A stretch of 64,000 nt of DNA from the NCBI GenBank assembly GCA_023664345.1, contig JAMPFQ010000007.1, positions 54,315 through 118,314 on the forward strand, given 5' to 3'. The notes under the pieces were generated by a model. That model did not search any database and was not told where the DNA came from. It was given only the letters and a program-made list of their open reading frames with translations. This DNA is from Lachnospiraceae bacterium. GTDB taxonomy: Bacteria; Bacillota; Clostridia; Lachnospirales; Lachnospiraceae. Position 1 is the first letter of the stretch; every line of letters starts with the position of its first letter. Below, piece after piece: positions 1 to 64,000 of this stretch. The translations under genes were made by a program, and so were the position numbers.

Positions 1-1377
1 GGCCCGGCCTGTGAGCCGGGAAACATCCCATATATATTGATGCTGTATGTCATAAGCTTCATAGCCATCCACCATTGGTACGGCTGTCTCTTCCTGGTTT
101 TCATCATAGATATGCACATCTGCCCATACATCCTCTTCGCTTTCAAAAACAAGATATCCGTAGGGTCCTATCTCTTCTACGACTACTTCCATGCCCGCAT
201 CCTTCGGCTCGCACTCCGGCAATAATCCCAAGGGTTCCACACCGGTAAGTTCTTCCCGCAGCAAAGCCTCCGCGAGAAGATCATTTTCATAATCTGCCTG
301 TTCATAGAGCAGGCTGTAATCATAAGTGGTATAAAAGGATAACTCCTGCCACAGGTAGTCTTTATAATTTTCTTCTGTCAGAATATATTGGCCATCATGC
401 ATCCATTTCAGCATCAGGCTGTTTATCCATGATCCATAATGATCGTTGTCCCTGTAATGATTTATGTCCGTTGTGATATCCGTCCTGTTGTTAAATGAAA
501 AGAGTTTAATGTTGCCACACTGTAAGATCTGTTCGATGATACACTCTTCTGCTTCGATCTGCTTATATATCGTCCCGTCTGCCACTTTGACTTCCCACCA
601 TGCCGCGCTGTATGGCGGGAAAAAATAATAAAAGTCCACATCCGGATACTCTCTCGCCAATGAGGTCACATTTTGTTCTATATTGCCATGGATGATCTCT
701 TTTTCCTCTTCCGTGATATGAACAGGCTCCACGGGGCCTTCCGATACGATCGCGCTTCTGCTTGCAAGATTTGTCCCATATGGGTATAGAAAGGACCAAT
801 AACAATACTCATCAAATGCCAGGATCCCCGGAACAAACCCGGGCGCATCATTCTCCCGCAGCATAGAATACACACGGTTAAAGATGATATCCCTGTTAAA
901 GATATATTTCACATCGTTGATAACATTATCATCATACAGGTATGTGGGATATTCACCAAGATCTTCCCGCATGACATCTTTCGTGTTGAAAAAGTAGTTC
1001 ATATCCAGACTCCGGACTACCGTGGCAAGATCCGGATCGCACTTCAATGCCCGCGCCAGCATATCATTGACCTCTTTATAACTTCCCCCGGAAAAGGGTA
1101 CCTTGACAGAATGGACGCCAAATATGGCATCCATCTCTGTAGCCTTAAAATTTTCCGTCATGGATGAACCGGTGATCAACGCATCATACTCAAAGTGCCT
1201 GACGATGCCGTCATTCACGTTCCTCTGATTGTCCAACGGATAATAATACAATTCCGTATTCGGTCTGTGATAGTGGAAAAACGGGTCAACTTTGACTACC
1301 TGCCCGCCTATGATGCTCAGCATCCCCGCTACGATCACAAAATATCCGATCATCCAGATCTTAGGTCTCATCTTCAT
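1..1377 (-). CDS. SGNH/DltD-like hydrolase, partner of MBOAT acyltransferase (partial)
   Basis: I translated this gene from the reverse strand; it is open at the left edge, so the C-terminus is missing. It starts at an ATG preceded by AGGAGTG, ten bases after the stop of the MBOAT gene. The N-terminus has one membrane segment (residues about 8-25) and then an exported domain. A GSSMTENFK motif near residue 55 fits an SGNH-type nucleophile, and DNDHYGSWIN about 230 residues later fits a C-terminal catalytic Asp/His block. In AlgI/AlgJ, PatA/PatB and Dlt-like systems such a protein moves acyl groups delivered by the MBOAT channel onto a surface polymer. The gene pair supports that role here. 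The acceptor (peptidoglycan, teichoic acid or exopolysaccharide) cannot be told from the sequence. Confidence 0.8.
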   Translation of the reverse strand, partial: MKMRPKIWMIGYFVIVAGMLSIIGGQVVKVDPFFHYHRPNTELYYYPLDNQRNVNDGIVRHFEYDALITGSSMTENFKATEMDAIFGVHSVKVPFSGGSYKEVNDMLARALKCDPDLATVVRSLDMNYFFNTKDVMREDLGEYPTYLYDDNVINDVKYIFNRDIIFNRVYSMLRENDAPGFVPGILAFDEYCYWSFLYPYGTNLASRSAIVSEGPVEPVHITEEEKEIIHGNIEQNVTSLAREYPDVDFYYFFPPYSAAWWEVKVADGTIYKQIEAEECIIEQILQCGNIKLFSFNNRTDITTDINHYRDNDHYGSWINSLMLKWMHDGQYILTEENYKDYLWQELSFYTTYDYSLLYEQADYENDLLAEALLREELTGVEPLGLLPECEPKDAGMEVVVEEIGPYGYLVFESEEDVWADVHIYDENQEETAVPMVDGYEAYDIQHQYIWDVSRLTGRA

Positions 1378-1386
1378 CGCGCACTC

Positions 1387-2832
1387 CTAAAAATTAAAAT
1401 ATACAAATACCGATTCGCTGCTCAGGCAGAGGAAAGCCCACACAAAAGCGGCTGCGGCAAATATCATGGATATGTAGCCGTTCTTGCGGAATCTTCTGTA
1501 GTTATTTTCCGGGATCAGGCAGATCAGAGATGCGCTCACTGTAAAGAGCAGAAGCCATAACCCCCTTACCTGAGCCATGATATTTCCCAGATGCAATATA
1601 TCATTGATCAAAGCCGATTCCGGCAGGTTGAACACATCGATCAGGCCGTCACTGATGTTCATATTCTGAAAGGAGAACATCTTTCCAAGCATGGTCAGCC
1701 ATTCCGCTATCGAATCCGAGCGGAACAGCAGCCATAACAGGCTGACCAGCAGGAATGTGATCCCCCATCTGACCGCTTTCATACACTTCTTCTGATATTT
1801 TTCAAAAAAGCGTTCCGCCACGCAAAAGATCCCGTGTATCGCCCCCCATAATATGAAGGTCCAGTTCGCGCCATGCCATATGCCGCTTACCAGGAATACG
1901 ATCATGGTATTTATGCCTGTCCGCATCCGGCCTTTCCTGCTCCCTCCCAGAGGGATGTAAATGTATTTTGTCAGAAATCCGGTCAGTGACATATGCCATC
2001 GTTTCCAGAAATCCCGGATGGAAAGCGCCTTATAGGGCGAATCAAAATTGATCGGCAATCGGATGTTCAGCATCATCGAAGAGCCCACCGCCATATCACT
2101 ATATCCGCTGAAATCAAAATAAATCTCAAATGTATAGAACAACATCACAAGAAAGAGATCCATGGATGTTGCCGCATCCATATTCTCAAATCCCCATGCC
2201 ACAGCCGCGGAAAAAGTATCCGCCAGCAGCATCTTCTTGAACAATCCGAAACTGAAGATCTTAATCCCGCAGGTTATGTTGTCCCAATCGACCTTCTTTG
2301 ATCCGGGATCGTTCAGCTGCGCGGTAAGATCGGAGAAAGGCGTGATAGGCCCCATCAACAGCTTGGGGAAGTAAAGGATATACAGCATATAATCCACCAC
2401 CCCTGTATCGACTGCTTCCCCCTTGTATATATCTGCCAGATAAGCGATCTGTTGAAATGTAAAGAAACTGATGCCTAACGGGAGAATGATGTGCTTAAGA
2501 TCAAACGCCGTATGAAAGGCAAGGTTAAGATTCTCGATAAAGAAATCGCGATATTTCAGATACAGCAATAAAGCGACATTGGCAGATACGGACACTGCCA
2601 ACGCTGCTTTCTGATATTTACTCTTTTTACGGATGATCCTTCCCGCCAGGTAGTTCCCTAAAATGCTCAGGCCCAAAACGATGGACATCCGCCATCCCGC
2701 GTATGTATAAAAGAAAATGCCTGCCGCGATCAGGAAAACCTTGCCCCCGGTCACGCTCCACCTGTTCAGCAAAAAATATCCTGCGATAACGATCGGCAAA
2801 AAGCATAAATATGCATATGAATTAAACTGCAT
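1387..2832 (-). CDS. MBOAT family O-acyltransferase (AlgI/DltB-like)
   Basis: The 481-residue protein is polytopic, of usual length for AlgI/PatA-type membrane-bound O-acyltransferases. The diagnostic features are FWKRWHMSLTGFL around residue 276 and SGIWHGANWTFILWG, with His320 as the likely catalytic histidine. It would carry acyl groups (usually acetyl) across the cytoplasmic membrane to the secreted SGNH partner encoded ten bases downstream. GGAGG lies ten bases before the ATG. Upstream on the same strand are a kinase fragment and an unknown 284-residue protein, so the operon may begin near base 3880. Family assignment is secure; the substrate is unknown. Confidence 0.92.
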   Translation of the reverse strand: MQFNSYAYLCFLPIVIAGYFLLNRWSVTGGKVFLIAAGIFFYTYAGWRMSIVLGLSILGNYLAGRIIRKKSKYQKAALAVSVSANVALLLYLKYRDFFIENLNLAFHTAFDLKHIILPLGISFFTFQQIAYLADIYKGEAVDTGVVDYMLYILYFPKLLMGPITPFSDLTAQLNDPGSKKVDWDNITCGIKIFSFGLFKKMLLADTFSAAVAWGFENMDAATSMDLFLVMLFYTFEIYFDFSGYSDMAVGSSMMLNIRLPINFDSPYKALSIRDFWKRWHMSLTGFLTKYIYIPLGGSRKGRMRTGINTMIVFLVSGIWHGANWTFILWGAIHGIFCVAERFFEKYQKKCMKAVRWGITFLLVSLLWLLFRSDSIAEWLTMLGKMFSFQNMNISDGLIDVFNLPESALINDILHLGNIMAQVRGLWLLLFTVSASLICLIPENNYRRFRKNGYISMIFAAAAFVWAFLCLSSESVFVYFNF

Positions 2833-2869
2833 TTGTATCGTACCTCCGTCCTGCTTTCCTACGGTGATA

Positions 2870-3019
2870 TCAGCTGCTGCATGGCAAAGTCACCTTGAAC
2901 ATCGTTCCCCGCTCCATCCTGCGTTTGGCAGTTATGATCCCGCCCTGCCGCTCCAATATCATCCTGGACAGATACAGCCTTACGCCCGCGTCATAGTTTC
3001 CATGAATTCTTATCCCCAT
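2870..3019 (-). pseudogene. C-terminal remnant of a sensor histidine kinase (HATPase G2 box)
   Basis: The reading frame gives about 50 residues resembling the end of a kinase ATP-binding domain: an AGVRLYLSRMILERQGG stretch (G2 box and following helix), then RMERGTMFKVTLP, the usual terminal strand. No dimerisation domain, N box or G1 box precedes it. Its first codons overlap the end of the upstream 284-residue gene in another frame. I read it as a decayed kinase tail. It could also be translated as a stand-alone small protein; the ATG at 3019 lacks a good ribosome site. Confidence 0.5.
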
Positions 3020-3845
3020 GCAGGGCCCTTTCCCTGTCCGAAGCGCTTGGCTCCACCACCCTGCCGTTTTTATCATAACTGGTCAAAAGCGTGGAATTTT
3101 TGGCCACTGTCTTTCTCCCATTGTCTGTCAAAAGGCTGATAACATGCTCCATGTTCCCCTCACGCAGGGACTGCCGGATCTCACGGTTGCGGCGTTCCTC
3201 CTCCAGGGCACGGGCTGACCTCTCGTCGGAGGCGTCTATGATTTCTTCCGGCAGCTGCGATGTTCCTGATAAGGCATCCTGCAAAACAGTTCCCGATCGC
3301 CGGGCACTCTGTGGATCACCCTCCACCAACGGGTCTTCCCTTACGATATCCGCCAGTGACTGAAACTCCTGCGAATCGCTTTCCACCAGCTGGGTATCTT
3401 CTGAAATGCCCTCCGACGATCCGGCATCCTGCGGATTGCTTTCCAGTGACCGGGCATCCTGCGAACCTTTCTCCGATGGCTGGTCATTCCAGATATTGTA
3501 AAAAAATTCCCGAACCGCGGTTATGGCCGCCACGATATATGTCCGTATCGTTTCAAGCAATGATGTCTGCTGAGAGGCGCCCTGGGCCTTGGTCGTTTCT
3601 GCCTCCGCCTGTTTCCGCCTGTCCGCATCCGCCGCCTGTCCACCCACCGAAAGTTCCAGCCTGACACCGCTTCGCTCCAGCGCCTGCTGTTTCTCCTCCC
3701 CGGGCACCTGACCTTTATCCTTTGCGCCGGATGAGGATCCCTCTTTCTGATAGCCCAGGCTGAACTTTTCATCCGTGGCCGGAATATCTACTTTATTCGG
3801 TTTTGTATAGACATTGTAATTATTTCCGTCAACTTTATTGATCAT
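2991..3845 (-). CDS. Hypothetical protein with acidic tandem repeats
   Basis: I do not recognise a characterised domain. The 284-residue product starts MINKVDGNNYNVYTKP, has a conserved-looking segment near residues 108-128 (TIRTYIVAAITAVREFFYNI), then about 70 residues of acidic, Ser/Gln-rich repeats with three copies of an LVExDPQ-like unit at about 20-residue spacing, and ends in a charged stretch (RQSLREGNMEHVISLLTDNG). There is no signal peptide. The start at 3845 was chosen because a promoter at 3878-3906 puts transcription start below the upstream ATG at 3875. Spacing to the AAAGGGAG ribosome-like site is long, so the start is uncertain. It lies ahead of the kinase fragment and the MBOAT pair on the same strand. 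Confidence 0.55.
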   Translation of the reverse strand: MINKVDGNNYNVYTKPNKVDIPATDEKFSLGYQKEGSSSGAKDKGQVPGEEKQQALERSGVRLELSVGGQAADADRRKQAEAETTKAQGASQQTSLLETIRTYIVAAITAVREFFYNIWNDQPSEKGSQDARSLESNPQDAGSSEGISEDTQLVESDSQEFQSLADIVREDPLVEGDPQSARRSGTVLQDALSGTSQLPEEIIDASDERSARALEEERRNREIRQSLREGNMEHVISLLTDNGRKTVAKNSTLLTSYDKNGRVVEPSASDRERALHGDKNSWKL

Positions 3846-3877
3846 AATCTTGAATCCGTATCTCCCTTTTGTCATGC

Positions 3878-3906
3878 CGTATAATAGATTATAACAGACC
3901 CGTCAA
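3878..3906 (-). promoter_or_regulatory. Sigma-A type promoter for the 3845-to-1 transcription unit
   Basis: On the minus strand TTGACG is followed after 17 bases by TATACG. An overlapping extended -10 (TGTTATAAT) lies a few bases upstream and could serve instead. Either one would read into the hypothetical gene starting at 3845. Confidence 0.45.
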
Positions 3907-4008
3907 CAGAAATCCATCCCAAATCCCTTTGCCAATTTATAAATGGTGACAATTCGTGTATCCATTCCCGCATGAGGGAACTGCTAAAAATAATGTTGAT
4001 AATTTATC

Positions 4009-4037
4009 TTGATAATACCATTAATATGTCATATAAT
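4009..4037 (+). promoter_or_regulatory. Near-consensus sigma-A promoter
   Basis: TTGATA, 17 bases, TATAAT. Transcription would begin near 4044, which rules out an in-frame ATG at 3972 as the start of the following gene. The leader holds two small hairpins (GAAAG/CTTTC, and GCGTGC-CGGA-GCACGC at 4107-4122). Confidence 0.7.
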
Positions 4038-4130
4038 ACACTTATATTGATTCTTAATATCTTACAGAAGAAGTTTGAAAGTAAACTTTCAACTATTGAT
4101 TGGTATGCGTGCCGGAGCACGCAAGTGGGT

Positions 4131-4586
4131 ATGGACATGAACGACAAAGATTATATGGACATGTTATGGAACTATTTCGAGCTTCACTCTGGTCAGAGAA
4201 TGCAGCTCATGAATTTTTTTATTGTTTTAGAATCACTGATGGTTGCAGGATTAATCTCCCTGCTCAGCGCAGAAAACAATCTGAGCATATGGGAATGCGG
4301 AATCTGTGCTGGCATGATATTTTTTGCAGCAATATTTTATGGGCTGGATCGCAGGACTAAAAAAATGATCCAATTATGCGAATCTTCTATCAAAATGTTG
4401 GAAAGAAGAAATAATGGAACGCGGGGCCCTGTGGAGGAATGGGTTGGTATCTTTTCAAAAGAAGAATATTATACAAAAAATGAAAAGATAAAATATACCT
4501 ATTCAAAATTGTTTGGAATACAATATGCCTTTTTTGCAATCATTGCAATTGCAATGCTTATTTTTATCTGCTGCCTTAACAAATAA
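4131..4586 (+). CDS. Small membrane protein, RipA/SLATT-like
   Basis: From the ATG at 4131 the product is 151 residues. A short soluble start, MDMNDKDYMDML, is followed by NYFELHSGQRMQLMNFFIVL, two adjacent membrane segments (about residues 25-65) separated by a short polar turn, a charged helical cytoplasmic region with YGLDRRTKKM, and a C-terminal membrane segment. The YFELHxxQRM-then-NFFIV pattern resembles the RipA-type octameric membrane proteins and SLATT-like proteins; this is recall from family memory, not a search. The gene stands alone on the plus strand, is more AT-rich than both flanks and has its own strong promoter, which suggests acquisition. Function unknown. Confidence 0.6.
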   Translation: MDMNDKDYMDMLWNYFELHSGQRMQLMNFFIVLESLMVAGLISLLSAENNLSIWECGICAGMIFFAAIFYGLDRRTKKMIQLCESSIKMLERRNNGTRGPVEEWVGIFSKEEYYTKNEKIKYTYSKLFGIQYAFFAIIAIAMLIFICCLNK

Positions 4587-4642
4587 GATCAACAGCCCGC
4601 TGTTTGTATCCTGGCTGTTGATCTTCATGTTTACAGACGCTT

Positions 4643-5464
4643 TCATTCCACCGTTATACTGCAATCCTGAAACATCCCCGCACCGGCACTGTCATATGTG
4701 ACGGAAAAATGATACAGCCCCTCCTCCGCAGCAGTATACTGATAACAGTGCTGCCGCATCCGGGACAATTCTTTCCCGGCAAAGTCCCCGTTCAGATATA
4801 CTCCGAATTCCAGATAACATTCCTGATCCGCATCCAGCATAATCGTCACCGTGTCGCCCTTTTCCAACCTGTAACCAGCCTCCCCGGCGGGATGGAGCAG
4901 GATCATGTGGCCGTTGCCCAGCATGAGATCGGCAAACTGCCCGTCCTCCGCTGTCTCTATCTCCGTGATGCTGGAAGGGATCAGGGGCATTGTGGAAACA
5001 TCTATCAGAGAAGTGCTCTCTATCACAGCCTGTTCCGCCGCCTCCCTCCGGGCGGCCTCATACTCCGCCGCCTCATCGGCGGACAACGCCATGATCTCGT
5101 TGCCCTCCTTATCCAGGTAATGTACGCTGCCATCTCTTTCGTCAACCAACATTCCTGCATACGCGGTTCCCGCTTCTTTCAGCAGAGCCTCTTTCTCCTG
5201 ACGGTTTAATCCGTCCGTATAGGTGAAACCATTCCATTTGATGAGGCCTCCTGCTGCCGCTGTGATGGAAAAACAGCATACCAGCGCCGCAATGGCAATC
5301 CCCGCCCTGGGGATCTTCCTCGTCAAAAAAGATCTTGTTGGAGCATTATGGATCTTTTCCAGGGTTTTCTCCCTGATCCGCTGAGGAGAAAAATTACCCC
5401 TCTCCTGCAGGTCTATCTCTCCAAACTCCATTTGATCCATCATATCAGAAATTTTGATCTTCAA
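4643..5464 (-). CDS. Membrane-anchored anti-sigma factor-like protein
   Basis: This gene overlaps the end of the ECF sigma gene by 20 bases and appears to start at a TTG with AAGGAGG eight bases upstream, so the two are translationally coupled. The 273-residue protein has a cytoplasmic N-terminus of about 50 residues, one membrane segment (AGIAIAALVCCFSITAAAGG), and a long extracytoplasmic part with an Ala/Glu-rich coiled stretch and a C-terminal beta-rich domain. This is the layout of anti-sigma factors that hold an ECF sigma at the membrane and sense an envelope signal. I see no clear zinc-binding ZAS motif, so the family is inferred from context. Confidence 0.7.
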   Translation of the reverse strand: MKIKISDMMDQMEFGEIDLQERGNFSPQRIREKTLEKIHNAPTRSFLTRKIPRAGIAIAALVCCFSITAAAGGLIKWNGFTYTDGLNRQEKEALLKEAGTAYAGMLVDERDGSVHYLDKEGNEIMALSADEAAEYEAARREAAEQAVIESTSLIDVSTMPLIPSSITEIETAEDGQFADLMLGNGHMILLHPAGEAGYRLEKGDTVTIMLDADQECYLEFGVYLNGDFAGKELSRMRQHCYQYTAAEEGLYHFSVTYDSAGAGMFQDCSITVE

Positions 5465-6002
5465 CTGTATAGCCTCCTTCCGACAATATTTCTTTCAGTC
5501 TCTTCCGCCCCCGGTGAAGCTTTGTTTTCACAGTGGAAAGATTGATGCGCATTTCTTCCGCAATCAGGGAAACCGGCTGGCAGTAGTAATAGTAGCGGAT
5601 AAAGATCTCCCGCTCCGGCTGCTGCATGGCCAGTACCGCCCTTCGAAGGAACCGGGCCAGTTCCCGCTCCTGTAAGGTTTTCTCGGGATCCTCCCCGGAG
5701 ACCAGGATCAGGTCGTCCTCCAGATGCAGTTCCCAGCCCGCTTTCCTGAGACATTCCCTGGCCTTGTTCCGGGCAACGCCGCCCAGATATGCTTTTGCCT
5801 TTCCCTGTGTGATCTTCCCTGCGTTCCTCCAGAGGGTGAAAAAGACGTCCGAGGATATTTCCTCCAGATCCGCGCTGGACATAGAGGAGCCAATGATGTT
5901 ATAGATGATGGTATTGACATACCCCACATAATGGTCAATGAACCAGCACAAAGCCTTTTCATTCCCGCGTTTCAGTTCCCGCAGGGCTTTCTGTTCATCC
6001 AT
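5445..6002 (-). CDS. ECF-type RNA polymerase sigma factor
   Basis: The 185-residue length is usual for ECF sigmas. Region 2 is at residues about 15-85 (WFIDHYVGYVNTIIYNII, then SADLEEISSDVFFTLWRN). Region 4 is near residues 115-170, with REIFIRYYYYCQPVSLIAEE and the helix-turn-helix INLSTVKTKLHRGRKRL. AGAGGA lies before the ATG. The partner overlapping downstream is a single-span membrane protein that probably sequesters it. An AAACCTT-CTTCCC motif upstream (6063-6076) recurs before the second ECF operon of this window. Confidence 0.93.
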   Translation of the reverse strand: MDEQKALRELKRGNEKALCWFIDHYVGYVNTIIYNIIGSSMSSADLEEISSDVFFTLWRNAGKITQGKAKAYLGGVARNKARECLRKAGWELHLEDDLILVSGEDPEKTLQERELARFLRRAVLAMQQPEREIFIRYYYYCQPVSLIAEEMRINLSTVKTKLHRGRKRLKEILSEGGYTVEDQNF

Positions 6003-6062
6003 GGCTGCTTTCCTCTTTTCCGCGTGTTTTGACGGCCCGTCATTATTAATATTGTCGGAAAT

Positions 6063-6076
6063 GGGAAGAAGGTTTC
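6063..6076 (-). promoter_or_regulatory. Putative ECF -35 element
   Basis: On the minus strand GAAACCTTCTTCCC lies about 60 bases before the sigma gene. Nearly the same string (AAAACCTTTTCCCC) stands before the other ECF sigma gene at 21678-21691. This fits autoregulated ECF promoters, whose -35 usually contains AAC; the -10 is not obvious. Confidence 0.4.
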
Positions 6077-6090
6077 AAATATTGATACAC

Positions 6091-6130
6091 AAAAAACTGC
6101 ACCGCAGCATTTTTACTGTCGCGGTGCAGT
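6091..6130 (-). terminator. Rho-independent terminator after the dehydratase gene
   Basis: A perfect 10-bp stem (ACTGCACCGC / GCGGTGCAGT) with a 15-base loop is followed on the minus strand by six T. It lies 13 bases after the IlvD-family stop codon. Confidence 0.85.
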
Positions 6131-6142
6131 CTTCCTTCCTGC

Positions 6143-7897
6143 CTAATATTCCAGATACGCGCCTTTCATGGGGCTTGCCGCATGTTCGCTGAACAGCCGC
6201 AGGACGCCCTTCTGGTACTTATGGGGTCTGGGCTTCCAGTTCTCACGCCGTCTGGCCAGGATCTCCTCCATTTCCTCAGGTGTCTTTTCTTCGCCGTCCA
6301 CACCGATGATGTTCAGCTTCCTCTCCATCACGTCGATCTCGATCAGGTCGCCTTCTTCCACCAGCGCAATGGGGCCGCCGTCCGCGGCTTCCGGGCTGCA
6401 GTGTCCAATCACCGGGCCTGTGGACGCGCCGGAAAATCTGCCATCGGTGATCAGGGCTATGCTCCTGCCCAGTTCCTTATCGCTGCTGATCGCCTCCGAG
6501 GTATAGAACATCTCCGGCATGCCGCTGGCTTTAGGGCCTTCATAGCGGATAAATACCGCATCGCCTTTTTCCACCTTATGCTTCAGCACCGCGTCCAGGC
6601 ATTCTTCCTCACTGTCAAAAGGCCTCGCCCGCAGCACTGCCTTGAACATTTCTTTCGGACAGGCGGTATGCTTGATCACGGCTCCTTCGGGTGCAAGATT
6701 GCCTTTCAGGATGGCAATGCTTCCGTCCGTGCCGATGGGGTCATCATAGGGACGGATGATATCGGTCCTGGTGAGGTTCACATTGTAACGCTTATCAAAT
6801 TCCTCCAGCCACTTCTCGCAGCGCTCATAGAAACCGTTTTTCTTCAATTCCGCCAGATTTTCTCCCAGGGTTTTTCCTGTGACCGTCATCACGTCCAGGT
6901 GCAGGTGTTCCCTGATCTCCTCCATGATGGCGGGCACGCCGCCTGCGTAATAGAAACACTCTGCCGGCCATTTCCCCGCAGGACGGATATTTAACAGGTA
7001 ATGGGCGTTCCGGTGCAGCCGGTCAAAGGTCTCCCCTGTGACCTCAATGCCAAATTCATGGGCAAGGGCAGGGATGTGCAGCAGACAGTTGGTGCTTCCC
7101 GAGATAGCCGCGTGGACAAGGATCGCGTTTTCAAAGCTTTCCTCCGTCACGATATTGCTGGGGCGCATAGCAGGCTCGCCTGACATCTGTACCGCTCTCT
7201 CGCCCGCCTGTCTGGCGTAATCCAGCAGATCGGGGCTGGTGGCAGGCATCAGTGCGCTTCCGGGAAGCGCCAGGCCCAGCGCTTCCGCCATGATCTGCAT
7301 GGTGGATGCCGTTCCGATAAAGGAACATGCGCCGCAGCTGGGGCAGGCATTGCATTTTGCCCAGTTCAGCTTCTCTTCATCGATCTCTCCCCGCTGGAAT
7401 TTCGCGCTGTACATGCCCAGCTGTTCCAGCGTCAGCATCTCCGGGCCCGCGTTCATGGTGCCGCCGGGCACTACCACCGCCGGGATGTCCACTCTCGCCA
7501 GTCCCATCAGGTTCGCCGGCATTCCCTTGTCACAGCTTGCCAGATAGACTCCGGCGTCAAAAGGGGTCGCGCTGGCGTGTATCTCGATCACATTGGTGAT
7601 CATCTCACGGCTCACCAGACTGAAATTGATGCCGTCGGTTCCCTGGCTTTCCCCATCGCAGATATCCGTGCAGAAGTAGCGCGCGCCTCTGCCCCCTGCC
7701 TGCTCGATCCCCTTGCGCACCTCTTCCACCAGCAGATCCAGGTGTCCGCTTCCCGGATGGCTGTCTCCAAAGGTACTTTCGATCAGGATCTGGGGCTTTC
7801 CCAGATCCTCCGGCTTCCATCCCGTACCGATCCTCAGAGGATCCAGTTCCGGCGCCAGTTTTCGCATTTCCTGACTTTTTAATTTCATATCGCTCAT
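6143..7897 (-). CDS. IlvD/Edd family dehydratase, probably acting on a sugar acid
   Basis: The 584-residue protein belongs to the dihydroxy-acid / phosphogluconate / aldonic acid dehydratase family, which removes water from 2,3-dihydroxy acids using an Fe-S cluster and Mg. Cluster cysteines fit SCDKGMPANLMG and CNACPSCGACSFIGTASTM; the C-terminal domain has TDGRFSGASTGPVIGH. The start at 7897 has GGAAAGGTG eight bases upstream; an in-frame ATG 54 bases earlier lies in the end of the permease gene and has no ribosome site. The GntP permease and FadR-type regulator argue for catabolism of gluconate, xylonate or a similar acid rather than branched-chain amino acid synthesis. No aldolase or kinase follows, so the substrate is open. 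Confidence 0.88.
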   Translation of the reverse strand: MSDMKLKSQEMRKLAPELDPLRIGTGWKPEDLGKPQILIESTFGDSHPGSGHLDLLVEEVRKGIEQAGGRGARYFCTDICDGESQGTDGINFSLVSREMITNVIEIHASATPFDAGVYLASCDKGMPANLMGLARVDIPAVVVPGGTMNAGPEMLTLEQLGMYSAKFQRGEIDEEKLNWAKCNACPSCGACSFIGTASTMQIMAEALGLALPGSALMPATSPDLLDYARQAGERAVQMSGEPAMRPSNIVTEESFENAILVHAAISGSTNCLLHIPALAHEFGIEVTGETFDRLHRNAHYLLNIRPAGKWPAECFYYAGGVPAIMEEIREHLHLDVMTVTGKTLGENLAELKKNGFYERCEKWLEEFDKRYNVNLTRTDIIRPYDDPIGTDGSIAILKGNLAPEGAVIKHTACPKEMFKAVLRARPFDSEEECLDAVLKHKVEKGDAVFIRYEGPKASGMPEMFYTSEAISSDKELGRSIALITDGRFSGASTGPVIGHCSPEAADGGPIALVEEGDLIEIDVMERKLNIIGVDGEEKTPEEMEEILARRRENWKPRPHKYQKGVLRLFSEHAASPMKGAYLEY

Positions 7898-7943
7898 ATT
7901 TACACCTTTCCGCCCGCTTTGAACGAGGGCATATTTTGCACGC

Positions 7944-9302
7944 TCAAGCAAAGAATGAAATGATCAACGCTACCACAAATCCTGTTCCGCCCACCAGCGT
8001 CTCCATGATCGTCCATGTTTTCAGATTGGTCTTCTCGTCAATTCCCACCAGGGACTTTACCAGCCAGAAACCGGAGTCATTAAAGTGGGAGCAGACTGTT
8101 GCGCCGCCTGCCACTGCAGCGGTCACACAGGCGAGATACAGGGGGGACAGATCCGCGATACCGGGCATTGCCGCAACGATGCCTGCTGCCATGGTCATTG
8201 CAACCGTTGCGGATCCCACGCAGATCCTTACCAGCGCCGCTACGATAAAGGCTACTATGACCAGGGGCAGGTTCGCGCTTGAAACCGCGTTCCCGATCAC
8301 ATCACCCAGACCGGAATATTGTAACATATAACGAAGCACACCGCCACAGGCTGTTACCAATAGGATAAGTCCGGTGGGTTCCAGCGATTTTGTCATGATC
8401 TTTTCCAGTTCGGGCAGAGAATATCCATGCCTGGTCCCCAACGCGAACATTGCCACGATGGTAGCGATCAGCAGTGCCACAAAAGGCTCTCCCAGGAATC
8501 CAAGGATGGGCTGTACCGGAGCAAGGGCAGGAATCACACCCGCGATAGAGTCCAATACGATCAGGATAAGGGGAATCAGGATAATCCCTACGATCAGTCC
8601 GAAACCGGGCAGCTTGGACTCGTCAAAATCTTCCTGATTCGCCACATGTTCCGGCACCGGGACATTGTACTTTTTCCCGCAGTAAGCGCCCCAGATGGGG
8701 CCTGCCACTATCATGGAAAAGATACCGCAGAATACGCCTACCAGGATCACCCAGCCCAATTCCACGTTCAGCATGGTAGCCACCAGGACCGGCCCCGGTG
8801 TGGGAGGGATGAACGCATGCCCTACCGCCAATCCGGCAAGCAGCGGTATCACATAAAACAGGGAAGAACGCTTCGTTCTCTTCGCGAGGGAGAACGCAAG
8901 GGGGATCAGGATGATCAGCCCGGCATCAAAAAATACCGGCATTGCGATCACCAGACCTGTAATACCCAGCGCCCACGCCGCCCTCTTGTCACCGAACTTG
9001 TTGACCAGCGTGACCGCAATGGACTGTGCGCCTCCGGAGGCTTCCAGTATGGCGCCGAACATGGAACCCAGCCCTACCAGCAGGGCAATTCCTTTCAACG
9101 TGTTGCCGATCCCGTCATTCACCGCCGCGATAATGTCCTCAAAGGGCATCCCCGCGATCAGACCGATGGACAATGCGCCCAAAAGAATGGAAACCATCGC
9201 GTGAATCTTAAACTTAATAATCAGAACCAATAAAATGGCCAATCCCAGTACTGCCGCGATTACCAGCCTGGTGGGATTTAATGTAGCTGTTGCAGCTGAC
9301 AT
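7944..9302 (-). CDS. GntP family gluconate:H+ symporter
   Basis: The 452-residue protein has about 12-14 hydrophobic segments and the GntP signatures: GSMFGAILEASGGAQSIA, PVFFDAGLIILIPLAFSLA and SHFNDSGFWLV near the C-terminus. It should import gluconate or a related sugar acid with protons. AGGAGG precedes the ATG by six bases. It is first in a two-gene unit with the dehydratase (46-base gap). A promoter overlapped by two palindromic operators lies 120-195 bases upstream. Confidence 0.93.
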   Translation of the reverse strand: MSAATATLNPTRLVIAAVLGLAILLVLIIKFKIHAMVSILLGALSIGLIAGMPFEDIIAAVNDGIGNTLKGIALLVGLGSMFGAILEASGGAQSIAVTLVNKFGDKRAAWALGITGLVIAMPVFFDAGLIILIPLAFSLAKRTKRSSLFYVIPLLAGLAVGHAFIPPTPGPVLVATMLNVELGWVILVGVFCGIFSMIVAGPIWGAYCGKKYNVPVPEHVANQEDFDESKLPGFGLIVGIILIPLILIVLDSIAGVIPALAPVQPILGFLGEPFVALLIATIVAMFALGTRHGYSLPELEKIMTKSLEPTGLILLVTACGGVLRYMLQYSGLGDVIGNAVSSANLPLVIVAFIVAALVRICVGSATVAMTMAAGIVAAMPGIADLSPLYLACVTAAVAGGATVCSHFNDSGFWLVKSLVGIDEKTNLKTWTIMETLVGGTGFVVALIISFFA

Positions 9303-9424
9303 ATATTACCTCCTTTTTACCTGCCCTTGGCCTCGTCCGCCGCGGGCTCGTTTGCTTTCAGCATTTTCTGTTTCAGTGCGCTTCCTTCAACAGATTCAGC
9401 TTCTGTAGTTATCGGTGTTTTTAT

Positions 9425-9494
9425 ACATCAGACGTCTTATGTTTATTAAATTTATCTTAATATATTTGGTATTTTTAGTCAATACATCTGATGT
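9425..9494 (-). promoter_or_regulatory. gntP-dehydratase promoter with two palindromic operators
   Basis: On the minus strand TTGACT (9477-9482), 17 bases, TAAGAT (9454-9459). A perfect palindrome ACATCTGATGT (9484-9494) abuts the -35, and an 18-bp near-perfect palindrome ACATCAGACGTCTTATGT (9425-9442) lies just past the expected transcription start. Both share the ACATCnGA half-site. Occupancy of both would shut the promoter; the neighbouring FadR-type regulator is the obvious candidate. Nothing coding is visible in the rest of 9303-9643; a weak GCCC/GGGC hairpin with an A/T-rich stem sits at 9501-9534. Confidence 0.75.
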
Positions 9495-9643
9495 TTATTT
9501 GCCCTTTTTCTCTCTTTTAGACAAAAAAGAGGGCAGTTTTGCATCTGCAATCCTGCCTTTTTTGGTCATTTTATCCTAGATCGTATTTTCTTTTCCTTAA
9601 TTTTTCTTTTGCTGCTTCTCTTTCGTCTGATGTCTCTCTTTAT

Positions 9644-10369
9644 TCAATGCCGCTTTTTCTTTTCCTCCTCCAAATGCTCCTCGTATATCTGCATGATCCG
9701 CTGCCTGTTATATGTCAGGTGCATGTTCATGGCACATTTCGCTCCCACCGAATCTCCCTTTAATATGGCATTCGTAATCGCGCGGTGAGTTTCCAGTGTT
9801 TCTTTCATCAATTGCCGCTGAGTCAGGTTCACAAACGTCAGGACAGCGGTATTTATAATGGGGATCAGCACCTCCACAACCCTGTTCCGGCTGCATCTGG
9901 CAATACAGGTGTGAAATTCCACATCCTTTTTCGCATGGTTCTTCCCGCTCAGATACAACTCTTCCACCTCGTCACATAATTGCTTCAGTTGTTCCTTTTC
10001 CTCCGGCATAATATGCTCACATGCCATAGCCGCGATCTCCGGTTCCAGCATCATGCGCACATCCAGTAATTCCAACGCCAGCTTATACTTGTCTCCTAAT
10101 CTGGCGAGCCCCAGCGGGTCATCCTCCAAAGTGCTCGTACCGACCACATAAGTGCCAGCTCCCCTGCGTACCTCCAAGATTCCTTTGCTCGCCAGCGCTT
10201 TAACGGCTTCTCTGACAGTACTCCTTCCCACACCGAATCTTTCTGCCAGGTCAAATTCATTTGGGATCTTTTCTCCTATTTTAACCGGTTCATGCAGAAT
10301 ATAATTCATCAATTCCTCTTCCACCTGTGAACCCAGCAGTTTTTTATTTATTTTTTCCAATTGGTACAT
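9644..10369 (-). CDS. FadR-subfamily GntR regulator of sugar-acid use
   Basis: From the ATG at 10369 the product is 241 residues. The N-terminal winged helix (residues about 12-75) has GEKIPNEFDLAERFGVGRSTVREAVKAL and RRGAGTYV. The C-terminal all-helical FCD ligand domain has DVRMMLEPEIAAMA, DVEFHTCIARCS and THRAITNAI, with the Asp/His spacing of the metal-binding FCD pocket. Earlier codons read in from the end of the chemoreceptor gene and start at a TTG, so I shortened the gene. It very likely represses the gntP-dehydratase promoter and is released by a sugar acid. Confidence 0.88.
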   Translation of the reverse strand: MYQLEKINKKLLGSQVEEELMNYILHEPVKIGEKIPNEFDLAERFGVGRSTVREAVKALASKGILEVRRGAGTYVVGTSTLEDDPLGLARLGDKYKLALELLDVRMMLEPEIAAMACEHIMPEEKEQLKQLCDEVEELYLSGKNHAKKDVEFHTCIARCSRNRVVEVLIPIINTAVLTFVNLTQRQLMKETLETHRAITNAILKGDSVGAKCAMNMHLTYNRQRIMQIYEEHLEEEKKKRH

Positions 10370-10457
10370 TACAGCTTTTTTCTCCCCTTCACTACTATCC
10401 CGCGCTGATTCTGAAAAGATTGCTCTCTTATTCTTAATATATGCCCGTCCTTCAGAT

Positions 10458-12161
10458 TTATATGACAAATTTGTCCATCAGATCCGCCATGCGTTCTACC
10501 TGCCCGTTCTGCTCCTGGCTGATGGCAGCAGTCTCTTCCGATGTGGCGGCATTGTCATCCACCGCCGCCGAAATATTGCCCAGATTGGCATCGATCTTCT
10601 GCATATAATGTACGTTCTGGCTCAACAGTTCTGAAATCTGAGACATCTTCTCTGTGGCAAGCCTGGCTCCGCTCATTACCTCACCCATATTTTCGGCTGT
10701 CTGATCCGCGATCAGATTTCCCTTTTCCACTGCGGCCACCGTTGTCTCGATCAGACGGGTGGTCTCCTTGGCTGACTTGGCTGACTCTTCCGCCAGATTC
10801 TTTACCTGTTCCGCCACCACCGCAAAGCCCCGGCCCGCCTCTCCTGCCCGGGCCGCTTCGATCGCGGCGTTCAGGGAAAGCAGGTTGGTCTGGTTCGCGA
10901 TATCGTCAATGGCTCCGATGATGGTACTGATCTCCTCCGAACACTTCTTGATCTCATCAATGGCTTTTTTCAGTTCATTCATTTTTTCATTACCCACAGA
11001 CATGGTCTCGCCCGCCTGGGACGCGATCGTCACACATTCCCGGGCATCATTGGCACTCTTTTCCATATCCGCATAAAGGCTCTCCGTCAGAGCGGACAGG
11101 TCAAACACGGTGGTCGCCTGTACGGTGCTGGAATCAGCCAAGTTCGTAGCCGCGTCCGCCAGCTGCAGGGAACCGCTCTTGATCTGCTCTGACAGATCGC
11201 GCAGATTGCGCAGGGTATGCCGGATCTCTTCGCTGATCTTATAAAACGAATCCCTGATCACGGAAAACTCACCCACATAATTCTGCTCCAGGGCAATGTC
11301 ATAATTCCCGTTCCCCATCTGCTCCAGCACGGTCGTGATCTCACCGATTATCTTGACCAGGTTTTCTTTCATGAACCGGATGGCAGTAACCATCCTTCCC
11401 ACCTCGCTGTCGTCCTCCGCCATATCAAAGGGTTCATGGAAATCTCCCTCTGACAGAGCCACCATCTGCTCAGAAACCTTTTTGATCGGCAGCAGCAGCT
11501 CTTCTTTGGCAAATCTGTTGGATGCCAGGATCTGGCGCATCACATACAGAAAGGACAGGAGGAAAAGCAGTTCTACCACAACCTGCACGACTATCAGCAC
11601 ATTCTTCTTTCTCGCGAGCCTGCCTTGGATCCGATCGATCACATCATCGGTCTGGGAATTGATAACGGCGATATCTGCCTCATATTGTTCGCCGAACACA
11701 TAGGAGATCGCCAGTTCCTGATCTCCGGAGGCCGCCGCCCTCATGGCTTCTTCCTCTAATGGCACCAGTGCATCGGACAATGCGGCGATCTGCTCCATCT
11801 CACTCCATTCCGCACTGGTAACATCGTTCCCTTTCAGGCCCTCCCAGGCGATATCCCTGTTCCTGTCCTCATTGAGTTCCCGCATATAGTCGTTGTAATA
11901 GGTTTCATTGCCTGTGACCGAATAGGCCTGCACGGCATATGTAAGGGCTTTGGAACCCAGGCGGTACTGGTTCAGGAACTGGGTGGTTTCCAGCCGATCC
12001 GCTTCCACATATGTGGTCAGAAAATTTATGAGGATGGATATGGCAAGCATCACGCCTCCCAGCGCCAATGCCATGATCGATCTCTTCACGATCATCCGCA
12101 GGTGAAGTTCCTGACTGTTCTTGCCAAGTGCATCCATGTCCGCTTTGTTTAAATTATCCAT
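10458..12161 (-). CDS. Methyl-accepting chemotaxis protein
   Basis: The start at 12161 follows GGGGGAAAG and gives 567 residues. TM1 is near residues 25-47 ([20 protein letters not shown]), a four-helix-bundle type outer domain spans about 50-180, and TM2 is near 190-210. HAMP and linker follow, then a long coiled-coil signalling domain with the conserved hairpin tip [20 protein letters not shown]. It should relay an unknown extracellular signal to CheA/CheW. No chemotaxis or flagellar genes are near. It shares strand with, and lies 120 bases after, the radical-SAM gene. Confidence 0.93.
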
Positions 12162-12280
12162 ATTCTTTCCCCCATGACTCTGCAATCTGTTCGGATTGCC
12201 CATGATATTATTATGTTCCTTTGTCTAATATTAACAAATATCCGGAGTGATGTCTATATTTTTTTGGCAAAAAGACACTG

Positions 12281-13984
12281 TTATTTCTCCACTGCGACAT
12301 ATTCCACAGATGCTTCGTGAGTCAGGGGGTTACGCGCTGCGTAATGAAAGGTCACAAAAATGTCATTCTCATTTTTCTTCCCTGCTTTCACCGCTTCCAT
12401 ATCCCAGACCGGGTACGCAAAGGGCTCTATGTGGGTCAGGTTCCTCTGCCTGTTCTCCTGCCGCGTCAGTTCCCTGATCCGCTCCTTATAAGGTATCATA
12501 TCTTTCATGAAGTCCGGCCTGCTCTTGAGATTTTCCCGCAGGTACATATCATAGGTCAGAAGTTCCCTGTAAACAGGCTCCCTCGTCCCGTCATATAAAG
12601 CGGCGAACGCCAGCAGGACCTGATATCGGTATGCCCTGGCGGGGCTGTTCACGAAGTACCCCTTTTCCTCATAAAATCCTGCCAGCGCTTCAAACATGGC
12701 AAAGGGACTTTCAAAAACCGTTTCCAGCACAGGCAGGGTGTGGGTAAACTGATTGCTGTTATAATAGAGTTCCACCATCTCCTCGATTCCCTTAAGCCGC
12801 AGCACATCCTCATAGGACAGCCATTTCGTGTAAATCACCTCATAGGGCGGACCATCCAGATAGAAGATGCCGTACTCCTTTGCTTTCTCATGCATCAGAG
12901 AACCTTTCAACACTTTCAGGAAGCCCAGCTGCAGCTGTTCCGGCTTCATGCGGTACACCCGGTCAAAAGAGCGTCCAAAACTCTCATAATCCTCGTAGGG
13001 CAGGCCCGCGATCAGATCCAGGTGCAGATGGATATTCTTTCCCCTGCGGATCGCCGCCACATTTGCCTCCAGCCTGTCAATATCCATTTGACGGCAGATC
13101 GCTTGTAAGGTATCGGGATTGATGGTCTGTACGCCGATCTCCAACTGTGCCAGTCCGGGGCGCAGTCGGTTTAACAGCGCGATCTCATCCTCCCGCAGGA
13201 TATCCGCGGATATCTCGAAATGGAAATTTGTGACACCATTGTCGTTTTCATGGATATACCGCCATACCTCCATGGCGTGTTCCCGTTTGCAGTTAAAGGT
13301 GCGGTCCACGAATTTTACCTGTTTCACCTTATGATCCAGGAAAAACTGAAGCTCCCCTTTTACCACGTTTATATCCCGGAAACGGACTGCCTTATCAATG
13401 GAGGACAGGCAGTAACTGCATCTGTAGGGACAGCCCCTGCTGGTCTCGTAGTAAATGATCCGGTTGGCAAAGGGTTTCAGATCCTCATATAAAAAAGGGA
13501 TCGTGCTTAAATCCGTCAATGCCTGCGGTTTCGTGTAACCGCTCCTGAGGCACAGTCCCCGCACGTCCTTTAAATAAAAAGGCTCTTTCCCCTGCCAGGT
13601 ATAATACGCCATCAGTTCCCGGAAAGTGGCCTCACCCTCTCCCACCATGATCCCGGTGACACAGGGAAATTGTTTTAAAAGCTGATCCGCGTCAAAGGAC
13701 ACTTCCGGGCCGCCCAGCCATATCCCGGTATCAGGCAGCACTTTGGGCAGTTCTGCCAGCAGTTCCTGTACATGACGCCAGTTCCATATATAGCAGGAAA
13801 AGCCGATCACATCGGGTTCCCGGCGGTAAAGGTCCGCCAGGATCTCCTGTGTCGGCTGATTGATGGTGTATTCCGCCAGTTCGATATGCTGGCGCATCTC
13901 CTCCCCCGCGCAGGCCCGCAGGCTGTATATGGCGGGGTTGGAGTGTATATATTTTGCGTTGATGGCTGCCAGCAAGAATTTCAA
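12281..13984 (-). CDS. B12-binding-type radical SAM protein with DUF4080 C-terminus
   Basis: The 567-residue product has an N-terminal Rossmann-like cobalamin-binding-type domain (residues 1-135, with GGPEVSFD and VGEGEATF), a radical SAM core with Cys185-x3-Cys189-x2-Cys192 in RGCPYRCSYCLSS, and a C-terminal region of the type annotated DUF4080. It would cleave SAM at a 4Fe-4S cluster; the reaction is unknown. It starts at TTG with GGAGAGGAAG upstream, 14 bases after galT, so it may be cotranscribed with galK and galT although a metabolic link is not evident. Confidence 0.85.
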   Translation of the reverse strand: MKFLLAAINAKYIHSNPAIYSLRACAGEEMRQHIELAEYTINQPTQEILADLYRREPDVIGFSCYIWNWRHVQELLAELPKVLPDTGIWLGGPEVSFDADQLLKQFPCVTGIMVGEGEATFRELMAYYTWQGKEPFYLKDVRGLCLRSGYTKPQALTDLSTIPFLYEDLKPFANRIIYYETSRGCPYRCSYCLSSIDKAVRFRDINVVKGELQFFLDHKVKQVKFVDRTFNCKREHAMEVWRYIHENDNGVTNFHFEISADILREDEIALLNRLRPGLAQLEIGVQTINPDTLQAICRQMDIDRLEANVAAIRRGKNIHLHLDLIAGLPYEDYESFGRSFDRVYRMKPEQLQLGFLKVLKGSLMHEKAKEYGIFYLDGPPYEVIYTKWLSYEDVLRLKGIEEMVELYYNSNQFTHTLPVLETVFESPFAMFEALAGFYEEKGYFVNSPARAYRYQVLLAFAALYDGTREPVYRELLTYDMYLRENLKSRPDFMKDMIPYKERIRELTRQENRQRNLTHIEPFAYPVWDMEAVKAGKKNENDIFVTFHYAARNPLTHEASVEYVAVEK

Positions 13985-13998
13985 ATTTTCTTCCTCTC

Positions 13999-15498
13999 CT
14001 ATAGACTGCCCAGGAACCGGTCAAAGGCTTTCTGCCCTTCCTCCGTCCGCTTGTAGACGCCCGCGTCCTCCAGCACTTCCATAAATACCAGGCCAATCTC
14101 CTTCTCGATGATGCCGTCAATATTGGCAGCGTCTATCTTCTCATACTTCGGGGCAAATTCTTCCACCCAGTCGGCGTGCTTCGCAAGGTCTTCATCCGCC
14201 CGCAGGTCATTTCCCGCCAGGATTGCCTCTTTCAGCTTTGCCATTTCCCCTTTCAGGCGGGCGGGAAGCACCGCAAGACCCATGACTTCAATCAGACCGA
14301 TATTTTCTTTCTTGATATGGTGCAGCTTCGCGTGGGGATGGTATACACCCATGGGATGCTCTTCCGTGGTGATATTATTCCGCAGCACCAGATCCAGTTC
14401 AAACTGATCGCCCCGCTTCCTGGCAATGGGCGTGATGGTATTATGAGGCTCTCCGTCCGTCTCCGCGTAGATAAAGGCCGCCTCATCCGTATAACCCCGC
14501 CACTTCTCCAGGATCACATCCGCCAGGGCGATGATGCGGTCTGTGTCCGCGCCGCTCAAACGAATCACGGACATGGGCCAGTTCACCACGCCTGCTGCCA
14601 CGTCTTCAAACCCTTTCACGGTGACGCTCCTCTCCACAGGCGCCTTTGCCATGGCAAATTCGTAATGCCCGCCCTGGAAATGGTCGTGGCTCAAGATAGA
14701 ACCGCCCACAATGGGCAGATCCGCGTTGGAGCCCACAAAATAGTGAGGGAACTGCTTTACAAAGTCAAACAGCTTACAGAATGCGGCGTGCTCGATCTTC
14801 ATGGGCGTATGCCGGGAATTGAATACAATACAATGCTCATTATAGTATACATAAGGAGAATACTGGAAGCCCCACTGGCTGTTGTTGATCGTCACGGGAA
14901 TGATCCTGTGATTCTGTCTGGCGGGATGGTTGACGCGCCCCGCATAACCCTCGTTCTCCCTGCAGAGCAGGCACTTGGGATACCCCGACTGCTTCGCGTT
15001 CTTTGCCGCCGCAATAGCCTTGGGATCCTTCTCCGGCTTGGACAGGTTGATGGTGATATCCAGGTCGCCGTATTTCGTGGGCGCAACCCATTTCATATCC
15101 TTGCAGATACGGTACCTGCGGATATAGTCTGAATCCTTGCTGAGTTTATAATAGTAATCCGTAGCCGCTTCCAGGGAAACATTTTCATATAAACTGCGGA
15201 ACTCGCGTATCACCTCGCTGGGACGGGGCATCAGCATGCTCATGATCTTCGTGTCAAACAGGTCACGGTACACGATACTGTCCTCGATCATTCCCTGCTC
15301 CACCGCATAGTCGCACATACTGCGGAGTACTTCTTCCAGGTCTTCCACTTTCATGGAAACCTCCCCAGAGACTTCTTCCAACTCCTCCAGGCCAAACAGT
15401 TCCAAAAGCCTGTTGGTGGTAAAGATCACATCCTCCTGCGGCACCAGACCTGTCTGTACGCCATAGGAGACCAATTTTCTGATATCTGACTGAATCAT
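13999..15498 (-). CDS. galT: UDP-glucose--hexose-1-phosphate uridylyltransferase (type 2)
   Basis: The 499-residue length and motifs fit the Firmicutes-type (family 2) GalT, which swaps UMP between UDP-glucose and galactose 1-phosphate in the Leloir pathway. The SHDHFQGGHYEFAM segment carries the HxH-like active region, and VVNWPMSVIRLSG and HPHAKLHHIKKENIGLIEVMGLAVLP are typical of the family. It follows galK by 97 bases and uses AAAGGG as ribosome site. galE is not in the window. Confidence 0.94.
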   Translation of the reverse strand: MIQSDIRKLVSYGVQTGLVPQEDVIFTTNRLLELFGLEELEEVSGEVSMKVEDLEEVLRSMCDYAVEQGMIEDSIVYRDLFDTKIMSMLMPRPSEVIREFRSLYENVSLEAATDYYYKLSKDSDYIRRYRICKDMKWVAPTKYGDLDITINLSKPEKDPKAIAAAKNAKQSGYPKCLLCRENEGYAGRVNHPARQNHRIIPVTINNSQWGFQYSPYVYYNEHCIVFNSRHTPMKIEHAAFCKLFDFVKQFPHYFVGSNADLPIVGGSILSHDHFQGGHYEFAMAKAPVERSVTVKGFEDVAAGVVNWPMSVIRLSGADTDRIIALADVILEKWRGYTDEAAFIYAETDGEPHNTITPIARKRGDQFELDLVLRNNITTEEHPMGVYHPHAKLHHIKKENIGLIEVMGLAVLPARLKGEMAKLKEAILAGNDLRADEDLAKHADWVEEFAPKYEKIDAANIDGIIEKEIGLVFMEVLEDAGVYKRTEEGQKAFDRFLGSL

Positions 15499-15595
15499 AT
15501 ATTTTCCCTTTCTTATTCATATAATTTGTACATTTTGCCTGTCTAAATCTCCTTCTGCAAGTCCCCTGTCAGATTGAATCGGGAAATTAATTCTA

Positions 15596-16759
15596 TTACA
15601 GAGTTCTGGGGCCGTCCCCGATCTCCACCACATAGAAGTCCGCCGCATACCCGATCTTCGCCTTATATGCTTTCCCCACTTCTTCAATAAATGTGTCGAT
15701 CGCCTCATCTTTCACGATGCTGACCGTACAGCCGCCGAAGCCCGCCCCGGTCATGCGGGAACCGATCACGCCGTGGATCTTCCATGCTTCCTCCACCAGG
15801 GTATCCAGCTCCACGCCCGTTACCTCATAGTCATCCCGCAGGGAAACATGGGAAGCGTTCATCAGCTGTCCAAACTGCTCCACATCATTGGCTTTCAGAG
15901 CCTCCACCGCCCGGATCGTGCGCTGGTTCTCGTATACGGCATGTTTCGCCCTTCTTACTCGCACCTCATCTTTGATCGCGGACTTATTGTTCTCAAAGGC
16001 CTCCTCGTCAAGATCGCCCAGGGAATCAATGGTAACCACCTGCTTCAACTCCGCCAGCGCCGTCTCACACTCGCTGCGGCGCTCATTGTATTTGGAATCG
16101 CCCAACCCCCGCTTCTTATTGCTGCAGGCAATGACGATCTTCGCTCCCTTTAAAGCGATAGGCGCATACTCATAGGACAGGTCAGCCGTGTCCAGGAAAA
16201 TGGCGTTATCCGCCTTGCCCATGGCGATGGCGAACTGATCCATGATGCCGCAGTTTACCTTGTTAAAGTTGTTCTCCGAATACTGCCCGATCAGCGCCAG
16301 ATCCTGGTTGTTCACCTCAAATCCGAAAAATTCCCTTAAAATATGGCCTGTCAGCACCTCCACGGAAGCCGAGGAGGAAAGCCCCGAACCATTGGGAATC
16401 GTTCCGTTCAGCAGCAGATCCATGCCGCAGGAAATCTTCATGCCCTTTTCCCCGAATGCCCACATCACGCCCTTGGGATAGTTCGTCCATCCCGCGTTCT
16501 CCGCAGGAACCAGATCCTCCAGTGAAGATTCGATCACCCCCAGCCGCTCGAAATTCATGGAAAAGAACCGCAGCTTATTGTCCGTCCTCTTCCTTGCCAC
16601 GCCATAAGTACCGATGGTCAGCGCACAGGGGAACACATGGCCGCCGTTATAGTCAGTATGTTCTCCGATCAGATTCACACGTCCCGGCGCAAAATAGACC
16701 CCCGCGCCTTCCGCGTCCCCAAACACCTCCGCAAACTTCTTCAACACAATATCTTTCAT
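15596..16759 (-). CDS. galK: Galactokinase
   Basis: At 387 residues this is a normal GHMP-family galactokinase. The signature GRVNLIGEHTDYNGG lies at residues 26-40, the ATP-binding loop NGSGLSSSASVEV near 120, and the third motif GAGFGGCTVSIV near 345. It phosphorylates galactose at C1, giving the substrate of the adjacent GalT. GGAGAGGGT stands before the ATG and a promoter with a perfect TATAAT is about 50 bases upstream. Confidence 0.96.
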   Translation of the reverse strand: MKDIVLKKFAEVFGDAEGAGVYFAPGRVNLIGEHTDYNGGHVFPCALTIGTYGVARKRTDNKLRFFSMNFERLGVIESSLEDLVPAENAGWTNYPKGVMWAFGEKGMKISCGMDLLLNGTIPNGSGLSSSASVEVLTGHILREFFGFEVNNQDLALIGQYSENNFNKVNCGIMDQFAIAMGKADNAIFLDTADLSYEYAPIALKGAKIVIACSNKKRGLGDSKYNERRSECETALAELKQVVTIDSLGDLDEEAFENNKSAIKDEVRVRRAKHAVYENQRTIRAVEALKANDVEQFGQLMNASHVSLRDDYEVTGVELDTLVEEAWKIHGVIGSRMTGAGFGGCTVSIVKDEAIDTFIEEVGKAYKAKIGYAADFYVVEIGDGPRTL

Positions 16760-16806
16760 ACCCTCTCCGATCCGTATCCTGCGATACTTAACATTCTTGT
16801 ACTTCT

Positions 16807-16834
16807 ATTATACAAAAAAAAAACCGGATAACAA
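16807..16834 (-). promoter_or_regulatory. galK promoter
   Basis: TTGTTA, 16 bases containing a run of ten T, TATAAT on the minus strand. Confidence 0.65.
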
Positions 16835-16853
16835 CACCAATGTCCCAAATTTT

Positions 16854-16882
16854 AAAAAATCCCCCGGCATAGCCGGAGGATT
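16854..16882 (-). terminator. Terminator of the lipoprotein gene
   Basis: A 10-bp stem (AATCCTCCGG / CCGGGGGATT, one G-T pair) with a 5-base loop, followed on the minus strand by six T. It separates the lipoprotein gene from galK. Confidence 0.85.
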
Positions 16883-16918
16883 TCTATTTTTCACCAAACG
16901 GTCGTTTTAGGAAAACCC

Positions 16919-17743
16919 TTACTCCGCGCCGCTCTCAGAAACCGCTATATTGTCCTTTTCCATGGCATCTTCCAGGGATATCTCCTGAATGGTTGCCCCA
17001 TACTGTTCAAAAGCGGACACCATTGTGGATAGGATAGCGCTCTCATCATACATCTCGCCCTGCGACACAATATCAATGACATAGATAACATCTTCCTGCG
17101 GCGCATCCGGATGATAAAGTTCAGAAAACTTGATATATACAGTCCAAGGATCGATCAGGCTTGTGATCGCGCCGCTATTTGTCTCTTCCGTAAAGTCGCT
17201 GGTTTCTTCCCTCAAAATTTTGGAGTAGCCCTCCGGGACATACTCTGCAGACCCATCGCCGCTGGTATACACATGGGCTTCCCATGGGCTGCTGCCCGAC
17301 GGAGAATGAATGGTTGACATGGACGTTGCATAGGATCTGCCGCTGTCAGAATAGTCTCCCCCTTTGAGACAGTACAGTACGAACGTGTTTTCCCCCGGCG
17401 TCAGTTCGAGATAAGAACTCTGAAATTCGTAGCCGTCCACGGTGATGGTTCCATCGAAAAAGGTCTCGTCAGGCCCGATCCTAAGGCCTGTCACCTCATA
17501 TGCCGCAAGCGGCATTTCCGAAAAAACGTAAGAAGCTGCCGCTTCTTCCTGCTCCGGTTCCTGGGACTGCTCTTCCGTCCCCGCAGGCTCCGAAGCCTCC
17601 TCCGTCTGGGATGCCGCCGCTGAGGACTCCAGGGATACATCCGATGCCGTCGTCCCGGAAGCCGCGTCAGACTCCCCTCCACAGGCGGACACAGACAACA
17701 CAGTCGCAGCCGCCAATCCTGCCATAACAATCTTCTTAAACAT
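16919..17743 (-). CDS. Secreted lipoprotein of unknown function
   Basis: The first 25 residues form a lipoprotein signal peptide with lipobox LSVSAC. A Ser/Glu/Ala-rich spacer of about 50 residues then leads to a C-terminal domain of about 190 residues, which starts SYVFSEMPLAAYEVTGLRIG and is probably beta-rich. I recognise no catalytic motif. It is a single-gene unit with its own consensus promoter and terminator. It would sit on the outer face of the membrane. Confidence 0.75.
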   Translation of the reverse strand: MFKKIVMAGLAAATVLSVSACGGESDAASGTTASDVSLESSAAASQTEEASEPAGTEEQSQEPEQEEAAASYVFSEMPLAAYEVTGLRIGPDETFFDGTITVDGYEFQSSYLELTPGENTFVLYCLKGGDYSDSGRSYATSMSTIHSPSGSSPWEAHVYTSGDGSAEYVPEGYSKILREETSDFTEETNSGAITSLIDPWTVYIKFSELYHPDAPQEDVIYVIDIVSQGEMYDESAILSTMVSAFEQYGATIQEISLEDAMEKDNIAVSESGAE

Positions 17744-17786
17744 ATTTATCCTCCCGATTCTGTTATAAAATTGTTCCGCTCACAGC

Positions 17787-17814
17787 ATTATATCACGCGA
17801 CCGCCCTTTGTCAA
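17787..17814 (-). promoter_or_regulatory. Consensus promoter of the lipoprotein gene
   Basis: TTGACA, 16 bases, TATAAT on the minus strand, 44 bases before the ATG. Confidence 0.8.
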
Positions 17815-17833
17815 TATTGAAAAATACCCTTGC

Positions 17834-18964
17834 CTAACTTCTCACCTGATGCCGCCCCCATTTCCACGCTCCCAGCACAGCCGCAACCACCGCCACGATC
17901 ACCGCGAATGTCAACAGCACCCGCTTTCCCGATACCGGCGCCTGCACGAACATTCCCGAAAAGGTCAGCGGCATACTGTAGCAGAAATACTGCAGATATT
18001 TATTCAACGCGGTAAAGGGAAGATTCCCCAAAACCCCGTTTACCACCGCATAAGGACTCATATAAGCCACCAGCGACAACAGCTGGGAGCCGAAACTGGA
18101 CTTACATTTCGAGGAGATTGCCTGAATCTGCAGAACCAGCGCCAGCATGGAAAACCATCCGCACAAATGCAGTCCCAGAACCGCTTTCCACAGGGGCTCG
18201 GTTTCCCTCATATAGTCATAAGGCACAAAAGTAAGACCGCAGCTCACGGACAATCCCTCCCCACCATAGACCCGGTATCGGAACAGAAACAGGACACCGC
18301 TCATAAGCCAGTAATAAGCAGAGGCAAACAGAAAGCCCGACCCCGTGCGCTGCCACCACAGCCGGAAACGCCCTTTTACCGTGGGCAGGATGATATCCGC
18401 CGTGCGGAACGCGTAATCCTCCGAAAATACAGGACAAAACGCGATGATCACCACCAGGGAGACCAACACCAGCGTCAAAAAGAAAGAATCCCAGTACCAG
18501 TTCCATCCCCTGCCCACATAGCCGAAGGTATAACTTCCGTCCAGATAACGGTTATCTATGGAAAGTCCTTCCACCAATTCCAGCGTAATCTCTCCGTCCT
18601 CCGGCACCGCTTCGCCGACTCCGGTAAACATATTCATCACAAAATTATTGTAGTAATTATGATATTGCCCCGGCTCTGCTGTCTTTTCCAGTTCCTCCCA
18701 GGCAATCTGCTCGAGATTCACCGGCTCTCCATACTTTTCCCAGATCGCCTGCACCGTCTCAAATGTCAGCGGCCCGGCAAATTCTTCCGCGGCCATTCTG
18801 TCATGCGCCACCGCCTCCCTGCCCTGATAGACTTTTCCATCATCAATGATACCCTCTTCTGTGATGATTCTTGTATCATAAAAAATCAGAAACGCTGTCA
18901 CCACGATCAGCGCCAGCCATACGATCCTGCGAGAGAGGATCTTGTAAATTTCTTTTCCGATCAT
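17834..18964 (-). CDS. ABC transporter permease
   Basis: Starting at 18964, where GAGGAGGAAAG precedes the ATG, the product has 376 residues. It begins MIGKEIYKILSRRIVWLALIV, has an extracytoplasmic stretch after TM1 and five or so further membrane segments in the second half, as in ABC-2 type permeases. Upstream codons in the same frame overlap the ATPase gene and were dropped. It is the last gene of the sigma / membrane protein / ATPase / permease unit. The cargo is unknown; transporters controlled by their own ECF sigma often deal with peptides or antibiotics. Confidence 0.8.
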   Translation of the reverse strand: MIGKEIYKILSRRIVWLALIVVTAFLIFYDTRIITEEGIIDDGKVYQGREAVAHDRMAAEEFAGPLTFETVQAIWEKYGEPVNLEQIAWEELEKTAEPGQYHNYYNNFVMNMFTGVGEAVPEDGEITLELVEGLSIDNRYLDGSYTFGYVGRGWNWYWDSFFLTLVLVSLVVIIAFCPVFSEDYAFRTADIILPTVKGRFRLWWQRTGSGFLFASAYYWLMSGVLFLFRYRVYGGEGLSVSCGLTFVPYDYMRETEPLWKAVLGLHLCGWFSMLALVLQIQAISSKCKSSFGSQLLSLVAYMSPYAVVNGVLGNLPFTALNKYLQYFCYSMPLTFSGMFVQAPVSGKRVLLTFAVIVAVVAAVLGAWKWGRHQVRS

Positions 18965-19052
18965 ATTCTTTCCTCCTCTTTGAAGCCAAATACCATATAT
19001 AGGGTATCTGACCCTCGCGGCATTTGCCAGGCCATGGAACATGGCTTTATGC

Positions 19053-19919
19053 TCATTGCTCGCGGAAGTAGTACAGATACACGTCCTCCAGGTCAGGATC
19101 AGCAGGCGATGCGTCCGGCAAAGGGCAGGCATCCGACACGATCCGAAGCTTTACCCCCTGCTCTGTGTTGCGCAGGTTGCTGACGGAGAACCGCGCCTGA
19201 TACTCCTCCGTCTCCTCGGGCCGGACGCAGCACTCCCAGACCTTGCCCCGGACTTTTGCCAGCATCTGCTCGATATCCCCGGTAAACAGCAGCCTGCCCT
19301 CTTTCATCAGCAATATCTTATCCGCGATGTACTCCACATCCGATACGATATGGGTGGACAGGATAATGATCTTGTCCTTGGAAAGCGCACTGATGATATT
19401 GCGGAAACGGATCCGTTCCTTGGGATCCAGGCCCGCCGTGGGTTCATCCAGGAGCAGGATCTCCGCATCCCCCAAAAGAGCCTGGGCAATCCCCAGCCTG
19501 CGCACCATGCCGCCTGAAAAGGTCTTGATCTTCTTATCCTTTACCTCGTCCAGTTCCACCAGCCGCAGCAGTTCCTCCACCTTGTCCGCCGCCTCTTTTT
19601 TGGGGATCGCTTTCAGGGCAGCGAGATAAAGCAGGAATTTCTTCGCCGTAAACTCCGGATAATAACCGAAATTCTGGGGCAGATACCCCAGCAGCCTGCG
19701 GTACTCCGCTCCCATTTTCCTGATCTCCATGCCCTGGCACAGAATCTTCCCCTCCGTTGCCTCCAGAATGCCGCAGACCATACGAAGAAGTGTGGTCTTG
19801 CCCGCGCCGTTGGCCCCCAGCAGGCCGTACACCCCATGGGAGAGGACACAATCGATCCCATCCACTACCTTTTTGTTCCCGTATGTTTTGGAAACCTTTT
19901 CCAGCCTTAATTCAAACAT
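19053..19919 (-). CDS. ABC transporter ATP-binding protein
   Basis: The 288-residue ATPase has Walker A GANGAGKTTL (near residue 35), Q-loop region LGYLPQNFGYYPEF, signature FSGGMVRRLGIAQALLG, Walker B ILLLDEPTAGLD and H-loop STHIVSD. The C-terminal 60 residues are the usual extension of single-domain exporter ATPases. It overlaps the end of the preceding membrane-protein gene by 13 bases and precedes the permease by 88 bases. Confidence 0.95.
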   Translation of the reverse strand: MFELRLEKVSKTYGNKKVVDGIDCVLSHGVYGLLGANGAGKTTLLRMVCGILEATEGKILCQGMEIRKMGAEYRRLLGYLPQNFGYYPEFTAKKFLLYLAALKAIPKKEAADKVEELLRLVELDEVKDKKIKTFSGGMVRRLGIAQALLGDAEILLLDEPTAGLDPKERIRFRNIISALSKDKIIILSTHIVSDVEYIADKILLMKEGRLLFTGDIEQMLAKVRGKVWECCVRPEETEEYQARFSVSNLRNTEQGVKLRIVSDACPLPDASPADPDLEDVYLYYFREQ

Positions 19920-20947
19920 ATCAGTTCACCTCTCATCATTCTGCCGTAACAACTCCTGATCTGCCCCGCGAACACTGCCGCCCCTGATGCCAACAGGCAA
20001 AACCACACCCACAGATAAGCTGCGGCATACATATCCGGAAAAACCATGGGCGACATGGCAGACAGTGCCGTCAGCACAGCCAGGACCGCCATTGTATATT
20101 TCCCCCTGCCGCCCCGCAGCGCGCCGATCAGGGACAGACAGCAGATATTGGACAGCACAAAGGGCACCAGCAGGTATACCGCGATCCTCCCGAAGAAAGT
20201 ATCCGTGCGCACCGCTACACCGCCGCTGAGCGCTGTCAGAAACACAATATCCGCCCCCGTGGTCAGAAGCATCTTTATTGTCCACATCTGGGACAGGTTA
20301 ATGTAGCAGCTTTGCTCCAACTCTGCCATTCTGCTGGAAAAAGGCTTTCCCAGCGCCCCATGGGACAGCACGCCCATCCACGCCGCCGCAATGGAACTCC
20401 ACCACAGATAATCCTTCAGCTCCGCTCCCTGCTCTGGCAGCCGGTGCAAAAACAGCGCCATGAGCGCAAGCAATCCTCCCTGAAGCGCCCAGAACGCGGG
20501 AGAGATATATTGCAGCTGGATCTGGATCAGTCCGCCAAAAGTGGGAATGTTACAGATCTTCTTGGATTCGATTGCATTCTGTATCTCCAGGAGAGAGATC
20601 TGTTTTTTGTGAGGATCCGGCTTCAATTCCTGCGCTGTTTCCCAGATATCCTGCAAACCATTTAATGCCGATCCACAGCTGCTTCCCTGTTCCTCTGCTG
20701 TCTGTTCACTGCGGATATTATGCTTGTCTGCATTGCTTCCGTTGATGCTCCGCTTATCTGTTTGCTCATCGTTGATTTTTTTCTGAACTGTTGCCTGCAC
20801 GCTGCCTGTTTCCTCCTGAACTGCTGTTTCCCCATCGTTGATTCTTCCCCGGACTGCTGCCTGCACGCTGCCTGTTTTCCCTGGAACCGTTACTTGCCTG
20901 TCATTTTCGTCCTGTTTGACCATTGTCAGTTCCTGCTTTCCGTTCAT
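19907..20947 (-). CDS. Membrane protein between ECF sigma and ABC genes, possible anti-sigma or permease subunit
   Basis: The 346-residue protein has about 140 hydrophilic N-terminal residues and then six or so hydrophobic segments. The N-terminal part contains two copies of a roughly 20-residue unit (TGSVQA-V-INDE type) encoded by imperfect DNA repeats at about 20776-20880. AGGAGG precedes the ATG. Its place right after the sigma gene suggests an anti-sigma role for the soluble part, while the membrane part could belong to the transporter; neither is shown by a motif. Confidence 0.65.
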   Translation of the reverse strand: MNGKQELTMVKQDENDRQVTVPGKTGSVQAAVRGRINDGETAVQEETGSVQATVQKKINDEQTDKRSINGSNADKHNIRSEQTAEEQGSSCGSALNGLQDIWETAQELKPDPHKKQISLLEIQNAIESKKICNIPTFGGLIQIQLQYISPAFWALQGGLLALMALFLHRLPEQGAELKDYLWWSSIAAAWMGVLSHGALGKPFSSRMAELEQSCYINLSQMWTIKMLLTTGADIVFLTALSGGVAVRTDTFFGRIAVYLLVPFVLSNICCLSLIGALRGGRGKYTMAVLAVLTALSAMSPMVFPDMYAAAYLWVWFCLLASGAAVFAGQIRSCYGRMMRGELICLN

Positions 20948-20992
20948 TCCGGAAATCCTCCTTTCATTTATCTGAAAGCTTCATCCTGCTTT

Positions 20993-21595
20993 TTAATCCA
21001 GGAAATCCTCCCTGTTCATCACGCCCCGCAGCTTCTCCATTCCCTGTTTTACGCGGGATTTTACCGTGGACACCGACACGTCGGTAAGCTTCGCAATCTC
21101 CCGGTATCTCATATCATACAGATAATGAAGAAGCAATGCCTCCCTCTGCATCTGGGGAATACCGACCAGCATTTTCATCAGGCGGTCATGCACATCGCTC
21201 TCCAGCAGTCTCCATTCGGGAGATCTCTCCGTTTTATCCGGATCCGGAAACTGATACAACTCCCACAAGGGATCGCTTTCCGAAGCGCCCCCGCAGTCGA
21301 TCTCCCGGTCAAAGCTGATCTCTCTTTCTTCCCGCCTGCCTTTTTCCGCCAGATGATCCCTGCACAGGTTCATGGCAATAGTCAGCAGATACCCTTTCAG
21401 ATTGCGGTAATGATAGCCCTCCACATACCGGATAAATCTCAGGAAAGTTTCCTGCGCCAGGTCATAGGCGTCCTCCCTGCTGCCCGTCTGAAAGGTACAA
21501 AAACGGAAGATATCGTCGTAATATTTTTCGACAATATCCTGCAGATACCGCTTATCACCTCTCTGAATGGCATAGATCCACTGACGCTCGTCCAT
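20993..21595 (-). CDS. ECF-type RNA polymerase sigma factor
   Basis: A 200-residue ECF sigma: region 2 with EKYYDDIFRFCTFQTGSRED and AYDLAQETFLRFI, region 4 with MQREALLLHYLYDMRYREIA and the helix-turn-helix VSVSTVKSRVKQGMEKL. A negatively charged linker of about 45 residues lies between. It heads a four-gene unit ending in an ABC transporter and probably controls it. AGAGGA precedes the ATG; an AAAACCTTTTCCCC element lies 83 bases upstream. Confidence 0.93.
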   Translation of the reverse strand: MDERQWIYAIQRGDKRYLQDIVEKYYDDIFRFCTFQTGSREDAYDLAQETFLRFIRYVEGYHYRNLKGYLLTIAMNLCRDHLAEKGRREEREISFDREIDCGGASESDPLWELYQFPDPDKTERSPEWRLLESDVHDRLMKMLVGIPQMQREALLLHYLYDMRYREIAKLTDVSVSTVKSRVKQGMEKLRGVMNREDFLD

Positions 21596-21677
21596 GATGC
21601 TTCCTCTTATGTCAACAGCCGCGCCGCCCTGTCCGGGACGGAGCTGTCTGCCTTACAAAATATATAACCTATTATAA

Positions 21678-21691
21678 GGGGAAAAGGTTTT
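21678..21691 (-). promoter_or_regulatory. Putative ECF -35 element
   Basis: AAAACCTTTTCCCC on the minus strand, close to the GAAACCTTCTTCCC element before the first ECF operon. A TATAAT lies directly downstream (21671-21676 region), so a sigma-A promoter could overlap. Confidence 0.4.
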
Positions 21692-21704
21692 AAAAAATAA
21701 ACAA

Positions 21705-21728
21705 GGGAGAAGCGCTGAGCATTCTCCC
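21705..21728 (-). terminator. Terminator downstream of the split membrane-protein gene
   Basis: GGGAGAA / TTCTCCC stem with a 10-base loop. On the minus strand it is followed by TTGTTTATTTTTT. Confidence 0.65.
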
Positions 21729-21824
21729 TCCTGAGACCAATCTCAAAAGATCAGGATAATCTTTCGGTAATGAAATTGACGACGTTTCCCTGATAATCAA
21801 AGCATCCTGGGCGTTACACGATAA

Positions 21825-23622
21825 TCATGACTTATTTCCCACGGATACCGCATAGACTGCTGATAAAATCCCCATCCATGTCAACGCCAGGAACATCAAT
21901 GTAAAATAGGACAGCGGTCTGTAACTGTAGATAATCCCTGACAGAATCTGCCCATCACAGCCGATGCCGTCTACCTGCACTTCCCCATATTCACTAAGCG
22001 GCATATCCTGATCGCATGTCACAAACAGCGCTGTCTCCCCATCCGTATTTTCAACGGACAGACATAATCTATATTCTTTCTCCTTTTCCAGCTTCCATTG
22101 TACCGGGATCTCCGCATAAGCCGTATCGTCATATGCTTTCAGCGGGATTTCCTCCTCATAAACCGTTTTCTCTCCATCTGATACAATGATCCTACATACA
22201 CCATTCTGAGACTTCGTATCCATGCATATGCCCAAGCTCGTCACCGTAGGAAAAGAAGGAATAAAGCTCATCTCACAGAGAGTTCCCTCTTGAATCTGTA
22301 CCTGTCTGTGTTCCCGTTCCCCATTTATCACCAGGATATCCTCTCTGGCAAAAAGACTCAGCACACATGCCATGACCCCGCAACATCCCAAAATACCCAA
22401 AAGCCGTATGCTCTTCCTCATTCCCTGCCATTGCCCTGCCCGCACACTGCCAGCTAAGATCGCCAGCACCGCCAGTACTGCAATATTATAAATACGATAG
22501 GTAAAACAATGATGCACGGCAGTGTGATTTGCTGCCACCAGATACCAGACCACGGACGAAAACCCCGTCAGAGCCAGCGCTTTCCCCCTGGGATTATATT
22601 TCATACCGTTTTTCAATGCCCTGATCATAAAAAAAAGAAACCACACTGCCAGAACTATCACAAAAATCTTATATTCATAATGTTTCCAGTTTACATAGAG
22701 TACTTCCAGCCGATCGGTAAATCCCATGGGGGATGCCCCCCCCCACGCCCATCCGATAGCCTACCTCGCCAAACGCTTTCTCAAAAATATCATGTCCCAG
22801 TACCCAGGATCCCAGACAGAATTTGCCAAGCCACATTCCGGCATAGCCCAGTATCCAAAAAAGACCCGTACAGACCACCTGTTTTATATAATACAGCGCT
22901 TCTCTGTCCTCCTGCAGCAAAAGCCACCAGATAATCGGGATTCCCCATGTAAATAACGGATATGTCAAAAGATCAAAGAAACTTGTCAGCATACCCGTGA
23001 AAAGAAAAATCCAATAAAGCTTTATCCCTTTTTGATTCTTTCCCTTCCCAATTGTTAAATACAGGGTACATCCCATTGCAATATAGAATACCCAACTATA
23101 CTGCAAGGAAAAGGGCATTGCCATCGCCATAAGCAGAAAATAAGAGGTCAGTTCCAGCATAGCATACTGTATTCCTTTTTTCCGCCACAATATCAAGCTC
23201 AGGCAAAATACCAACAGCAACTGTCCCACGCTGTTGAGCACACGTATTTCCCCATAATCGAAAAAAAATAACAGCGGTCGCAGGAGCGTTACATATCCAT
23301 GCCAGTAATAGTCATATCCACCCATATTCATGGCTGCGTGTAGGGCATTGGTCGTCCGCGGCTCCAGTGCAATCATCAGCATGAGACTGTCCGTACCCCC
23401 ATCCAGCACTCCCGGCAAATAAGAGTGAAAATAAGTATCGTACGAAGCACTCACCATCGGAATCGCAGGATACCACCCCTCGCTTTCCAATATATTATAA
23501 GAAACAGACTGATTCGTTGTATTGACCGGAATGAAAAAAGCCAATGTAAGCAGAATACCTCCCATACATATACCGATTATGAGCATACCCACAGTTTTTA
23601 ATATTTTTTTTGCTGCCTGCAT
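21825..23622 (-). pseudogene. Polytopic membrane protein split by a G9 tract (frameshift or phase-variable)
   Basis: Two frames join at a run of nine G (22736-22744). The first, from the ATG at 23622 (AAAAAGGAGG upstream), has about 9 membrane segments with a large loop after TM1 (SYNILESEGWYPAIPM, GGYDYYWHGY). The second, 21825-22727, has five or so more, a beta-rich outer domain of about 110 residues, and a last membrane segment. If the tract had eight G the frames would fuse into one protein of about 598 residues with ...GVGGASPMGFTDRLEV... across the joint. The layout resembles bacterial membrane glycosyltransferase-like proteins, but I see no firm motif. With nine G the product ends about 14 residues after the tract. 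Confidence 0.7.
22736..22744 (-). repeat. G9 homopolymer inside a coding sequence
   Basis: Nine consecutive G on the coding strand. Loss of one G restores the full reading frame; such tracts change length by slipped-strand synthesis and are also common sequencing error sites. Confidence 0.85.
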
Positions 23623-23697
23623 AGCATCCTCCTTTTTCTCTCGCACATGCAACAATCTTACCACAAACTATACCTGTTCTGCAAGGAGTTCCAAACT

Positions 23698-24600
23698 TTA
23701 GTCAACTGCCGCCTGCGGCTTCAGCAGTTCCGCGATCAGCCCCTCCACTTCCTGCAGCTGCTCCCTGGAATTCTCCCGGTGACTCTGTTTGCGGTATTGG
23801 GAGGGAGACATGCCTTTCATGGCGTGAAAGGCCTTTGTGAACACCAGGGCATCGCTGTACCCGCAGGAGAGGGCGATGCTCTCAATGGAGTAAGAAGTAG
23901 AATCCAGCAGTTCCCGCGCTTTTGTGATGCGGAACGTGGTGAGGAACTGCTGGGGGGACATTCCCAGATAATTTTGAAACAGGGTATACAGATAGCTTCT
24001 GTTGATACACACATAGTCGGCCACATCCGTGACCCTGATGGGATTACAGTAATTGCTCTGGATAAAGGACACCGCCTTTTTCACATACTGATTTCCTTTA
24101 TCCTCCTCATTTCTGGCAACCACTCCGGCGCTCTCCGCCAGAACGGAAAGGAACACGCCCAGCTGGCCGTTCCTGCGCAAGTCATCCGCCACACCGAAAG
24201 TATTGTGCTCCATCATATCCCGCACGATGGTATATAATTCCTGATCCCTGTCACAGGAAAAGATGGGATGCCTGGCGGAGAGCCCCATGGAAGTCAGGTA
24301 CTCCTCCGCGCGGCTTCCCCCAAATCCCACCCACAGATAAGTCCAGGGTTCTTCCTCGTCCGCCTGGTAAAAGGCCAGCTCATTGGGCTGGATCAGGAAA
24401 CCGTACCCTGCCTCCAGACGGTATTCCTTGTCATGAAACCGGAAGATCCCTTTTCCGCTCAATACATAATGGATCAGATAATGGGGCTTGGAAGCGGGGC
24501 CAAAGCTGTGCAGGCTCTCGGTCTGTGAACAGCCGCAGCAGTTCACATACAGGCTGCCTATCCTGTCGTTTTCAAAATCCAGCTTAAAAGCCTTTTCCAC
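23698..24600 (-). CDS. AraC family transcriptional regulator
   Basis: The 300-residue protein has an N-terminal cupin-like sensor domain (residues about 15-150; HYLIHYVLSGKGIFRFHDKEY) and two C-terminal helix-turn-helix motifs (VADYVCINRSYLYTLFQNYLG, then IESIALSCGYSDALVFTKAF and the closing GMSPSQYRK). This is the plan of sugar-responsive AraC activators. It follows the aldo/keto reductase by 21 bases on the same strand and may be cotranscribed with it. Confidence 0.93.
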   Translation of the reverse strand: MEKAFKLDFENDRIGSLYVNCCGCSQTESLHSFGPASKPHYLIHYVLSGKGIFRFHDKEYRLEAGYGFLIQPNELAFYQADEEEPWTYLWVGFGGSRAEEYLTSMGLSARHPIFSCDRDQELYTIVRDMMEHNTFGVADDLRRNGQLGVFLSVLAESAGVVARNEEDKGNQYVKKAVSFIQSNYCNPIRVTDVADYVCINRSYLYTLFQNYLGMSPQQFLTTFRITKARELLDSTSYSIESIALSCGYSDALVFTKAFHAMKGMSPSQYRKQSHRENSREQLQEVEGLIAELLKPQAAVD

Positions 24601-24621
24601 AGCACTGCCCCCTTTCCCGAT

Positions 24622-25758
24622 CTAGATAACAAACTCTCTCTTATCCAGATCCTCCTGCACCTTTACCAGATGCTCCCGGATGGACAGTTTCTGCGGGCAG
24701 ACCTGCTCGCACTTTCCACATTTTATGCAGTTCTTGGCCTGTGCCGCCTCTCCCAGGCCTTCCTCCCACCTGCCCTTTACCATGTTATAATTCTGGTACA
24801 TATGATAGGTATTCCAGACCCTGAAATTTCCGGGAATGTTCACTCCCGCGGGACAGGGCATACAGTAATTGCATCCCGTACAGCCATTCTGCACACGGCT
24901 GTTGATCAGTTCCACGATCCCTGCGATCTCCTGCTGTTCCTTTTCGGACAGCGGACGGAAATCGCTGAAAGTCTTCAGGTTGTCCTCCACCTGTTCCATG
25001 GTGGACATACCGCTCAATATCACTTTTACGTTGGGCAGGCTTCCCACCCAGCGCAACGCAAAGGAAGCTACCGACGCTTCCGGGTCAAGGCTGCGGAATC
25101 TCCCTGTGATGTCCTCCGCAAAAGCCGCCAGGGAACCACCCTTCACAGGCTCCATGACCACCATGGGGATACCCTTGCTCTCCGCAAGCTGATAGCCTTT
25201 CAGGCCTGCCTGCTCATGGGTGTCCATATAGTTCAGCTGGATCTGGCAGAAATCCCAGTTCCTGTAGTTCAGGATCCGCTCAAAGGTCTCATAGTCATCA
25301 TGGAAAGAGAATCCCAGATAACGGATCTTCCCTTCCGCTTTCAGCTGTTCCAGCCTTTCGATACAGCCCATTTTCAGTATTTTGTCAAAGCGTTCCCTGC
25401 TCAGCGCGTGCAATAAATAAAAATCTATGTAATCCGTCTGCAGCCTGGAAAGCTGTTCATTGAAAGTAGCGTCCACATCCTCCAGGGTCTCCACCTTCCA
25501 TACGGGCAGCTTGGTAGCCAGATAAAAGCTGCTCCTGTCGTACTTTTTCAATACCTTTCCTACGAAAGGCTCGCTCTCGCCGCCATGATAGGGGTATGCC
25601 GTGTCAATGTAATTGACTCCTGCGGCGATGGCTTTGTCCAGCATTTTCTCCGCTTCCGCCTCGTCGATGCCGCCCTCCGCCGTCACAGGAAAACGCATAC
25701 AGCCGAATCCCAGCAGCGATGTCTCGATCCCAAGTTTCTCAAGCTTTCTTTTTTCCAT
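24622..25758 (-). CDS. Aldo/keto reductase with C-terminal 4Fe-4S domain
   Basis: Started at the ATG with GGAGGG upstream, the protein has 378 residues. An AKR barrel covers residues 1-275, with GFGCMRFPV, the Asp/Tyr pair in YIDTAYPYHGG, Lys in LATKLPV and His in DFYLLHALS. The C-terminus carries ferredoxin-like cysteines, CTGCNYCMPCPAGV and CIKCGKCEQVCP. Such fused reductases are common in Clostridia and probably take electrons through the clusters; the substrate is unknown. Confidence 0.92.
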   Translation of the reverse strand: MEKRKLEKLGIETSLLGFGCMRFPVTAEGGIDEAEAEKMLDKAIAAGVNYIDTAYPYHGGESEPFVGKVLKKYDRSSFYLATKLPVWKVETLEDVDATFNEQLSRLQTDYIDFYLLHALSRERFDKILKMGCIERLEQLKAEGKIRYLGFSFHDDYETFERILNYRNWDFCQIQLNYMDTHEQAGLKGYQLAESKGIPMVVMEPVKGGSLAAFAEDITGRFRSLDPEASVASFALRWVGSLPNVKVILSGMSTMEQVEDNLKTFSDFRPLSEKEQQEIAGIVELINSRVQNGCTGCNYCMPCPAGVNIPGNFRVWNTYHMYQNYNMVKGRWEEGLGEAAQAKNCIKCGKCEQVCPQKLSIREHLVKVQEDLDKREFVI

Positions 25759-25829
25759 TCCGATGCCCTCCATTCAATTGCCGCCTGCGGCAATCTGTTC
25801 CGTCTTTTTATGAAACTGTTTTAAGTTGC

Positions 25830-26990
25830 TTACTCCTGCATATACCCGTCCTCATCAAACTGTACTCCAAATTCCAGGCTGAACTCATTGATCCGGCTGA
25901 GGATCCTGGCCTTTTCCTCTCCTTCAGCAGGAGTGGGCTGGAAATTATTCCGTTCGGGCACAGAACTGACGGAACAGGGAATCACCCTGATTTCCCGATC
26001 CTCCTGCTTTTCCCCGTCTATAAAGGTAAAGGTCTGCTGAAAGATCATGGTGTCCTTGTCCGGCGGATTGCGGTTTGCGCCGAAGCAGAAATTCCCCAGG
26101 CTGTAGAGGATGAATCTTCCCTTATATTCATCGATCCCCTGCAATACATGGGGATGATGCCCTATCACCAGGTCCGCTCCCCAATCAATGCATTTTTCCC
26201 CCAGGATTTTCTGATAATCTTCCGGATAATATTCCCTCTCCACACCCCAGTGGCAGCTGACCAGGATCAGATCCGCTCCCTGCTCCTGAAGTTCGGCGAT
26301 CCCTTTCTGTATGGTATCCTCCACCAGATAGCCCTGGGACACCTCATTGACGGAGATCATGCCGATATTGATGCCCTTGACCTCACAGATTCCCACGGTC
26401 TTCTCGCAGGCATAGACGACACCCGCGTCCTCCACCGCCCGGATGGTATCCTCCCTGCCCTGCTGCTGGTAATCCAGCGTGTGGTTGTTTCCCATGCTGA
26501 CCGCCTCCACGCTGCCTGCGGTAAGTATATCCACATATTCGGGATCGCCTTTGATGCTGTAGACCTGACCTTCCCTGGCCTCTTCCGCAAGGGTCAGCGG
26601 GCCCTCCAGATTCACCAGCGTCATATCATCCGTGCTGAAGATATCATAGACATTCGCAAAAAAATAACTCTCATCCTCCGCCTGATCATATGCCTGGCGG
26701 AAAGAATTCCAGTAATCCTGCTCCTGGTGCGTGCCCAAAGTCACGTCACCGGCGGCGGATATAGTGATTGTCACGATATCGGATTCCGGTTCCGGCGCGG
26801 GACTTTCCTCTGCCGGAGGCTCCACGGACGGCGTAGGCGCAGGCGCTGCGGAGACCGCATTGTCCGCCAGCGACTGAGGCTGCAGCACTGCTGCCGATGG
26901 CTCCTCCTCGATATCCTTTGCGCAGCCGGTCACCAGGCAGACTCCCACCGCCAGCATGACCGCCTTTGTTTTCCCCCTGTTCCACATCAT
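25830..26990 (-). CDS. CapA family (poly-gamma-glutamate type) lipoprotein
   Basis: A signal peptide with lipobox LVTGC is followed by a Pro/Glu-rich spacer and a CapA/PGA metallophosphatase-like domain (residues about 75-350). Motifs are SAAGDVTLG, LVNLEGPLT, MGNNHTLDY, VSCHWGVEREYYP and GADLVIGHHPHVLQG, which hold the metal ligands of this calcineurin-like fold. Many free-standing CapA proteins occur in Clostridia without capBC, as here, so poly-glutamate export is not implied. It lies in a run of three envelope genes with the small membrane protein and the LCP protein. Confidence 0.9.
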   Translation of the reverse strand: MMWNRGKTKAVMLAVGVCLVTGCAKDIEEEPSAAVLQPQSLADNAVSAAPAPTPSVEPPAEESPAPEPESDIVTITISAAGDVTLGTHQEQDYWNSFRQAYDQAEDESYFFANVYDIFSTDDMTLVNLEGPLTLAEEAREGQVYSIKGDPEYVDILTAGSVEAVSMGNNHTLDYQQQGREDTIRAVEDAGVVYACEKTVGICEVKGINIGMISVNEVSQGYLVEDTIQKGIAELQEQGADLILVSCHWGVEREYYPEDYQKILGEKCIDWGADLVIGHHPHVLQGIDEYKGRFILYSLGNFCFGANRNPPDKDTMIFQQTFTFIDGEKQEDREIRVIPCSVSSVPERNNFQPTPAEGEEKARILSRINEFSLEFGVQFDEDGYMQE

Positions 26991-27009
26991 ACTACTAACC
27001 CCTTGCTCT

Positions 27010-27318
27010 TTATCGTTTCTTTAAAAAGCGCAGTTCAAACTTATTATAAATATATACTACCAGCAGCGCTTCCACAATAATCCCTACGGTACAGAGCGAA
27101 CTCCAGATCCCCGTGGTGAACATCATGGCAACAATGGTAAGTTCCGCCGCCGCTCCGAATCCAAGGATCAGCCCGCCGCAGAACTGATTGTATTTCTTCA
27201 CGTCAACCACATCGATAGGTCGTTTGTTGAACACCGTGTTGCGCTCCGGTGCGCTGAATGTCCTGATCGCCACATAGAGGCACATGATCCCTACAAATAT
27301 AAATAAAATACCATCCAT
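27010..27318 (-). CDS. Small membrane protein, DUF3784-like
   Basis: A 102-residue protein with three membrane segments (residues 3-20, 48-70, 75-95) and a conserved-looking loop, FNKRPIDVVDVKKYNQFCGG. This resembles the DUF3784-type proteins of Firmicutes. Function unknown. It lies 19 bases before the CapA gene. Confidence 0.7.
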   Translation of the reverse strand: MDGILFIFVGIMCLYVAIRTFSAPERNTVFNKRPIDVVDVKKYNQFCGGLILGFGAAAELTIVAMMFTTGIWSSLCTVGIIVEALLVVYIYNKFELRFLKKR

Positions 27319-27377
27319 CTTTCCTTACCTGTCCTTTCCCTGTCATATCGTTTGTTTTCGCACATGATACAAGTATA

Positions 27378-28808
27378 TCATTCTCCGGTCTCACCGTAAA
27401 TCTTTTCCTTTAAATATTTGATATTGGCCTCAAAGTCCACCTCCAGCACCTGCATCTTGCGGATGGTCGCGTCTTTGTATGTGCCCGGCTGCGGCACGCT
27501 GTCCGACACGATATCGTAAGTCAGCAGTTTTCCTGCCATCAGGCTCAGGCGGTAACACTCGTTTCGGGTCAGGTTGGTGGTCAGGTTCGACATCAGTCCG
27601 TCCATCAGGTCCTCAAAATTGGCCCCAAGAGCCGCAGGCAGCTTCCCGATCACAGCGGTGAGCACCTTCCGCTGTCTCTCGGTACGGCCAAAATCCGTGC
27701 CGATATAGCGGTTCCGACAATATGCCAGCGCCTGAGGCCCGTTCAGATGCACCAGGCCCGGTTTGGTGGTGTCCATATTATCCGTACCCTGGGGACGGCC
27801 CGTCAGCATATTATACTCTACCAGATAACCGTTGACATACTCCAGTTCCCCGGTGGTCAGTTCCAGATCCACCCCTCCCACGGCATCGACCAGATTGGCG
27901 AAAGCCTCGAAATTCACCAGCATATATCTGTTTACGGGAATATCCAGGTTCTCTTCTACCGTTTCCATGAGAAGTTCCGCTCCCCCATAGGAATACGCCG
28001 CGTTCAAACGATTTCCGTCGTGTCCCGGAATATCCACATACATATCCCTTAACAGGGAAGTCATATAAATGGTCTTGGTCCTGTTGCTGATGGAAAGCAG
28101 GATCATGGCATCGGAACGTCCGTCCTCCCCGTTCTGGCGGGAATCATTTCCGATCAGCAGGATATTGACCACACCGTCCTCCTGCATGGGCATGTTGGCA
28201 ACGGAATCTATGGATTCATGATTCATTCGGGCATAGACGTTTCCCACCAGAAAATAGAGCCCGCCTCCCGCCAGCGCCACCAGCAGTACCATTGCGATCA
28301 GAAGCTTTTTCAGCCCGGAACCACGTTTCTTTCCTGCTCTCTTGGGCGGTTCCGGGGCAGCTTTCCGGGAATTTTTTCCGGCTGATCTTTTGGAAGCTTT
28401 AACAGGTTCCTTCGAATATTTCTCTTTGGAACGGCGCTTGGGAACTGTGTTCTGTGCTTGCGGGGAACGGCTCCCTGAAGCCGTCCTCCGACCCTGCGTG
28501 GTCTGGCGTCCTGCCTCATCCTGGGGCTGCCTGCGACCCTGCCCCGCTCCGGCTGCCCTGTCCCAGTCTTCTATATAATAGTCCTCTCTCACCCGCTTCT
28601 TCACAGGCGCTTTCTTCCTGCTGGATGCGCTCCCTATGACGTCCAACTCCTTTTCCGCGTCTTCCTCTTCCCCTATGGTATACAGCTGGGGTTCCTGTCT
28701 CCGCTGCTGTTCCTCCGCCTCCATTTCCCGGAGTTCCTGCTGCAGGAACGCTTCCAGCCCCTGCTGGATCTGTTTCATTTCGTTATCTGTTTTCCTGCCC
28801 ATAAACAT
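27378..28808 (-). CDS. LytR-CpsA-Psr (LCP) family cell-wall glycopolymer ligase
   Basis: The 476-residue protein has a long, basic, low-complexity cytoplasmic N-terminus (about 165 residues), one membrane segment (LLIAMVLLVALAGGGLYFLV) and an extracellular LCP domain. Typical motifs are LLIGNDSRQNGEDGRSDAM, SLLRDMYVDIPGHDGNRLNA and the Arg-rich RNRYIGTDFGRTERQRK. LCP enzymes attach teichoic acids or capsule to peptidoglycan from lipid-linked precursors. The N-terminal tail is longer than in most LCP proteins. AAAGGA precedes the ATG. Confidence 0.93.
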   Translation of the reverse strand: MFMGRKTDNEMKQIQQGLEAFLQQELREMEAEEQQRRQEPQLYTIGEEEDAEKELDVIGSASSRKKAPVKKRVREDYYIEDWDRAAGAGQGRRQPQDEAGRQTTQGRRTASGSRSPQAQNTVPKRRSKEKYSKEPVKASKRSAGKNSRKAAPEPPKRAGKKRGSGLKKLLIAMVLLVALAGGGLYFLVGNVYARMNHESIDSVANMPMQEDGVVNILLIGNDSRQNGEDGRSDAMILLSISNRTKTIYMTSLLRDMYVDIPGHDGNRLNAAYSYGGAELLMETVEENLDIPVNRYMLVNFEAFANLVDAVGGVDLELTTGELEYVNGYLVEYNMLTGRPQGTDNMDTTKPGLVHLNGPQALAYCRNRYIGTDFGRTERQRKVLTAVIGKLPAALGANFEDLMDGLMSNLTTNLTRNECYRLSLMAGKLLTYDIVSDSVPQPGTYKDATIRKMQVLEVDFEANIKYLKEKIYGETGE

Positions 28809-28927
28809 TACGTCCTTTCATGGGAAATCATGCAGCGCCCTTTCAAGACCGGGGCTCATTCATAACAACATATCATATTTTATTTAGTATGTCACGAAAT
28901 GAAACATTAAATTTTATTAAAAAAATG

Positions 28928-31339
28928 TTAATCCAGCTTTAATATCATCTCCAGGATCCGTCCGGCACAGATCTCCATCTCCTGTCTGCTCAATACGCCT
29001 TTCCTCAAAGCCTCCAGCAGTCTCTCCGGGAATCCGCATCCCATCTTGGCATCGTTTCCCGCTTTCACTTCCTTATAATGTTCCCCGGCTGTCCACCAGT
29101 CCGTAGTGACCATCCCCTTGAACCCCCATTCGCCCCGCAGGATATCTTCCAGCAGTTCCCGGCTTTCCGAGGCTCTGCGGCCATTGATGATGTTATAGGA
29201 GGACATGATGCACCAGGGATCCGCCTCCCTGACCACGATCTCAAAGGCGCTCAGGTAAATCTCACGGATCGCTCTCTCCGACGCGCGGGAGTCGCTGTTC
29301 TTGCGGTTCGTCTCCTTATTGTTCAGAGCAAAATGTTTCACCGCGGCGCCCACATGATTGCTCTGGATCCCCCGGACCATGGCTGCTGCCAGCTTGCCCG
29401 TAAGGAAAGGATCCTCGGAATAATACTCAAAATTCCTGCCGCACAATGGACTTCTGTGGATATTGACTGCGGGAGCAAGCCACACGGCGATGTTATTTTC
29501 CTTTATCTCCGCGCCTCCTGCCGCTCCCACCCGTTCCACCAGTTCCGGGTTCCATGTACACGCCAGCAGAGTAGCGCAGGGCCATGCCGTGGCGCAGACT
29601 CCTCTGTCCGGTCGGATCCGCAGTCCCGCAGGGCCATCCGCAGTCATCACATCAGGTACCCCATACTCTGGCAGGTTTCCGTAGCCGAACACATCCGCTA
29701 CTCCCGTATTGGGCTGTCCGCCCAGCAGATCCGCCAGCTGTTCATGGGAAAGCTGCGCCAGAAATTCTTTCAGGGTTATGTTTCCTTCCGCCACCTCGTC
29801 CAGGGTATGTACTTTTTTTTCTTCTCCCCACATCTTATATCTGCTGCGGGGCTTCACAGCGGGAGCAAGTCCGTTGGTCTTTTCCAAAGGAAGCGGCTCC
29901 AGTATGCTGGCGTCCGTTTGAAAAGGTTCTCCCATGGGAAGTTCCTCATAACTGCCGTCAGCGCACATCCTCTTTTTCAGGGAAGTGGGCGTCAGCCTGT
30001 TGGCCAGCTGCTTTACGATCACACTCTGGGGAAGTTCCATGACAAAATCCGCCACCACATCCCTGACGGAAGTCCCCACATAGAGATGATAGGAGCCCTG
30101 CTCCATGATATATGCCGCTCTGGCGACCTTGCCCAGGTCGTCATAGGATGCCATGGCATGGAAAGGAACACACAGCACCATGGTCTGGGTCTCGCCGGGA
30201 GCCAGCAGACGACTCTTTCGGAAAGCAATCAGTTCCCTTGCAGGCTTGCCCAGCCTTCCCTGAGGCGCACTGTAATAGACCTGTACCACTTCCTTTCCGG
30301 GAACGTCCCCGATATTGCACACGGACACCGTGATCTCTATATGATTTTCTTTCTGCTCCGCCGACGGCTTTCCCAAAGAAAACCGGGTGTATGACAGTCC
30401 GAAGCCAAAAGGATAATTCACCCTGCCCGCGGCTTTCGGGATGGTCTCAAAATAACGGTACCCCACATAGATATCATCGGTGTAATCCACATGATCCTCG
30501 GACTCGTGGAAATTGTCGCTGGAGGGATAGTCCTCCAGGCTTTTTGCAAAAGTATCCGCCAGCTTGCCGCAGGGGCTGCCCTCTCCCACCAGCAGTTCCG
30601 CCGCCGCCAGACCTCCTTCCATGCCGCCCTGCCACGTCATGAGGACGGACCGGATTGCCGGATCTTCCGCAAACCATGAGGAATCCACCACACCTCCCGC
30701 ATTTATGACCAGGATCACCTTCGGGAAAGCTTTCTTCACCATGTCTGCCATGGCTTCTTCCCTGCGGCTCAAGTAAAAATCGCCTCTTTCATAGATCTTT
30801 TCCGCCGTCTCATAGAGATTGCTGTTTTCTACATGGACAAGTTTCTGACCGGAAGACTGCACACTCCTGTCCCAGCCCTCCCCGGAAAACCGGCTGATGG
30901 TGATGATAGCAGTATCCGTGAACGCCCGGGCTTTTTTGAGCAATGCCTCCGGCACTTCCGGCTCCACCGTAAGCCCGGGCACGCTGCCCGCCGCGTACTG
31001 CGCTTCTACATTCTCCCTGTAAAAAGCGGATAATTCCTCAAAGACCGTGACATGATCCGATTTCTCTTTCAGGCCCTGGTACAGGTTCCGTGTATAGGGC
31101 ACGGTCACGTCACCGCTTCCCCCTCCCCCTTTTACATAGTCAAAGCTTGCCTTTCCGAATAACGCTACCCTGCTGCCCTTTGCCAGGGGGAGCAGGGAAT
31201 CCTCATTCTTTAACAGCACCATTCCTTCCTTTGCAGCCTCTTTGGAAAGCAGGATATGTTCTTCGCTTGCTGTGATCCTCTTGCCGTCTTTCCCCATAGG
31301 GAGCATCGGCTGATAAAGTGCTCTGGCCCATTTCTGCAT
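28928..31339 (-). CDS. Glycoside hydrolase family 3, circularly permuted (beta-glucosidase type)
   Basis: The 803-residue protein has GH3 domains in swapped order. The alpha/beta sandwich usually found second comes first (residues about 25-290, SKEAAKEGMVLLKNEDSLLPL), then a fibronectin-III-like domain (about 325-430), and last the catalytic barrel (about 520-803; PDVMTADGPAGLRI, FEYYSEDPFLTGKLA, VKHFALNNKETNR). The nucleophile is the Asp in MVTTDWWTAG. The same swap is known in rumen Clostridia beta-glucosidases. There is no signal peptide, so it is probably cytoplasmic and acts on imported oligosaccharides. Confidence 0.93.
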   Translation of the reverse strand: MQKWARALYQPMLPMGKDGKRITASEEHILLSKEAAKEGMVLLKNEDSLLPLAKGSRVALFGKASFDYVKGGGGSGDVTVPYTRNLYQGLKEKSDHVTVFEELSAFYRENVEAQYAAGSVPGLTVEPEVPEALLKKARAFTDTAIITISRFSGEGWDRSVQSSGQKLVHVENSNLYETAEKIYERGDFYLSRREEAMADMVKKAFPKVILVINAGGVVDSSWFAEDPAIRSVLMTWQGGMEGGLAAAELLVGEGSPCGKLADTFAKSLEDYPSSDNFHESEDHVDYTDDIYVGYRYFETIPKAAGRVNYPFGFGLSYTRFSLGKPSAEQKENHIEITVSVCNIGDVPGKEVVQVYYSAPQGRLGKPARELIAFRKSRLLAPGETQTMVLCVPFHAMASYDDLGKVARAAYIMEQGSYHLYVGTSVRDVVADFVMELPQSVIVKQLANRLTPTSLKKRMCADGSYEELPMGEPFQTDASILEPLPLEKTNGLAPAVKPRSRYKMWGEEKKVHTLDEVAEGNITLKEFLAQLSHEQLADLLGGQPNTGVADVFGYGNLPEYGVPDVMTADGPAGLRIRPDRGVCATAWPCATLLACTWNPELVERVGAAGGAEIKENNIAVWLAPAVNIHRSPLCGRNFEYYSEDPFLTGKLAAAMVRGIQSNHVGAAVKHFALNNKETNRKNSDSRASERAIREIYLSAFEIVVREADPWCIMSSYNIINGRRASESRELLEDILRGEWGFKGMVTTDWWTAGEHYKEVKAGNDAKMGCGFPERLLEALRKGVLSRQEMEICAGRILEMILKLD

Positions 31340-31408
31340 ATTGGGATCCTCCTGTAGTCATTTTATAAATCGGAGACCGATCGGCCTCTGATCGCCCTGA
31401 ATAAGATT

Positions 31409-31414
31409 ATTATA
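31409..31414 (-). promoter_or_regulatory. Extended -10 for the GH3 gene
   Basis: TGGTATAAT on the minus strand without a clear -35. A CCGATCGG palindrome at 31377-31384 lies between it and the GH3 start and could be an operator. Confidence 0.4.
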
Positions 31415-31445
31415 CCATATTTCTGCGAGTTAAGGGGCAGAGACG

Positions 31446-31474
31446 TTGAAAAATCTATCTTTTCATAGTAGAAT
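31446..31474 (+). promoter_or_regulatory. Promoter of the GNAT/nucleotidase unit
   Basis: TTGAAA, 17 bases, TAGAAT, ending 43 bases before the GNAT start and divergent from GH3. Confidence 0.65.
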
Positions 31475-31517
31475 GTTTTCATTCACAACTATTTAAGAAT
31501 CCGGAGGATAAACCACC

Positions 31518-31940
31518 ATGAAAGCGGTAATATATGAAAGTATCCCCGACTGCGCGAGGGAGATCAGGAAAAAGGTATTTACGGAGGAGCAGGGATTCCA
31601 GAATGAATTTGATGAGACGGACCTTACTGCCACCCATATCGTAGCATATGACCGGGACGGGCTCCCTGTGGCAACCTGCCGCGTATTCTGGGACGCTGCG
31701 ATGGATTCTTATCTCCTTGGACGGCTTGCGGTCCTTAAGGAGTATCGCGGGCAGGATATAGGTTCCATGATGATCCGGGAAGCGGAGCAGTATGTACGGG
31801 CAAAAAAAGGCGGATGCCTGATGCTCCACGCGCAGTGCAGGGTATCGGACTTTTACAGGAAATCCGGTTTTGTGGAATTTGGAGAAATCGGAGACGAGGA
31901 AGGCTGTCCCCATATCTGGATGAGAAAAAATCTTGCGTAA
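31518..31940 (+). CDS. GNAT family N-acetyltransferase
   Basis: A 140-residue single-domain GNAT. The start KAVIYESIPDCAREIRKKVF-TEEQGF resembles the ElaA/PhnO-like group, and LGRLAVLKEYRGQDIGSMMIRE is the acetyl-CoA pyrophosphate loop. GGAGG precedes the ATG. The acceptor amine is unknown. It is 53 bases before the 5'-nucleotidase gene and probably shares its transcript. Confidence 0.9.
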   Translation: MKAVIYESIPDCAREIRKKVFTEEQGFQNEFDETDLTATHIVAYDRDGLPVATCRVFWDAAMDSYLLGRLAVLKEYRGQDIGSMMIREAEQYVRAKKGGCLMLHAQCRVSDFYRKSGFVEFGEIGDEEGCPHIWMRKNLA

Positions 31941-31993
31941 AAAAATCCAAAATACTATAATAAGACCAGATTCAGCATAAAGGAGCACATTTT

Positions 31994-33964
31994 ATGAAAC
32001 GATTGATCAGACCGGCTGCACTATGTCTTGCAGCGATCCTGTTTCTGTTTAACATTACGATAACCCGGGCGGAAACCGCCCCGCCGAAATCCGTGGATAT
32101 CATGTTCTTTCACGATACCCACTCCCATCTGGACAGCTTTTCCACCATAATAGATGAGGACGCGGTGACGGTGGGCGGCTTTGCCCGGATCAAGACGCTG
32201 ATCAATGAACAGATGGCGGAAAATCCCGACACCCTGCTGGTGGATGCCGGAGACTTCTCCATGGGAACCCTGGTACAGGCCATCTTCAGCAGCGAATCCG
32301 CGGAACTGCGCATGCTGGGATCCCTGGGCTGTGAGGCCACCACTTTAGGGAACCATGAATTTGATTACCGCTCCAAAGGCCTTGCCGGGGCTCTGGACGC
32401 CGCAGGAAGTTCCGGGGAGGCGGTTCCCGCCATGGTGCTCTGCAATATCGACTGGGAGACCATGGAGGCGGAGGGACTGACAGCGGACCAGCAGCTGTTA
32501 AAAGATGCCCTTGACCGCTACGGCGCAAAGGATTATATCATGGTGGAAAAAGGCGGCATCAAGATCGCCATCCTTGGCGTTTTCGGTGCGGACGCCCTGG
32601 CCTGCGCCCCTACCTGCGTGCTGAAATTCAAGGATATCTCCGAGGCCGCCGCGGAGACGGTCCGGGAGATCCAGGAAAAGGAAGACGCGGATATGATCAT
32701 CTGTCTCTCCCACAGCGGCACCAACGCGGACGAGAGCAAGTCGGAGGACGAGATCCTGGCCAAAAGCGTTCCCGAGATCGACCTGATCATCAGCGGACAT
32801 ACCCACACCACGCTGGAGGAACCTATCCGGCACGGCGATACCTATATCGTATCCGCCGGAGAATATGGCAAAAACCTGGGCTTTCTGACCATGCGCCAGA
32901 CGGAAAGCGGCAGATGGAGCATAGATGTGGCATCGGATTACGGCCTGACTCCCATTACGGATGATATTGCCCCCGATCTTGCCACACAGGAGAAAATTGA
33001 TTCCCTGATGGATCTGGTGGATTCGGTGTACCTCTCACAGTTTGGCTATACGAACGATCAGGTGCTGGCGCAGAATGAGGTTGTGTTCTGTCCTCAGGAG
33101 GATTTGGGCGATACCCATACCGATCAGAATCTGGGCAACTTTATGTCTGACGCTTATGTATACACGGTGGAAAACGCCGCAGATTATGACGGGCATCCGG
33201 TGGATGTGGCTATTGTGCCTAACGGTTGCGTCCGCGATACCTACCCCACCGGCGACATCACCGTGACGGACGTGTTCAATTCCTTTTCCCTGGGCATCGG
33301 CCCCGATGAGATTCCCGGATATCCGGTGATCAGCGTCTACCTGACGGGTAAGGAGTTAAAGACGGTTGCGGAGATCGACGCGTCCATATCGGATCTTATG
33401 ACTGCTGCCAGGCTTTACACTTTTGGCCTGGAATTTTCCTACAATCCCAACCGGCTGATCCTGAACAAGGTTACGGACTGCTATCTGCGGGATCACGACG
33501 GGAACCGCGTGGAGATAGAAGACGATAAGCTTTACCGCGTAGTGGGCGACCTCTACAGCGGCCAGATGCTGGGCGCAGTCACTAAAGTTTCCTACGGTCT
33601 GCTGACCGTAACCCCTAAATTTGCGGACGGCACTCCCATTGAAAATATCGAGGATGCCATTGTGACGGAAAACGGGAGAGAACTGAAAGCCTGGACCGTC
33701 TTTGCAAGATACATGGAATCCCTGGAGGATACCGACGGCGACGGCATCGCCAATATTCCCCGGGTCTATGCCACAGCCCAGGGCAGGAAGATTGTGGAAG
33801 ACAGTCATTCCCTGAAAGACCTGCTGAAACAGCCTAATAAATATGCTTTTATGATCGTAGGGGTGATATTGGCAGTGCTGGCGATCATCATTTTGCTGAT
33901 CGTGCTGATCTGCAAGCTGATCCGTAAGATTTTACGCAATACGAAAAGTAAGTCAAGATCATGA
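31994..33964 (+). CDS. Membrane-anchored 5'-nucleotidase / bifunctional metallophosphatase
   Basis: A signal peptide (residues 1-27) is followed by a metallophosphatase domain with MFFHDTHSHLD, LVDAGDFSMG, TTLGNHEFDY, IICLSHSG and LIISGHTHTT, all metal-ligand blocks. A 5'-nucleotidase C-terminal domain (NLGNFMSDAYVY; PNGCVRDTYPTGDI) comes next, and a membrane anchor lies near residues 615-640. At 656 residues it is of UshA/YfkN-like size. It would release nucleosides and phosphate outside the cell. AAGGAG precedes the ATG. Confidence 0.93.
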   Translation: MKRLIRPAALCLAAILFLFNITITRAETAPPKSVDIMFFHDTHSHLDSFSTIIDEDAVTVGGFARIKTLINEQMAENPDTLLVDAGDFSMGTLVQAIFSSESAELRMLGSLGCEATTLGNHEFDYRSKGLAGALDAAGSSGEAVPAMVLCNIDWETMEAEGLTADQQLLKDALDRYGAKDYIMVEKGGIKIAILGVFGADALACAPTCVLKFKDISEAAAETVREIQEKEDADMIICLSHSGTNADESKSEDEILAKSVPEIDLIISGHTHTTLEEPIRHGDTYIVSAGEYGKNLGFLTMRQTESGRWSIDVASDYGLTPITDDIAPDLATQEKIDSLMDLVDSVYLSQFGYTNDQVLAQNEVVFCPQEDLGDTHTDQNLGNFMSDAYVYTVENAADYDGHPVDVAIVPNGCVRDTYPTGDITVTDVFNSFSLGIGPDEIPGYPVISVYLTGKELKTVAEIDASISDLMTAARLYTFGLEFSYNPNRLILNKVTDCYLRDHDGNRVEIEDDKLYRVVGDLYSGQMLGAVTKVSYGLLTVTPKFADGTPIENIEDAIVTENGRELKAWTVFARYMESLEDTDGDGIANIPRVYATAQGRKIVEDSHSLKDLLKQPNKYAFMIVGVILAVLAIIILLIVLICKLIRKILRNTKSKSRS

Positions 33965-33971
33965 CAAAATC

Positions 33972-34083
33972 GAGCAGACTCGAAAGGCTTTGCCTTTCTC
34001 GTTCGCGTTGCTCGTCAGAAGCATATGTCTGCATCTGCCCATGCAAGCATGGCATCTGCACCCATATGCTTCTGACTCTGCTC
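33972..34083 (+). repeat. Cloverleaf-like structured intergenic element
   Basis: Starting ten bases after the nucleotidase stop, this 112-base stretch folds as nested perfect stems. The outer stem is GAGCAGA/TCTGCTC (33972-33978 with 34077-34083), the first arm GAAAGGC-TTT-GCCTTTC, and the second a 14-bp arm GTCAGAAGCATATG/CATATGCTTCTGAC (34014-34027 with 34063-34076) with an inner CCATGC/GCATGG hairpin. A similar plan recurs at 43728-43821. Confidence 0.7.
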
Positions 34084-34093
34084 ATTCTCGCAG

Positions 34094-34131
34094 AAAACAG
34101 GTTGCCTCATCTCATAAGGCAGCCTGTTTTT
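34094..34131 (+). terminator. Bidirectional terminator
   Basis: AAAACAGG-T-TGCCT pairs with AGGCA-G-CCTGTTTT around a 9-base loop, with T runs on both strands. It lies between the convergent nucleotidase and hybrid kinase genes. Confidence 0.8.
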
Positions 34132-34202
34132 CATCCATGACCACTATTTCGGAACAAAAGTGAAGACTTTCCGCAGAAAAGTTCCAGACCATCGCAAAAG
34201 CT

Positions 34203-36749
34203 TTACTGCAGATAATGAGCCAGTATATGTGTCAGCGCATCCATATCAATGGGCTTGGAGGTGTGGTCGTTCATGCCGCATTCTTTGCATTTCTGCACAT
34301 CTTCGGAAAAGGCATCCGCCGTCATGGCGATGATGGGCAGCCCCGCATCCGCGCGATCCAGCGCCCTGATGCTCCGTGTCGCCTCATATCCTGACATCAC
34401 AGGCATCCGGATATCCATCAGTATGACCTGATAATGACCCACCTGGGACTTTTCAAACATTTCCACGCAGATCTGGCCGTTTTCCGCCCAGTCGATCTCT
34501 ATGCCCCGGCTGGAAAGCAGTTCTTTGGCGATCTCATAATTAAGATCGTTATCCTCCGCCAGCAGGATCCTGACGCCGCTAAAATCCTCTCTGGGCGCTT
34601 TCTGCACTTCCGGTATCTCCTGTCCGGAATCCATACATTGCAGCAGACCATAGTAGAGCGTGGATCGGAACAGAGGCTTCTGAATGAAACCGCTGATACC
34701 TACCCTGTTCGCATCCTCTTTCAGATCGCTCCAGTCATAGGACGCCGCCAGAAGCAGGGGCGCTTTCTCTCCATATTTCTCATGGATCTTCCGGGCTGTT
34801 TCCAGACCGTCCCTGTTGTCCGCTTCCAGGTCAAAGATTACCGCCTGGTAAGAGTCTTGCTGTCCCTGATGCTTTTCGACCATATCCATGGCGGCGCTGT
34901 CGTCCAGAGCCCACTCGCAGTTGACTGACATTTCTCCAAGATGCGCCCCTGTTTCCCTGCAGGCCTGCCCGTTTTTACTTACCAACAGCACGTTCCAGCC
35001 GGGAAGCGCCATATCCGCTTCTTTGCCTGTAGCACGTTCCATATCAATGGTCACATGGAATTCCGTTCCTTTGCCAACCTCACTCTTTAATTCGATAGTT
35101 CCGCCCATGGTGTCCACGATATACTTACTGATGGCCATGCCAAGACCGGAACCCTCCGTCTTATTGACCCTGGCGTTATCCTCTCTGGCAAAGGATTCAA
35201 ATATCTTATCCTGAAATTCAGGAGGCATCCCGATCCCATTGTCCTTTACCCGAAAATGAACCCGCACATATCGGTCTCCCTGAGGTGATTCCTCCTGCGC
35301 CATGAAGAAAAGGATCTGGCCGCCCTCCGGCGTGAATTTATAGGCATTGGACAGGAAATTGATCAGTACCTGGTTCAGCCTGACGCTGTCGCAATACACT
35401 CCCTCCGTCAGGATATCGGAAAGGAGAATCTCAAACTTCTGGTTCTTCGACCTGACCTGGGGCAGGATAATGCTCACAATGCTCTCCATGGTCTCCCGGA
35501 GTGAGATGATCTCCGGATTCAGCGTCATTTTCCCGCTCTCAATCTTGGACATATCCAGGACATCATTGATCAGCCCAAGGAGATGGCGGCTTGACAGCGT
35601 GATTTTGCTCAGGCAGTTGATCAGCTGATCCCTGTCGTCCATGTTGGCGGCGGCAATGGCGGTCATTCCCACGATGGCGTTCATAGGCGTCCTGATGTCA
35701 TGGCTCATATTGGACAGGAATTCACTCTTCGCCTTATTCGCCTTGATGGCCTCATTGCGGGCCGCCTCCGTTTCCGCAAGCTGCGCTTTGGTCATCCTGT
35801 AGTACAGAACGAACACGATGAGGAAAATCAAAAACATGATCAGCAGCGCCATCGAGAACGCGTAAAGCCTCTGATAATCCAGTCTCTGCACAATATGATC
35901 CAGTTCGTCAAAAGAGAGCACCGTCACCAGATACCATTCGGAATACGCCAGGGGCGTCACATATACGCATTTCGTCCCACCGTAAGTGACTACGATATCC
36001 GTAAAGAGTGTTCTGCCCATGATGGCATCCCGGATGTTTCTCTCATAGTATTCCGCGTCCTTTTCCCCAATGTTCTTTACCCGCGCATAGATACGCTCAT
36101 AAAAATTAGCTTCCGTTACGGCATTATTTTTGATCACAAAATCACCGTTACTCCTGATGATGTGGGAATAAGACTTCTCGTCACCATTATCCAGGGCAAG
36201 CGTTGTGTAGACATATCTAAGATCGATGCCTCCTACCAGCGCCACACTCTTTCGCCCGTCTTCCATATCATATTCGCAGGGAACGCCCAGCAGCACCAGT
36301 TCCATTTCCTGATCAGGGATATATGCCGCAGCTATCTTTTCCTCTCCGCTTAACAGATCTTCCAGGAACGCTTCCGTATAAGGGATGGACACCTGATTGC
36401 CCAAAATCTGCTCAAAGCTGCCGTCCGCCGCCATAAGCGCCAGGAATTCGAATTCCCTGGCAACAGCGCTCACGCGCATGCTTTCCGTCAGTTCCTCTCC
36501 CTGAAGCTTCCCATCGGGTGGCATAGTCTTAATGATACTTTCCACCTGAGCCAGCTTGATATCCATGGTAGTGCGGAAATGGCTTGCTATCTGTGCGCTC
36601 ATCCTCTCCATGTACAGATTGCTGATCTCCGTGGTAGTCTCTCTGCTCTTTGCCGCCATCCGGTTCATCAGAAAGAAAAAGACGCAGGCACATAATATGA
36701 ACATCAGTACAAAGCTGCCCGTCAGGACACGAGAAGTCTTATTTTTCAT
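34203..36749 (-). CDS. Membrane hybrid histidine kinase with degenerate and normal receiver domains
   Basis: The start at 36749 (AGAGGAAG upstream) gives 848 residues. Two membrane segments (about 10-32 and 295-320) enclose an extracytoplasmic sensor of the dCache type. Then come HisKA with phospho-His in FLSNMSHDIRTPMNAIVG, and HATPase with DNGIGMPPEFQDKIFESF and GSGLGMAISKYIV. The first receiver-like domain (VLLVSKNGQA) lacks the acidic pair. The second receiver is complete (LAEDNDLN; phospho-Asp in ILMDIRMPVMSG; Lys in TSKPIDMD). No DNA-binding output is fused. It overlaps the SGNH gene by 11 bases. Confidence 0.92.
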   Translation of the reverse strand: MKNKTSRVLTGSFVLMFILCACVFFFLMNRMAAKSRETTTEISNLYMERMSAQIASHFRTTMDIKLAQVESIIKTMPPDGKLQGEELTESMRVSAVAREFEFLALMAADGSFEQILGNQVSIPYTEAFLEDLLSGEEKIAAAYIPDQEMELVLLGVPCEYDMEDGRKSVALVGGIDLRYVYTTLALDNGDEKSYSHIIRSNGDFVIKNNAVTEANFYERIYARVKNIGEKDAEYYERNIRDAIMGRTLFTDIVVTYGGTKCVYVTPLAYSEWYLVTVLSFDELDHIVQRLDYQRLYAFSMALLIMFLIFLIVFVLYYRMTKAQLAETEAARNEAIKANKAKSEFLSNMSHDIRTPMNAIVGMTAIAAANMDDRDQLINCLSKITLSSRHLLGLINDVLDMSKIESGKMTLNPEIISLRETMESIVSIILPQVRSKNQKFEILLSDILTEGVYCDSVRLNQVLINFLSNAYKFTPEGGQILFFMAQEESPQGDRYVRVHFRVKDNGIGMPPEFQDKIFESFAREDNARVNKTEGSGLGMAISKYIVDTMGGTIELKSEVGKGTEFHVTIDMERATGKEADMALPGWNVLLVSKNGQACRETGAHLGEMSVNCEWALDDSAAMDMVEKHQGQQDSYQAVIFDLEADNRDGLETARKIHEKYGEKAPLLLAASYDWSDLKEDANRVGISGFIQKPLFRSTLYYGLLQCMDSGQEIPEVQKAPREDFSGVRILLAEDNDLNYEIAKELLSSRGIEIDWAENGQICVEMFEKSQVGHYQVILMDIRMPVMSGYEATRSIRALDRADAGLPIIAMTADAFSEDVQKCKECGMNDHTSKPIDMDALTHILAHYLQ

Positions 36750-37788
36750 TCTTCCTCTCATTCCGCCGCGCAAACGGCATTTTGATCGCGGTTTTCAGTA
36801 CCGGGTACAGCGATTGCGCCATTCTCATAAAGCCTAACGCATTGGGATGGGTTCCGTCCACGAGACATTCCGTCCGTTCCTCATCGCCGAAAAAGGTTCC
36901 GCCGTCCAGAAACCATACCCTGCGGTCTCCATCCGCCAAAGCATTCTCATAGGTCCGGCGGATAATGTCCCTCCGCTCAGCCGCATTGCTCTTATCTCCT
37001 TCCACATCCGGTCTGGTCATAATGATAACGGGAACCTCCGGATGCGCCTGTCTGACAATCCTGAAAAACTCTTCATGGGTATCGGCCAGATGTTTCGGAT
37101 CGGGAGCATTATGATCATAGTCATAGACAAATGCGCTCATCTCGGGCAATGCCGCTATATATCCGGCAAATTCCCTTTCTCCCCGGGCGGAGCCGGAAAA
37201 GCCAAAATTATAGTGATCCGCGTCCAGCCATCTGCACACAATGCTGGTGTAGGCGTTTCCAACCCGCGACGCACAACCGCCCTCCGTGATGGAGGAGCCG
37301 TAGAAAACAATGGGCTTTTCAATGGAATATTCCTCCGCTTCCTCCATATGGGCGTTCTCATCGATCCCAATCTCCATACTGAGCAGGTGGTCGTTTCTGG
37401 GCAGATTGACGGTGACCGTTTCCATCTGCGTATTTTTATGGAAAAGCTTTTCCACCGTTATTTCTTCCATGGTGTGTTCCTGCGGGGCCACATAACCCCA
37501 AAATACAGATTCCCTGCCTTTTCCCAGATAAAGATCCGCCCCTGCGGAACCGGAAAGAGGGATGTTAATGTCCTCCTTCGCCTGCGCCAGGGTCATTCTC
37601 ACGCAGAGATCGGCGGAATCCGTGCGAAAGCGAACCCTGCCCCCTGCGGCCCTTTTCCCCAGAAAATCATACTGTGGCAGCAGATCCGTAATGTGGGGCT
37701 TCAATCTCCAAAACTGTCTCTTTTCTTTATCCGCCACCGCAAGACCATATATTCGAATGGGAGATTCCGTTATATGATAAAATTTCAT
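36739..37788 (-). CDS. SGNH/GDSL family esterase (carbohydrate esterase-like)
   Basis: At 349 residues it has an N-terminal beta-sandwich-like domain (about 1-165) and a C-terminal SGNH hydrolase with IVFYGSSITEG (nucleophile Ser), NFGFSGSARGE (Gly block), DYDHNAP (Asn block) and LVDGTHPNALGF (Asp/His). This two-domain plan is seen in acetyl-polysaccharide esterases of gut Firmicutes. There is no signal peptide, suggesting action on imported acetylated sugars. It sits between two hybrid kinases in one unit (27-base gap, 11-base overlap), an unusual place for a metabolic enzyme. Confidence 0.85.
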   Translation of the reverse strand: MKFYHITESPIRIYGLAVADKEKRQFWRLKPHITDLLPQYDFLGKRAAGGRVRFRTDSADLCVRMTLAQAKEDINIPLSGSAGADLYLGKGRESVFWGYVAPQEHTMEEITVEKLFHKNTQMETVTVNLPRNDHLLSMEIGIDENAHMEEAEEYSIEKPIVFYGSSITEGGCASRVGNAYTSIVCRWLDADHYNFGFSGSARGEREFAGYIAALPEMSAFVYDYDHNAPDPKHLADTHEEFFRIVRQAHPEVPVIIMTRPDVEGDKSNAAERRDIIRRTYENALADGDRRVWFLDGGTFFGDEERTECLVDGTHPNALGFMRMAQSLYPVLKTAIKMPFARRNERKNEK

Positions 37789-37815
37789 TTCTGTGCAAAC
37801 CTTTCTGTTCCGTTA

Positions 37816-39951
37816 TCAGGAAATGCTATTCCTGCCTAATACCGTCTGGATCAGTTCCCGCAGTTCATGGATATCGATGGGCTTCGGGAAATGGGCGTTC
37901 ATTCCCGCATCCATGGATCTCTGGTAATCCTCCGCAAAGGCGTTGGCAGACAGGGCTATGATGGGAATCTGCGCCAGCTGCCGGTTTTCGAGCTGTCGGA
38001 TCTTTCTCGCCGCCTCGTGCCCGTCCATCACCGGCATCTGGATATCCATCAGGATCAGGTCATAATATCCCGGTTCGGAATGTGCCACTTTCTCCAGCCC
38101 TATGCTTCCGTCCTCCGCCGTCTCCACAAGGAATCCCTGCCTGGTGAGCAGTTCCTCCGCAATCTCCATATTGATCTCATTGTCCTCCACCAGCAGAACC
38201 CTCTTCCCTTTCAGGAAATCCTGATCCACAACGCTGTCCGATACTGTGGCGCCGTTGGATTCCTGTCCCTCCTGAAGCCTCAGACGCAGGCTGACCGTGA
38301 ACCGGCTTCCCTTTCCCGGCTCGCTCTCCACCTCGATATCCCCTTTCATCATATCCACCATGTTCTTCACTACCGTAAGGCCCAAGCCGGTCCCCGGGAC
38401 TCCGCTCTGGGTGGTGTTGCTTTCCCGCTTGAAAGGATCGAACAGGCTGCCGATAAATTCTTTTGAGATGCCGATCCCGTTGTCCTCCACGATAAACCGA
38501 TACGTGCCGTAACCCGGAAAATCGTTCTCTACCTCCTCGGCAGTCAGGGAAACATTTCCCCCCGGATCCGTATATTTTACCGCATTGTCCAGCAGCTGGC
38601 ACAAAATCTCCTTGATACGCCTGTGATCCGCCACCACCGCAAAACGGTTGATTCCAGATCTGTCCAACAGAAAGTGCAGGGATTTGGCGTTTATCTCAAC
38701 CATCACCGCTTTCTCCACCTCCGCGAGCAGATCCGCCAGGTGGCATTCGCTTTCCACCAGATTGACTTTTCCCGACTCCATACGGGTAATCTCAAGGGAT
38801 TCATTGACAATGGCAAGCAGCTGCTCGCCGGAAATACGGATCTTCTTATTATATTCATCGATCCTGTCCGGTTCCATGACATGATTCCTGATCAGTTCCG
38901 TATAGCCGATAATGGCGTTCAGGGGCGTGCGGATATCATGGGACATATTGGACAAAAATACACTTCTCGCCAGATTGGCCGTTTCCGCCCGCTGCAGGGC
39001 GCTCTGCAGAAGATTCTGTTTCTCGATCTGATCGGTGATATCCTTTACCACAAATAATGTCACGATATCACCCGTATACTCATTTTTCCCAAGCAGCAGT
39101 ATGTAAAAGCACAGACGCTTCTGTCCCATGGCGTCCATGATCCATCCTTCAAAAGTCTGTTCCAGTCCTCCCGTCTCATAGCACCGGATCAGCCGCCTGA
39201 TATCGAAAAATTCCCTGTACTCCTCCAGGGATTCCGGCGCCACATTGCGCACGCAGGACTCGATATAATCCGTGTACTTCGCATAGGGCTTCGGATTCAT
39301 ATACTCAAACAGATCATAGGCCTTTCCCTCCGATAACTGCAGGGCATCTCCGATAAACCTGTCTTTGCTCAGATCGACCTCGAAAAAAGTGATGGCGTCA
39401 TATAAAATGGCTTTCTTATACTGGCTCTCCCGCACATTAACGCTGCGGAGTTCCTCGTTCACCCTTTCCAGCCTGTGCATCCTCTGCTTCATCCTGTCGG
39501 TGGCGTCCTCAATGAACACCAGGAAGATATCCCCATACGCCTCCGTATGCAGGAAATGCCCGTAATCCTCTATCCAACGCACACTCCCGTCTTTCTGTAT
39601 GATCCTGTATTCCACATAATCCAGATCATAGACGCTGTTCGCGATCTGCGTGGCAATGCTTTCCTCCACACTGTCAAGATCCCCGGAATATACCATCCCT
39701 CTGAAAGTATATCCCGTCAGTTCCCGGAATTCAGCCTCCGTATCACAGCCGAATATCCGCAGTATGGCCTTGTTGGCATAAATCAGTTCTTCCTTTCCGT
39801 CCGCGTGGTAAATGAAAAAGCCTCCAGGCATTCCTTCCAGGATCAGTTCCATCAGGGGAATGGTCTTTTCGTCAAAGTTTTGAAAGAAATCCTTTTGCCG
39901 TTTCATTGATGCCTGTTTTGCCGGATTGCCTGTGCCGTATAATGTCTTCAT
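37816..39951 (-). CDS. Cytoplasmic PAS hybrid histidine kinase
   Basis: The 711-residue protein has no membrane segment. A PAS domain (about 30-155; GGFFIYHADGKEELIYANKA) and a second PAS-like region (about 180-320, ending VKDITDQIEKQ) lead to HisKA (FLSNMSHDIRTPLNAIIGY), HATPase (VEDNGIGISKEFIGSLFDPF; GTGLGLTVVKNMV) and a C-terminal receiver (LLVEDNEIN; phospho-Asp in LILMDIQMPVMDGH; Lys in FPKPIDIH). AGAGGG precedes the ATG. It heads the kinase-esterase-kinase unit, and its signal is probably intracellular. Confidence 0.92.
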   Translation of the reverse strand: MKTLYGTGNPAKQASMKRQKDFFQNFDEKTIPLMELILEGMPGGFFIYHADGKEELIYANKAILRIFGCDTEAEFRELTGYTFRGMVYSGDLDSVEESIATQIANSVYDLDYVEYRIIQKDGSVRWIEDYGHFLHTEAYGDIFLVFIEDATDRMKQRMHRLERVNEELRSVNVRESQYKKAILYDAITFFEVDLSKDRFIGDALQLSEGKAYDLFEYMNPKPYAKYTDYIESCVRNVAPESLEEYREFFDIRRLIRCYETGGLEQTFEGWIMDAMGQKRLCFYILLLGKNEYTGDIVTLFVVKDITDQIEKQNLLQSALQRAETANLARSVFLSNMSHDIRTPLNAIIGYTELIRNHVMEPDRIDEYNKKIRISGEQLLAIVNESLEITRMESGKVNLVESECHLADLLAEVEKAVMVEINAKSLHFLLDRSGINRFAVVADHRRIKEILCQLLDNAVKYTDPGGNVSLTAEEVENDFPGYGTYRFIVEDNGIGISKEFIGSLFDPFKRESNTTQSGVPGTGLGLTVVKNMVDMMKGDIEVESEPGKGSRFTVSLRLRLQEGQESNGATVSDSVVDQDFLKGKRVLLVEDNEINMEIAEELLTRQGFLVETAEDGSIGLEKVAHSEPGYYDLILMDIQMPVMDGHEAARKIRQLENRQLAQIPIIALSANAFAEDYQRSMDAGMNAHFPKPIDIHELRELIQTVLGRNSIS

Positions 39952-39984
39952 GTGATCCCTCTTTACTTTTCCTTTGCAGCTCCC

Positions 39985-40431
39985 TTACTGCTCTTCTTTC
40001 CGCGCTCTCCTTTTTTTCTGCGCTTCACTTGACCATGTACAGATAAATACAAAGAACATGACTAACGCCCCTATGAGCGCCACAAAATATGCGGTGGCAA
40101 CAGGAGTTGAAGTCTGCACGCCTTCTACATTCGCATACAGCTTTCCGTTGGAAAGATACGCCGTGACCGTCGATCCCTCGCGGTATGAATACGCATTATG
40201 CGCATTTTTCAGATCATATTCCTTTCCCTGATACAGAACCTTGATCTCATATTCTGTTGTGGTAGACCTGGAATATCCCGTCCTGTATGTTGTCTGTACC
40301 GTGTCTGAACTGACCACCGTTACCTTTACTTCCTCATACTCCACATCGGCGTTTGCCATAGGTCCCCTCAACAGTACAGCTGCAACGATCAGGATTCCGG
40401 TGATGATTCCAAATGCCCATACTTTTTTCAT
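39985..40431 (-). CDS. DUF3592-like membrane protein
   Basis: Using the ATG at 40431 with AGAAGGAGA upstream, the product has 148 residues. It has a membrane segment or uncleaved signal at 5-24, an extracytoplasmic beta-rich domain with TTTEYEIKVLYQGKEY and GSTVTAYLSNGKLYANVEG, and a second membrane segment at about 115-137. This resembles DUF3592 proteins. Function unknown. Upstream in-frame codons have no ribosome site and were left out. Confidence 0.7.
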   Translation of the reverse strand: MKKVWAFGIITGILIVAAVLLRGPMANADVEYEEVKVTVVSSDTVQTTYRTGYSRSTTTEYEIKVLYQGKEYDLKNAHNAYSYREGSTVTAYLSNGKLYANVEGVQTSTPVATAYFVALIGALVMFFVFICTWSSEAQKKRRARKEEQ

Positions 40432-40616
40432 AGTCTTTCTCCTTCTGACTGTAATATTTATTTTGTATCCATTATAATTTACACGCCATAAAAAAACAAT
40501 TATTTTTACCCTCTTTTGGGCCGGTAGTACGATTAACCGCCTTGTTAAAAACAAAACTGTTACACTGATCGTGTCGGCATGGATCTTTGAGAGATCGGAA
40601 CTGAAAGAAAGCGGGA

Positions 40617-41318
40617 TCATTCAAGCAATTGTATTTCCATCTGCTCTTTTACCAATCTGCCATGATCAAATTTCATAATGTACGCATTTGATGATGGATT
40701 GGCCCTGACATAACTGATCTTTCCATCCCGTTCCACAAACGCCGTGTCTGACTCCATTGCCAGTCCCGGCAGTGTCTTTTCCTTTAGCATCCCGTCAAAG
40801 CTGGCTGCCCGCTCCTCATAATGCGGGCAGTAAGCATATGGGTGGATATTCAGCATGTCGTCCACCCATCCGTATCCAACCTCCCCATTGACCCAAAAGA
40901 TATCACTGTCGCTATACCCGCAGTGAAACCAGCACATCGCACCGGCGCTTATGCCCGTTAAAATGGCGGTATCGTTTAAATAGATTTCTTTCAGCTTCCT
41001 GTCAAGTCTGTGCTTTCTCCAGACCTCCATCATAAAAAAGGTATCGCCGCCGCCGACATAAATGATATCGGCCCATGCCAGGAGTTCGTCGATCTCCTGC
41101 GGGACATACTCTTTTGTAACCAGGCACAGCGCCTTTACATTGCAATCCAGCTGGCCGAATGTATTCTTAATGTTGTCGATATATCCCTCCGCGTCTTTGC
41201 TCGCCGTTCCGACAAATAAAAGGTTATGCCGCTCTTTTTTGTCCATGTTCACAATGTATTTGTTGATCGCGTGATTTGACCGCAGATTTCCGCCTGCCAT
41301 GGCAACAATCCTTCCCAT
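40617..41318 (-). CDS. Peptidase E-like serine peptidase (family S51)
   Basis: From the ATG with GGGAGG seven bases upstream the product has 233 residues. The Rossmann-like fold shows IVAMAGGNLRSN at the start, IIYVGGGDTFFMMEVW, and the nucleophile elbow GISAGAMCWF with the catalytic Ser; the region with HPYAYCPHYEER fits the following His block. Family members cleave N-terminal Asp-Xaa dipeptides or are cyanophycinase-like. It is a single gene, cytoplasmic. Confidence 0.87.
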   Translation of the reverse strand: MGRIVAMAGGNLRSNHAINKYIVNMDKKERHNLLFVGTASKDAEGYIDNIKNTFGQLDCNVKALCLVTKEYVPQEIDELLAWADIIYVGGGDTFFMMEVWRKHRLDRKLKEIYLNDTAILTGISAGAMCWFHCGYSDSDIFWVNGEVGYGWVDDMLNIHPYAYCPHYEERAASFDGMLKEKTLPGLAMESDTAFVERDGKISYVRANPSSNAYIMKFDHGRLVKEQMEIQLLE

Positions 41319-41421
41319 ATCCAAACCTCCCAATCTCGATCATAGTTTTAGGAACTGTCTGTTGATAACCTGTACATTTGATTTTCCAGGTCATTTTCGG
41401 ACAATTTCGTACTTGTATCTG

Positions 41422-42429
41422 TTACAGATCCAACTGAATATCCTTCGCATATGAATATGAGATCACTTCTCCCGCCTTAGTGGAACTGTACCCCTTTTCC
41501 CTGTGGGAATAATTCGATATTTCAACGGATCCGAACTCTGCAAATCTATCATAAATCCGTTCCAGCACAGCCAATTCCGCATCCGTCAGGATTCCCTCCG
41601 GGACATCGCACTCGGGAATGACCTGATGCCTTTCATATCCGTTATCATACGTCACTTCTATATGGGCGATCCGGTCGGCTGCCATTGTTCCAAATAAAAT
41701 ATCATAATTCTCCGGCACAGGCCCATAAGGCAGATGAACATACTTCGTTCCGGAAATGGATATGCCGTTCTCCCGATAGAAGATCATATCTGAATAATTC
41801 AGCAGCTTTAATAATTTTGTCTTTAACAGTCCGGCATTTTTATGCGCAAAGAACAAAACCATGGCACAGAATTTCTCATAATCAAATGCCTTGAATCCGT
41901 TCTCCTCAGACGGGATGGTGGAAAAAAACCGTTGCAGAAATCTCCGGTCAGGATCATATTTTATGTCCTGCTCCAGTTTATCTACATTTTCCAGCAGTCT
42001 GGCTTTCTGCTTTTCAGAGAAAGCGACTTCATTCTCCGTCAGGTAAGCCCGCATATTTTCCGGCTCACGCAGAAATAAAAGGAGACTGTTATGGGCTTTA
42101 TCCTGGATGGAGCCGTTCTCATATCTGAAGATCGTCTTGTCACCCCAGTTAAGCAGTTTCGCGAAACTGCGCTGGCTCAATCCATACTGTTCCCTGATCT
42201 GTCTGATCTCTTCCGGCAATAACAGCCTGTGCTTTCTCCGATATTCATTATACGCATTCACCAGAGTGGCATTATCAAATTCTTCATAGTAGAACTCTTC
42301 CCCGCAATCGGCGCATACCAGGACCTGTGCATCAACTTCAACGGATTCTCCGCATACGGTATAAGTTTCTCTTTTGGTCACAATCTTTGTTTCGACTTCC
42401 TTACCACATTCCTCACAATATTTTCTCAT
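41422..42429 (-). CDS. MqsA/YgiT-type antitoxin with HTH and Panacea (DUF4065) domain
   Basis: The start at 42429 (CAGGAGGTGG upstream) gives 335 residues. The N-terminal zinc ribbon has CEECGKE and CADCGEEFY. An HTH follows (LPEEIRQIREQYGLSQRSFAKLL with GDKTIFRYENG), then a C-terminal Panacea/SocA-like domain (about 170-320; FCAMVLFFAHKNAGLLKTKLLKLLNYSD, HLPYGPVPENYD). The zinc ribbon plus HTH plan matches MqsA antitoxins and the Panacea domain is known as a toxin-neutralising domain. It follows the MqsR-like toxin by 19 bases and probably represses the operon through the HTH. Confidence 0.88.
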   Translation of the reverse strand: MRKYCEECGKEVETKIVTKRETYTVCGESVEVDAQVLVCADCGEEFYYEEFDNATLVNAYNEYRRKHRLLLPEEIRQIREQYGLSQRSFAKLLNWGDKTIFRYENGSIQDKAHNSLLLFLREPENMRAYLTENEVAFSEKQKARLLENVDKLEQDIKYDPDRRFLQRFFSTIPSEENGFKAFDYEKFCAMVLFFAHKNAGLLKTKLLKLLNYSDMIFYRENGISISGTKYVHLPYGPVPENYDILFGTMAADRIAHIEVTYDNGYERHQVIPECDVPEGILTDAELAVLERIYDRFAEFGSVEISNYSHREKGYSSTKAGEVISYSYAKDIQLDL

Positions 42430-42448
42430 CGATACCACCTCCTGCAGT

Positions 42449-42793
42449 CTAAGCAAACCCGGCCTCATGAAAACTCAGGCATTTAAGAATATCTTCTCCA
42501 TTTTCCTGTGTGATCTTCACTTTCACATAAAATTGCATTCCGTCAACTTCTTTCTTAAATTCCCAGATATCGCCAGTTCTTTCGGGATCAAAATCCTGTT
42601 TGGGGCCCTTATAATAATCATTAGCAACAAGCGCCAGAATCTCGGCTTTTGCATCTGTGATCGTAAGGCCGTGCGCCGCCAGCGCCTGCATATTTTTTCT
42701 TCTGGGCACAAAATCATATTTTCCTTTCGATATCAGCCTTTTGGCCTTTTCCAAAAATGTTACAATGTCTGTCCTGTTTGTCTGACCAGTCAC
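42449..42793 (-). CDS. MqsR-family toxin (mRNA interferase type)
   Basis: The 114-residue protein starts at GTG with GGAGG upstream. It has FLEKAKRLISKGKYDFVPRR, LTITDAKAEILALVANDYYK and IWEFKKEVDGMQFYVKVKI, ending LKCLSFHEA. This is the pattern of MqsR/GCU-specific ribosome-dependent mRNA interferases with a RelE-like fold (usual length 95-115). Toxin-first order matches mqsRA. Neutralisation would be by the Panacea-bearing protein downstream. Confidence 0.85.
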   Translation of the reverse strand: MTGQTNRTDIVTFLEKAKRLISKGKYDFVPRRKNMQALAAHGLTITDAKAEILALVANDYYKGPKQDFDPERTGDIWEFKKEVDGMQFYVKVKITQENGEDILKCLSFHEAGFA

Positions 42794-42814
42794 TCTTTTT
42801 CCTCCGTATATTTT

Positions 42815-42863
42815 ATTATATGCATATATATTTTTTTGTCAAGTATAATATGGTCATATGACC
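42815..42863 (-). promoter_or_regulatory. Toxin-antitoxin promoter with palindromic operators
   Basis: On the minus strand a full consensus TTGACA, 16 bases, TATAAT. A perfect palindrome TATATGCATATA (42817-42828) overlaps the -10 and spacer. A second, GGTCATATGACC (42852-42863), lies ten bases upstream of the -35. Both are natural binding sites for an autoregulating HTH antitoxin. Confidence 0.8.
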
Positions 42864-42875
42864 GCATTTTATTTT

Positions 42876-43652
42876 TTACGATCCGCAAGACTTATAATGT
42901 CTCACTCCGAAGCGCCACATCCCATACGCCGGAAGCAGAAACCACAGCGCCAAAAGCGGCAGAAAAGCATATCCCGCGTTGGTGTTTCTGTCCAGCAGAT
43001 ACAACAGCGGGTAGTACTGCACCAGTGCATAGGGTATGACAAAAGTAATGATCCACAGCATCCGCTTTCCATATACCCCAAAAGGATATTTCCCATACTC
43101 CACCGCGCCGTTGGTGAACACATTGATAAATTCCAGCCCTTCCAGCGTAAAAAAACTAAAAGACGCGCACAGCATAAAGATTGCCGAAAACAGGCACATC
43201 CCGCCAAAGATCATCAAAAATACGGTCAGGACTTTCATCCCTGTCCATCTGATCCCACTCTTACGGATCCCATATGCCAGCATCACCGCCGCCTGGAGCA
43301 GCCTCCCGAACCGTCCGTATTCAAACCTGCTCACAAGCACCTGGAACACGATATTCCTGGGACGCAGCAGTATCCGGTCAAACTCTCCGTTCCTGACCAG
43401 TCCTGCACAACAATCAAATCCCCTGGCAAACATCTCTGACAAAGTGTATCCCATCAGAAAGATACCATAGCATAAGAGCACTTCACTGTAGACAAATCCT
43501 TTCACATTGGTGAATCTCTGAAACATGAAGAAAATTCCTGCAAACACACTGAAAGAATTGAGGAAGATTCCTATGGAGTACATGAAGAAAGACGCCTTGT
43601 ATTCCATTTTGCTTTTTAAGATAATGGATAGATAATGTTGATATAAACGCAT
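42876..43652 (-). CDS. ABC-2 family permease (COG3694-like)
   Basis: A 258-residue protein with six membrane segments, starting MRLYQHYLSIILKSKMEYKA, with FDRILLRPRNIVFQVLVSRF in the cytoplasmic loop. This is the pattern of one of the two permeases that accompany COG4586 ATPases. AAAGGAG precedes the ATG. It is the third gene after ATPase and first permease, separated from the latter by a structured element of about 125 bases. Substrate unknown. Confidence 0.85.
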   Translation of the reverse strand: MRLYQHYLSIILKSKMEYKASFFMYSIGIFLNSFSVFAGIFFMFQRFTNVKGFVYSEVLLCYGIFLMGYTLSEMFARGFDCCAGLVRNGEFDRILLRPRNIVFQVLVSRFEYGRFGRLLQAAVMLAYGIRKSGIRWTGMKVLTVFLMIFGGMCLFSAIFMLCASFSFFTLEGLEFINVFTNGAVEYGKYPFGVYGKRMLWIITFVIPYALVQYYPLLYLLDRNTNAGYAFLPLLALWFLLPAYGMWRFGVRHYKSCGS

Positions 43653-43695
43653 ATGAGACTCCTTTCACCGCTTCAACAATACAAATCTTTCATGG

Positions 43696-43821
43696 GAAGA
43701 ATGCCCGCTCTTTGGGCATTCTTCAGTGTGAAGAAAGTCTGCAAAGCAGACTTAGAAGTTCTTTGCGAAGCAGCCTATGCTGCGAGCCAAAATTGCTAAA
43801 GCAATTAGAACTTCTCTTCAC
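43696..43821. repeat. Cloverleaf-like structured intergenic element with adjacent hairpin
   Basis: An 11-bp hairpin (GAAGAATGCCC/GGGCATTCTTC, 43696-43724) stands beside nested stems. The outer stem is GTGAAGA/TCTTCAC (43728-43734 with 43815-43821), the first arm AGTCTGC-AAA-GCAGACT, and the second AGAAGTTCT/AGAACTTCT (43754-43762 with 43807-43815) enclosing GCAGC/GCTGC and ATTGC/GCAAT hairpins. It fills the gap between the two permease genes and ends next to a stop codon, like the element at 33972. Confidence 0.65.
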
Positions 43822-43822
43822 G

Positions 43823-44629
43823 CTAGCCGCCCTGTACCACCACACGCTTCTCCGCCCTCCGCCAGAGAATTTTGCCCAAAATCGTCAACACGACCAGCCA
43901 GAATATCTGCAACAAAACTGCCCGCTCCATCTCCGCCCCCGTCAGGTTTCCGCTGTAGATTCTCAAAGGCACATTCTGTATGGCGGCAAAGGGCAGGATT
44001 TCCAGCACACGCTGCATCTTTTGCGGGAAAAAGGGGAACGGAATGACCGCTCCCGTCAGAAAATCCCGAAGCGATGAGAAAAGTATTCCTATGCCATTTG
44101 CGGACAATGTATAAAAGACGATCATATAAAGAACCATGCTCATTGCTGTGAGCACTGCTCCCCCTAAAAAGAGCGTGATCACAAACAATATAAAATGCGG
44201 CATATCCACAGGCGCAGTCAGCCCATATCCATCAGGCAGGAACACCACAACTCCCAGGATCGGCAGACATCGCAGCATGGCCCTTGACATTCTGCCCGCC
44301 AGGGTCCTTACAAACCACATATCATAAAGGGAAACCGGCCTGCATAACTCATAGGCGATTCCACCATCCGTCACGCTGCTCAACAATTCCTGTTCGAATA
44401 AATTTCCCTGGATAAACGCAAGGAACGCCTGTTGCAGCCAGATATAGCAGCAGGTCTCATCCATAGTCATGGGATAGGCCCCAGGATCCGCTTCGTAAAA
44501 AGCCCGCAGCACCATGATCTCCATGAAGCCCCAGAAAAACTGTGTCACGATCCCCGCCAGCGCCGCCGAGCGATACTGCAATCCTGTCACAAGACGGAGC
44601 CGGAAAAAGGAAAAATATTTTTTCATCAT
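43823..44629 (-). CDS. ABC-2 family permease (COG4587-like)
   Basis: The start at 44629 follows GGGGGTGTGGG and gives 268 residues with six membrane segments. The family-like stretch LLSSVTDGGIAYELCRPVSLYD is typical of this permease type, where Arg-Pro in the second cytoplasmic loop is conserved. It lies ten bases after the ATPase gene. With the other permease it should form a heterodimeric exporter. Confidence 0.85.
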   Translation of the reverse strand: MMKKYFSFFRLRLVTGLQYRSAALAGIVTQFFWGFMEIMVLRAFYEADPGAYPMTMDETCCYIWLQQAFLAFIQGNLFEQELLSSVTDGGIAYELCRPVSLYDMWFVRTLAGRMSRAMLRCLPILGVVVFLPDGYGLTAPVDMPHFILFVITLFLGGAVLTAMSMVLYMIVFYTLSANGIGILFSSLRDFLTGAVIPFPFFPQKMQRVLEILPFAAIQNVPLRIYSGNLTGAEMERAVLLQIFWLVVLTILGKILWRRAEKRVVVQGG

Positions 44630-44639
44630 CCCACACCCC

Positions 44640-45464
44640 CTAAATCTCGTAGCTGCGGTACAGTTCCGCCAGGGTCTCATCGATGCTGGCATCACCCTTT
44701 TTGATATCCTCCAGCGTGCCGTCCATAAGAATCTGCCCCTTGCCGATCAGGATAATGCGCTTTGTCAACGCCTCGATATCCTGCATATCATGAGTGGTCA
44801 GGATCACCGTCGTGCCATGAGTCTGATTCCGCTTTTTGATGAAATCCCGGACTGCCAGCTTTGACACCGCGTCAAGACCGATAGTGGGCTCGTCCAGAAA
44901 CAAGATCCGCGGATTGTGCAGCAGGGACGCCGCGATCTCACAGCGCATACGCTGGCCGAGGGAAAGCTGCCTCACCGGAGTGCGCAGGAATTCTTGCAGA
45001 TTCAGTAATTCCGTTAATTCCTCGAGATTTTCCCTGTACAGGGAGTCAGAAACAGAATAGATATCCTTTAATAGTTCAAAGGAATCTATGACCGGAACAT
45101 CCCACCAAAGCTGCGACCGCTGTCCGAAGACCACGCCGATCTGACGCACGTGCTCGATGCGGCTGCGTTTCTCCTGCTTCGTCAGGGACGGAGCCTTGCT
45201 GTTGAAAAGCCGCCTGCCGTCCACCGTCACGATGCCGCTGTCCGGTGTCAATATTCCGCTTAGAATTTTGATCGTGGAACTTTTCCCCGCTCCATTGGGG
45301 CCGATGTAGCCCACCATCTCCCCATCGTTAATGGTAAAGCTGACATCTTTAAGCGCCTGGATCTCTTCATATTTTCTGTGAAAGAGAGCCTTGCAGGCTT
45401 CCCAAAAGCCTGCGTTCCTTTTTGCAACCCTGTACGATTTACATACGTTCTCCATCGTGATCAT
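44640..45464 (-). CDS. ABC transporter ATP-binding protein (COG4586-like)
   Basis: Starting at 45464 with AGGAGG upstream, the 274-residue ATPase has the N-terminal extra stretch of COG4586 (RNAGFWEACKALFHRKYEEI), Walker A GPNGAGKSSTIKIL, signature LSLGQRMRCEIAASLLH (a variant LSLGQ), Walker B ILFLDEPTIGLD and H-loop TTHDMQD. It heads a three-gene exporter operon. Transcripts carry a leader of about 120 bases with several hairpins. Confidence 0.94.
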   Translation of the reverse strand: MITMENVCKSYRVAKRNAGFWEACKALFHRKYEEIQALKDVSFTINDGEMVGYIGPNGAGKSSTIKILSGILTPDSGIVTVDGRRLFNSKAPSLTKQEKRSRIEHVRQIGVVFGQRSQLWWDVPVIDSFELLKDIYSVSDSLYRENLEELTELLNLQEFLRTPVRQLSLGQRMRCEIAASLLHNPRILFLDEPTIGLDAVSKLAVRDFIKKRNQTHGTTVILTTHDMQDIEALTKRIILIGKGQILMDGTLEDIKKGDASIDETLAELYRSYEI

Positions 45465-45620
45465 GTTTGCTTCCTCCTGGTAGTTTAGATTTCGTCTACT
45501 TTCCAAGTAGGTCTGTCTCCGTCGGATTTTGCCGACGAATACCTGCTATGAAATTGTTCTCCCGCAAAGGGATATTGCGAGAGGGAGTTTCATAATATCA
45601 AATTGAGAAAAAACTGTCAA
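45465..45620 (-). promoter_or_regulatory. Promoter and structured 5' leader of the ABC exporter operon
   Basis: On the minus strand TTGACA (45615-45620), 17 bases, TATTAT (45592-45597). The leader of about 120 bases holds three hairpins: TATGAAA/TTTCATA enclosing CTCCCGCAA/TTGCG-AGA-GGGAG (45547-45594, partly overlapping the promoter), CGTCGG/CCGACG (45520-45537) and CTACTT/AAGTAG (45496-45510). There is no T-run terminator. It matches no riboswitch I know. Confidence 0.6.
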
Positions 45621-45702
45621 GCAGAAACAGATCTTTCCTTGATAGATATAGCGGGCTATCGCTGCATCATTACTGGCAATATTTTCTGATATTAAGATAT
45701 TG

Positions 45703-45731
45703 TTGAAATAAAATACTGCCTATGGTACAAT
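45703..45731 (+). promoter_or_regulatory. Promoter of the second chemoreceptor
   Basis: TTGAAA, 17 bases, TACAAT. Transcription would start near 45738, about 190 bases before the start codon. Confidence 0.65.
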
Positions 45732-45771
45732 GCATTTACATGCTGACAATATCATTTTTTATCGGTGTCAT

Positions 45772-45839
45772 TCCGGTTTTATTTTATGGCAGGATAACCA
45801 AATACGGCTATGTTACCATAAAGTGAGACCGGATTTTTT
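45772..45839 (+). terminator. Terminator-like hairpin inside the chemoreceptor leader
   Basis: An 18-bp stem (TCCGGTTTTATTTTATGG pairs with CCATAAAGTGAGACCGGA using three G-U pairs) with an inner TAAC/GTTA hairpin, followed directly by TTTTTT. It sits between the promoter at 45703 and the start codon at 45928, so it would stop most transcripts unless melted. Confidence 0.75.
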
Positions 45840-45927
45840 GTACATACCACATAACCATTTAAGGCCATCCGCGAAAATCCTGCATATCTCTTCGTGTTTG
45901 GCTCATAAAACGAAAAGGAGAGACGAT

Positions 45928-47574
45928 ATGCGAAAAAGTGTGAAACTGATGGTTGGGACCCGTGTGGCGGCAGCCTTTCTGTCCATGGTGCTGTTCAGTG
46001 TGCTGACCACCAAGAACATCATCCTCATGGATCGTTCCGAGGAGAACAACATTGCAGTCAACGCCCTGTTGTCGCGGGCCCAGCAGGCGGAGGCCGCCCA
46101 CTATAAATGGGCCAGCAATCTCAGCAATGCCCTGTATGCGGGAACAGAATTTACCGGCAGTACGGATCCGACCGGATGCGTGCTGGGACAATGGATCTAT
46201 GGCGAGGCCGGAACGGATGATGAGGCCATCCTTGATCTCCGTTCCCGGCTGCAGCCTCTTCATGAAGAACTTCATCAATCCGCCGTTCATGTACTGGAAC
46301 TGCTGAAGACCGATCCGGAACAGGCTCAGAAATATTATCAGGAAACGATCCAGGGCAACCTGACGGTCCTGGTGGGCCTGCTGGATGAAGTGATCGCCCG
46401 GGGCACAGTCCTGAATGATGCCAGTGCGGAGAATATGCAGTCTATTGTCTCTACCATGCACATAGTCACCGCTGTAGGCCTGAGTCTGGCGCTGGTCTGC
46501 CTGATCAGTCTGGTATTTTATGTCATGAAGCGCATCGTGAGACCGATTCTCATGATCACCAATAAGACCAGACCCCTGCAGGAAGGCCGCCTGAAAATAG
46601 ACCTGGATTACCGCCACAATGACGAGATCGGCGATCTGTCCGGAACTTTACATCAGTCTCTGGAACAGATTAATCGGTATGTGGAGGATATCAACCACAT
46701 TCTGCACGAACTTTCCACAGGCAATTTCAATGTGACGACTTCCGTGCCTTTTATCGGAGATTTCCGTTCCATTGAAGAATCCATTGACAGCTTTACCACC
46801 TCACTCTCCTCCGCTATGTCCAATATCAGCAAAGTGGAACATGAGGTGTTCGATCATGCGAAGAATCTCTCCAACAGTTCCCAGATGCTGGCACAGGGGG
46901 CAACAGAACAGGCCAGCGCGGTGGAGGAACTATCCGCTACCCTGAACGAACTGTCCAGAAGTGCAAAACAGAATATCGATATGGCTGCCCATGCCCAGGA
47001 TAATGCCAAGCTTACCGGAGACCAGGTATCGCTCAGCAGTGACCAGATGAAACTGCTGGTAGAGGCCATGGAGGATATCAGTACCACGTCCACCCAGATC
47101 GAGAAGATCATTTCCACCATTGAGAATATTTCTTTCCAGACCAATATCCTGGCGCTGAACGCCGCGGTTGAGGCAAGCCGGGCCGGGGAATCCGGCAGAG
47201 GCTTCGCAGTGGTAGCCGAGGAAGTGCGCAGCCTTGCGGGACAGTCGGAACAGGCGGCCAAAGCCACCAAGAATCTGATCGAGAATTCCGTGAAAGCTGC
47301 AGAGCGGGGTAATCAGATCGTAACGGAAGTCTCCTCCACATTGCAGAAGACCATAGAATTGGTTCTCCAGTCCAACGACACCATCGGCGAGATCACCGGC
47401 GCGGTACGGACAGAAGCGACCGCCATCTCACAGGTAGCGGAAGGCCTTGAACAGATTGCTGCGGTAGTGCAGACCAATTCCGCCAACAGCGAAGAATCCG
47501 CCACCGTCAGCGTGGAACTGTTCGAGCAGGTTAATCTTTTGCAGGAACAGACCAGCGGATTCCGGCTGAAATAA
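45928..47574 (+). CDS. Methyl-accepting chemotaxis protein with CZB-like outer domain
   Basis: The start at 45928 follows AAGGAGAG and gives 548 residues. TM1 is near 8-28. The outer domain (about 35-190) has AEAAHYKWASNL, CVLGQWIYG and LQPLHEELHQSA, matching the His/Cys/His/His spacing of chemoreceptor zinc-binding (CZB) domains. TM2 is near 190-212, then HAMP and a signalling domain with tip [23 protein letters not shown] domains in known receptors are mostly cytoplasmic; here it is between the membrane segments. A role in zinc or oxidant sensing is inferred. Confidence 0.92.
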   Translation: MRKSVKLMVGTRVAAAFLSMVLFSVLTTKNIILMDRSEENNIAVNALLSRAQQAEAAHYKWASNLSNALYAGTEFTGSTDPTGCVLGQWIYGEAGTDDEAILDLRSRLQPLHEELHQSAVHVLELLKTDPEQAQKYYQETIQGNLTVLVGLLDEVIARGTVLNDASAENMQSIVSTMHIVTAVGLSLALVCLISLVFYVMKRIVRPILMITNKTRPLQEGRLKIDLDYRHNDEIGDLSGTLHQSLEQINRYVEDINHILHELSTGNFNVTTSVPFIGDFRSIEESIDSFTTSLSSAMSNISKVEHEVFDHAKNLSNSSQMLAQGATEQASAVEELSATLNELSRSAKQNIDMAAHAQDNAKLTGDQVSLSSDQMKLLVEAMEDISTTSTQIEKIISTIENISFQTNILALNAAVEASRAGESGRGFAVVAEEVRSLAGQSEQAAKATKNLIENSVKAAERGNQIVTEVSSTLQKTIELVLQSNDTIGEITGAVRTEATAISQVAEGLEQIAAVVQTNSANSEESATVSVELFEQVNLLQEQTSGFRLK

Positions 47575-47597
47575 TTTCTGAATTGTTCACAGTCATA

Positions 47598-47636
47598 CAC
47601 CCGCCAGTCTGTTGCTGATTGGCGGGTGCATATTTT
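47598..47636. terminator. Terminator between convergent genes
   Basis: CACCCGCCA/TGGCGGGTG stem with a 13-base loop, followed by CATATTTTATC on the plus strand. It separates the chemoreceptor from the ferredoxin-type gene. Confidence 0.75.
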
Positions 47637-47637
47637 A

Positions 47638-48483
47638 TCAATTTTTCTCTCTTCTTTTTCCCTGTGTGAAGTGCAGACACTTTGTGGGGCATGTCCCCAC
47701 ACACTTTCCACATCTTATGCACTCCGGGGAACCGGATATCTCATTGACCGAAAGGGCCACCGGGCACGCCTTCTCACAGGCGCCGCAGGAAATACAGTCT
47801 TCTTTCTCCCAATGAATCTGCACCAGGCTGAAACGGTTGAACAAACCATAGATTGCGCCCAATGGACACAGATACTGGCAGAAAGGCCTGTATATCTTCA
47901 CTGAAAGAATGATGATCAAAATCAGAATCCCCAATTTCCAGAGAAACAATCCCCCGGCCTGACCGCGGAGCATTTCATTTCCGGCAAGAAGCGGTATGGC
48001 GCCGAACAACGTCCCCGAAGGACACAGGTATTTACAGAATGCCGGAATCTTGGCAAATCCGCCAAATAAAAACATGGAACCAACACATACCAGAAAAACC
48101 AGAACCACATATTTCCCATATTTCAGGACAGAATGCAGGGGCAGCCTTTTTCTCTTACGAAAAACAGGAATCTTATGCAAAAGATCCTGCACCAGCCCAA
48201 ACGGACACAGCCAGCCACAGACAAAACGCCCCAGGATGCTCCCAAACAGGAAGAAAAATCCCAGCGCAGCAAAAGGAATCTGGAAGCCCTGCCTGTTCAG
48301 CAAAGCCTGAAGCGCCCCGATGGGACAGGAAGCCACCGCTCCGGGGCAGGAATAACAGTTCAGTCCCGGAACACAGGCATATTTCATCTTTCCCTGATAG
48401 ATCTTCCCATTTAAAAAACCGTAAACATATCCGTTTGTGAGAACGGTAAAAAGAAGCTGTACGGTCAACCGTGATCTCTTCAT
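47638..48483 (-). CDS. NapH-like membrane 4Fe-4S protein
   Basis: From the ATG at 48483 the product is 281 residues. It has four or five membrane segments, the NapH-type CGWLCPFGLVQD, FCKYLCPSGTL and FCQYLCPLGAI motifs, and two classical C-terminal clusters, CISCGACEKACPVAL and CIRCGKCVGTCPTKC. It probably passes electrons across or at the membrane. It begins four bases after the stop of the CXXC micro-protein and is third in the TlpA / CXXC / NapH-like trio. Confidence 0.9.
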   Translation of the reverse strand: MKRSRLTVQLLFTVLTNGYVYGFLNGKIYQGKMKYACVPGLNCYSCPGAVASCPIGALQALLNRQGFQIPFAALGFFFLFGSILGRFVCGWLCPFGLVQDLLHKIPVFRKRKRLPLHSVLKYGKYVVLVFLVCVGSMFLFGGFAKIPAFCKYLCPSGTLFGAIPLLAGNEMLRGQAGGLFLWKLGILILIIILSVKIYRPFCQYLCPLGAIYGLFNRFSLVQIHWEKEDCISCGACEKACPVALSVNEISGSPECIRCGKCVGTCPTKCLHFTQGKRREKN

Positions 48484-48487
48484 AACT

Positions 48488-48613
48488 TCATCCAATCCCA
48501 ATACATTCCATGCAGATCATCACTGCCTTTTTCCATATGACGGCGAACTGATCTCCAGCGGCGCCAAGGCCAAGAAATATAATCCCGGCAAACAGTCCCC
48601 ATAACCATCCCAT
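48488..48613 (-). CDS. CD1871A-family CXXC micro-protein
   Basis: A 41-residue reading frame between TlpA and the NapH-like gene. It reads MGWLWGLFAGIIFLGLG, then WKKAVMICMECIGIG: one membrane segment and a CMEC (CXXC) motif near the end. This pattern and position match the CD1871A-family CXXC proteins that sit between TlpA-like and ferredoxin-type genes in Clostridia. It begins four bases after the TlpA stop; the ribosome site is weak (GGCGG), so coupling to TlpA translation is likely. Confidence 0.8.
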   Translation of the reverse strand: MGWLWGLFAGIIFLGLGAAGDQFAVIWKKAVMICMECIGIG

Positions 48614-48617
48614 CCGC

Positions 48618-49202
48618 CTATTCTTCCAAAAGCGCATTCACTTTTTCCTCCCATGCAGCTTTTTCCATAGAACCGATCACTGTGTCCAGTATCACGCCGT
48701 TCTCATCAATAAAAAATGTGGTCGGAACAGCGGACACATCTGTAAGGAGCGCGTAATATACGGATTCGTTCAAAAGCAGATGCGTGTAATCCGCACCTGT
48801 GTGCTGAATCAGGCCTGACGCATAGTCCATGACCCTCTGATCCGCGCCCTCTTGCACATCGCTGATAATGCCAATGATCTGGAAGTCCTCTGCATCATAT
48901 TCCCCGGCCAGTTCGCCAAGTCCGGGCATTTCCCTCAGACAGGGATCACAGTAAGTGGCCCACACATTGACCATGGTAAGCCTTGATCCTGAAAAAACAG
49001 AGGAAGAGACCGTATTTCCCTCCATATCCTGTGCTTCAAAGGTGATCGTGGCAGCAGGTTCCTCACTTTCTGAGGATGGCGGCTCTACCGCCGCCTGGGC
49101 GGAACTGCTCTCCTGTTTTCTTTCATCCACTGAACTTCCACAGCCGCAAAACAGAAAAAACACCGCAGCAGATAACAGACATATTTTATACATTTTACGC
49201 AT
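48618..49202 (-). CDS. TlpA-like thioredoxin-fold lipoprotein
   Basis: A 194-residue exported protein with lipobox LFCGC at residues 17-21, an acidic spacer and a thioredoxin fold with active site WATYCDPCLREMPGL and cis-Pro segment SAVPTTFFIDENG. It should reduce or isomerise disulfides outside the membrane, fed by the two downstream membrane proteins. AGGAGGG precedes the ATG. It is the last host gene before the ICE junction. Confidence 0.92.
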   Translation of the reverse strand: MRKMYKICLLSAAVFFLFCGCGSSVDERKQESSSAQAAVEPPSSESEEPAATITFEAQDMEGNTVSSSVFSGSRLTMVNVWATYCDPCLREMPGLGELAGEYDAEDFQIIGIISDVQEGADQRVMDYASGLIQHTGADYTHLLLNESVYYALLTDVSAVPTTFFIDENGVILDTVIGSMEKAAWEEKVNALLEE

Positions 49203-49223
49203 AAATGACCCTCCTGAATCTGA

Positions 49224-49256
49224 AAAATGCCATAACTTTAAAAAGTTACGGCATTT
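49224..49256 (-). terminator. tRNA-side terminator
   Basis: AAATGCCGTAACTTT pairs with AAAGTTATGGCATTT on the minus strand, with T run. It directly follows the tRNA-Arg 3' end and would end the original tRNA transcript. Confidence 0.7.
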
Positions 49257-49258
49257 CA

Positions 49259-49301
49259 GCGTTGGTGAGGTGACTCGAACACCCGATCTTCCGCTTAGGA
49301 G
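49259..49301 (-). tRNA. 3' half of tRNA-Arg(CCU), left attachment site of the ICE
   Basis: On the minus strand the sequence runs from anticodon loop CTCCTAA through anticodon stem GCGGA, variable AGATC, T arm (GGGTG-TTCGAGT-CACCT) and acceptor strand to the 3' end. The 5' half is missing: bases to the right of 49301 cannot form the anticodon stem (TTTTC instead of TCCGC) and no D arm follows. Integration at a tRNA 3' half leaves one copy of the core at each end. The intact gene should be re-formed at the far right end of the element. Confidence 0.8.
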
Positions 49302-49792
49302 GAAAAATCACGCTGTACCCTGCGGTCTCTTTACACATCTTTTCACGTCTTTTCTTGTCAAAATTACCCATAGAGGACTATGATACTTATGCCTTTATGT
49401 TACATATTGCACAATTTCATGTAACTAAGTCAACTTTCGTTCCATTAGCAGAAAATTAGCAGAAGCCACTTTTAGGCACGCCGATTAGCAAAAAATTAGC
49501 AGGCACAAGGGTCTGTTTTTACATCAAGCCGTACTTTATTTTCTATAATACCGCCTATATTTGCCATGTATTTTATCCGGTCTGTGGATGCCTTAAATCA
49601 GTTTCCACGGATTGGACAGGTTTATTCTACCACAATACGGGCTTATTTGGCAATCAAATACCCTGTGGGATCGCTACAAGTGAAACTGCGGGGTATTTTG
49701 AGCCCAGGATTAGCGGTAAGTATGTGGAACTTAAAAAAATGGACTCCCACTGCCTAAAACAAGGCTGCTGCTGACAATTTATGGAGGATTTT
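49302..49792. other. ICE left-end non-coding segment
   Basis: No gene is supported here. Visible are an inverted repeat GTTACAT/ATGTAAC (49399-49405 with 49419-49425) and the phased ATTAGCA repeats listed separately. An open frame at 49566-49757 has no ribosome site or family look. Integrase is not encoded at this end. Confidence 0.6.
49444..49501 (+). repeat. Four phased ATTAGCA repeats near the attachment site
   Basis: ATTAGCA starts at 49444, 49455, 49484 and 49495: two pairs, 11 bases within each pair and 40 between pairs, all in one orientation. This fits arm-type integrase or excisionase binding sites, which flank the core site of tyrosine-recombinase elements. Confidence 0.7.
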
Positions 49793-50953
49793 ATGTCAGA
49801 ATACCAGTTAGAAATAAAACAGATTGTGGACTATCCACGCTGCCGGGTCTACCGGCAGTTTATCCGGAACCTGATGGATGACCGGGGCATTCGCACAAGC
49901 GGGGGCTCCGGCCTTTTTTATTACACGGTGCTTTGCAGCTACGCAAACTTCCGCACTTCCTACCGCCGCATAGACGGGATAAGCTATACCGTCTACCCCG
50001 GCGAGTGGATCTGCACGTTAAAGGAACTGTCCGGCTGGTTCCGCACCCGTTTCCAGCGCCAGGCAGTCTCCATCCTGGACGAGCTTCAGGAACGCCACCT
50101 TATCTCCTACCTTTCCCTCGGGCGCGGCAAGGTGATCAAATACAAGATCCGCGACTGGAAAACACACAACACCGTGCTGGACTATAACTGCCCCTGCCAG
50201 AAAGACACAGGCTTTTTCTTCATGCCCGTTGTCACCGCCACGGAATTAGTCAGCGCAGGCCGTTGTTCCGAAATGGACATTATACTGGATCTGTGGCTGT
50301 CCGCCATCTATAACGACAGCCAGGTACAGGGTTCTGAGCTCGGCCCTGTCGTCTACCTGCGCAACGGCACCGGCTCGCCTTTGGTGACGTACAGCGAGGC
50401 GGCTGACCGCTGGGGGATCTCCAAAACTACTGCAGGGCGTGTGCTGAAGAAGCTTGCCGGGCTTGATTACATCTCCTTAATGTCATTCCCCGGCAAGATC
50501 GGCAGCGTGATCTACCTGCGCGGCTACCTTTCCACCATGTTCCAGATTTCGGATGTCCTGATAGACAAGGACGAGGTTGCCATGAGCCTGAATATCAATG
50601 TTACGCTGCCGGATGAAGCGGAAGCGGAGACAGACACACCGGCTGCGGGGCATGGGATCTGCGTTTCACCGGAACTGTCCAGCGTTTCAAAACCGCACAT
50701 GGAAGCCATCATCAGCAAAATGGCGCAGGTGCTGGAAATACAAGGGATTTCCTGCTTCCGCTGCCCCAAATCCACATATAAGTTATATCCTTTATCTGAC
50801 GGCTGCAGGGAAAGTTATATTATGCACCTGCAGGGGGCGCCTGTCCGGTTCGGGATGGCTGTGCTCTGTGGGGATGGCAGGCCGGTTTACACTTTTGAGC
50901 TTTCCCTCTCCGCTATAGGGAAAGATGCTGACGAAGGGAGGGAACGGGCATGA
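49793..50953 (+). CDS. ICE protein with two winged-helix-like domains
   Basis: The start at 49793 follows GGAGG and gives 386 residues. Two DNA-binding-type segments are visible: one near residues 65-125 (CTLKELSGWFRTRFQRQAVS, ISYLSLGRGKVIKYKI) and one near 200-245 (TYSEAADRWGISKTTAGRVL). A C-terminal domain of about 110 residues has no known motif. The layout resembles element-borne initiator or regulator proteins. It overlaps the next gene by four bases. GC content is that of the ICE backbone. Role unproven. Confidence 0.65.
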   Translation: MSEYQLEIKQIVDYPRCRVYRQFIRNLMDDRGIRTSGGSGLFYYTVLCSYANFRTSYRRIDGISYTVYPGEWICTLKELSGWFRTRFQRQAVSILDELQERHLISYLSLGRGKVIKYKIRDWKTHNTVLDYNCPCQKDTGFFFMPVVTATELVSAGRCSEMDIILDLWLSAIYNDSQVQGSELGPVVYLRNGTGSPLVTYSEAADRWGISKTTAGRVLKKLAGLDYISLMSFPGKIGSVIYLRGYLSTMFQISDVLIDKDEVAMSLNINVTLPDEAEAETDTPAAGHGICVSPELSSVSKPHMEAIISKMAQVLEIQGISCFRCPKSTYKLYPLSDGCRESYIMHLQGAPVRFGMAVLCGDGRPVYTFELSLSAIGKDADEGRERA

Positions 50954-51519
50954 AAAAGAACCAGGACGAAGTAAGCATAACTGACAACCCGCTGTACCAC
51001 GACACATGGAAGCTGCTGAAAAAGTACAGGGATGTGGTATGGAGCCTTGAGTTGTCCGTCCAGCAGGTGCGCAGCAGGTTTGAGATCGAGTACGGGAGCT
51101 CCATTGAGGATTTCCTGGATTCCGTCTATGTGGCAGGGATAGACCTGTCTGACCGCAGCATTGAACACCATGCCAAGTGCATTGAGCGCAGCCACCGGAT
51201 GCTGAAGCTGCTGGACAGCTCCATTGACCTGCTCCGCAATAAGCACAAGAACGGCGAAAGTTACTACTGGCTGCTGTATTACGCATTCCTCTCCCCACAG
51301 CAGCTTAGGAATGTGGAGGAGATTATAGAGAAACTGCGCCCCCATATCCGGGACATCAGCTTCCGCACATATTACCGGAAACGGCGGGAAGCAATAGATG
51401 CGCTCAGCTCCATCCTCTGGGGGTATACCTCCAAAGAAAGCATTGCTATCCTGGAACAGTTTTTCCCGGATGAAGACGCCAAGCCGAAGCTGCAGGATGA
51501 TAAACCGGATACCCCTTAG
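50950..51519 (+). CDS. ICE hypothetical protein, ArpU/sigma-like helical
   Basis: A 189-residue, almost wholly helical protein (ELSVQQVRSRFEIEYGSSIE; LLYYAFLSPQQLRNVEEIIE; FRTYYRKRREAIDALSSILW). The C-terminal part resembles the ArpU/RinA-type late regulators, with a helix-turn-helix-like SPQQLRNVEEI...RTYYRKRREAI arrangement. Its start overlaps the stop of the preceding gene (ATGA) and GGGAGG lies upstream. Function unknown; probably part of the conserved ICE backbone. Confidence 0.6.
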   Translation: MKKNQDEVSITDNPLYHDTWKLLKKYRDVVWSLELSVQQVRSRFEIEYGSSIEDFLDSVYVAGIDLSDRSIEHHAKCIERSHRMLKLLDSSIDLLRNKHKNGESYYWLLYYAFLSPQQLRNVEEIIEKLRPHIRDISFRTYYRKRREAIDALSSILWGYTSKESIAILEQFFPDEDAKPKLQDDKPDTP

Positions 51520-51647
51520 TTTGAGCCACCATTGACAGCATGATAAAAAAGGGTAAACAAATGTTTCTGTTCCTGATAAAATTCTGCAATATGATGAGCC
51601 AGACAGGTACTTATAAGTAGTCCTACCCCATCTCTTTGATGACATCA

Positions 51648-51692
51648 GCAAAGGGCATTTATCCTTAAATACCATGATACTTGCCCCTTTGC
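51648..51692 (+). terminator. Terminator-like hairpin before the cargo operon
   Basis: GCAAAGGG pairs with CCCTTTGC around a long loop, followed by ACTTTTAT. It marks the end of the ICE backbone unit. Nothing else is visible in 51520-51779. Confidence 0.4.
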
Positions 51693-51779
51693 ACTTTTAT
51701 ATAGAACATTTCAGATAAAATAATTATCAAAAACTACATAAGCACTACATAAAACTTAGCTGTTAAGGTCAAAATCTTA

Positions 51780-51823
51780 TTGACGAAAGACAAAAAGTAA
51801 ATTATACTAAAAAGGACTTTTTG
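51780..51823 (+). promoter_or_regulatory. Promoter and inverted-repeat operator of the cargo operon
   Basis: TTGACG (51780-51785), 17 bases, TATACT (51803-51808). An 8-bp perfect inverted repeat CAAAAAGT/ACTTTTTG (51791-51798 with 51816-51823) brackets the -10 and the expected start. The leader to the first start codon is about 138 bases and AT-rich. Confidence 0.65.
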
Positions 51824-51952
51824 TGGCAAGGGATTGGACAAACTCTCGTTTAAAATAAAAAAATGACTTACTTTTAGTAGTATTTCAAAATGCCAAGCAA
51901 TTCTAAAAATGTTACACATAAAAATAAAGGAAAGGGTTAAGGAGCTCATTTC

Positions 51953-54037
51953 ATGCAACGGTCAGGTGAAAAAACGAAAGAGACAGCGGAGAACAGGATA
52001 TTCTCGAATGATTTCCATCAATATGTGATGGAGGCAGATACATGGGAGGATTTTAAAGCTGGCAAAATAAGAAGCCTGCCGATTAATTGCGCCGAGGAAA
52101 CTCTTAAGATATGGGAAGATTTACTTGTATTAGATAAGCAGATATGCAGCAGGTTGGATGACGAATATAAAAGTTTAATTGACGATTATGCTAAAACATA
52201 TTTATTTCTCCTGGAACAGTTGGTAATAATAATATCGGAGACGGGGCCAGGGCAAGAACGAGGGCATTTTGTGCAGCAGTTGGAATTGCTGCTCCGTTGG
52301 AAACTTTGTAAAGTCAACTTGGAAAATCTGCTTTTAATACCGAGATGCCATCCAATGGAAATAGTGGTACGGGCTTTGGCTAATGAACTGTCAGATTTGG
52401 CTGACAAGGACGGAAGCAATCTGGTAAAGGCCATTTTGTTGGCAGAGCAGAAGCGTTATGCAGAATATATTATTGTCCTTTCAGACCAGGTTTTCCTGAG
52501 AAAAAATAGAGAAGAAACATTTATAACCCAGGAAGGTCAATATTCGATAGCGGTTCCTCTTCAAGATGCAGGGAGTTTTACTGAGATATCTTCCATTCGG
52601 TTTATTGAAAAGATCAATCATTCTAAAAGGACAGGCGCGTCTACAAGTCCAATAAAGCTTGCATGCATGGGGCGGGTCACAGAGCCGACGCTGATTACAG
52701 AATACTTCAAAAACGACCTTCAACTTTTTGAATTTAAACAGGTAACGGCAAAAGGTAGTCGGCTGATGTTTCAGATAGAGGAAGAATGCATCAAAAAATT
52801 CCAATGGAGTAATAAAACTCTTTTTAACCTTCTTTCTCTGCCGGATTTGGAATTCTTGTTTAATGAGTTTGACATAGTCTTTTTTATGGATGAAAGTTGT
52901 TTTTATAGTGCAGGGCAGGCAGGGAAGACACTGGAGGAGAGGAATATTGCTGCCCAGTTGAAATGGCTGCATACAATGTCTGCACGGGAAAAGCAGACTG
53001 AAAAAAAACTGTTGTATTACAGAAAAGAATTTGAAACGATTGGCAGATGGCTGAGCGTACTGGACAAAGATGCCACTGCGCACTTACAGTTTAACGAGCA
53101 TTTGTTTTATACAATACAGAATGCTATGCGGTCTGATTGTGATGTTTATCTATATATCAGTCATGGTAGGCAGATAGGTGAAATGGATCTCTATAACCGA
53201 AATATTTGCAATGACGAAAATTATGGCGGAAAAGAGCTTTCGGTTTATAAAATGTCTCATGGGCAGGTTGACTTGGATGCATATATGAAAAAGCTTTTTA
53301 CGAATAATGATGGGGATGACAGGCAATGTAAGGTCTGGATTGATCTCTGGAAGCTTGTTAAAAGCATCAATAACGATTATTACCGCCAATTTCTGCAAAA
53401 AGGAAGTACTGAGCCTGTTAATGAATTGGATGGGATTCGTCTATTAAAAGAATCCTATCTTGTGCTTTGCTATCCGAAGACAGAAAAAGCCCAAAAAGTT
53501 TTATGCGGCTTGAAACTTGCAGAGAAGCCTGACAATATGCTTCCTGCCGTTTATGATCAATTGGCTCGAAATGCTAAGGATTTTTTAAAAGAACTGGTAA
53601 AAGAGGGGCTGCAGGAGCCGAAATACAACTGTGTTTCTCAGTATCTTCGAAATCTGCTGGCAAACGGTGTAATTTCAAGAGCAAAGAATGTGGTAGATAT
53701 TTTGTTCGGTTTTTTGCTGAAAAGGGAATATTTCTATAGAAACTTTGAATGGGTGGATATGGAAAGCGTGGAAGCTATTTATGAAGAAATGACTGATATA
53801 ATGGAAGAAGGTCTTTTTGAAACACGAAGAATCGTACTCTCTGTAATCCGTAATCTTAACGAAGTATGGCTCAGGGACTTGGGGCGAGGAGAGTCTTTTC
53901 TGATGTATGATTTTCGGAATAAATATTGTGCAGGACTAAGCGAGGAAATTTTTTTGCAATTATTGCAAGAGATACACAAGGCATGCGAAACATTGGGATT
54001 TCAGGAGAGCAGGGTCTATAACTATAGCAACCTGTAA
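51953..54037 (+). CDS. Unknown 694-residue protein, first gene of candidate three-gene system
   Basis: AAGGAG lies eight bases before the ATG. I recognise no known domain. The protein is largely helical with a beta-containing middle: an N-terminal helical region (1-130), RCHPMEIVVRALANELSDLA (131-150), then a mixed section with SIRFIEKINHS, IKLACMGRV and FEFKQVTAKG, an acidic strand FDIVFFMDESCFYS (306-319), a helical stretch, CDVYLYISHGRQIGEMD near 400, and a helical C-terminal half. There is no signal peptide, membrane segment or P-loop. It is 32 bases before the ATPase gene and shares its low GC. It could be the sensor, adaptor or effector of the set. Confidence 0.85.
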   Translation: MQRSGEKTKETAENRIFSNDFHQYVMEADTWEDFKAGKIRSLPINCAEETLKIWEDLLVLDKQICSRLDDEYKSLIDDYAKTYLFLLEQLVIIISETGPGQERGHFVQQLELLLRWKLCKVNLENLLLIPRCHPMEIVVRALANELSDLADKDGSNLVKAILLAEQKRYAEYIIVLSDQVFLRKNREETFITQEGQYSIAVPLQDAGSFTEISSIRFIEKINHSKRTGASTSPIKLACMGRVTEPTLITEYFKNDLQLFEFKQVTAKGSRLMFQIEEECIKKFQWSNKTLFNLLSLPDLEFLFNEFDIVFFMDESCFYSAGQAGKTLEERNIAAQLKWLHTMSAREKQTEKKLLYYRKEFETIGRWLSVLDKDATAHLQFNEHLFYTIQNAMRSDCDVYLYISHGRQIGEMDLYNRNICNDENYGGKELSVYKMSHGQVDLDAYMKKLFTNNDGDDRQCKVWIDLWKLVKSINNDYYRQFLQKGSTEPVNELDGIRLLKESYLVLCYPKTEKAQKVLCGLKLAEKPDNMLPAVYDQLARNAKDFLKELVKEGLQEPKYNCVSQYLRNLLANGVISRAKNVVDILFGFLLKREYFYRNFEWVDMESVEAIYEEMTDIMEEGLFETRRIVLSVIRNLNEVWLRDLGRGESFLMYDFRNKYCAGLSEEIFLQLLQEIHKACETLGFQESRVYNYSNL

Positions 54038-54069
54038 AGAGAATGGTTCATGCAAAGGAGGAATTCAAA

Positions 54070-55116
54070 ATGGGGAAGATAACATTTCATGTTGTTCATT
54101 CAGTAAAGGGAGGATGCGGGAAGACTGCATTCTCTCTTTTTAAGGCACTGGGATTGGCAAAGAAAGCTATTGATAACGGAGAAGACCATGCAAGAGTGCT
54201 GTTGCTTGATGCCGATCTGTTGGGGTCAGGATTAAAAACATTACTCTATGTCAAAGATGAGAAGACTTTTGAAACAAATAAGGATACACGGCTGGAAGCG
54301 TATAAGGTGGCGCATGGAGGTCCAGGGTCAGGTGTGTTTAATTACCTGATTTTCCAAGAAAAATATCAGAAATGTACTTTGAATCAGTTTTTGATGGATG
54401 ACGATTGTACTTTTTTGGATATTTATGTGGAAGGGGCGGCAGTTCACAAAGCTGATGGTGAAGAAATTACTCCAGACACAGAAATTAACGGATTCATTGA
54501 TTTTGTGTTCTGTGCACCGGAAGGCAAAGACAAGAACTATTTCCGGTATCAGAATGGCAACACGCCTTCAATTGATATGGGCAGATATCGGTTAAAAATA
54601 AGGCAACTATTGACGGAAATTCACCGTTTGGGAGAGACTGGTAAAAAAGGAAAAGGGGCTGACAATCAAAAAATAGGATACGAGCATGTTGTGATTGACA
54701 TGCCGCCTGGTTATGATCAATATTCTAGCGTATTGCTGGAGGTGCTGCGTGAATTTGTAAAGAAAGAAAAAGTCAAAGACGAAATATACTATTATGCATT
54801 AACCACTGGAGACAGAAGCCATTTAGATGCCATGATGGAAAATGTGTTGGAGATGTTAGCAGAAGACTCACTGTATGACCCTTATGAGAAAGTTTTTGCG
54901 GTATTTAATGAAACACAGGAAGCAGAATACATAGCTACTGAGCCACAAGATGTAATAGAAGATCTTAAACGCAGAGCAGATGAATCGTTGGGAATGAAAA
55001 ATAAGGTAGAAGGGATCGTCTGTAAGTTTCAGAAAGAATATAACGCTTTCTGCAGAATGGATTCACGTCCGACCTTTGGATACAGCCTGAATGAAATGTC
55101 AGGAGGTTTGAAATGA
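54070..55116 (+). CDS. ParA/MinD-like (SIMIBI) P-loop ATPase of the candidate system
   Basis: Started at the ATG after AAAGGAGG, the product has 348 residues. The N-terminus has the deviant Walker A KGGCGKTAFS (residues 13-22), then VLLLDADLLGSGLK (A' strand, Asp47/Asp49), and a Walker B-like HVVIDMPPGYDQ near 210. These place it with SIMIBI ATPases of the ParA/MinD/ArsA type. A larger-than-usual insert (about 65-200) separates the motifs. No HTH is fused and no parB-like gene is adjacent, which argues against ordinary plasmid partition. It overlaps the HD gene by four bases (ATGA). Confidence 0.88.
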   Translation: MGKITFHVVHSVKGGCGKTAFSLFKALGLAKKAIDNGEDHARVLLLDADLLGSGLKTLLYVKDEKTFETNKDTRLEAYKVAHGGPGSGVFNYLIFQEKYQKCTLNQFLMDDDCTFLDIYVEGAAVHKADGEEITPDTEINGFIDFVFCAPEGKDKNYFRYQNGNTPSIDMGRYRLKIRQLLTEIHRLGETGKKGKGADNQKIGYEHVVIDMPPGYDQYSSVLLEVLREFVKKEKVKDEIYYYALTTGDRSHLDAMMENVLEMLAEDSLYDPYEKVFAVFNETQEAEYIATEPQDVIEDLKRRADESLGMKNKVEGIVCKFQKEYNAFCRMDSRPTFGYSLNEMSGGLK

Positions 55117-57329
55117 AGGAAGTGAAACATATTTGGAATCCTATATACATGGAGAAGTTTCTGGAAGACTTTGACCCTGTTAAGCATAGATATATGCGAT
55201 ATGTAAATCAAAACAAATGGGATTCAGATGAAGGGAAAAAGCTATACAGAGCATTGGCTGAAACGTGTCGCTGTGAAGAAAGGTGGACACTTGATGAAAT
55301 AGAGGATGTCTACCAGACCGTGGAAAAGGTATATGGCGTAAAAGAAAATTATTTCTGTAAGGTAATTAAGCTTACCACGGAGAAATTTTTGGGAAGTTAT
55401 GTAGGGATAGAAGGAATCGGGCAATTATTTAAGGCATCCTATTTTTACTTTGAGTGGATGATGCATTTGGAATACAACCAAAATCAGCACGATTACACAT
55501 ATTACAGGGATCATTATGTCCATCAGGTTCGAAATATGTTTGAAATGTTCCAGTTCCTGGATACCATGGGATATGAGGAAAAATGCCGCAAGATGTATCA
55601 GGAAATGGATAATTATGTGGCGAAATTTCTGAGAAAAAGCGTAAAAGAAGAAAAGGCAGGAATGAATGGGAAAGAATGCGCCTATGCATTGGACGAAAGC
55701 CTGTACGGTTATCTGTTTTATTCTTCATCAATTATTGCATCCCTGTTGCACGACATTGGGTATCCGATAGCCTACATCGGAAGGACAGTGAAGGAGCTGG
55801 GTAGTTTTTTGCCATTTTCCCATATTTTTGTGCAAGAGGTAGAAACAATCTCTACAATTCATGCTGTTTTACAAGACAGCCTTTTATATAAAGTGATGAG
55901 CCCGGAAGCAGTAGCGGAACGTGTAGAAAAAAAAGACCATGGGGCATTGTCTGCCGTTATTTTGTTGTACAAATATTATGATAACGGAAAAATGGCTCTG
56001 CTCTCACCTATTAAGCGTGCGGCGATAGAGTTGGCAGCACTGATGATTTACAACCATACATTAGGCTATCGCCATCAGGGAAAAGAGAAGAGTATTTATT
56101 ATAAGAACATTTTCTGGGAAAATCCTATGTCTTTTTTGTTCCGGTTATGTGATGACCTGCAGGAATGGGATCGTGTTTATTTTGACGTTAGCCAAAAAAG
56201 TAATTTTTTTGTCTGCGGAAATTGTTTTATGCCTTTAACCAGACAGGCAAACGATACGAAGGCGCAAGATAATGGACAAATTGACAGCCAAACCCCCTAT
56301 ATGCAACAGAAATATTATTCTTGCTGGTGCGGTTCCGGCAAGGGACGGAATACGACTACCTTTGCTTATAGACGGCTGGTTAATATTAACGCGTGTACCG
56401 AACTGGAATGCGAAAAAAATAAAAGGGGCCAAGTAATCCGAATTCGATATAATAAGGGAAGGTTGATGCAAATTGCCGCATATAGCCCTTCTTTTGCTGT
56501 GAAACGGGCTGAAGGAGTTTGGGAAATCAAGCAGATGCTGGATAACCAAAAGGATTTCCCAAAAACATTTGTAGATTTTTGCGTGTCAAACAATCCAATT
56601 CTGCTCAAAGCAGAGATCCTAAAAGAATGGTTATGCAAGAATAAATGTAAGTTTATGGTACTTAAACAGGAATATAATTCCGAACTGTCAGATAAAATGC
56701 CAATGGAACAGCTAGAAATACTTACAAGAATAGTAACAGACATGGGATTGAAGGATCCCAAACTCCAAGACGCATGGAACAGTGATAAGCTTCTGCTACA
56801 GAAAGCGATGAAGAAAGTAAATTCCAATTGGAAGCCAAATATAAAAAAGAGCAGCATCAAGTATATTTGGGAAAAAGCTTATTTTTATTACTGTCTTTCT
56901 CTTTGGGGAAGTCTTTTGCAAAAACTTGACAAAAAGGCTGCATGCCAATGGATATATTCAGAGAAAGGGAATGAGTTGCAGATGCTTTGCGATGCACTTC
57001 AAAAAAACTTTTTAATAACAGACAGGACAGAAAAGTTGCTACTAGAAGATTTTACCAGACAAAAACTCTGTCAATTTGACGAAAATCAGTTTTGGAATAT
57101 TGACACAGAACAAGAAAAGCAGTTGTATTTGGATTCTTTTCTACTGGGCAAATTTAACATTGACATAGTACACAGCTATGTGCAAGAAAAGGAATATGGA
57201 AAAGTTAAAGAAAAAGCATGGTCTTTGAAAGGGCAAGATTTGTTGACAGTTTTAGGATATGATTATTATTCAGATTACTATTTCTACTATACAATATCGG
57301 AAATGATAGATAATATACAAAAAAGTTAG
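55113..57329 (+). CDS. HD-domain protein with zinc-ribbon-like insert, third gene of candidate system
   Basis: 738 residues, start overlapping the ATPase stop (ATGA). An HD-type metal site can be traced: RDHYVHQV (His134/137), LLHDIGYP (His213-Asp214), KDHGALSA (His276), IYNHT (His315) and LCDDLQEWDR (Asp347). Shortly after lies a cysteine pair set, CGNC (368-371) and CWCG (404-407), likely a zinc ribbon. A C-terminal region of about 330 residues is helical with no known motif. HD enzymes cut phosphomonoester or phosphodiester bonds (dNTPs, cyclic nucleotides, RNA). Here the substrate is unknown. Codon use is AT-rich like its partners. Confidence 0.85.
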   Translation: MKEVKHIWNPIYMEKFLEDFDPVKHRYMRYVNQNKWDSDEGKKLYRALAETCRCEERWTLDEIEDVYQTVEKVYGVKENYFCKVIKLTTEKFLGSYVGIEGIGQLFKASYFYFEWMMHLEYNQNQHDYTYYRDHYVHQVRNMFEMFQFLDTMGYEEKCRKMYQEMDNYVAKFLRKSVKEEKAGMNGKECAYALDESLYGYLFYSSSIIASLLHDIGYPIAYIGRTVKELGSFLPFSHIFVQEVETISTIHAVLQDSLLYKVMSPEAVAERVEKKDHGALSAVILLYKYYDNGKMALLSPIKRAAIELAALMIYNHTLGYRHQGKEKSIYYKNIFWENPMSFLFRLCDDLQEWDRVYFDVSQKSNFFVCGNCFMPLTRQANDTKAQDNGQIDSQTPYMQQKYYSCWCGSGKGRNTTTFAYRRLVNINACTELECEKNKRGQVIRIRYNKGRLMQIAAYSPSFAVKRAEGVWEIKQMLDNQKDFPKTFVDFCVSNNPILLKAEILKEWLCKNKCKFMVLKQEYNSELSDKMPMEQLEILTRIVTDMGLKDPKLQDAWNSDKLLLQKAMKKVNSNWKPNIKKSSIKYIWEKAYFYYCLSLWGSLLQKLDKKAACQWIYSEKGNELQMLCDALQKNFLITDRTEKLLLEDFTRQKLCQFDENQFWNIDTEQEKQLYLDSFLLGKFNIDIVHSYVQEKEYGKVKEKAWSLKGQDLLTVLGYDYYSDYYFYYTISEMIDNIQKS

Positions 57330-58129
57330 AAAGGTGCTGACTAAATCATCGTTTCGTTAGCCCCTGGTACATATACACAGATTTGCAACAAAACACGTTG
57401 CTTTACAGCACAAATCTGGCGAAGAAAAACATTTTAATCAGTATTTCCTTAGAATTTGGACAGAGACATAATCAATGGTGTTAGTCTAAAAGTGGGTTAA
57501 AGGTTATATTCTGCAATCTGAATATCCGATATTTATGAGATTGGTAAGCAGACAATTCTAATATCGACCCATTTATGTACTAACACCTAATCGCTTTATA
57601 AAACTAAACTATCATTTTTATATGTATTAATTAATAGCGAATGATTATTTGTTCCTATTATTTTCCATAACATAAGAAGAAAAATACTTACAAATCCATT
57701 CGAAATGCAATTTCAAATTAAGCAAAACTATAAAGTTGACAGGCATAAATGTAGATAACTGCGCAAAGTTTGAGAAAATTCAATGTAATTAAACCATAAA
57801 ACCTAAAAATATAGAAACACTGAGGAAACGATAAAATATCTGGGGAGAACTACAAATGATTGCTTCTTATATACTAAAACAACTACCACAATATCAATCA
57901 TAACAAACAGCACCACTATAAGCATCACCATAAAAATTGCATCCCAATAAAGATTTCCCTCTTTGTATTCTTATCTTCGTCTTTTTCCCCGATTTTTCCA
58001 TTAACTGTATCAAATTTGGCTAGATAGTCAGATATTTGCACGAATACTTGATATTGTAGGTTTTATTTCTGCTGGTTCTGCTTCTTCTCCCCTGCCATCT
58101 ACTGTCTTGCCTTAGAACATTGGTGTAAC
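57330..58129. other. AT-rich, probably decayed segment
   Basis: No intact gene is supported. After the HD gene there is a hairpin CAGATTTG/CAAATCTG (57378-57385 with 57411-57418). On the minus strand 57803-57931 could encode a 42-residue peptide with one membrane segment (MVMLIVVLFVMIDIVVVVLV); it has no good ribosome site and a neighbouring frame reads protein-like for about 30 codons, so a frameshifted remnant is likely. Confidence 0.45.
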
Positions 58130-58270
58130 GTAAACGCTTAATATTTCAACGGCGTGACAATGCTATATCCTTCCTTCATAATGGTAGCTAGGAAATGCGA
58201 GCATCTTGCCCTGTCTCAATTGCGAGAATGAAGTGATGCAAGCATTTTACTATACTATGGAGGATAGATA

Positions 58271-58678
58271 ATGCGAGCAAAAGCTGTTACCGCTGAAGAA
58301 CAGTATCGCCTGATCATGGAATGCAGGGCCAGCGGCATGACGGATTACCAATGGTGCGTGGAGCACAACATCAAGCCGGGTACATTTTATAACTGGGTAA
58401 AGCGCCTCCGGCAAAGTGGGAACGTGGATATCCCGGCTTCTGTCGGAAACAAAGAGCCTACTAAGCAGGACATCGTAGAGATACATTTAAGGCAGCCATC
58501 TGTTGCCGTTCCGGCATCTGGAATGCTATCTGATGCATTCACCGGCACATCTCAGGTTCCCGGCCAGCCCCCGATGCTGGAGCTGTCCATAGCAGACGCA
58601 ACACTCCGGATCCCGCAGGGGACTGACCCAGCCCTCTTGGAGCAGGTGCTTTTTATGCTGAAAGGGATGCCATGTTAG
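58271..58678 (+). CDS. tnpA: IS66 accessory protein TnpA
   Basis: A 135-residue protein with an N-terminal helix-turn-helix (EEQYRLIMECRASGMTDYQW, IKPGTFYNWVKRLRQ), typical of IS66 OrfA. It overlaps the start of tnpB by seven bases. The C-terminus (ADATLRIPQGTDPALLEQVL) is usual for the family. Confidence 0.9.
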   Translation: MRAKAVTAEEQYRLIMECRASGMTDYQWCVEHNIKPGTFYNWVKRLRQSGNVDIPASVGNKEPTKQDIVEIHLRQPSVAVPASGMLSDAFTGTSQVPGQPPMLELSIADATLRIPQGTDPALLEQVLFMLKGMPC

Positions 58679-59037
58679 GCGACATCTCCGCCGCAGATGA
58701 GCTTTACATTGTCTGCGGCTACACCGACATGAGGCGATCCATTGACGGCCTCTGTGCAGTCGTGCAGGACAGGCTGCACATGGATCCACGCAGGAGTGCG
58801 CTGTACCTTTTCTGCGGCAGACGTTGTGACAGGATCAAAGCGCTGTTTTGGGAAGGGGATGGGTTCCTGCTCCTGTATAAGCGCATGGAGGCGCAGGGAC
58901 GGTTCCGCTGGCCAAGGAATTCTGAGGAAGTCCGTGCGCTTACCTGACAGCAGTTCGACTGGCTGATGTCCGGGCTGGAGATCGAGCAGCCCAAAGCTTT
59001 CAGGCTGCCGGGGAATGCGGATGACATATCTTCCTGA
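58672..59037 (+). pseudogene. tnpB: IS66 TnpB with internal TGA stop
   Basis: IS66 OrfB proteins are about 115-120 residues. Here YIVCGYTDMRRSIDGLCAVV and LFCGRRCDRIKALFWEGDGF are intact, but codon 92 is TGA (58945-58947). The same frame continues as QQFDWLMSGLEIEQPKAF to a second TGA at 59035. The missing codon is usually Pro in relatives (from memory). A one-codon nonsense change is the simplest reading. Confidence 0.8.
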
Positions 59038-59152
59038 CGGGAAAAACATCCGCCGGGATATTTGCGTAAAAATGGCGCAAATGCCCAGAAACACTGGTTT
59101 TTACAGAGTTTTTGTGCTATAATGGCAGTATCAAACAGGAGCATAAAAGACC

Positions 59153-60775
59153 ATGGCCAGGAACGCTGCAGACTCCCGCCTGATGGAGTATAAAGATACG
59201 ATCAGCCAACTGAATATGACGATCCGCAGCCAGAATGAGCTGATCACTTCCCTCCGTGAGACGATAGCTTCCAACAATGCGGCAATGGCTGTCATGCAGG
59301 AAAAACTGGATTACCTCACAGATAAGCTTTTCGGCACTTCCAGCGAAAAATCTAAAAATGTGGAGGGGCAGCTGAGCCTGTTTGACGAAGCGGAACAGGA
59401 AGCTTTCTCTGTCGGTGTAACGGACGCAGATGATGTCATTGTTGTCAAAGAGCACATACGCAGGTCCAAGGGCACCCATGAGGAACTCTTTAAGGGAGTC
59501 CCTTCCCGGGACGAGGTGATCCCTCTTTCCGAAGGGCAGAAGGCCTGTCCTGACTGCGGCGCAGAAATGGAAGTGGTCGGGAAAGAGTTCATCCGTAAGG
59601 AATCCCGTTTCACGCCTGCAAAGGGCGAGATCGTCAACATCTACCGAGAGACTGCGAAGTGTCCTGTATGCTCTGAACTGCCGGCCATGGAAAAAGCCGT
59701 CCGGTTCGTCAAAGCAAACGTTCCGGAGGCGCTGATCCCGCACAGTTACGCATCTGCATCTGCCGTTGCCTGGACAATGTACCAGAAATATGCCAACGCA
59801 CTGCCGCTGTACAGGCAGGAGCAGGACTGGAAGCAGATGGGCGTCACCTTGAACAGGGCAACCTTGGCCAACTGGATCATTTACTGCGCCGGGAATTACT
59901 TTTCTCCATTGTATGAATATTTCCACCGGGAGCTCATAAAACGGCAGTTCCTGATGGCGGACGAAACAAGGGTCCAGGTGCTGAAGGAACCGGGGCGGGA
60001 GGCTGAGACAGACTCTTTCATGTGGCTCTTCCGCACCGGGGAAGACGGGCTGCCGCCTATCATCCTTTACAGATATACCGAAACCAGGGCAAAATTCAAT
60101 GCGGAAGCCTTTCTGAAAGGTTTTGCCGGTTATCTGGAGACGGACTGCTACCAGGGTTATAATAATCTGCCGGACATCCGGCGCTGCTGTTGCTGGGCCC
60201 ACCTAAGGAGATACTTCATGGAGGCCGTCCCAAAGGGGAAGGAACTGGACTACAGCAATCCGGCCGCCCAGGGTGTCCAGTACTGCAATAAGCTGTTTGA
60301 GCATGAACGGCATTCTCGGGAGAAAGGGCATACTTTCGAGCAACGGAAAGAATACCGGCTGGAGAAAGAAAGGCCCGTGCTGGATGCATTCTGGGAATGG
60401 GTCTCACAGCAGGCCCCCAAAAAGGGGACCCGCTTTGAGAAAGCGGTGAACTATGCCCAAAACCACAGAGAGGAATTCATGACCTATCTGGAGGACGGAA
60501 GGTGTAGTTTTTCAAACAATCTGAGCGAGAATTCGATCCGTCCGTTTACAGTGGGGCGCAAAAACTGGCTGTTCAGTGATACCCCTAAAGGGGCCGAGGC
60601 CAGCGCAACGGTATATACCATGGTTGAGATGGCCAAGGCGCATGGCCTGAACATCTATAAATATCTGAAATATCTGCTGGAACGTCTACCTGATACAAAG
60701 TTCACCGATGGTGCCTTGGCAAAGCTGGCACCCTGGGATCAGGAAGTCATTGCCAGCTGCTCCGGGGCAATGTAG
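59153..60775 (+). CDS. tnpC: IS66 family transposase TnpC
   Basis: 540 residues, full length. An N-terminal coiled coil and LDYLTDKLFGTSSEKSK are followed by a zinc-finger-type CPDCGAEM...CPVC, and a DDE core with FLMADETRVQVL (first Asp), YLETDCYQGYNN (second Asp) and NNLSENSIRPFTVGRKNWLF (Glu). The C-terminal YLLERLPD region is as in other IS66 transposases. The element may still transpose if TnpB is dispensable or supplied in trans. Confidence 0.95.
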   Translation: MARNAADSRLMEYKDTISQLNMTIRSQNELITSLRETIASNNAAMAVMQEKLDYLTDKLFGTSSEKSKNVEGQLSLFDEAEQEAFSVGVTDADDVIVVKEHIRRSKGTHEELFKGVPSRDEVIPLSEGQKACPDCGAEMEVVGKEFIRKESRFTPAKGEIVNIYRETAKCPVCSELPAMEKAVRFVKANVPEALIPHSYASASAVAWTMYQKYANALPLYRQEQDWKQMGVTLNRATLANWIIYCAGNYFSPLYEYFHRELIKRQFLMADETRVQVLKEPGREAETDSFMWLFRTGEDGLPPIILYRYTETRAKFNAEAFLKGFAGYLETDCYQGYNNLPDIRRCCCWAHLRRYFMEAVPKGKELDYSNPAAQGVQYCNKLFEHERHSREKGHTFEQRKEYRLEKERPVLDAFWEWVSQQAPKKGTRFEKAVNYAQNHREEFMTYLEDGRCSFSNNLSENSIRPFTVGRKNWLFSDTPKGAEASATVYTMVEMAKAHGLNIYKYLKYLLERLPDTKFTDGALAKLAPWDQEVIASCSGAM

Positions 60776-60894
60776 CAAAACTACCTTCATCTGCGAAATA
60801 TGAATAAAGTAAAACGCTCGCAGTTCTTGTTCTATTATATAGGAACTGCGAGATTTTTAATATCCGCTATTTTATTAAGCGGTTACGGTGTAAC

Positions 60895-61500
60895 ATGGCA
60901 AGCGAGTCTGACTGGCTTAAAATCTGTCCATGGAAATCCCTGACCTAATCAAAATCTTTCTGTGTACTTATTTCTTCTTGAAATGTGCCAGATAGTTTCT
61001 AATATGCCGGAGTCGAATCAGTTGTTCTAAATTGCATACCAATTTGGAATATTCCTGCTGTCATTTCCCGGAACATTTCTCATATCATCAATATATTCGG
61101 AACTGCCGTGCTAGTCTCCATAAAGTTCCCTTCACAGCTTTGTCCAAGCGCTTAAACTCCTCAAAAAACATAATTCAAGTTATCCATCCCAGCCCCTATA
61201 ACCAATTCTTAGTATCCTACTGCAATTCTTTATTTGACATCCGTATTTTATAATCCAGGATTGACCTATCCCTGATAATCCGGAACACTTCCTCTACTGT
61301 GTGAACCTTCCTTGTCTCCATATCATCAATCTCTTTATCCAGGCAGGAAATCAAGGTTTCAATCGTTGCCCTACTATCTGCTCTATCTGCAACTGAGCAC
61401 TTTGGATATTTTTTTCTACAGGCTTTGAGGTTGATGTATAAGGCATAGCTTCAACTGTATGTGTCAGAAAAATATTCCTTTTTTCTACCGCTATCTTCCC
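60895..61500 (-). pseudogene. Decayed segment with subtilisin-like (S8) partner remnant
   Basis: Directly after the AAA+ stop, minus-strand codons 61351-61488 read VEKRNIFLTHTVEAMPYTST and SKPVEKNI before ending at TGA. This is like the N-terminus of the S8 peptidases that pair with this AAA+ ATPase type (recall, not a search), but the start codon and the catalytic part are missing. An overlapping frame, 61217-61480, ends with a protein-like stretch ISCLDKEIDDMETRKVHTVE that resembles small antitoxin-like proteins. The rest (60895-61216) shows nothing coding. Confidence 0.4.
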
Positions 61501-62460
61501 CTATGCCTCCTTACACAAATATGCATCCTGCCTCTCATTTAATAACACAATCACTGTCCTGCTTACAATCGGTTCGTCATTCAATATGGAATTCTTTATC
61601 GCATCATCACAGACCCTTGCAATTTCCGCATGGCTTAGCCCTTCTGCGGCTCCCACCACATCTTTTGAAATTGTAAAGCTTTCATCATATGATTTTATTT
61701 TATATTCAAATAAACGCTCAATCTCTGCCGTTGTTGGCAGCATATAGTGTAATACATCGTCAAATCTCCTGAACAATGCCTGGTCCAAGAGTTTCTGGTT
61801 GTTTGTCGCCGCCACAATAATGCTCTCAGATCTGTCCTGCTCTATGAACTGCAGGAATGAATTGAGAATCCTCCGCATTTCCCCTACTTCATTATCCAGG
61901 CCCCGGTCTGCGCCTATGGCGTCAAATTCATCAAAAAGATATACGCCTGCCGTTGACTCTATGCTGTCAAACACCTGCCTTAACTTTGCGCTTGTCTCCC
62001 CCATGAACTTCGTGACAAGCTTATCCATTTGTACCGTGTACAAAGGCAGGGACAGTTCAGATGCTATGATGGAAGCCGTTAAGGTTTTGCCAGTTCCAGG
62101 GTTTCCCTCTATCAATATTTTTCTTCTATTTGTCAGGCCATAGGATGCCAGTTTATACCTGTTCCTATATTCGTTCAAGATCCGCTGGATCTTACCGCTG
62201 ATATCATCTGAAACGATCAATTCTGACAGGTCATGGGAAGGCATTGACAGTGAGAGCATGGGATTGGCAGGGGTAAGCTGCACAATATTAGCCCTCTTGC
62301 TTCCGGCCCTGTCCACCTGCTTTTTCAGGTCACGCGCTAAATTGTCATGCCCAAGCCTGGCTTCATGCGCCGCAATCTGTAAAACCACTGTTTTGAATTT
62401 TTCGTCATTGCAGTCTACGTAAGCCTTTACCAGACTTTTGATCTGCTCTGCAGTAGCCAT
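61501..62460 (-). CDS. AAA+ ATPase, orphan member of an ATPase/S8-peptidase pair
   Basis: The start at 62460 follows GGGAGGTGG and gives 319 residues. The N-terminal helical part is MATAEQIKSLVKAYVDCNDE. The AAA+ core has Walker A EGNPGTGKTLTAS, a pore-loop-like KFMGETSAKLR, Walker B GVYLFDEFDAIG, sensor 1 IIVAATNN and an arginine-finger region LDQALFRRFDDVLHY. This ATPase family usually sits next to a subtilisin-like S8 peptidase in accessory islands. Here only a fragment follows, so the pair is broken. The ATPase itself looks intact. Confidence 0.88.
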   Translation of the reverse strand: MATAEQIKSLVKAYVDCNDEKFKTVVLQIAAHEARLGHDNLARDLKKQVDRAGSKRANIVQLTPANPMLSLSMPSHDLSELIVSDDISGKIQRILNEYRNRYKLASYGLTNRRKILIEGNPGTGKTLTASIIASELSLPLYTVQMDKLVTKFMGETSAKLRQVFDSIESTAGVYLFDEFDAIGADRGLDNEVGEMRRILNSFLQFIEQDRSESIIVAATNNQKLLDQALFRRFDDVLHYMLPTTAEIERLFEYKIKSYDESFTISKDVVGAAEGLSHAEIARVCDDAIKNSILNDEPIVSRTVIVLLNERQDAYLCKEA

Positions 62461-62605
62461 TTCATCCACCTCCCATACTCACGGATTCCATTTATATCAT
62501 ACTATTTTTATGCAGGAGCGTCAACCAAATGCCCCTCTTTTCTCATTTTTTACACACCCAGCTACAGCATTTGCCGCCATCGTATTTTCCCTTTGCCTCC
62601 CCCAT

Positions 62606-62643
62606 GGCACAAAATTGGCACAATATCGCACGAAATTGGCACA
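62606..62643 (+). repeat. Four GGCAC-type repeats at helical spacing
   Basis: GGCACAAAATT, GGCACAATAT, CGCACGAAATT and GGCACAG start at 62606, 62617, 62627 and 62638, spacing 11-10-11 bases. AAATTGGCACA is repeated exactly at 62612 and 62633. Repeats on one face of the helix suggest cooperative binding by one regulator or a transfer-related protein. Confidence 0.65.
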
Positions 62644-62797
62644 GTTCTGCTCTTTCCCTGTAAACAGGGATATGCTAAACTAAATATGCTTCAAACTGCA
62701 CCCAAAACTAAAAACGGCAGAAAAAGGCACCTCTTACACAGGGCGCTTTTTTGCGCATACACAGCAATATGGGCGGCTCTCCCGCCACCCTGCCACA

Positions 62798-62834
62798 GAA
62801 AACCGCACCCGTACCCCGGATGCGGTTTTCTTTT
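62798..62834 (+). terminator. Terminator-like hairpin upstream of transfer genes
   Basis: A perfect 10-bp stem GAAAACCGCA/TGCGGTTTTC followed by TTTT. It would block read-through into the transfer operon or act as an attenuator there. Confidence 0.65.
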
Positions 62835-62871
62835 CCCCAACAACCAAAACATATGAAGGAGGACCCAAAAC

Positions 62872-63270
62872 TTGAAACTGAAAAACAAACAACTTGTACC
62901 CTGTAAACCAAAGCAACAGCGCCGCAGGCCCCGGTTCCCTATTGCAAAAGCCGCTTACCATGCCTTTGTCGGCATGACGGCGTTTCTGATGTCCACACAG
63001 CCCGTACTTGCCGCCACGGACGTATGGACAAGAGCCAACGACATCATGAGGGATGTGTACAACCAAATCGTGCTCATCTCCACGGTGGCTGCGATCGTCA
63101 CCGCCTCTGTCGCGCTGCTGATGATGAACTTCTCCCGCTCCGGACGCACTGTGGATGAAAGCCGCGCATGGCTGAAACGAATCTGCATCACATGGGCTGT
63201 CCTGAACGGGCTCGGCTTCATCATGGCCTATGTGACCCCGTTCTTTTCGGACGGCAGGTGGAAAGGCTGA
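62872..63270 (+). CDS. VirB2/DUF3852-like conjugation pilin-type membrane protein
   Basis: A 132-residue protein starting at TTG with AAGGAGG ten bases upstream. A long basic N-terminus leads to a signal-like segment ending in PVLAATDVW, and then two membrane segments (IVLISTVAAIVTASVALLMM and ITWAVLNGLGFIMAYV). Size and layout fit VirB2-like or DUF3852 proteins that precede the VirB6-like gene in Tn1549-type ICEs. It lies in the cell membrane as part of the mating channel. Confidence 0.75.
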   Translation: MKLKNKQLVPCKPKQQRRRPRFPIAKAAYHAFVGMTAFLMSTQPVLAATDVWTRANDIMRDVYNQIVLISTVAAIVTASVALLMMNFSRSGRTVDESRAWLKRICITWAVLNGLGFIMAYVTPFFSDGRWKG

Positions 63271-63291
63271 CCGCAGGAGGGGGTGATTTTT

Positions 63292-64000
63292 ATGGGCATT
63301 TTAGACGGCATTGTGGAATGGGTCGCGGAACAGGTAATGAACGGCCTTGACCTGGTGACTACCTCGGTTTTGGGCGCGCTCGGCTGTGACATGTCTGTTT
63401 TCCTGCGCTACTTCCCCGCCGCAGGGACCATGTACAAGGTATTTGTGGCGCTTTCCATCGGCATCATCCTGCTGAACTGGGTATGGCAGCTTTTCAAGAA
63501 TTTCGGGCTGGGCGCCGGCATTGAGGCGGAAGACCCTGTCCGCCTGAGCATCCGTTCCGTCCTGTTCATCCTGCTTGCCTACTTCTCGGACAGCATCGTG
63601 GACACCGTGCTGAAGATCGGCGGCACGCCGTACCACTGGATCATGGATTCCGCGCTGCCCGCGCTGAGTTTTGCAGACTTCCATTCGGTCATGCTCACCA
63701 TCATCGGGGTCTGCGCCAACGGTGCGGTAGTGCTGATCGCCCTGATCGTAGTCCTGGTGCTGGCATGGAACTACCTGAAGCTGCTCCTGGAAGCCGCCGA
63801 GCGGTATGTCCTGCTGGGGGTGCTGGTCTACACGGCGCCGGTGGCTTTCTCCATGGGGGCTTCCCAGTCCACTGGCGGCATCTTCCGGTCCTGGTGCCGG
63901 ATGTTCGGCGGGCAGATATTCCTCCTGGTCATGAACGCATGGTGCCTGCGCCTGTTCACGTCCATGGTCGGGGCTTTCATTGCAAACCCGCTGTCACTGT
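63292..64000 (+). CDS. VirB6/TrbL-like conjugation membrane protein (partial)
   Basis: Starts at ATG after GGAGGGGG and runs off the right edge (236 codons seen). MGILDGIVEWVAEQVMNGLD is followed by at least five membrane segments with a gap region GTPYHWIMDSALP, as in TrbL/VirB6-type (CD1112-like) channel proteins. It would form the inner-membrane pore of a Gram-positive type IV secretion system. It is 21 bases after the pilin-like gene. Confidence 0.82.
   Translation, partial: MGILDGIVEWVAEQVMNGLDLVTTSVLGALGCDMSVFLRYFPAAGTMYKVFVALSIGIILLNWVWQLFKNFGLGAGIEAEDPVRLSIRSVLFILLAYFSDSIVDTVLKIGGTPYHWIMDSALPALSFADFHSVMLTIIGVCANGAVVLIALIVVLVLAWNYLKLLLEAAERYVLLGVLVYTAPVAFSMGASQSTGGIFRSWCRMFGGQIFLLVMNAWCLRLFTSMVGAFIANPLSL

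Follow-up and report, generated by a model that had tools for sequence, protein, structure and literature searches.

A candidate defence module with a ParA/MinD-type ATPase and an HD protein in the cargo of a Lachnospiraceae ICE

Introduction

An ICE of a Lachnospiraceae bacterium carries three adjoining genes that encode a protein without a named domain, a ParA/MinD-type ATPase and an HD protein. What does this trio do? It could defend its host or its element, control the assembly of surface polysaccharides, maintain the ICE itself, or be a passenger without present function. We addressed this question in a stretch of 64,000 nucleotides (contig JAMPFQ010000007.1, positions 54,315 to 118,314), hereafter the window, whose own coordinates are used throughout. 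A preliminary description had proposed an undescribed three-gene system, plausibly active in anti-phage or inter-element conflict, whose ATPase would gate an HD effector and whose first protein would be a sensor or scaffold. Our analysis of nine loci supports this in part: the trio is an undescribed, co-inherited unit of a mobile element with a probable role in conflict or defence, and the gating and the part of the first protein are hypotheses. A five-gene version of the operon headed by SspF- and SspG-like genes had been missed.

Results

Organization of the trio

The three genes lie on the forward strand and their reading frames are intact: gene 1 (51953-54037, 694 aa), gene 2 (54070-55116, 348 aa) and gene 3 (55113-57329, 738 aa). 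Sizes, coordinates and layout are as first described, with 32 bases between genes 1 and 2 and an overlap of 4 bases between genes 2 and 3. Each gene is preceded on the same strand by a sequence resembling a ribosome-binding site: AAGGAG (51939-51944), AAAGGAGG (54054-54061) and AGGAGG (55101-55106), respectively. The start of gene 2 was set at 54070, behind AAAGGAGG; its frame is already open from 54043. The earlier claim that one promoter drives the three genes is based on a −35/−10-like match on the forward strand (TTGACG-17-TATACT, 51780-51808), 144 bases 5' of gene 1, of a type that is no commoner than in shuffled sequence (19 matches found versus a mean of 21.6 in shuffles). The trio is indeed AT-rich relative to its surroundings, with a GC content of 38.7% versus 48.4% (40001-51470) and 56.1% (62601-64000).

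The trio belongs to the cargo of the ICE

ICE genes had been described on one side of the trio and a cargo zone on the other, but the trio lies inside the cargo itself. Two window segments, 51301-51471 and 62602-62712, have counterparts in locus L043 that are separated by 5 bases, and the intergenic stretch of L044 is identical (these two loci may represent a single element present in two genomes). In L045 the same two flanks are 28 bases apart. Since the flanking ICE genes abut in L043 and L044 and nearly so in L045, the intervening 11.1 kb (about 51472-62601) are cargo. This block, missing from the sibling ICE loci, comprises the trio, an IS66 insertion and an IetA-like gene. The IS66 was confirmed (Pfam DDE_Tnp_IS66, E = 3.5e-89). 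The gene at 61501-62469, reported as an orphan AAA+ gene, has no intact neighbouring partner, as stated, and is more precisely IetA-like (PADLOC, E = 6.1e-72). Left of the trio are ICE genes at 49793-50953 and 50950-51519; right of it, at 62872, is a gene that we take to be VirB2-like and that has no Pfam match. In L044 the same ICE genes run on to a TraG P-loop ATPase and a type IV coupling protein.

We surveyed 250 genomes for homologues of the ICE gene at 50950-51519, obtained 41 matches in 31 genomes (the window's own included) and fetched 13 other loci. The homologue is followed by AbiEi/AbiEii in L042, and by AbiLi/AbiLii, a CBASS E1-E2 protein and a SAVED-HNH effector in L048, a locus that reaches the end of its contig. 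L046, which has no PADLOC match, carries a recombinase, recognized by eye, and a large protein that matches nSTAND weakly. Other genes lie directly behind the homologue in L049-L054, and L047 stops immediately at a contig end. Transfer genes were not found in the approximately 40 kb beyond L042.

The three proteins

No domain was recognized in the product of gene 1, in line with the preliminary description: searches against Pfam, NCBIfam, PHROGs and PADLOC returned nothing meaningful. The best sub-threshold E-values in these databases were 0.015 for gene 1 and 0.023 for gene 3, and PADLOC 2.0.0 gave no model match for either gene at E up to 1. None of the Pfam, NCBIfam and PADLOC models covers genes 1 and 3, and we found no published description of the combination in the literature searched. 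A Walker A motif ([GA]xxxxGK[ST]) is absent from the gene 1 protein in all nine homologues. The SspH model had no match to this protein at E up to 10 (L021 and L010) or up to 1 (window and L009); remote kinship of the remainder is possible.

Gene 2 has the deviant Walker A motif KGGCGKT that had been noted in it, and KGGxGK[ST] is kept in 9/9 homologues. Its Pfam match to PF10609 is barely above the cut-off (E = 1.5e-6, 28.2 bits versus 27.1). PADLOC 2.0.0 yielded no convincing match to a known system, the sole hit being PDC-M28B over the P-loop (E = 0.0073). We recognized no ParB gene by eye among the neighbours of the trio, and no obvious array emerged when 51300-58300 was searched for repeats.

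The HD metal site of gene 3 can be traced as reported, at H137/H213-D214/H276/H315/D347. This H-HD-H-H-D ligand set is of the full two-metal type and is kept in 15/15 aligned homologues. Four cysteines (C368, C371, C404 and C406) form a zinc-ribbon-like motif kept in 9/9. The presumed catalytic residues are preserved in homologues down to approximately 25% identity. No Pfam or NCBIfam HD model matches gene 3 of the window. In a structural model its core adopts an HD-type fold, with YhaM as the best fold match and matches to phosphodiesterases and dNTPases as well; gene 3 thus combines H...HD...D ligands with a predicted HD-type fold, which characterizes the HD hydrolase superfamily. Weak HD matches occurred in 10 genomes (best E from 2.7e-7 to 7.2e-4). 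We read the loci of six of them (L011, L012, L023, L024, L040 and L041), leaving out G415, G618, G963 and G1016. This revealed HD-RyR proteins, whose HD core is common to gene 3 (hhalign probability 98.8, E = 6.6e-17). In 5/6 loci read, the neighbouring gene encodes a TIR or DUF4062 protein, and no ParA-like gene was seen by eye beside the HD-RyR genes.

The genes are inherited together, in two versions

Failure of the three genes to occur together elsewhere had been named as grounds for abandoning the idea of a common system. In all nine loci with a strong HD match, gene 1, the ParA-like ATPase and the HD protein are present in the same order, and the 27 trio proteins have no internal stops. 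The gene trees agree broadly (distance correlation r = 0.954-0.974, Mantel p = 0.0001, n = 9), although a single deep split between two versions drives much of this agreement. The long trios are those of the window and of three metagenome-assembled genomes (L001, L002 and L003). The other five loci (L009, L010, L021, L038 and L039) are five-gene operons, in which a diverged trio follows two extra genes. Both the gene 1 proteins (hhalign probability 94.8, E = 5.4e-8, 535 columns) and the ATPases (probability 99.3, E = 1.2e-20) of the two versions are related; gene 1 products in five-gene loci have 968-1042 aa.

The HD proteins of L001, L002 and L003 share 49, 36 and 40% identity with that of the window over the best segment, and each has gene 1 and the ATPase directly upstream. 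These loci came from scanning 84,980 species genomes for a pattern, with one protein as query, an approach that reaches close relatives only. The distribution of the trio across our surveys is sporadic. Besides the window's own genome (G000), strong HD matches were found in one genome per survey: G223 among 299 genomes of the family, G449 among 391 of the class, G720 among 398 of the phylum, and G223 again in a later, overlapping draw of 397 from the family. Two of the four long-trio genomes also hold a second, five-gene copy, namely the window's own (on contig C22) and G1064, the genome of L003; the other five-gene carriers in the surveys are G223, G449 and G720.

SspF- and SspG-like genes head the five-gene operons

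The five-gene operons open with an SspF-like ATPase (517-557 aa) and an SspG-like protein (approximately 500 aa); their version of gene 1, the ParA-like ATPase and the HD protein follow in this order, the last being shorter. With self-matches excluded, the SspF-like protein of each of the five loci matches that of another at E = 2e-70 or better, and the SspG-like protein at E = 3e-33 or better. In the three loci scanned, the PADLOC SspF model matched at E = 9.4e-12 (L009), 7.9e-14 (L010) and 3.1e-20 (L021), and the SspG model matched L021 (E = 3.5e-11) but neither L009 nor L010. The four SspF-like proteins checked carry the Walker A motif G[ED]AGDGK[ST]. With four SspF-like queries, tblastn found such a gene in 5/5 five-gene loci versus 0/4 long-trio loci. 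The SspG-like gene gave the same counts, that of the window's own genome being the one on contig C22; no SspG-like match was found in the two long-trio genomes without a five-gene copy, whose completeness is uncertain.

Among seven genomes, DndC was above the cut-off in one (G1064), and DUF4007, which we take to be SspB, was found in none, in a search that had no positive control matching. Four of the five carriers of five-gene operons lack DndC above the cut-off, and hence the five-gene form is perhaps independent of phosphorothioate marks. The preliminary description knew of no named defence system with this trio. Judged by the family libraries and the literature searched, the trio is undescribed, as it proposed, but it overlooked the SspF/SspG-like genes in front of the five-gene relatives. 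Since a diverged trio forms the second part of such operons, the family as a whole has a link to a defence system that is already named.

Neighbourhoods of the other loci

Genes with Mrr nuclease and DNA-methylase domains lie next to the five-gene copy of G1064. Each of the three remaining long trios has glycosyltransferase, sugar-transferase, epimerase, CpsB or LytR-CpsA-Psr genes within approximately 8 kb, and in L001 polysaccharide genes are adjacent on both sides of the trio. The five-gene locus L010 adjoins a polysaccharide biosynthesis gene; the other four were checked by eye only. The polysaccharide genes near long trios count against a role in defence.

Discussion

A role in defence is nonetheless well supported by context. 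The evidence in its favour includes the constant gene order, the concordant trees and the SspF/SspG-like genes of the five-gene loci. It also includes the absence of the cargo from sibling loci, the Abi and CBASS genes behind homologues of the adjoining ICE gene and the IetA-like gene in the same block. To these we add the Mrr and methylase neighbours, the kinship with HD-RyR proteins that have TIR or DUF4062 partners, and the sporadic distribution. We therefore consider defence of some kind probable. The narrower reading, in which the trio is an ICE-carried anti-phage or anti-element module whose ATPase controls an HD effector, most likely a nuclease, seems to us evenly poised.

Under this narrower reading, gene 1 would provide a platform subunit, in the place of the FtsK-like SspH but without a Walker A motif. 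The ParA-type ATPase would act as a nucleotide-dependent switch that assembles on this platform, and assembly would license the HD protein to hydrolyse nucleic acid of the invader or of the host. In the five-gene version, the SspF/SspG front end would add recognition. The stand-alone trio would be the back end alone, having lost that front end or never possessed it. More tentatively, the two forms may represent defence complexes of a new class, with a ParA/MinD-type ATPase instead of an FtsK-like motor as the energy-driven switch of their HD effector; one form would have five genes, including an SspF/SspG recognition module, and the other would be stripped to three.

The trio might also defend by other chemistry. 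Its HD protein could hydrolyse nucleotides, as a dNTPase or as a phosphodiesterase of cyclic nucleotides or other second messengers, and thus starve or signal instead of cutting nucleic acid. The four conserved cysteines suggest contact with nucleic acid, and SspFGH, to which the operon is closest among named systems, is described as damaging DNA (PMC8092258). Neither argument is strong, and we regard a nucleotide hydrolase as unlikely, albeit a serious contender.

Outside defence, the ATPase and the HD enzyme could position or regulate glycan assembly, the ICE copy being a by-product of locus exchange. The polysaccharide genes around all three other long trios and beside L010 speak for this. 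However, the ORFs beside the window copy include no such genes by eye, the five-gene relatives have SspF/SspG-like genes, and polysaccharide loci are variable regions that gather passenger genes, which together make glycan control improbable. A ParA-type ATPase located in an ICE also evokes a partition-like or transfer-control operon that maintains the element. Yet the entire block is absent from sibling ICE loci, 12 ICE proteins had no match in 10 stretches of 10-22 kb that flank the other eight trio loci, and the HD and SspG-like queries had none in 72,556 plasmid records; we find such a role very improbable. Lower still is the chance that these are passenger genes without present function, as their rarity and the company of an IS66 insertion and a partnerless IetA-like gene might suggest, given three intact frames and catalytic residues kept across distant homologues.

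If the proposed defence role is correct, a ParA/MinD positional ATPase would stand at the centre of an immune complex, and SspF/SspG-type recognition parts would be re-used with a different effector. The trio would then offer a small unit for the direct study of ATPase control over an HD effector.

How does the family compare with known systems? With the ParA/MinD deviant Walker A ATPases (PF10609, PF01656 and PF13614), gene 2 shares KGGxGK[ST] and conserved Walker-B-like aspartates; it differs from them in its marginal Pfam score, in the long insert between motifs of the long version and in its partnership with an HD enzyme. Gene 3 has the core fold and H-HD-H-H-D pattern of HD metal hydrolases such as YhaM, a tRNA-processing HD enzyme, cyclic-nucleotide phosphodiesterases and SAMHD1/dGTPase, but is set apart by its signature RDHxxH / HDIGYP / DHG / LCDDLQEW and its four-cysteine motif. 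This motif is replaced by an RyR-like C-terminal part in the HD-RyR proteins (L011, L012, L023, L040 and L041), which have the same HD core, with 16 columns invariant in 15/15.

The closest comparison is with SspFGH of Vibrio anguillarum FF-93, a tested, phosphorothioate-linked restriction system. It is described as damaging DNA without phosphorothioate marks; its SspF carries a Walker A motif, and SspH is FtsK-like at its C-terminus (PMC8092258). The window trio is not a member of this system, because the two defining genes, SspF and SspG, are absent beside it. The five-gene relatives begin with SspF-like and SspG-like genes, behind which comes a large third gene, and have two of the three SspFGH gene families in common with it. 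Their third protein lacks a Walker A motif, and they additionally encode a ParA-like ATPase and an HD protein. To judge from sequence, the five-gene operon resembles an SspFG front end with another kind of back end attached, made of gene 1, a ParA-type switch and an HD hydrolase.

Genomic context of the long trio and the five-gene operon

The long trio (gene 1, ParA-like ATPase and HD protein) and the five-gene operon, in which SspF-like and SspG-like genes precede a diverged trio, co-occur in the genome of the window and in G1064, despite the rarity of each version. In G1064, the five-gene operon is adjoined by a fusion of DNA methylase and Mrr nuclease domains and by a second DNA methyltransferase (L039, 9552-14957), which look like restriction-modification genes. 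Polysaccharide genes were observed near all three long trios outside the window (L001, L002 and L003) and near one five-gene operon (L010).

The cargo block shared with the window trio carries an IetA-like AAA+ gene on the minus strand (61501-62469; PADLOC IetA, E = 6.1e-72). This gene is without a visible IetS partner: no ORF of at least 80 aa lies on the same strand between it and IS66. At the equivalent ICE site in L046 lies an 815-aa protein (2988-5435) with a weak nSTAND6 match below the cut-off (E = 1.1e-4) and no PADLOC match.

HD proteins with a RyR-like C-terminus

Weak matches to the HD protein include a family with a RyR-like C-terminus, found in L011 (9557-11260), L012 (8495-10492), L023 (10662-12398), L024 (9260-10978), L040 (6866-8602) and L041 (3225-5003). 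When the L011 and L012 proteins were scanned against Pfam, the HD protein of the former matched RyR (E = 8.8e-16) and that of the latter did not. Family members are adjoined by TIR proteins in L012, L023 and L040, and by DUF4062 proteins in L011 and L041. The HD-RyR protein and its TIR or DUF4062 neighbour are a candidate nucleotide-signalling conflict pair.
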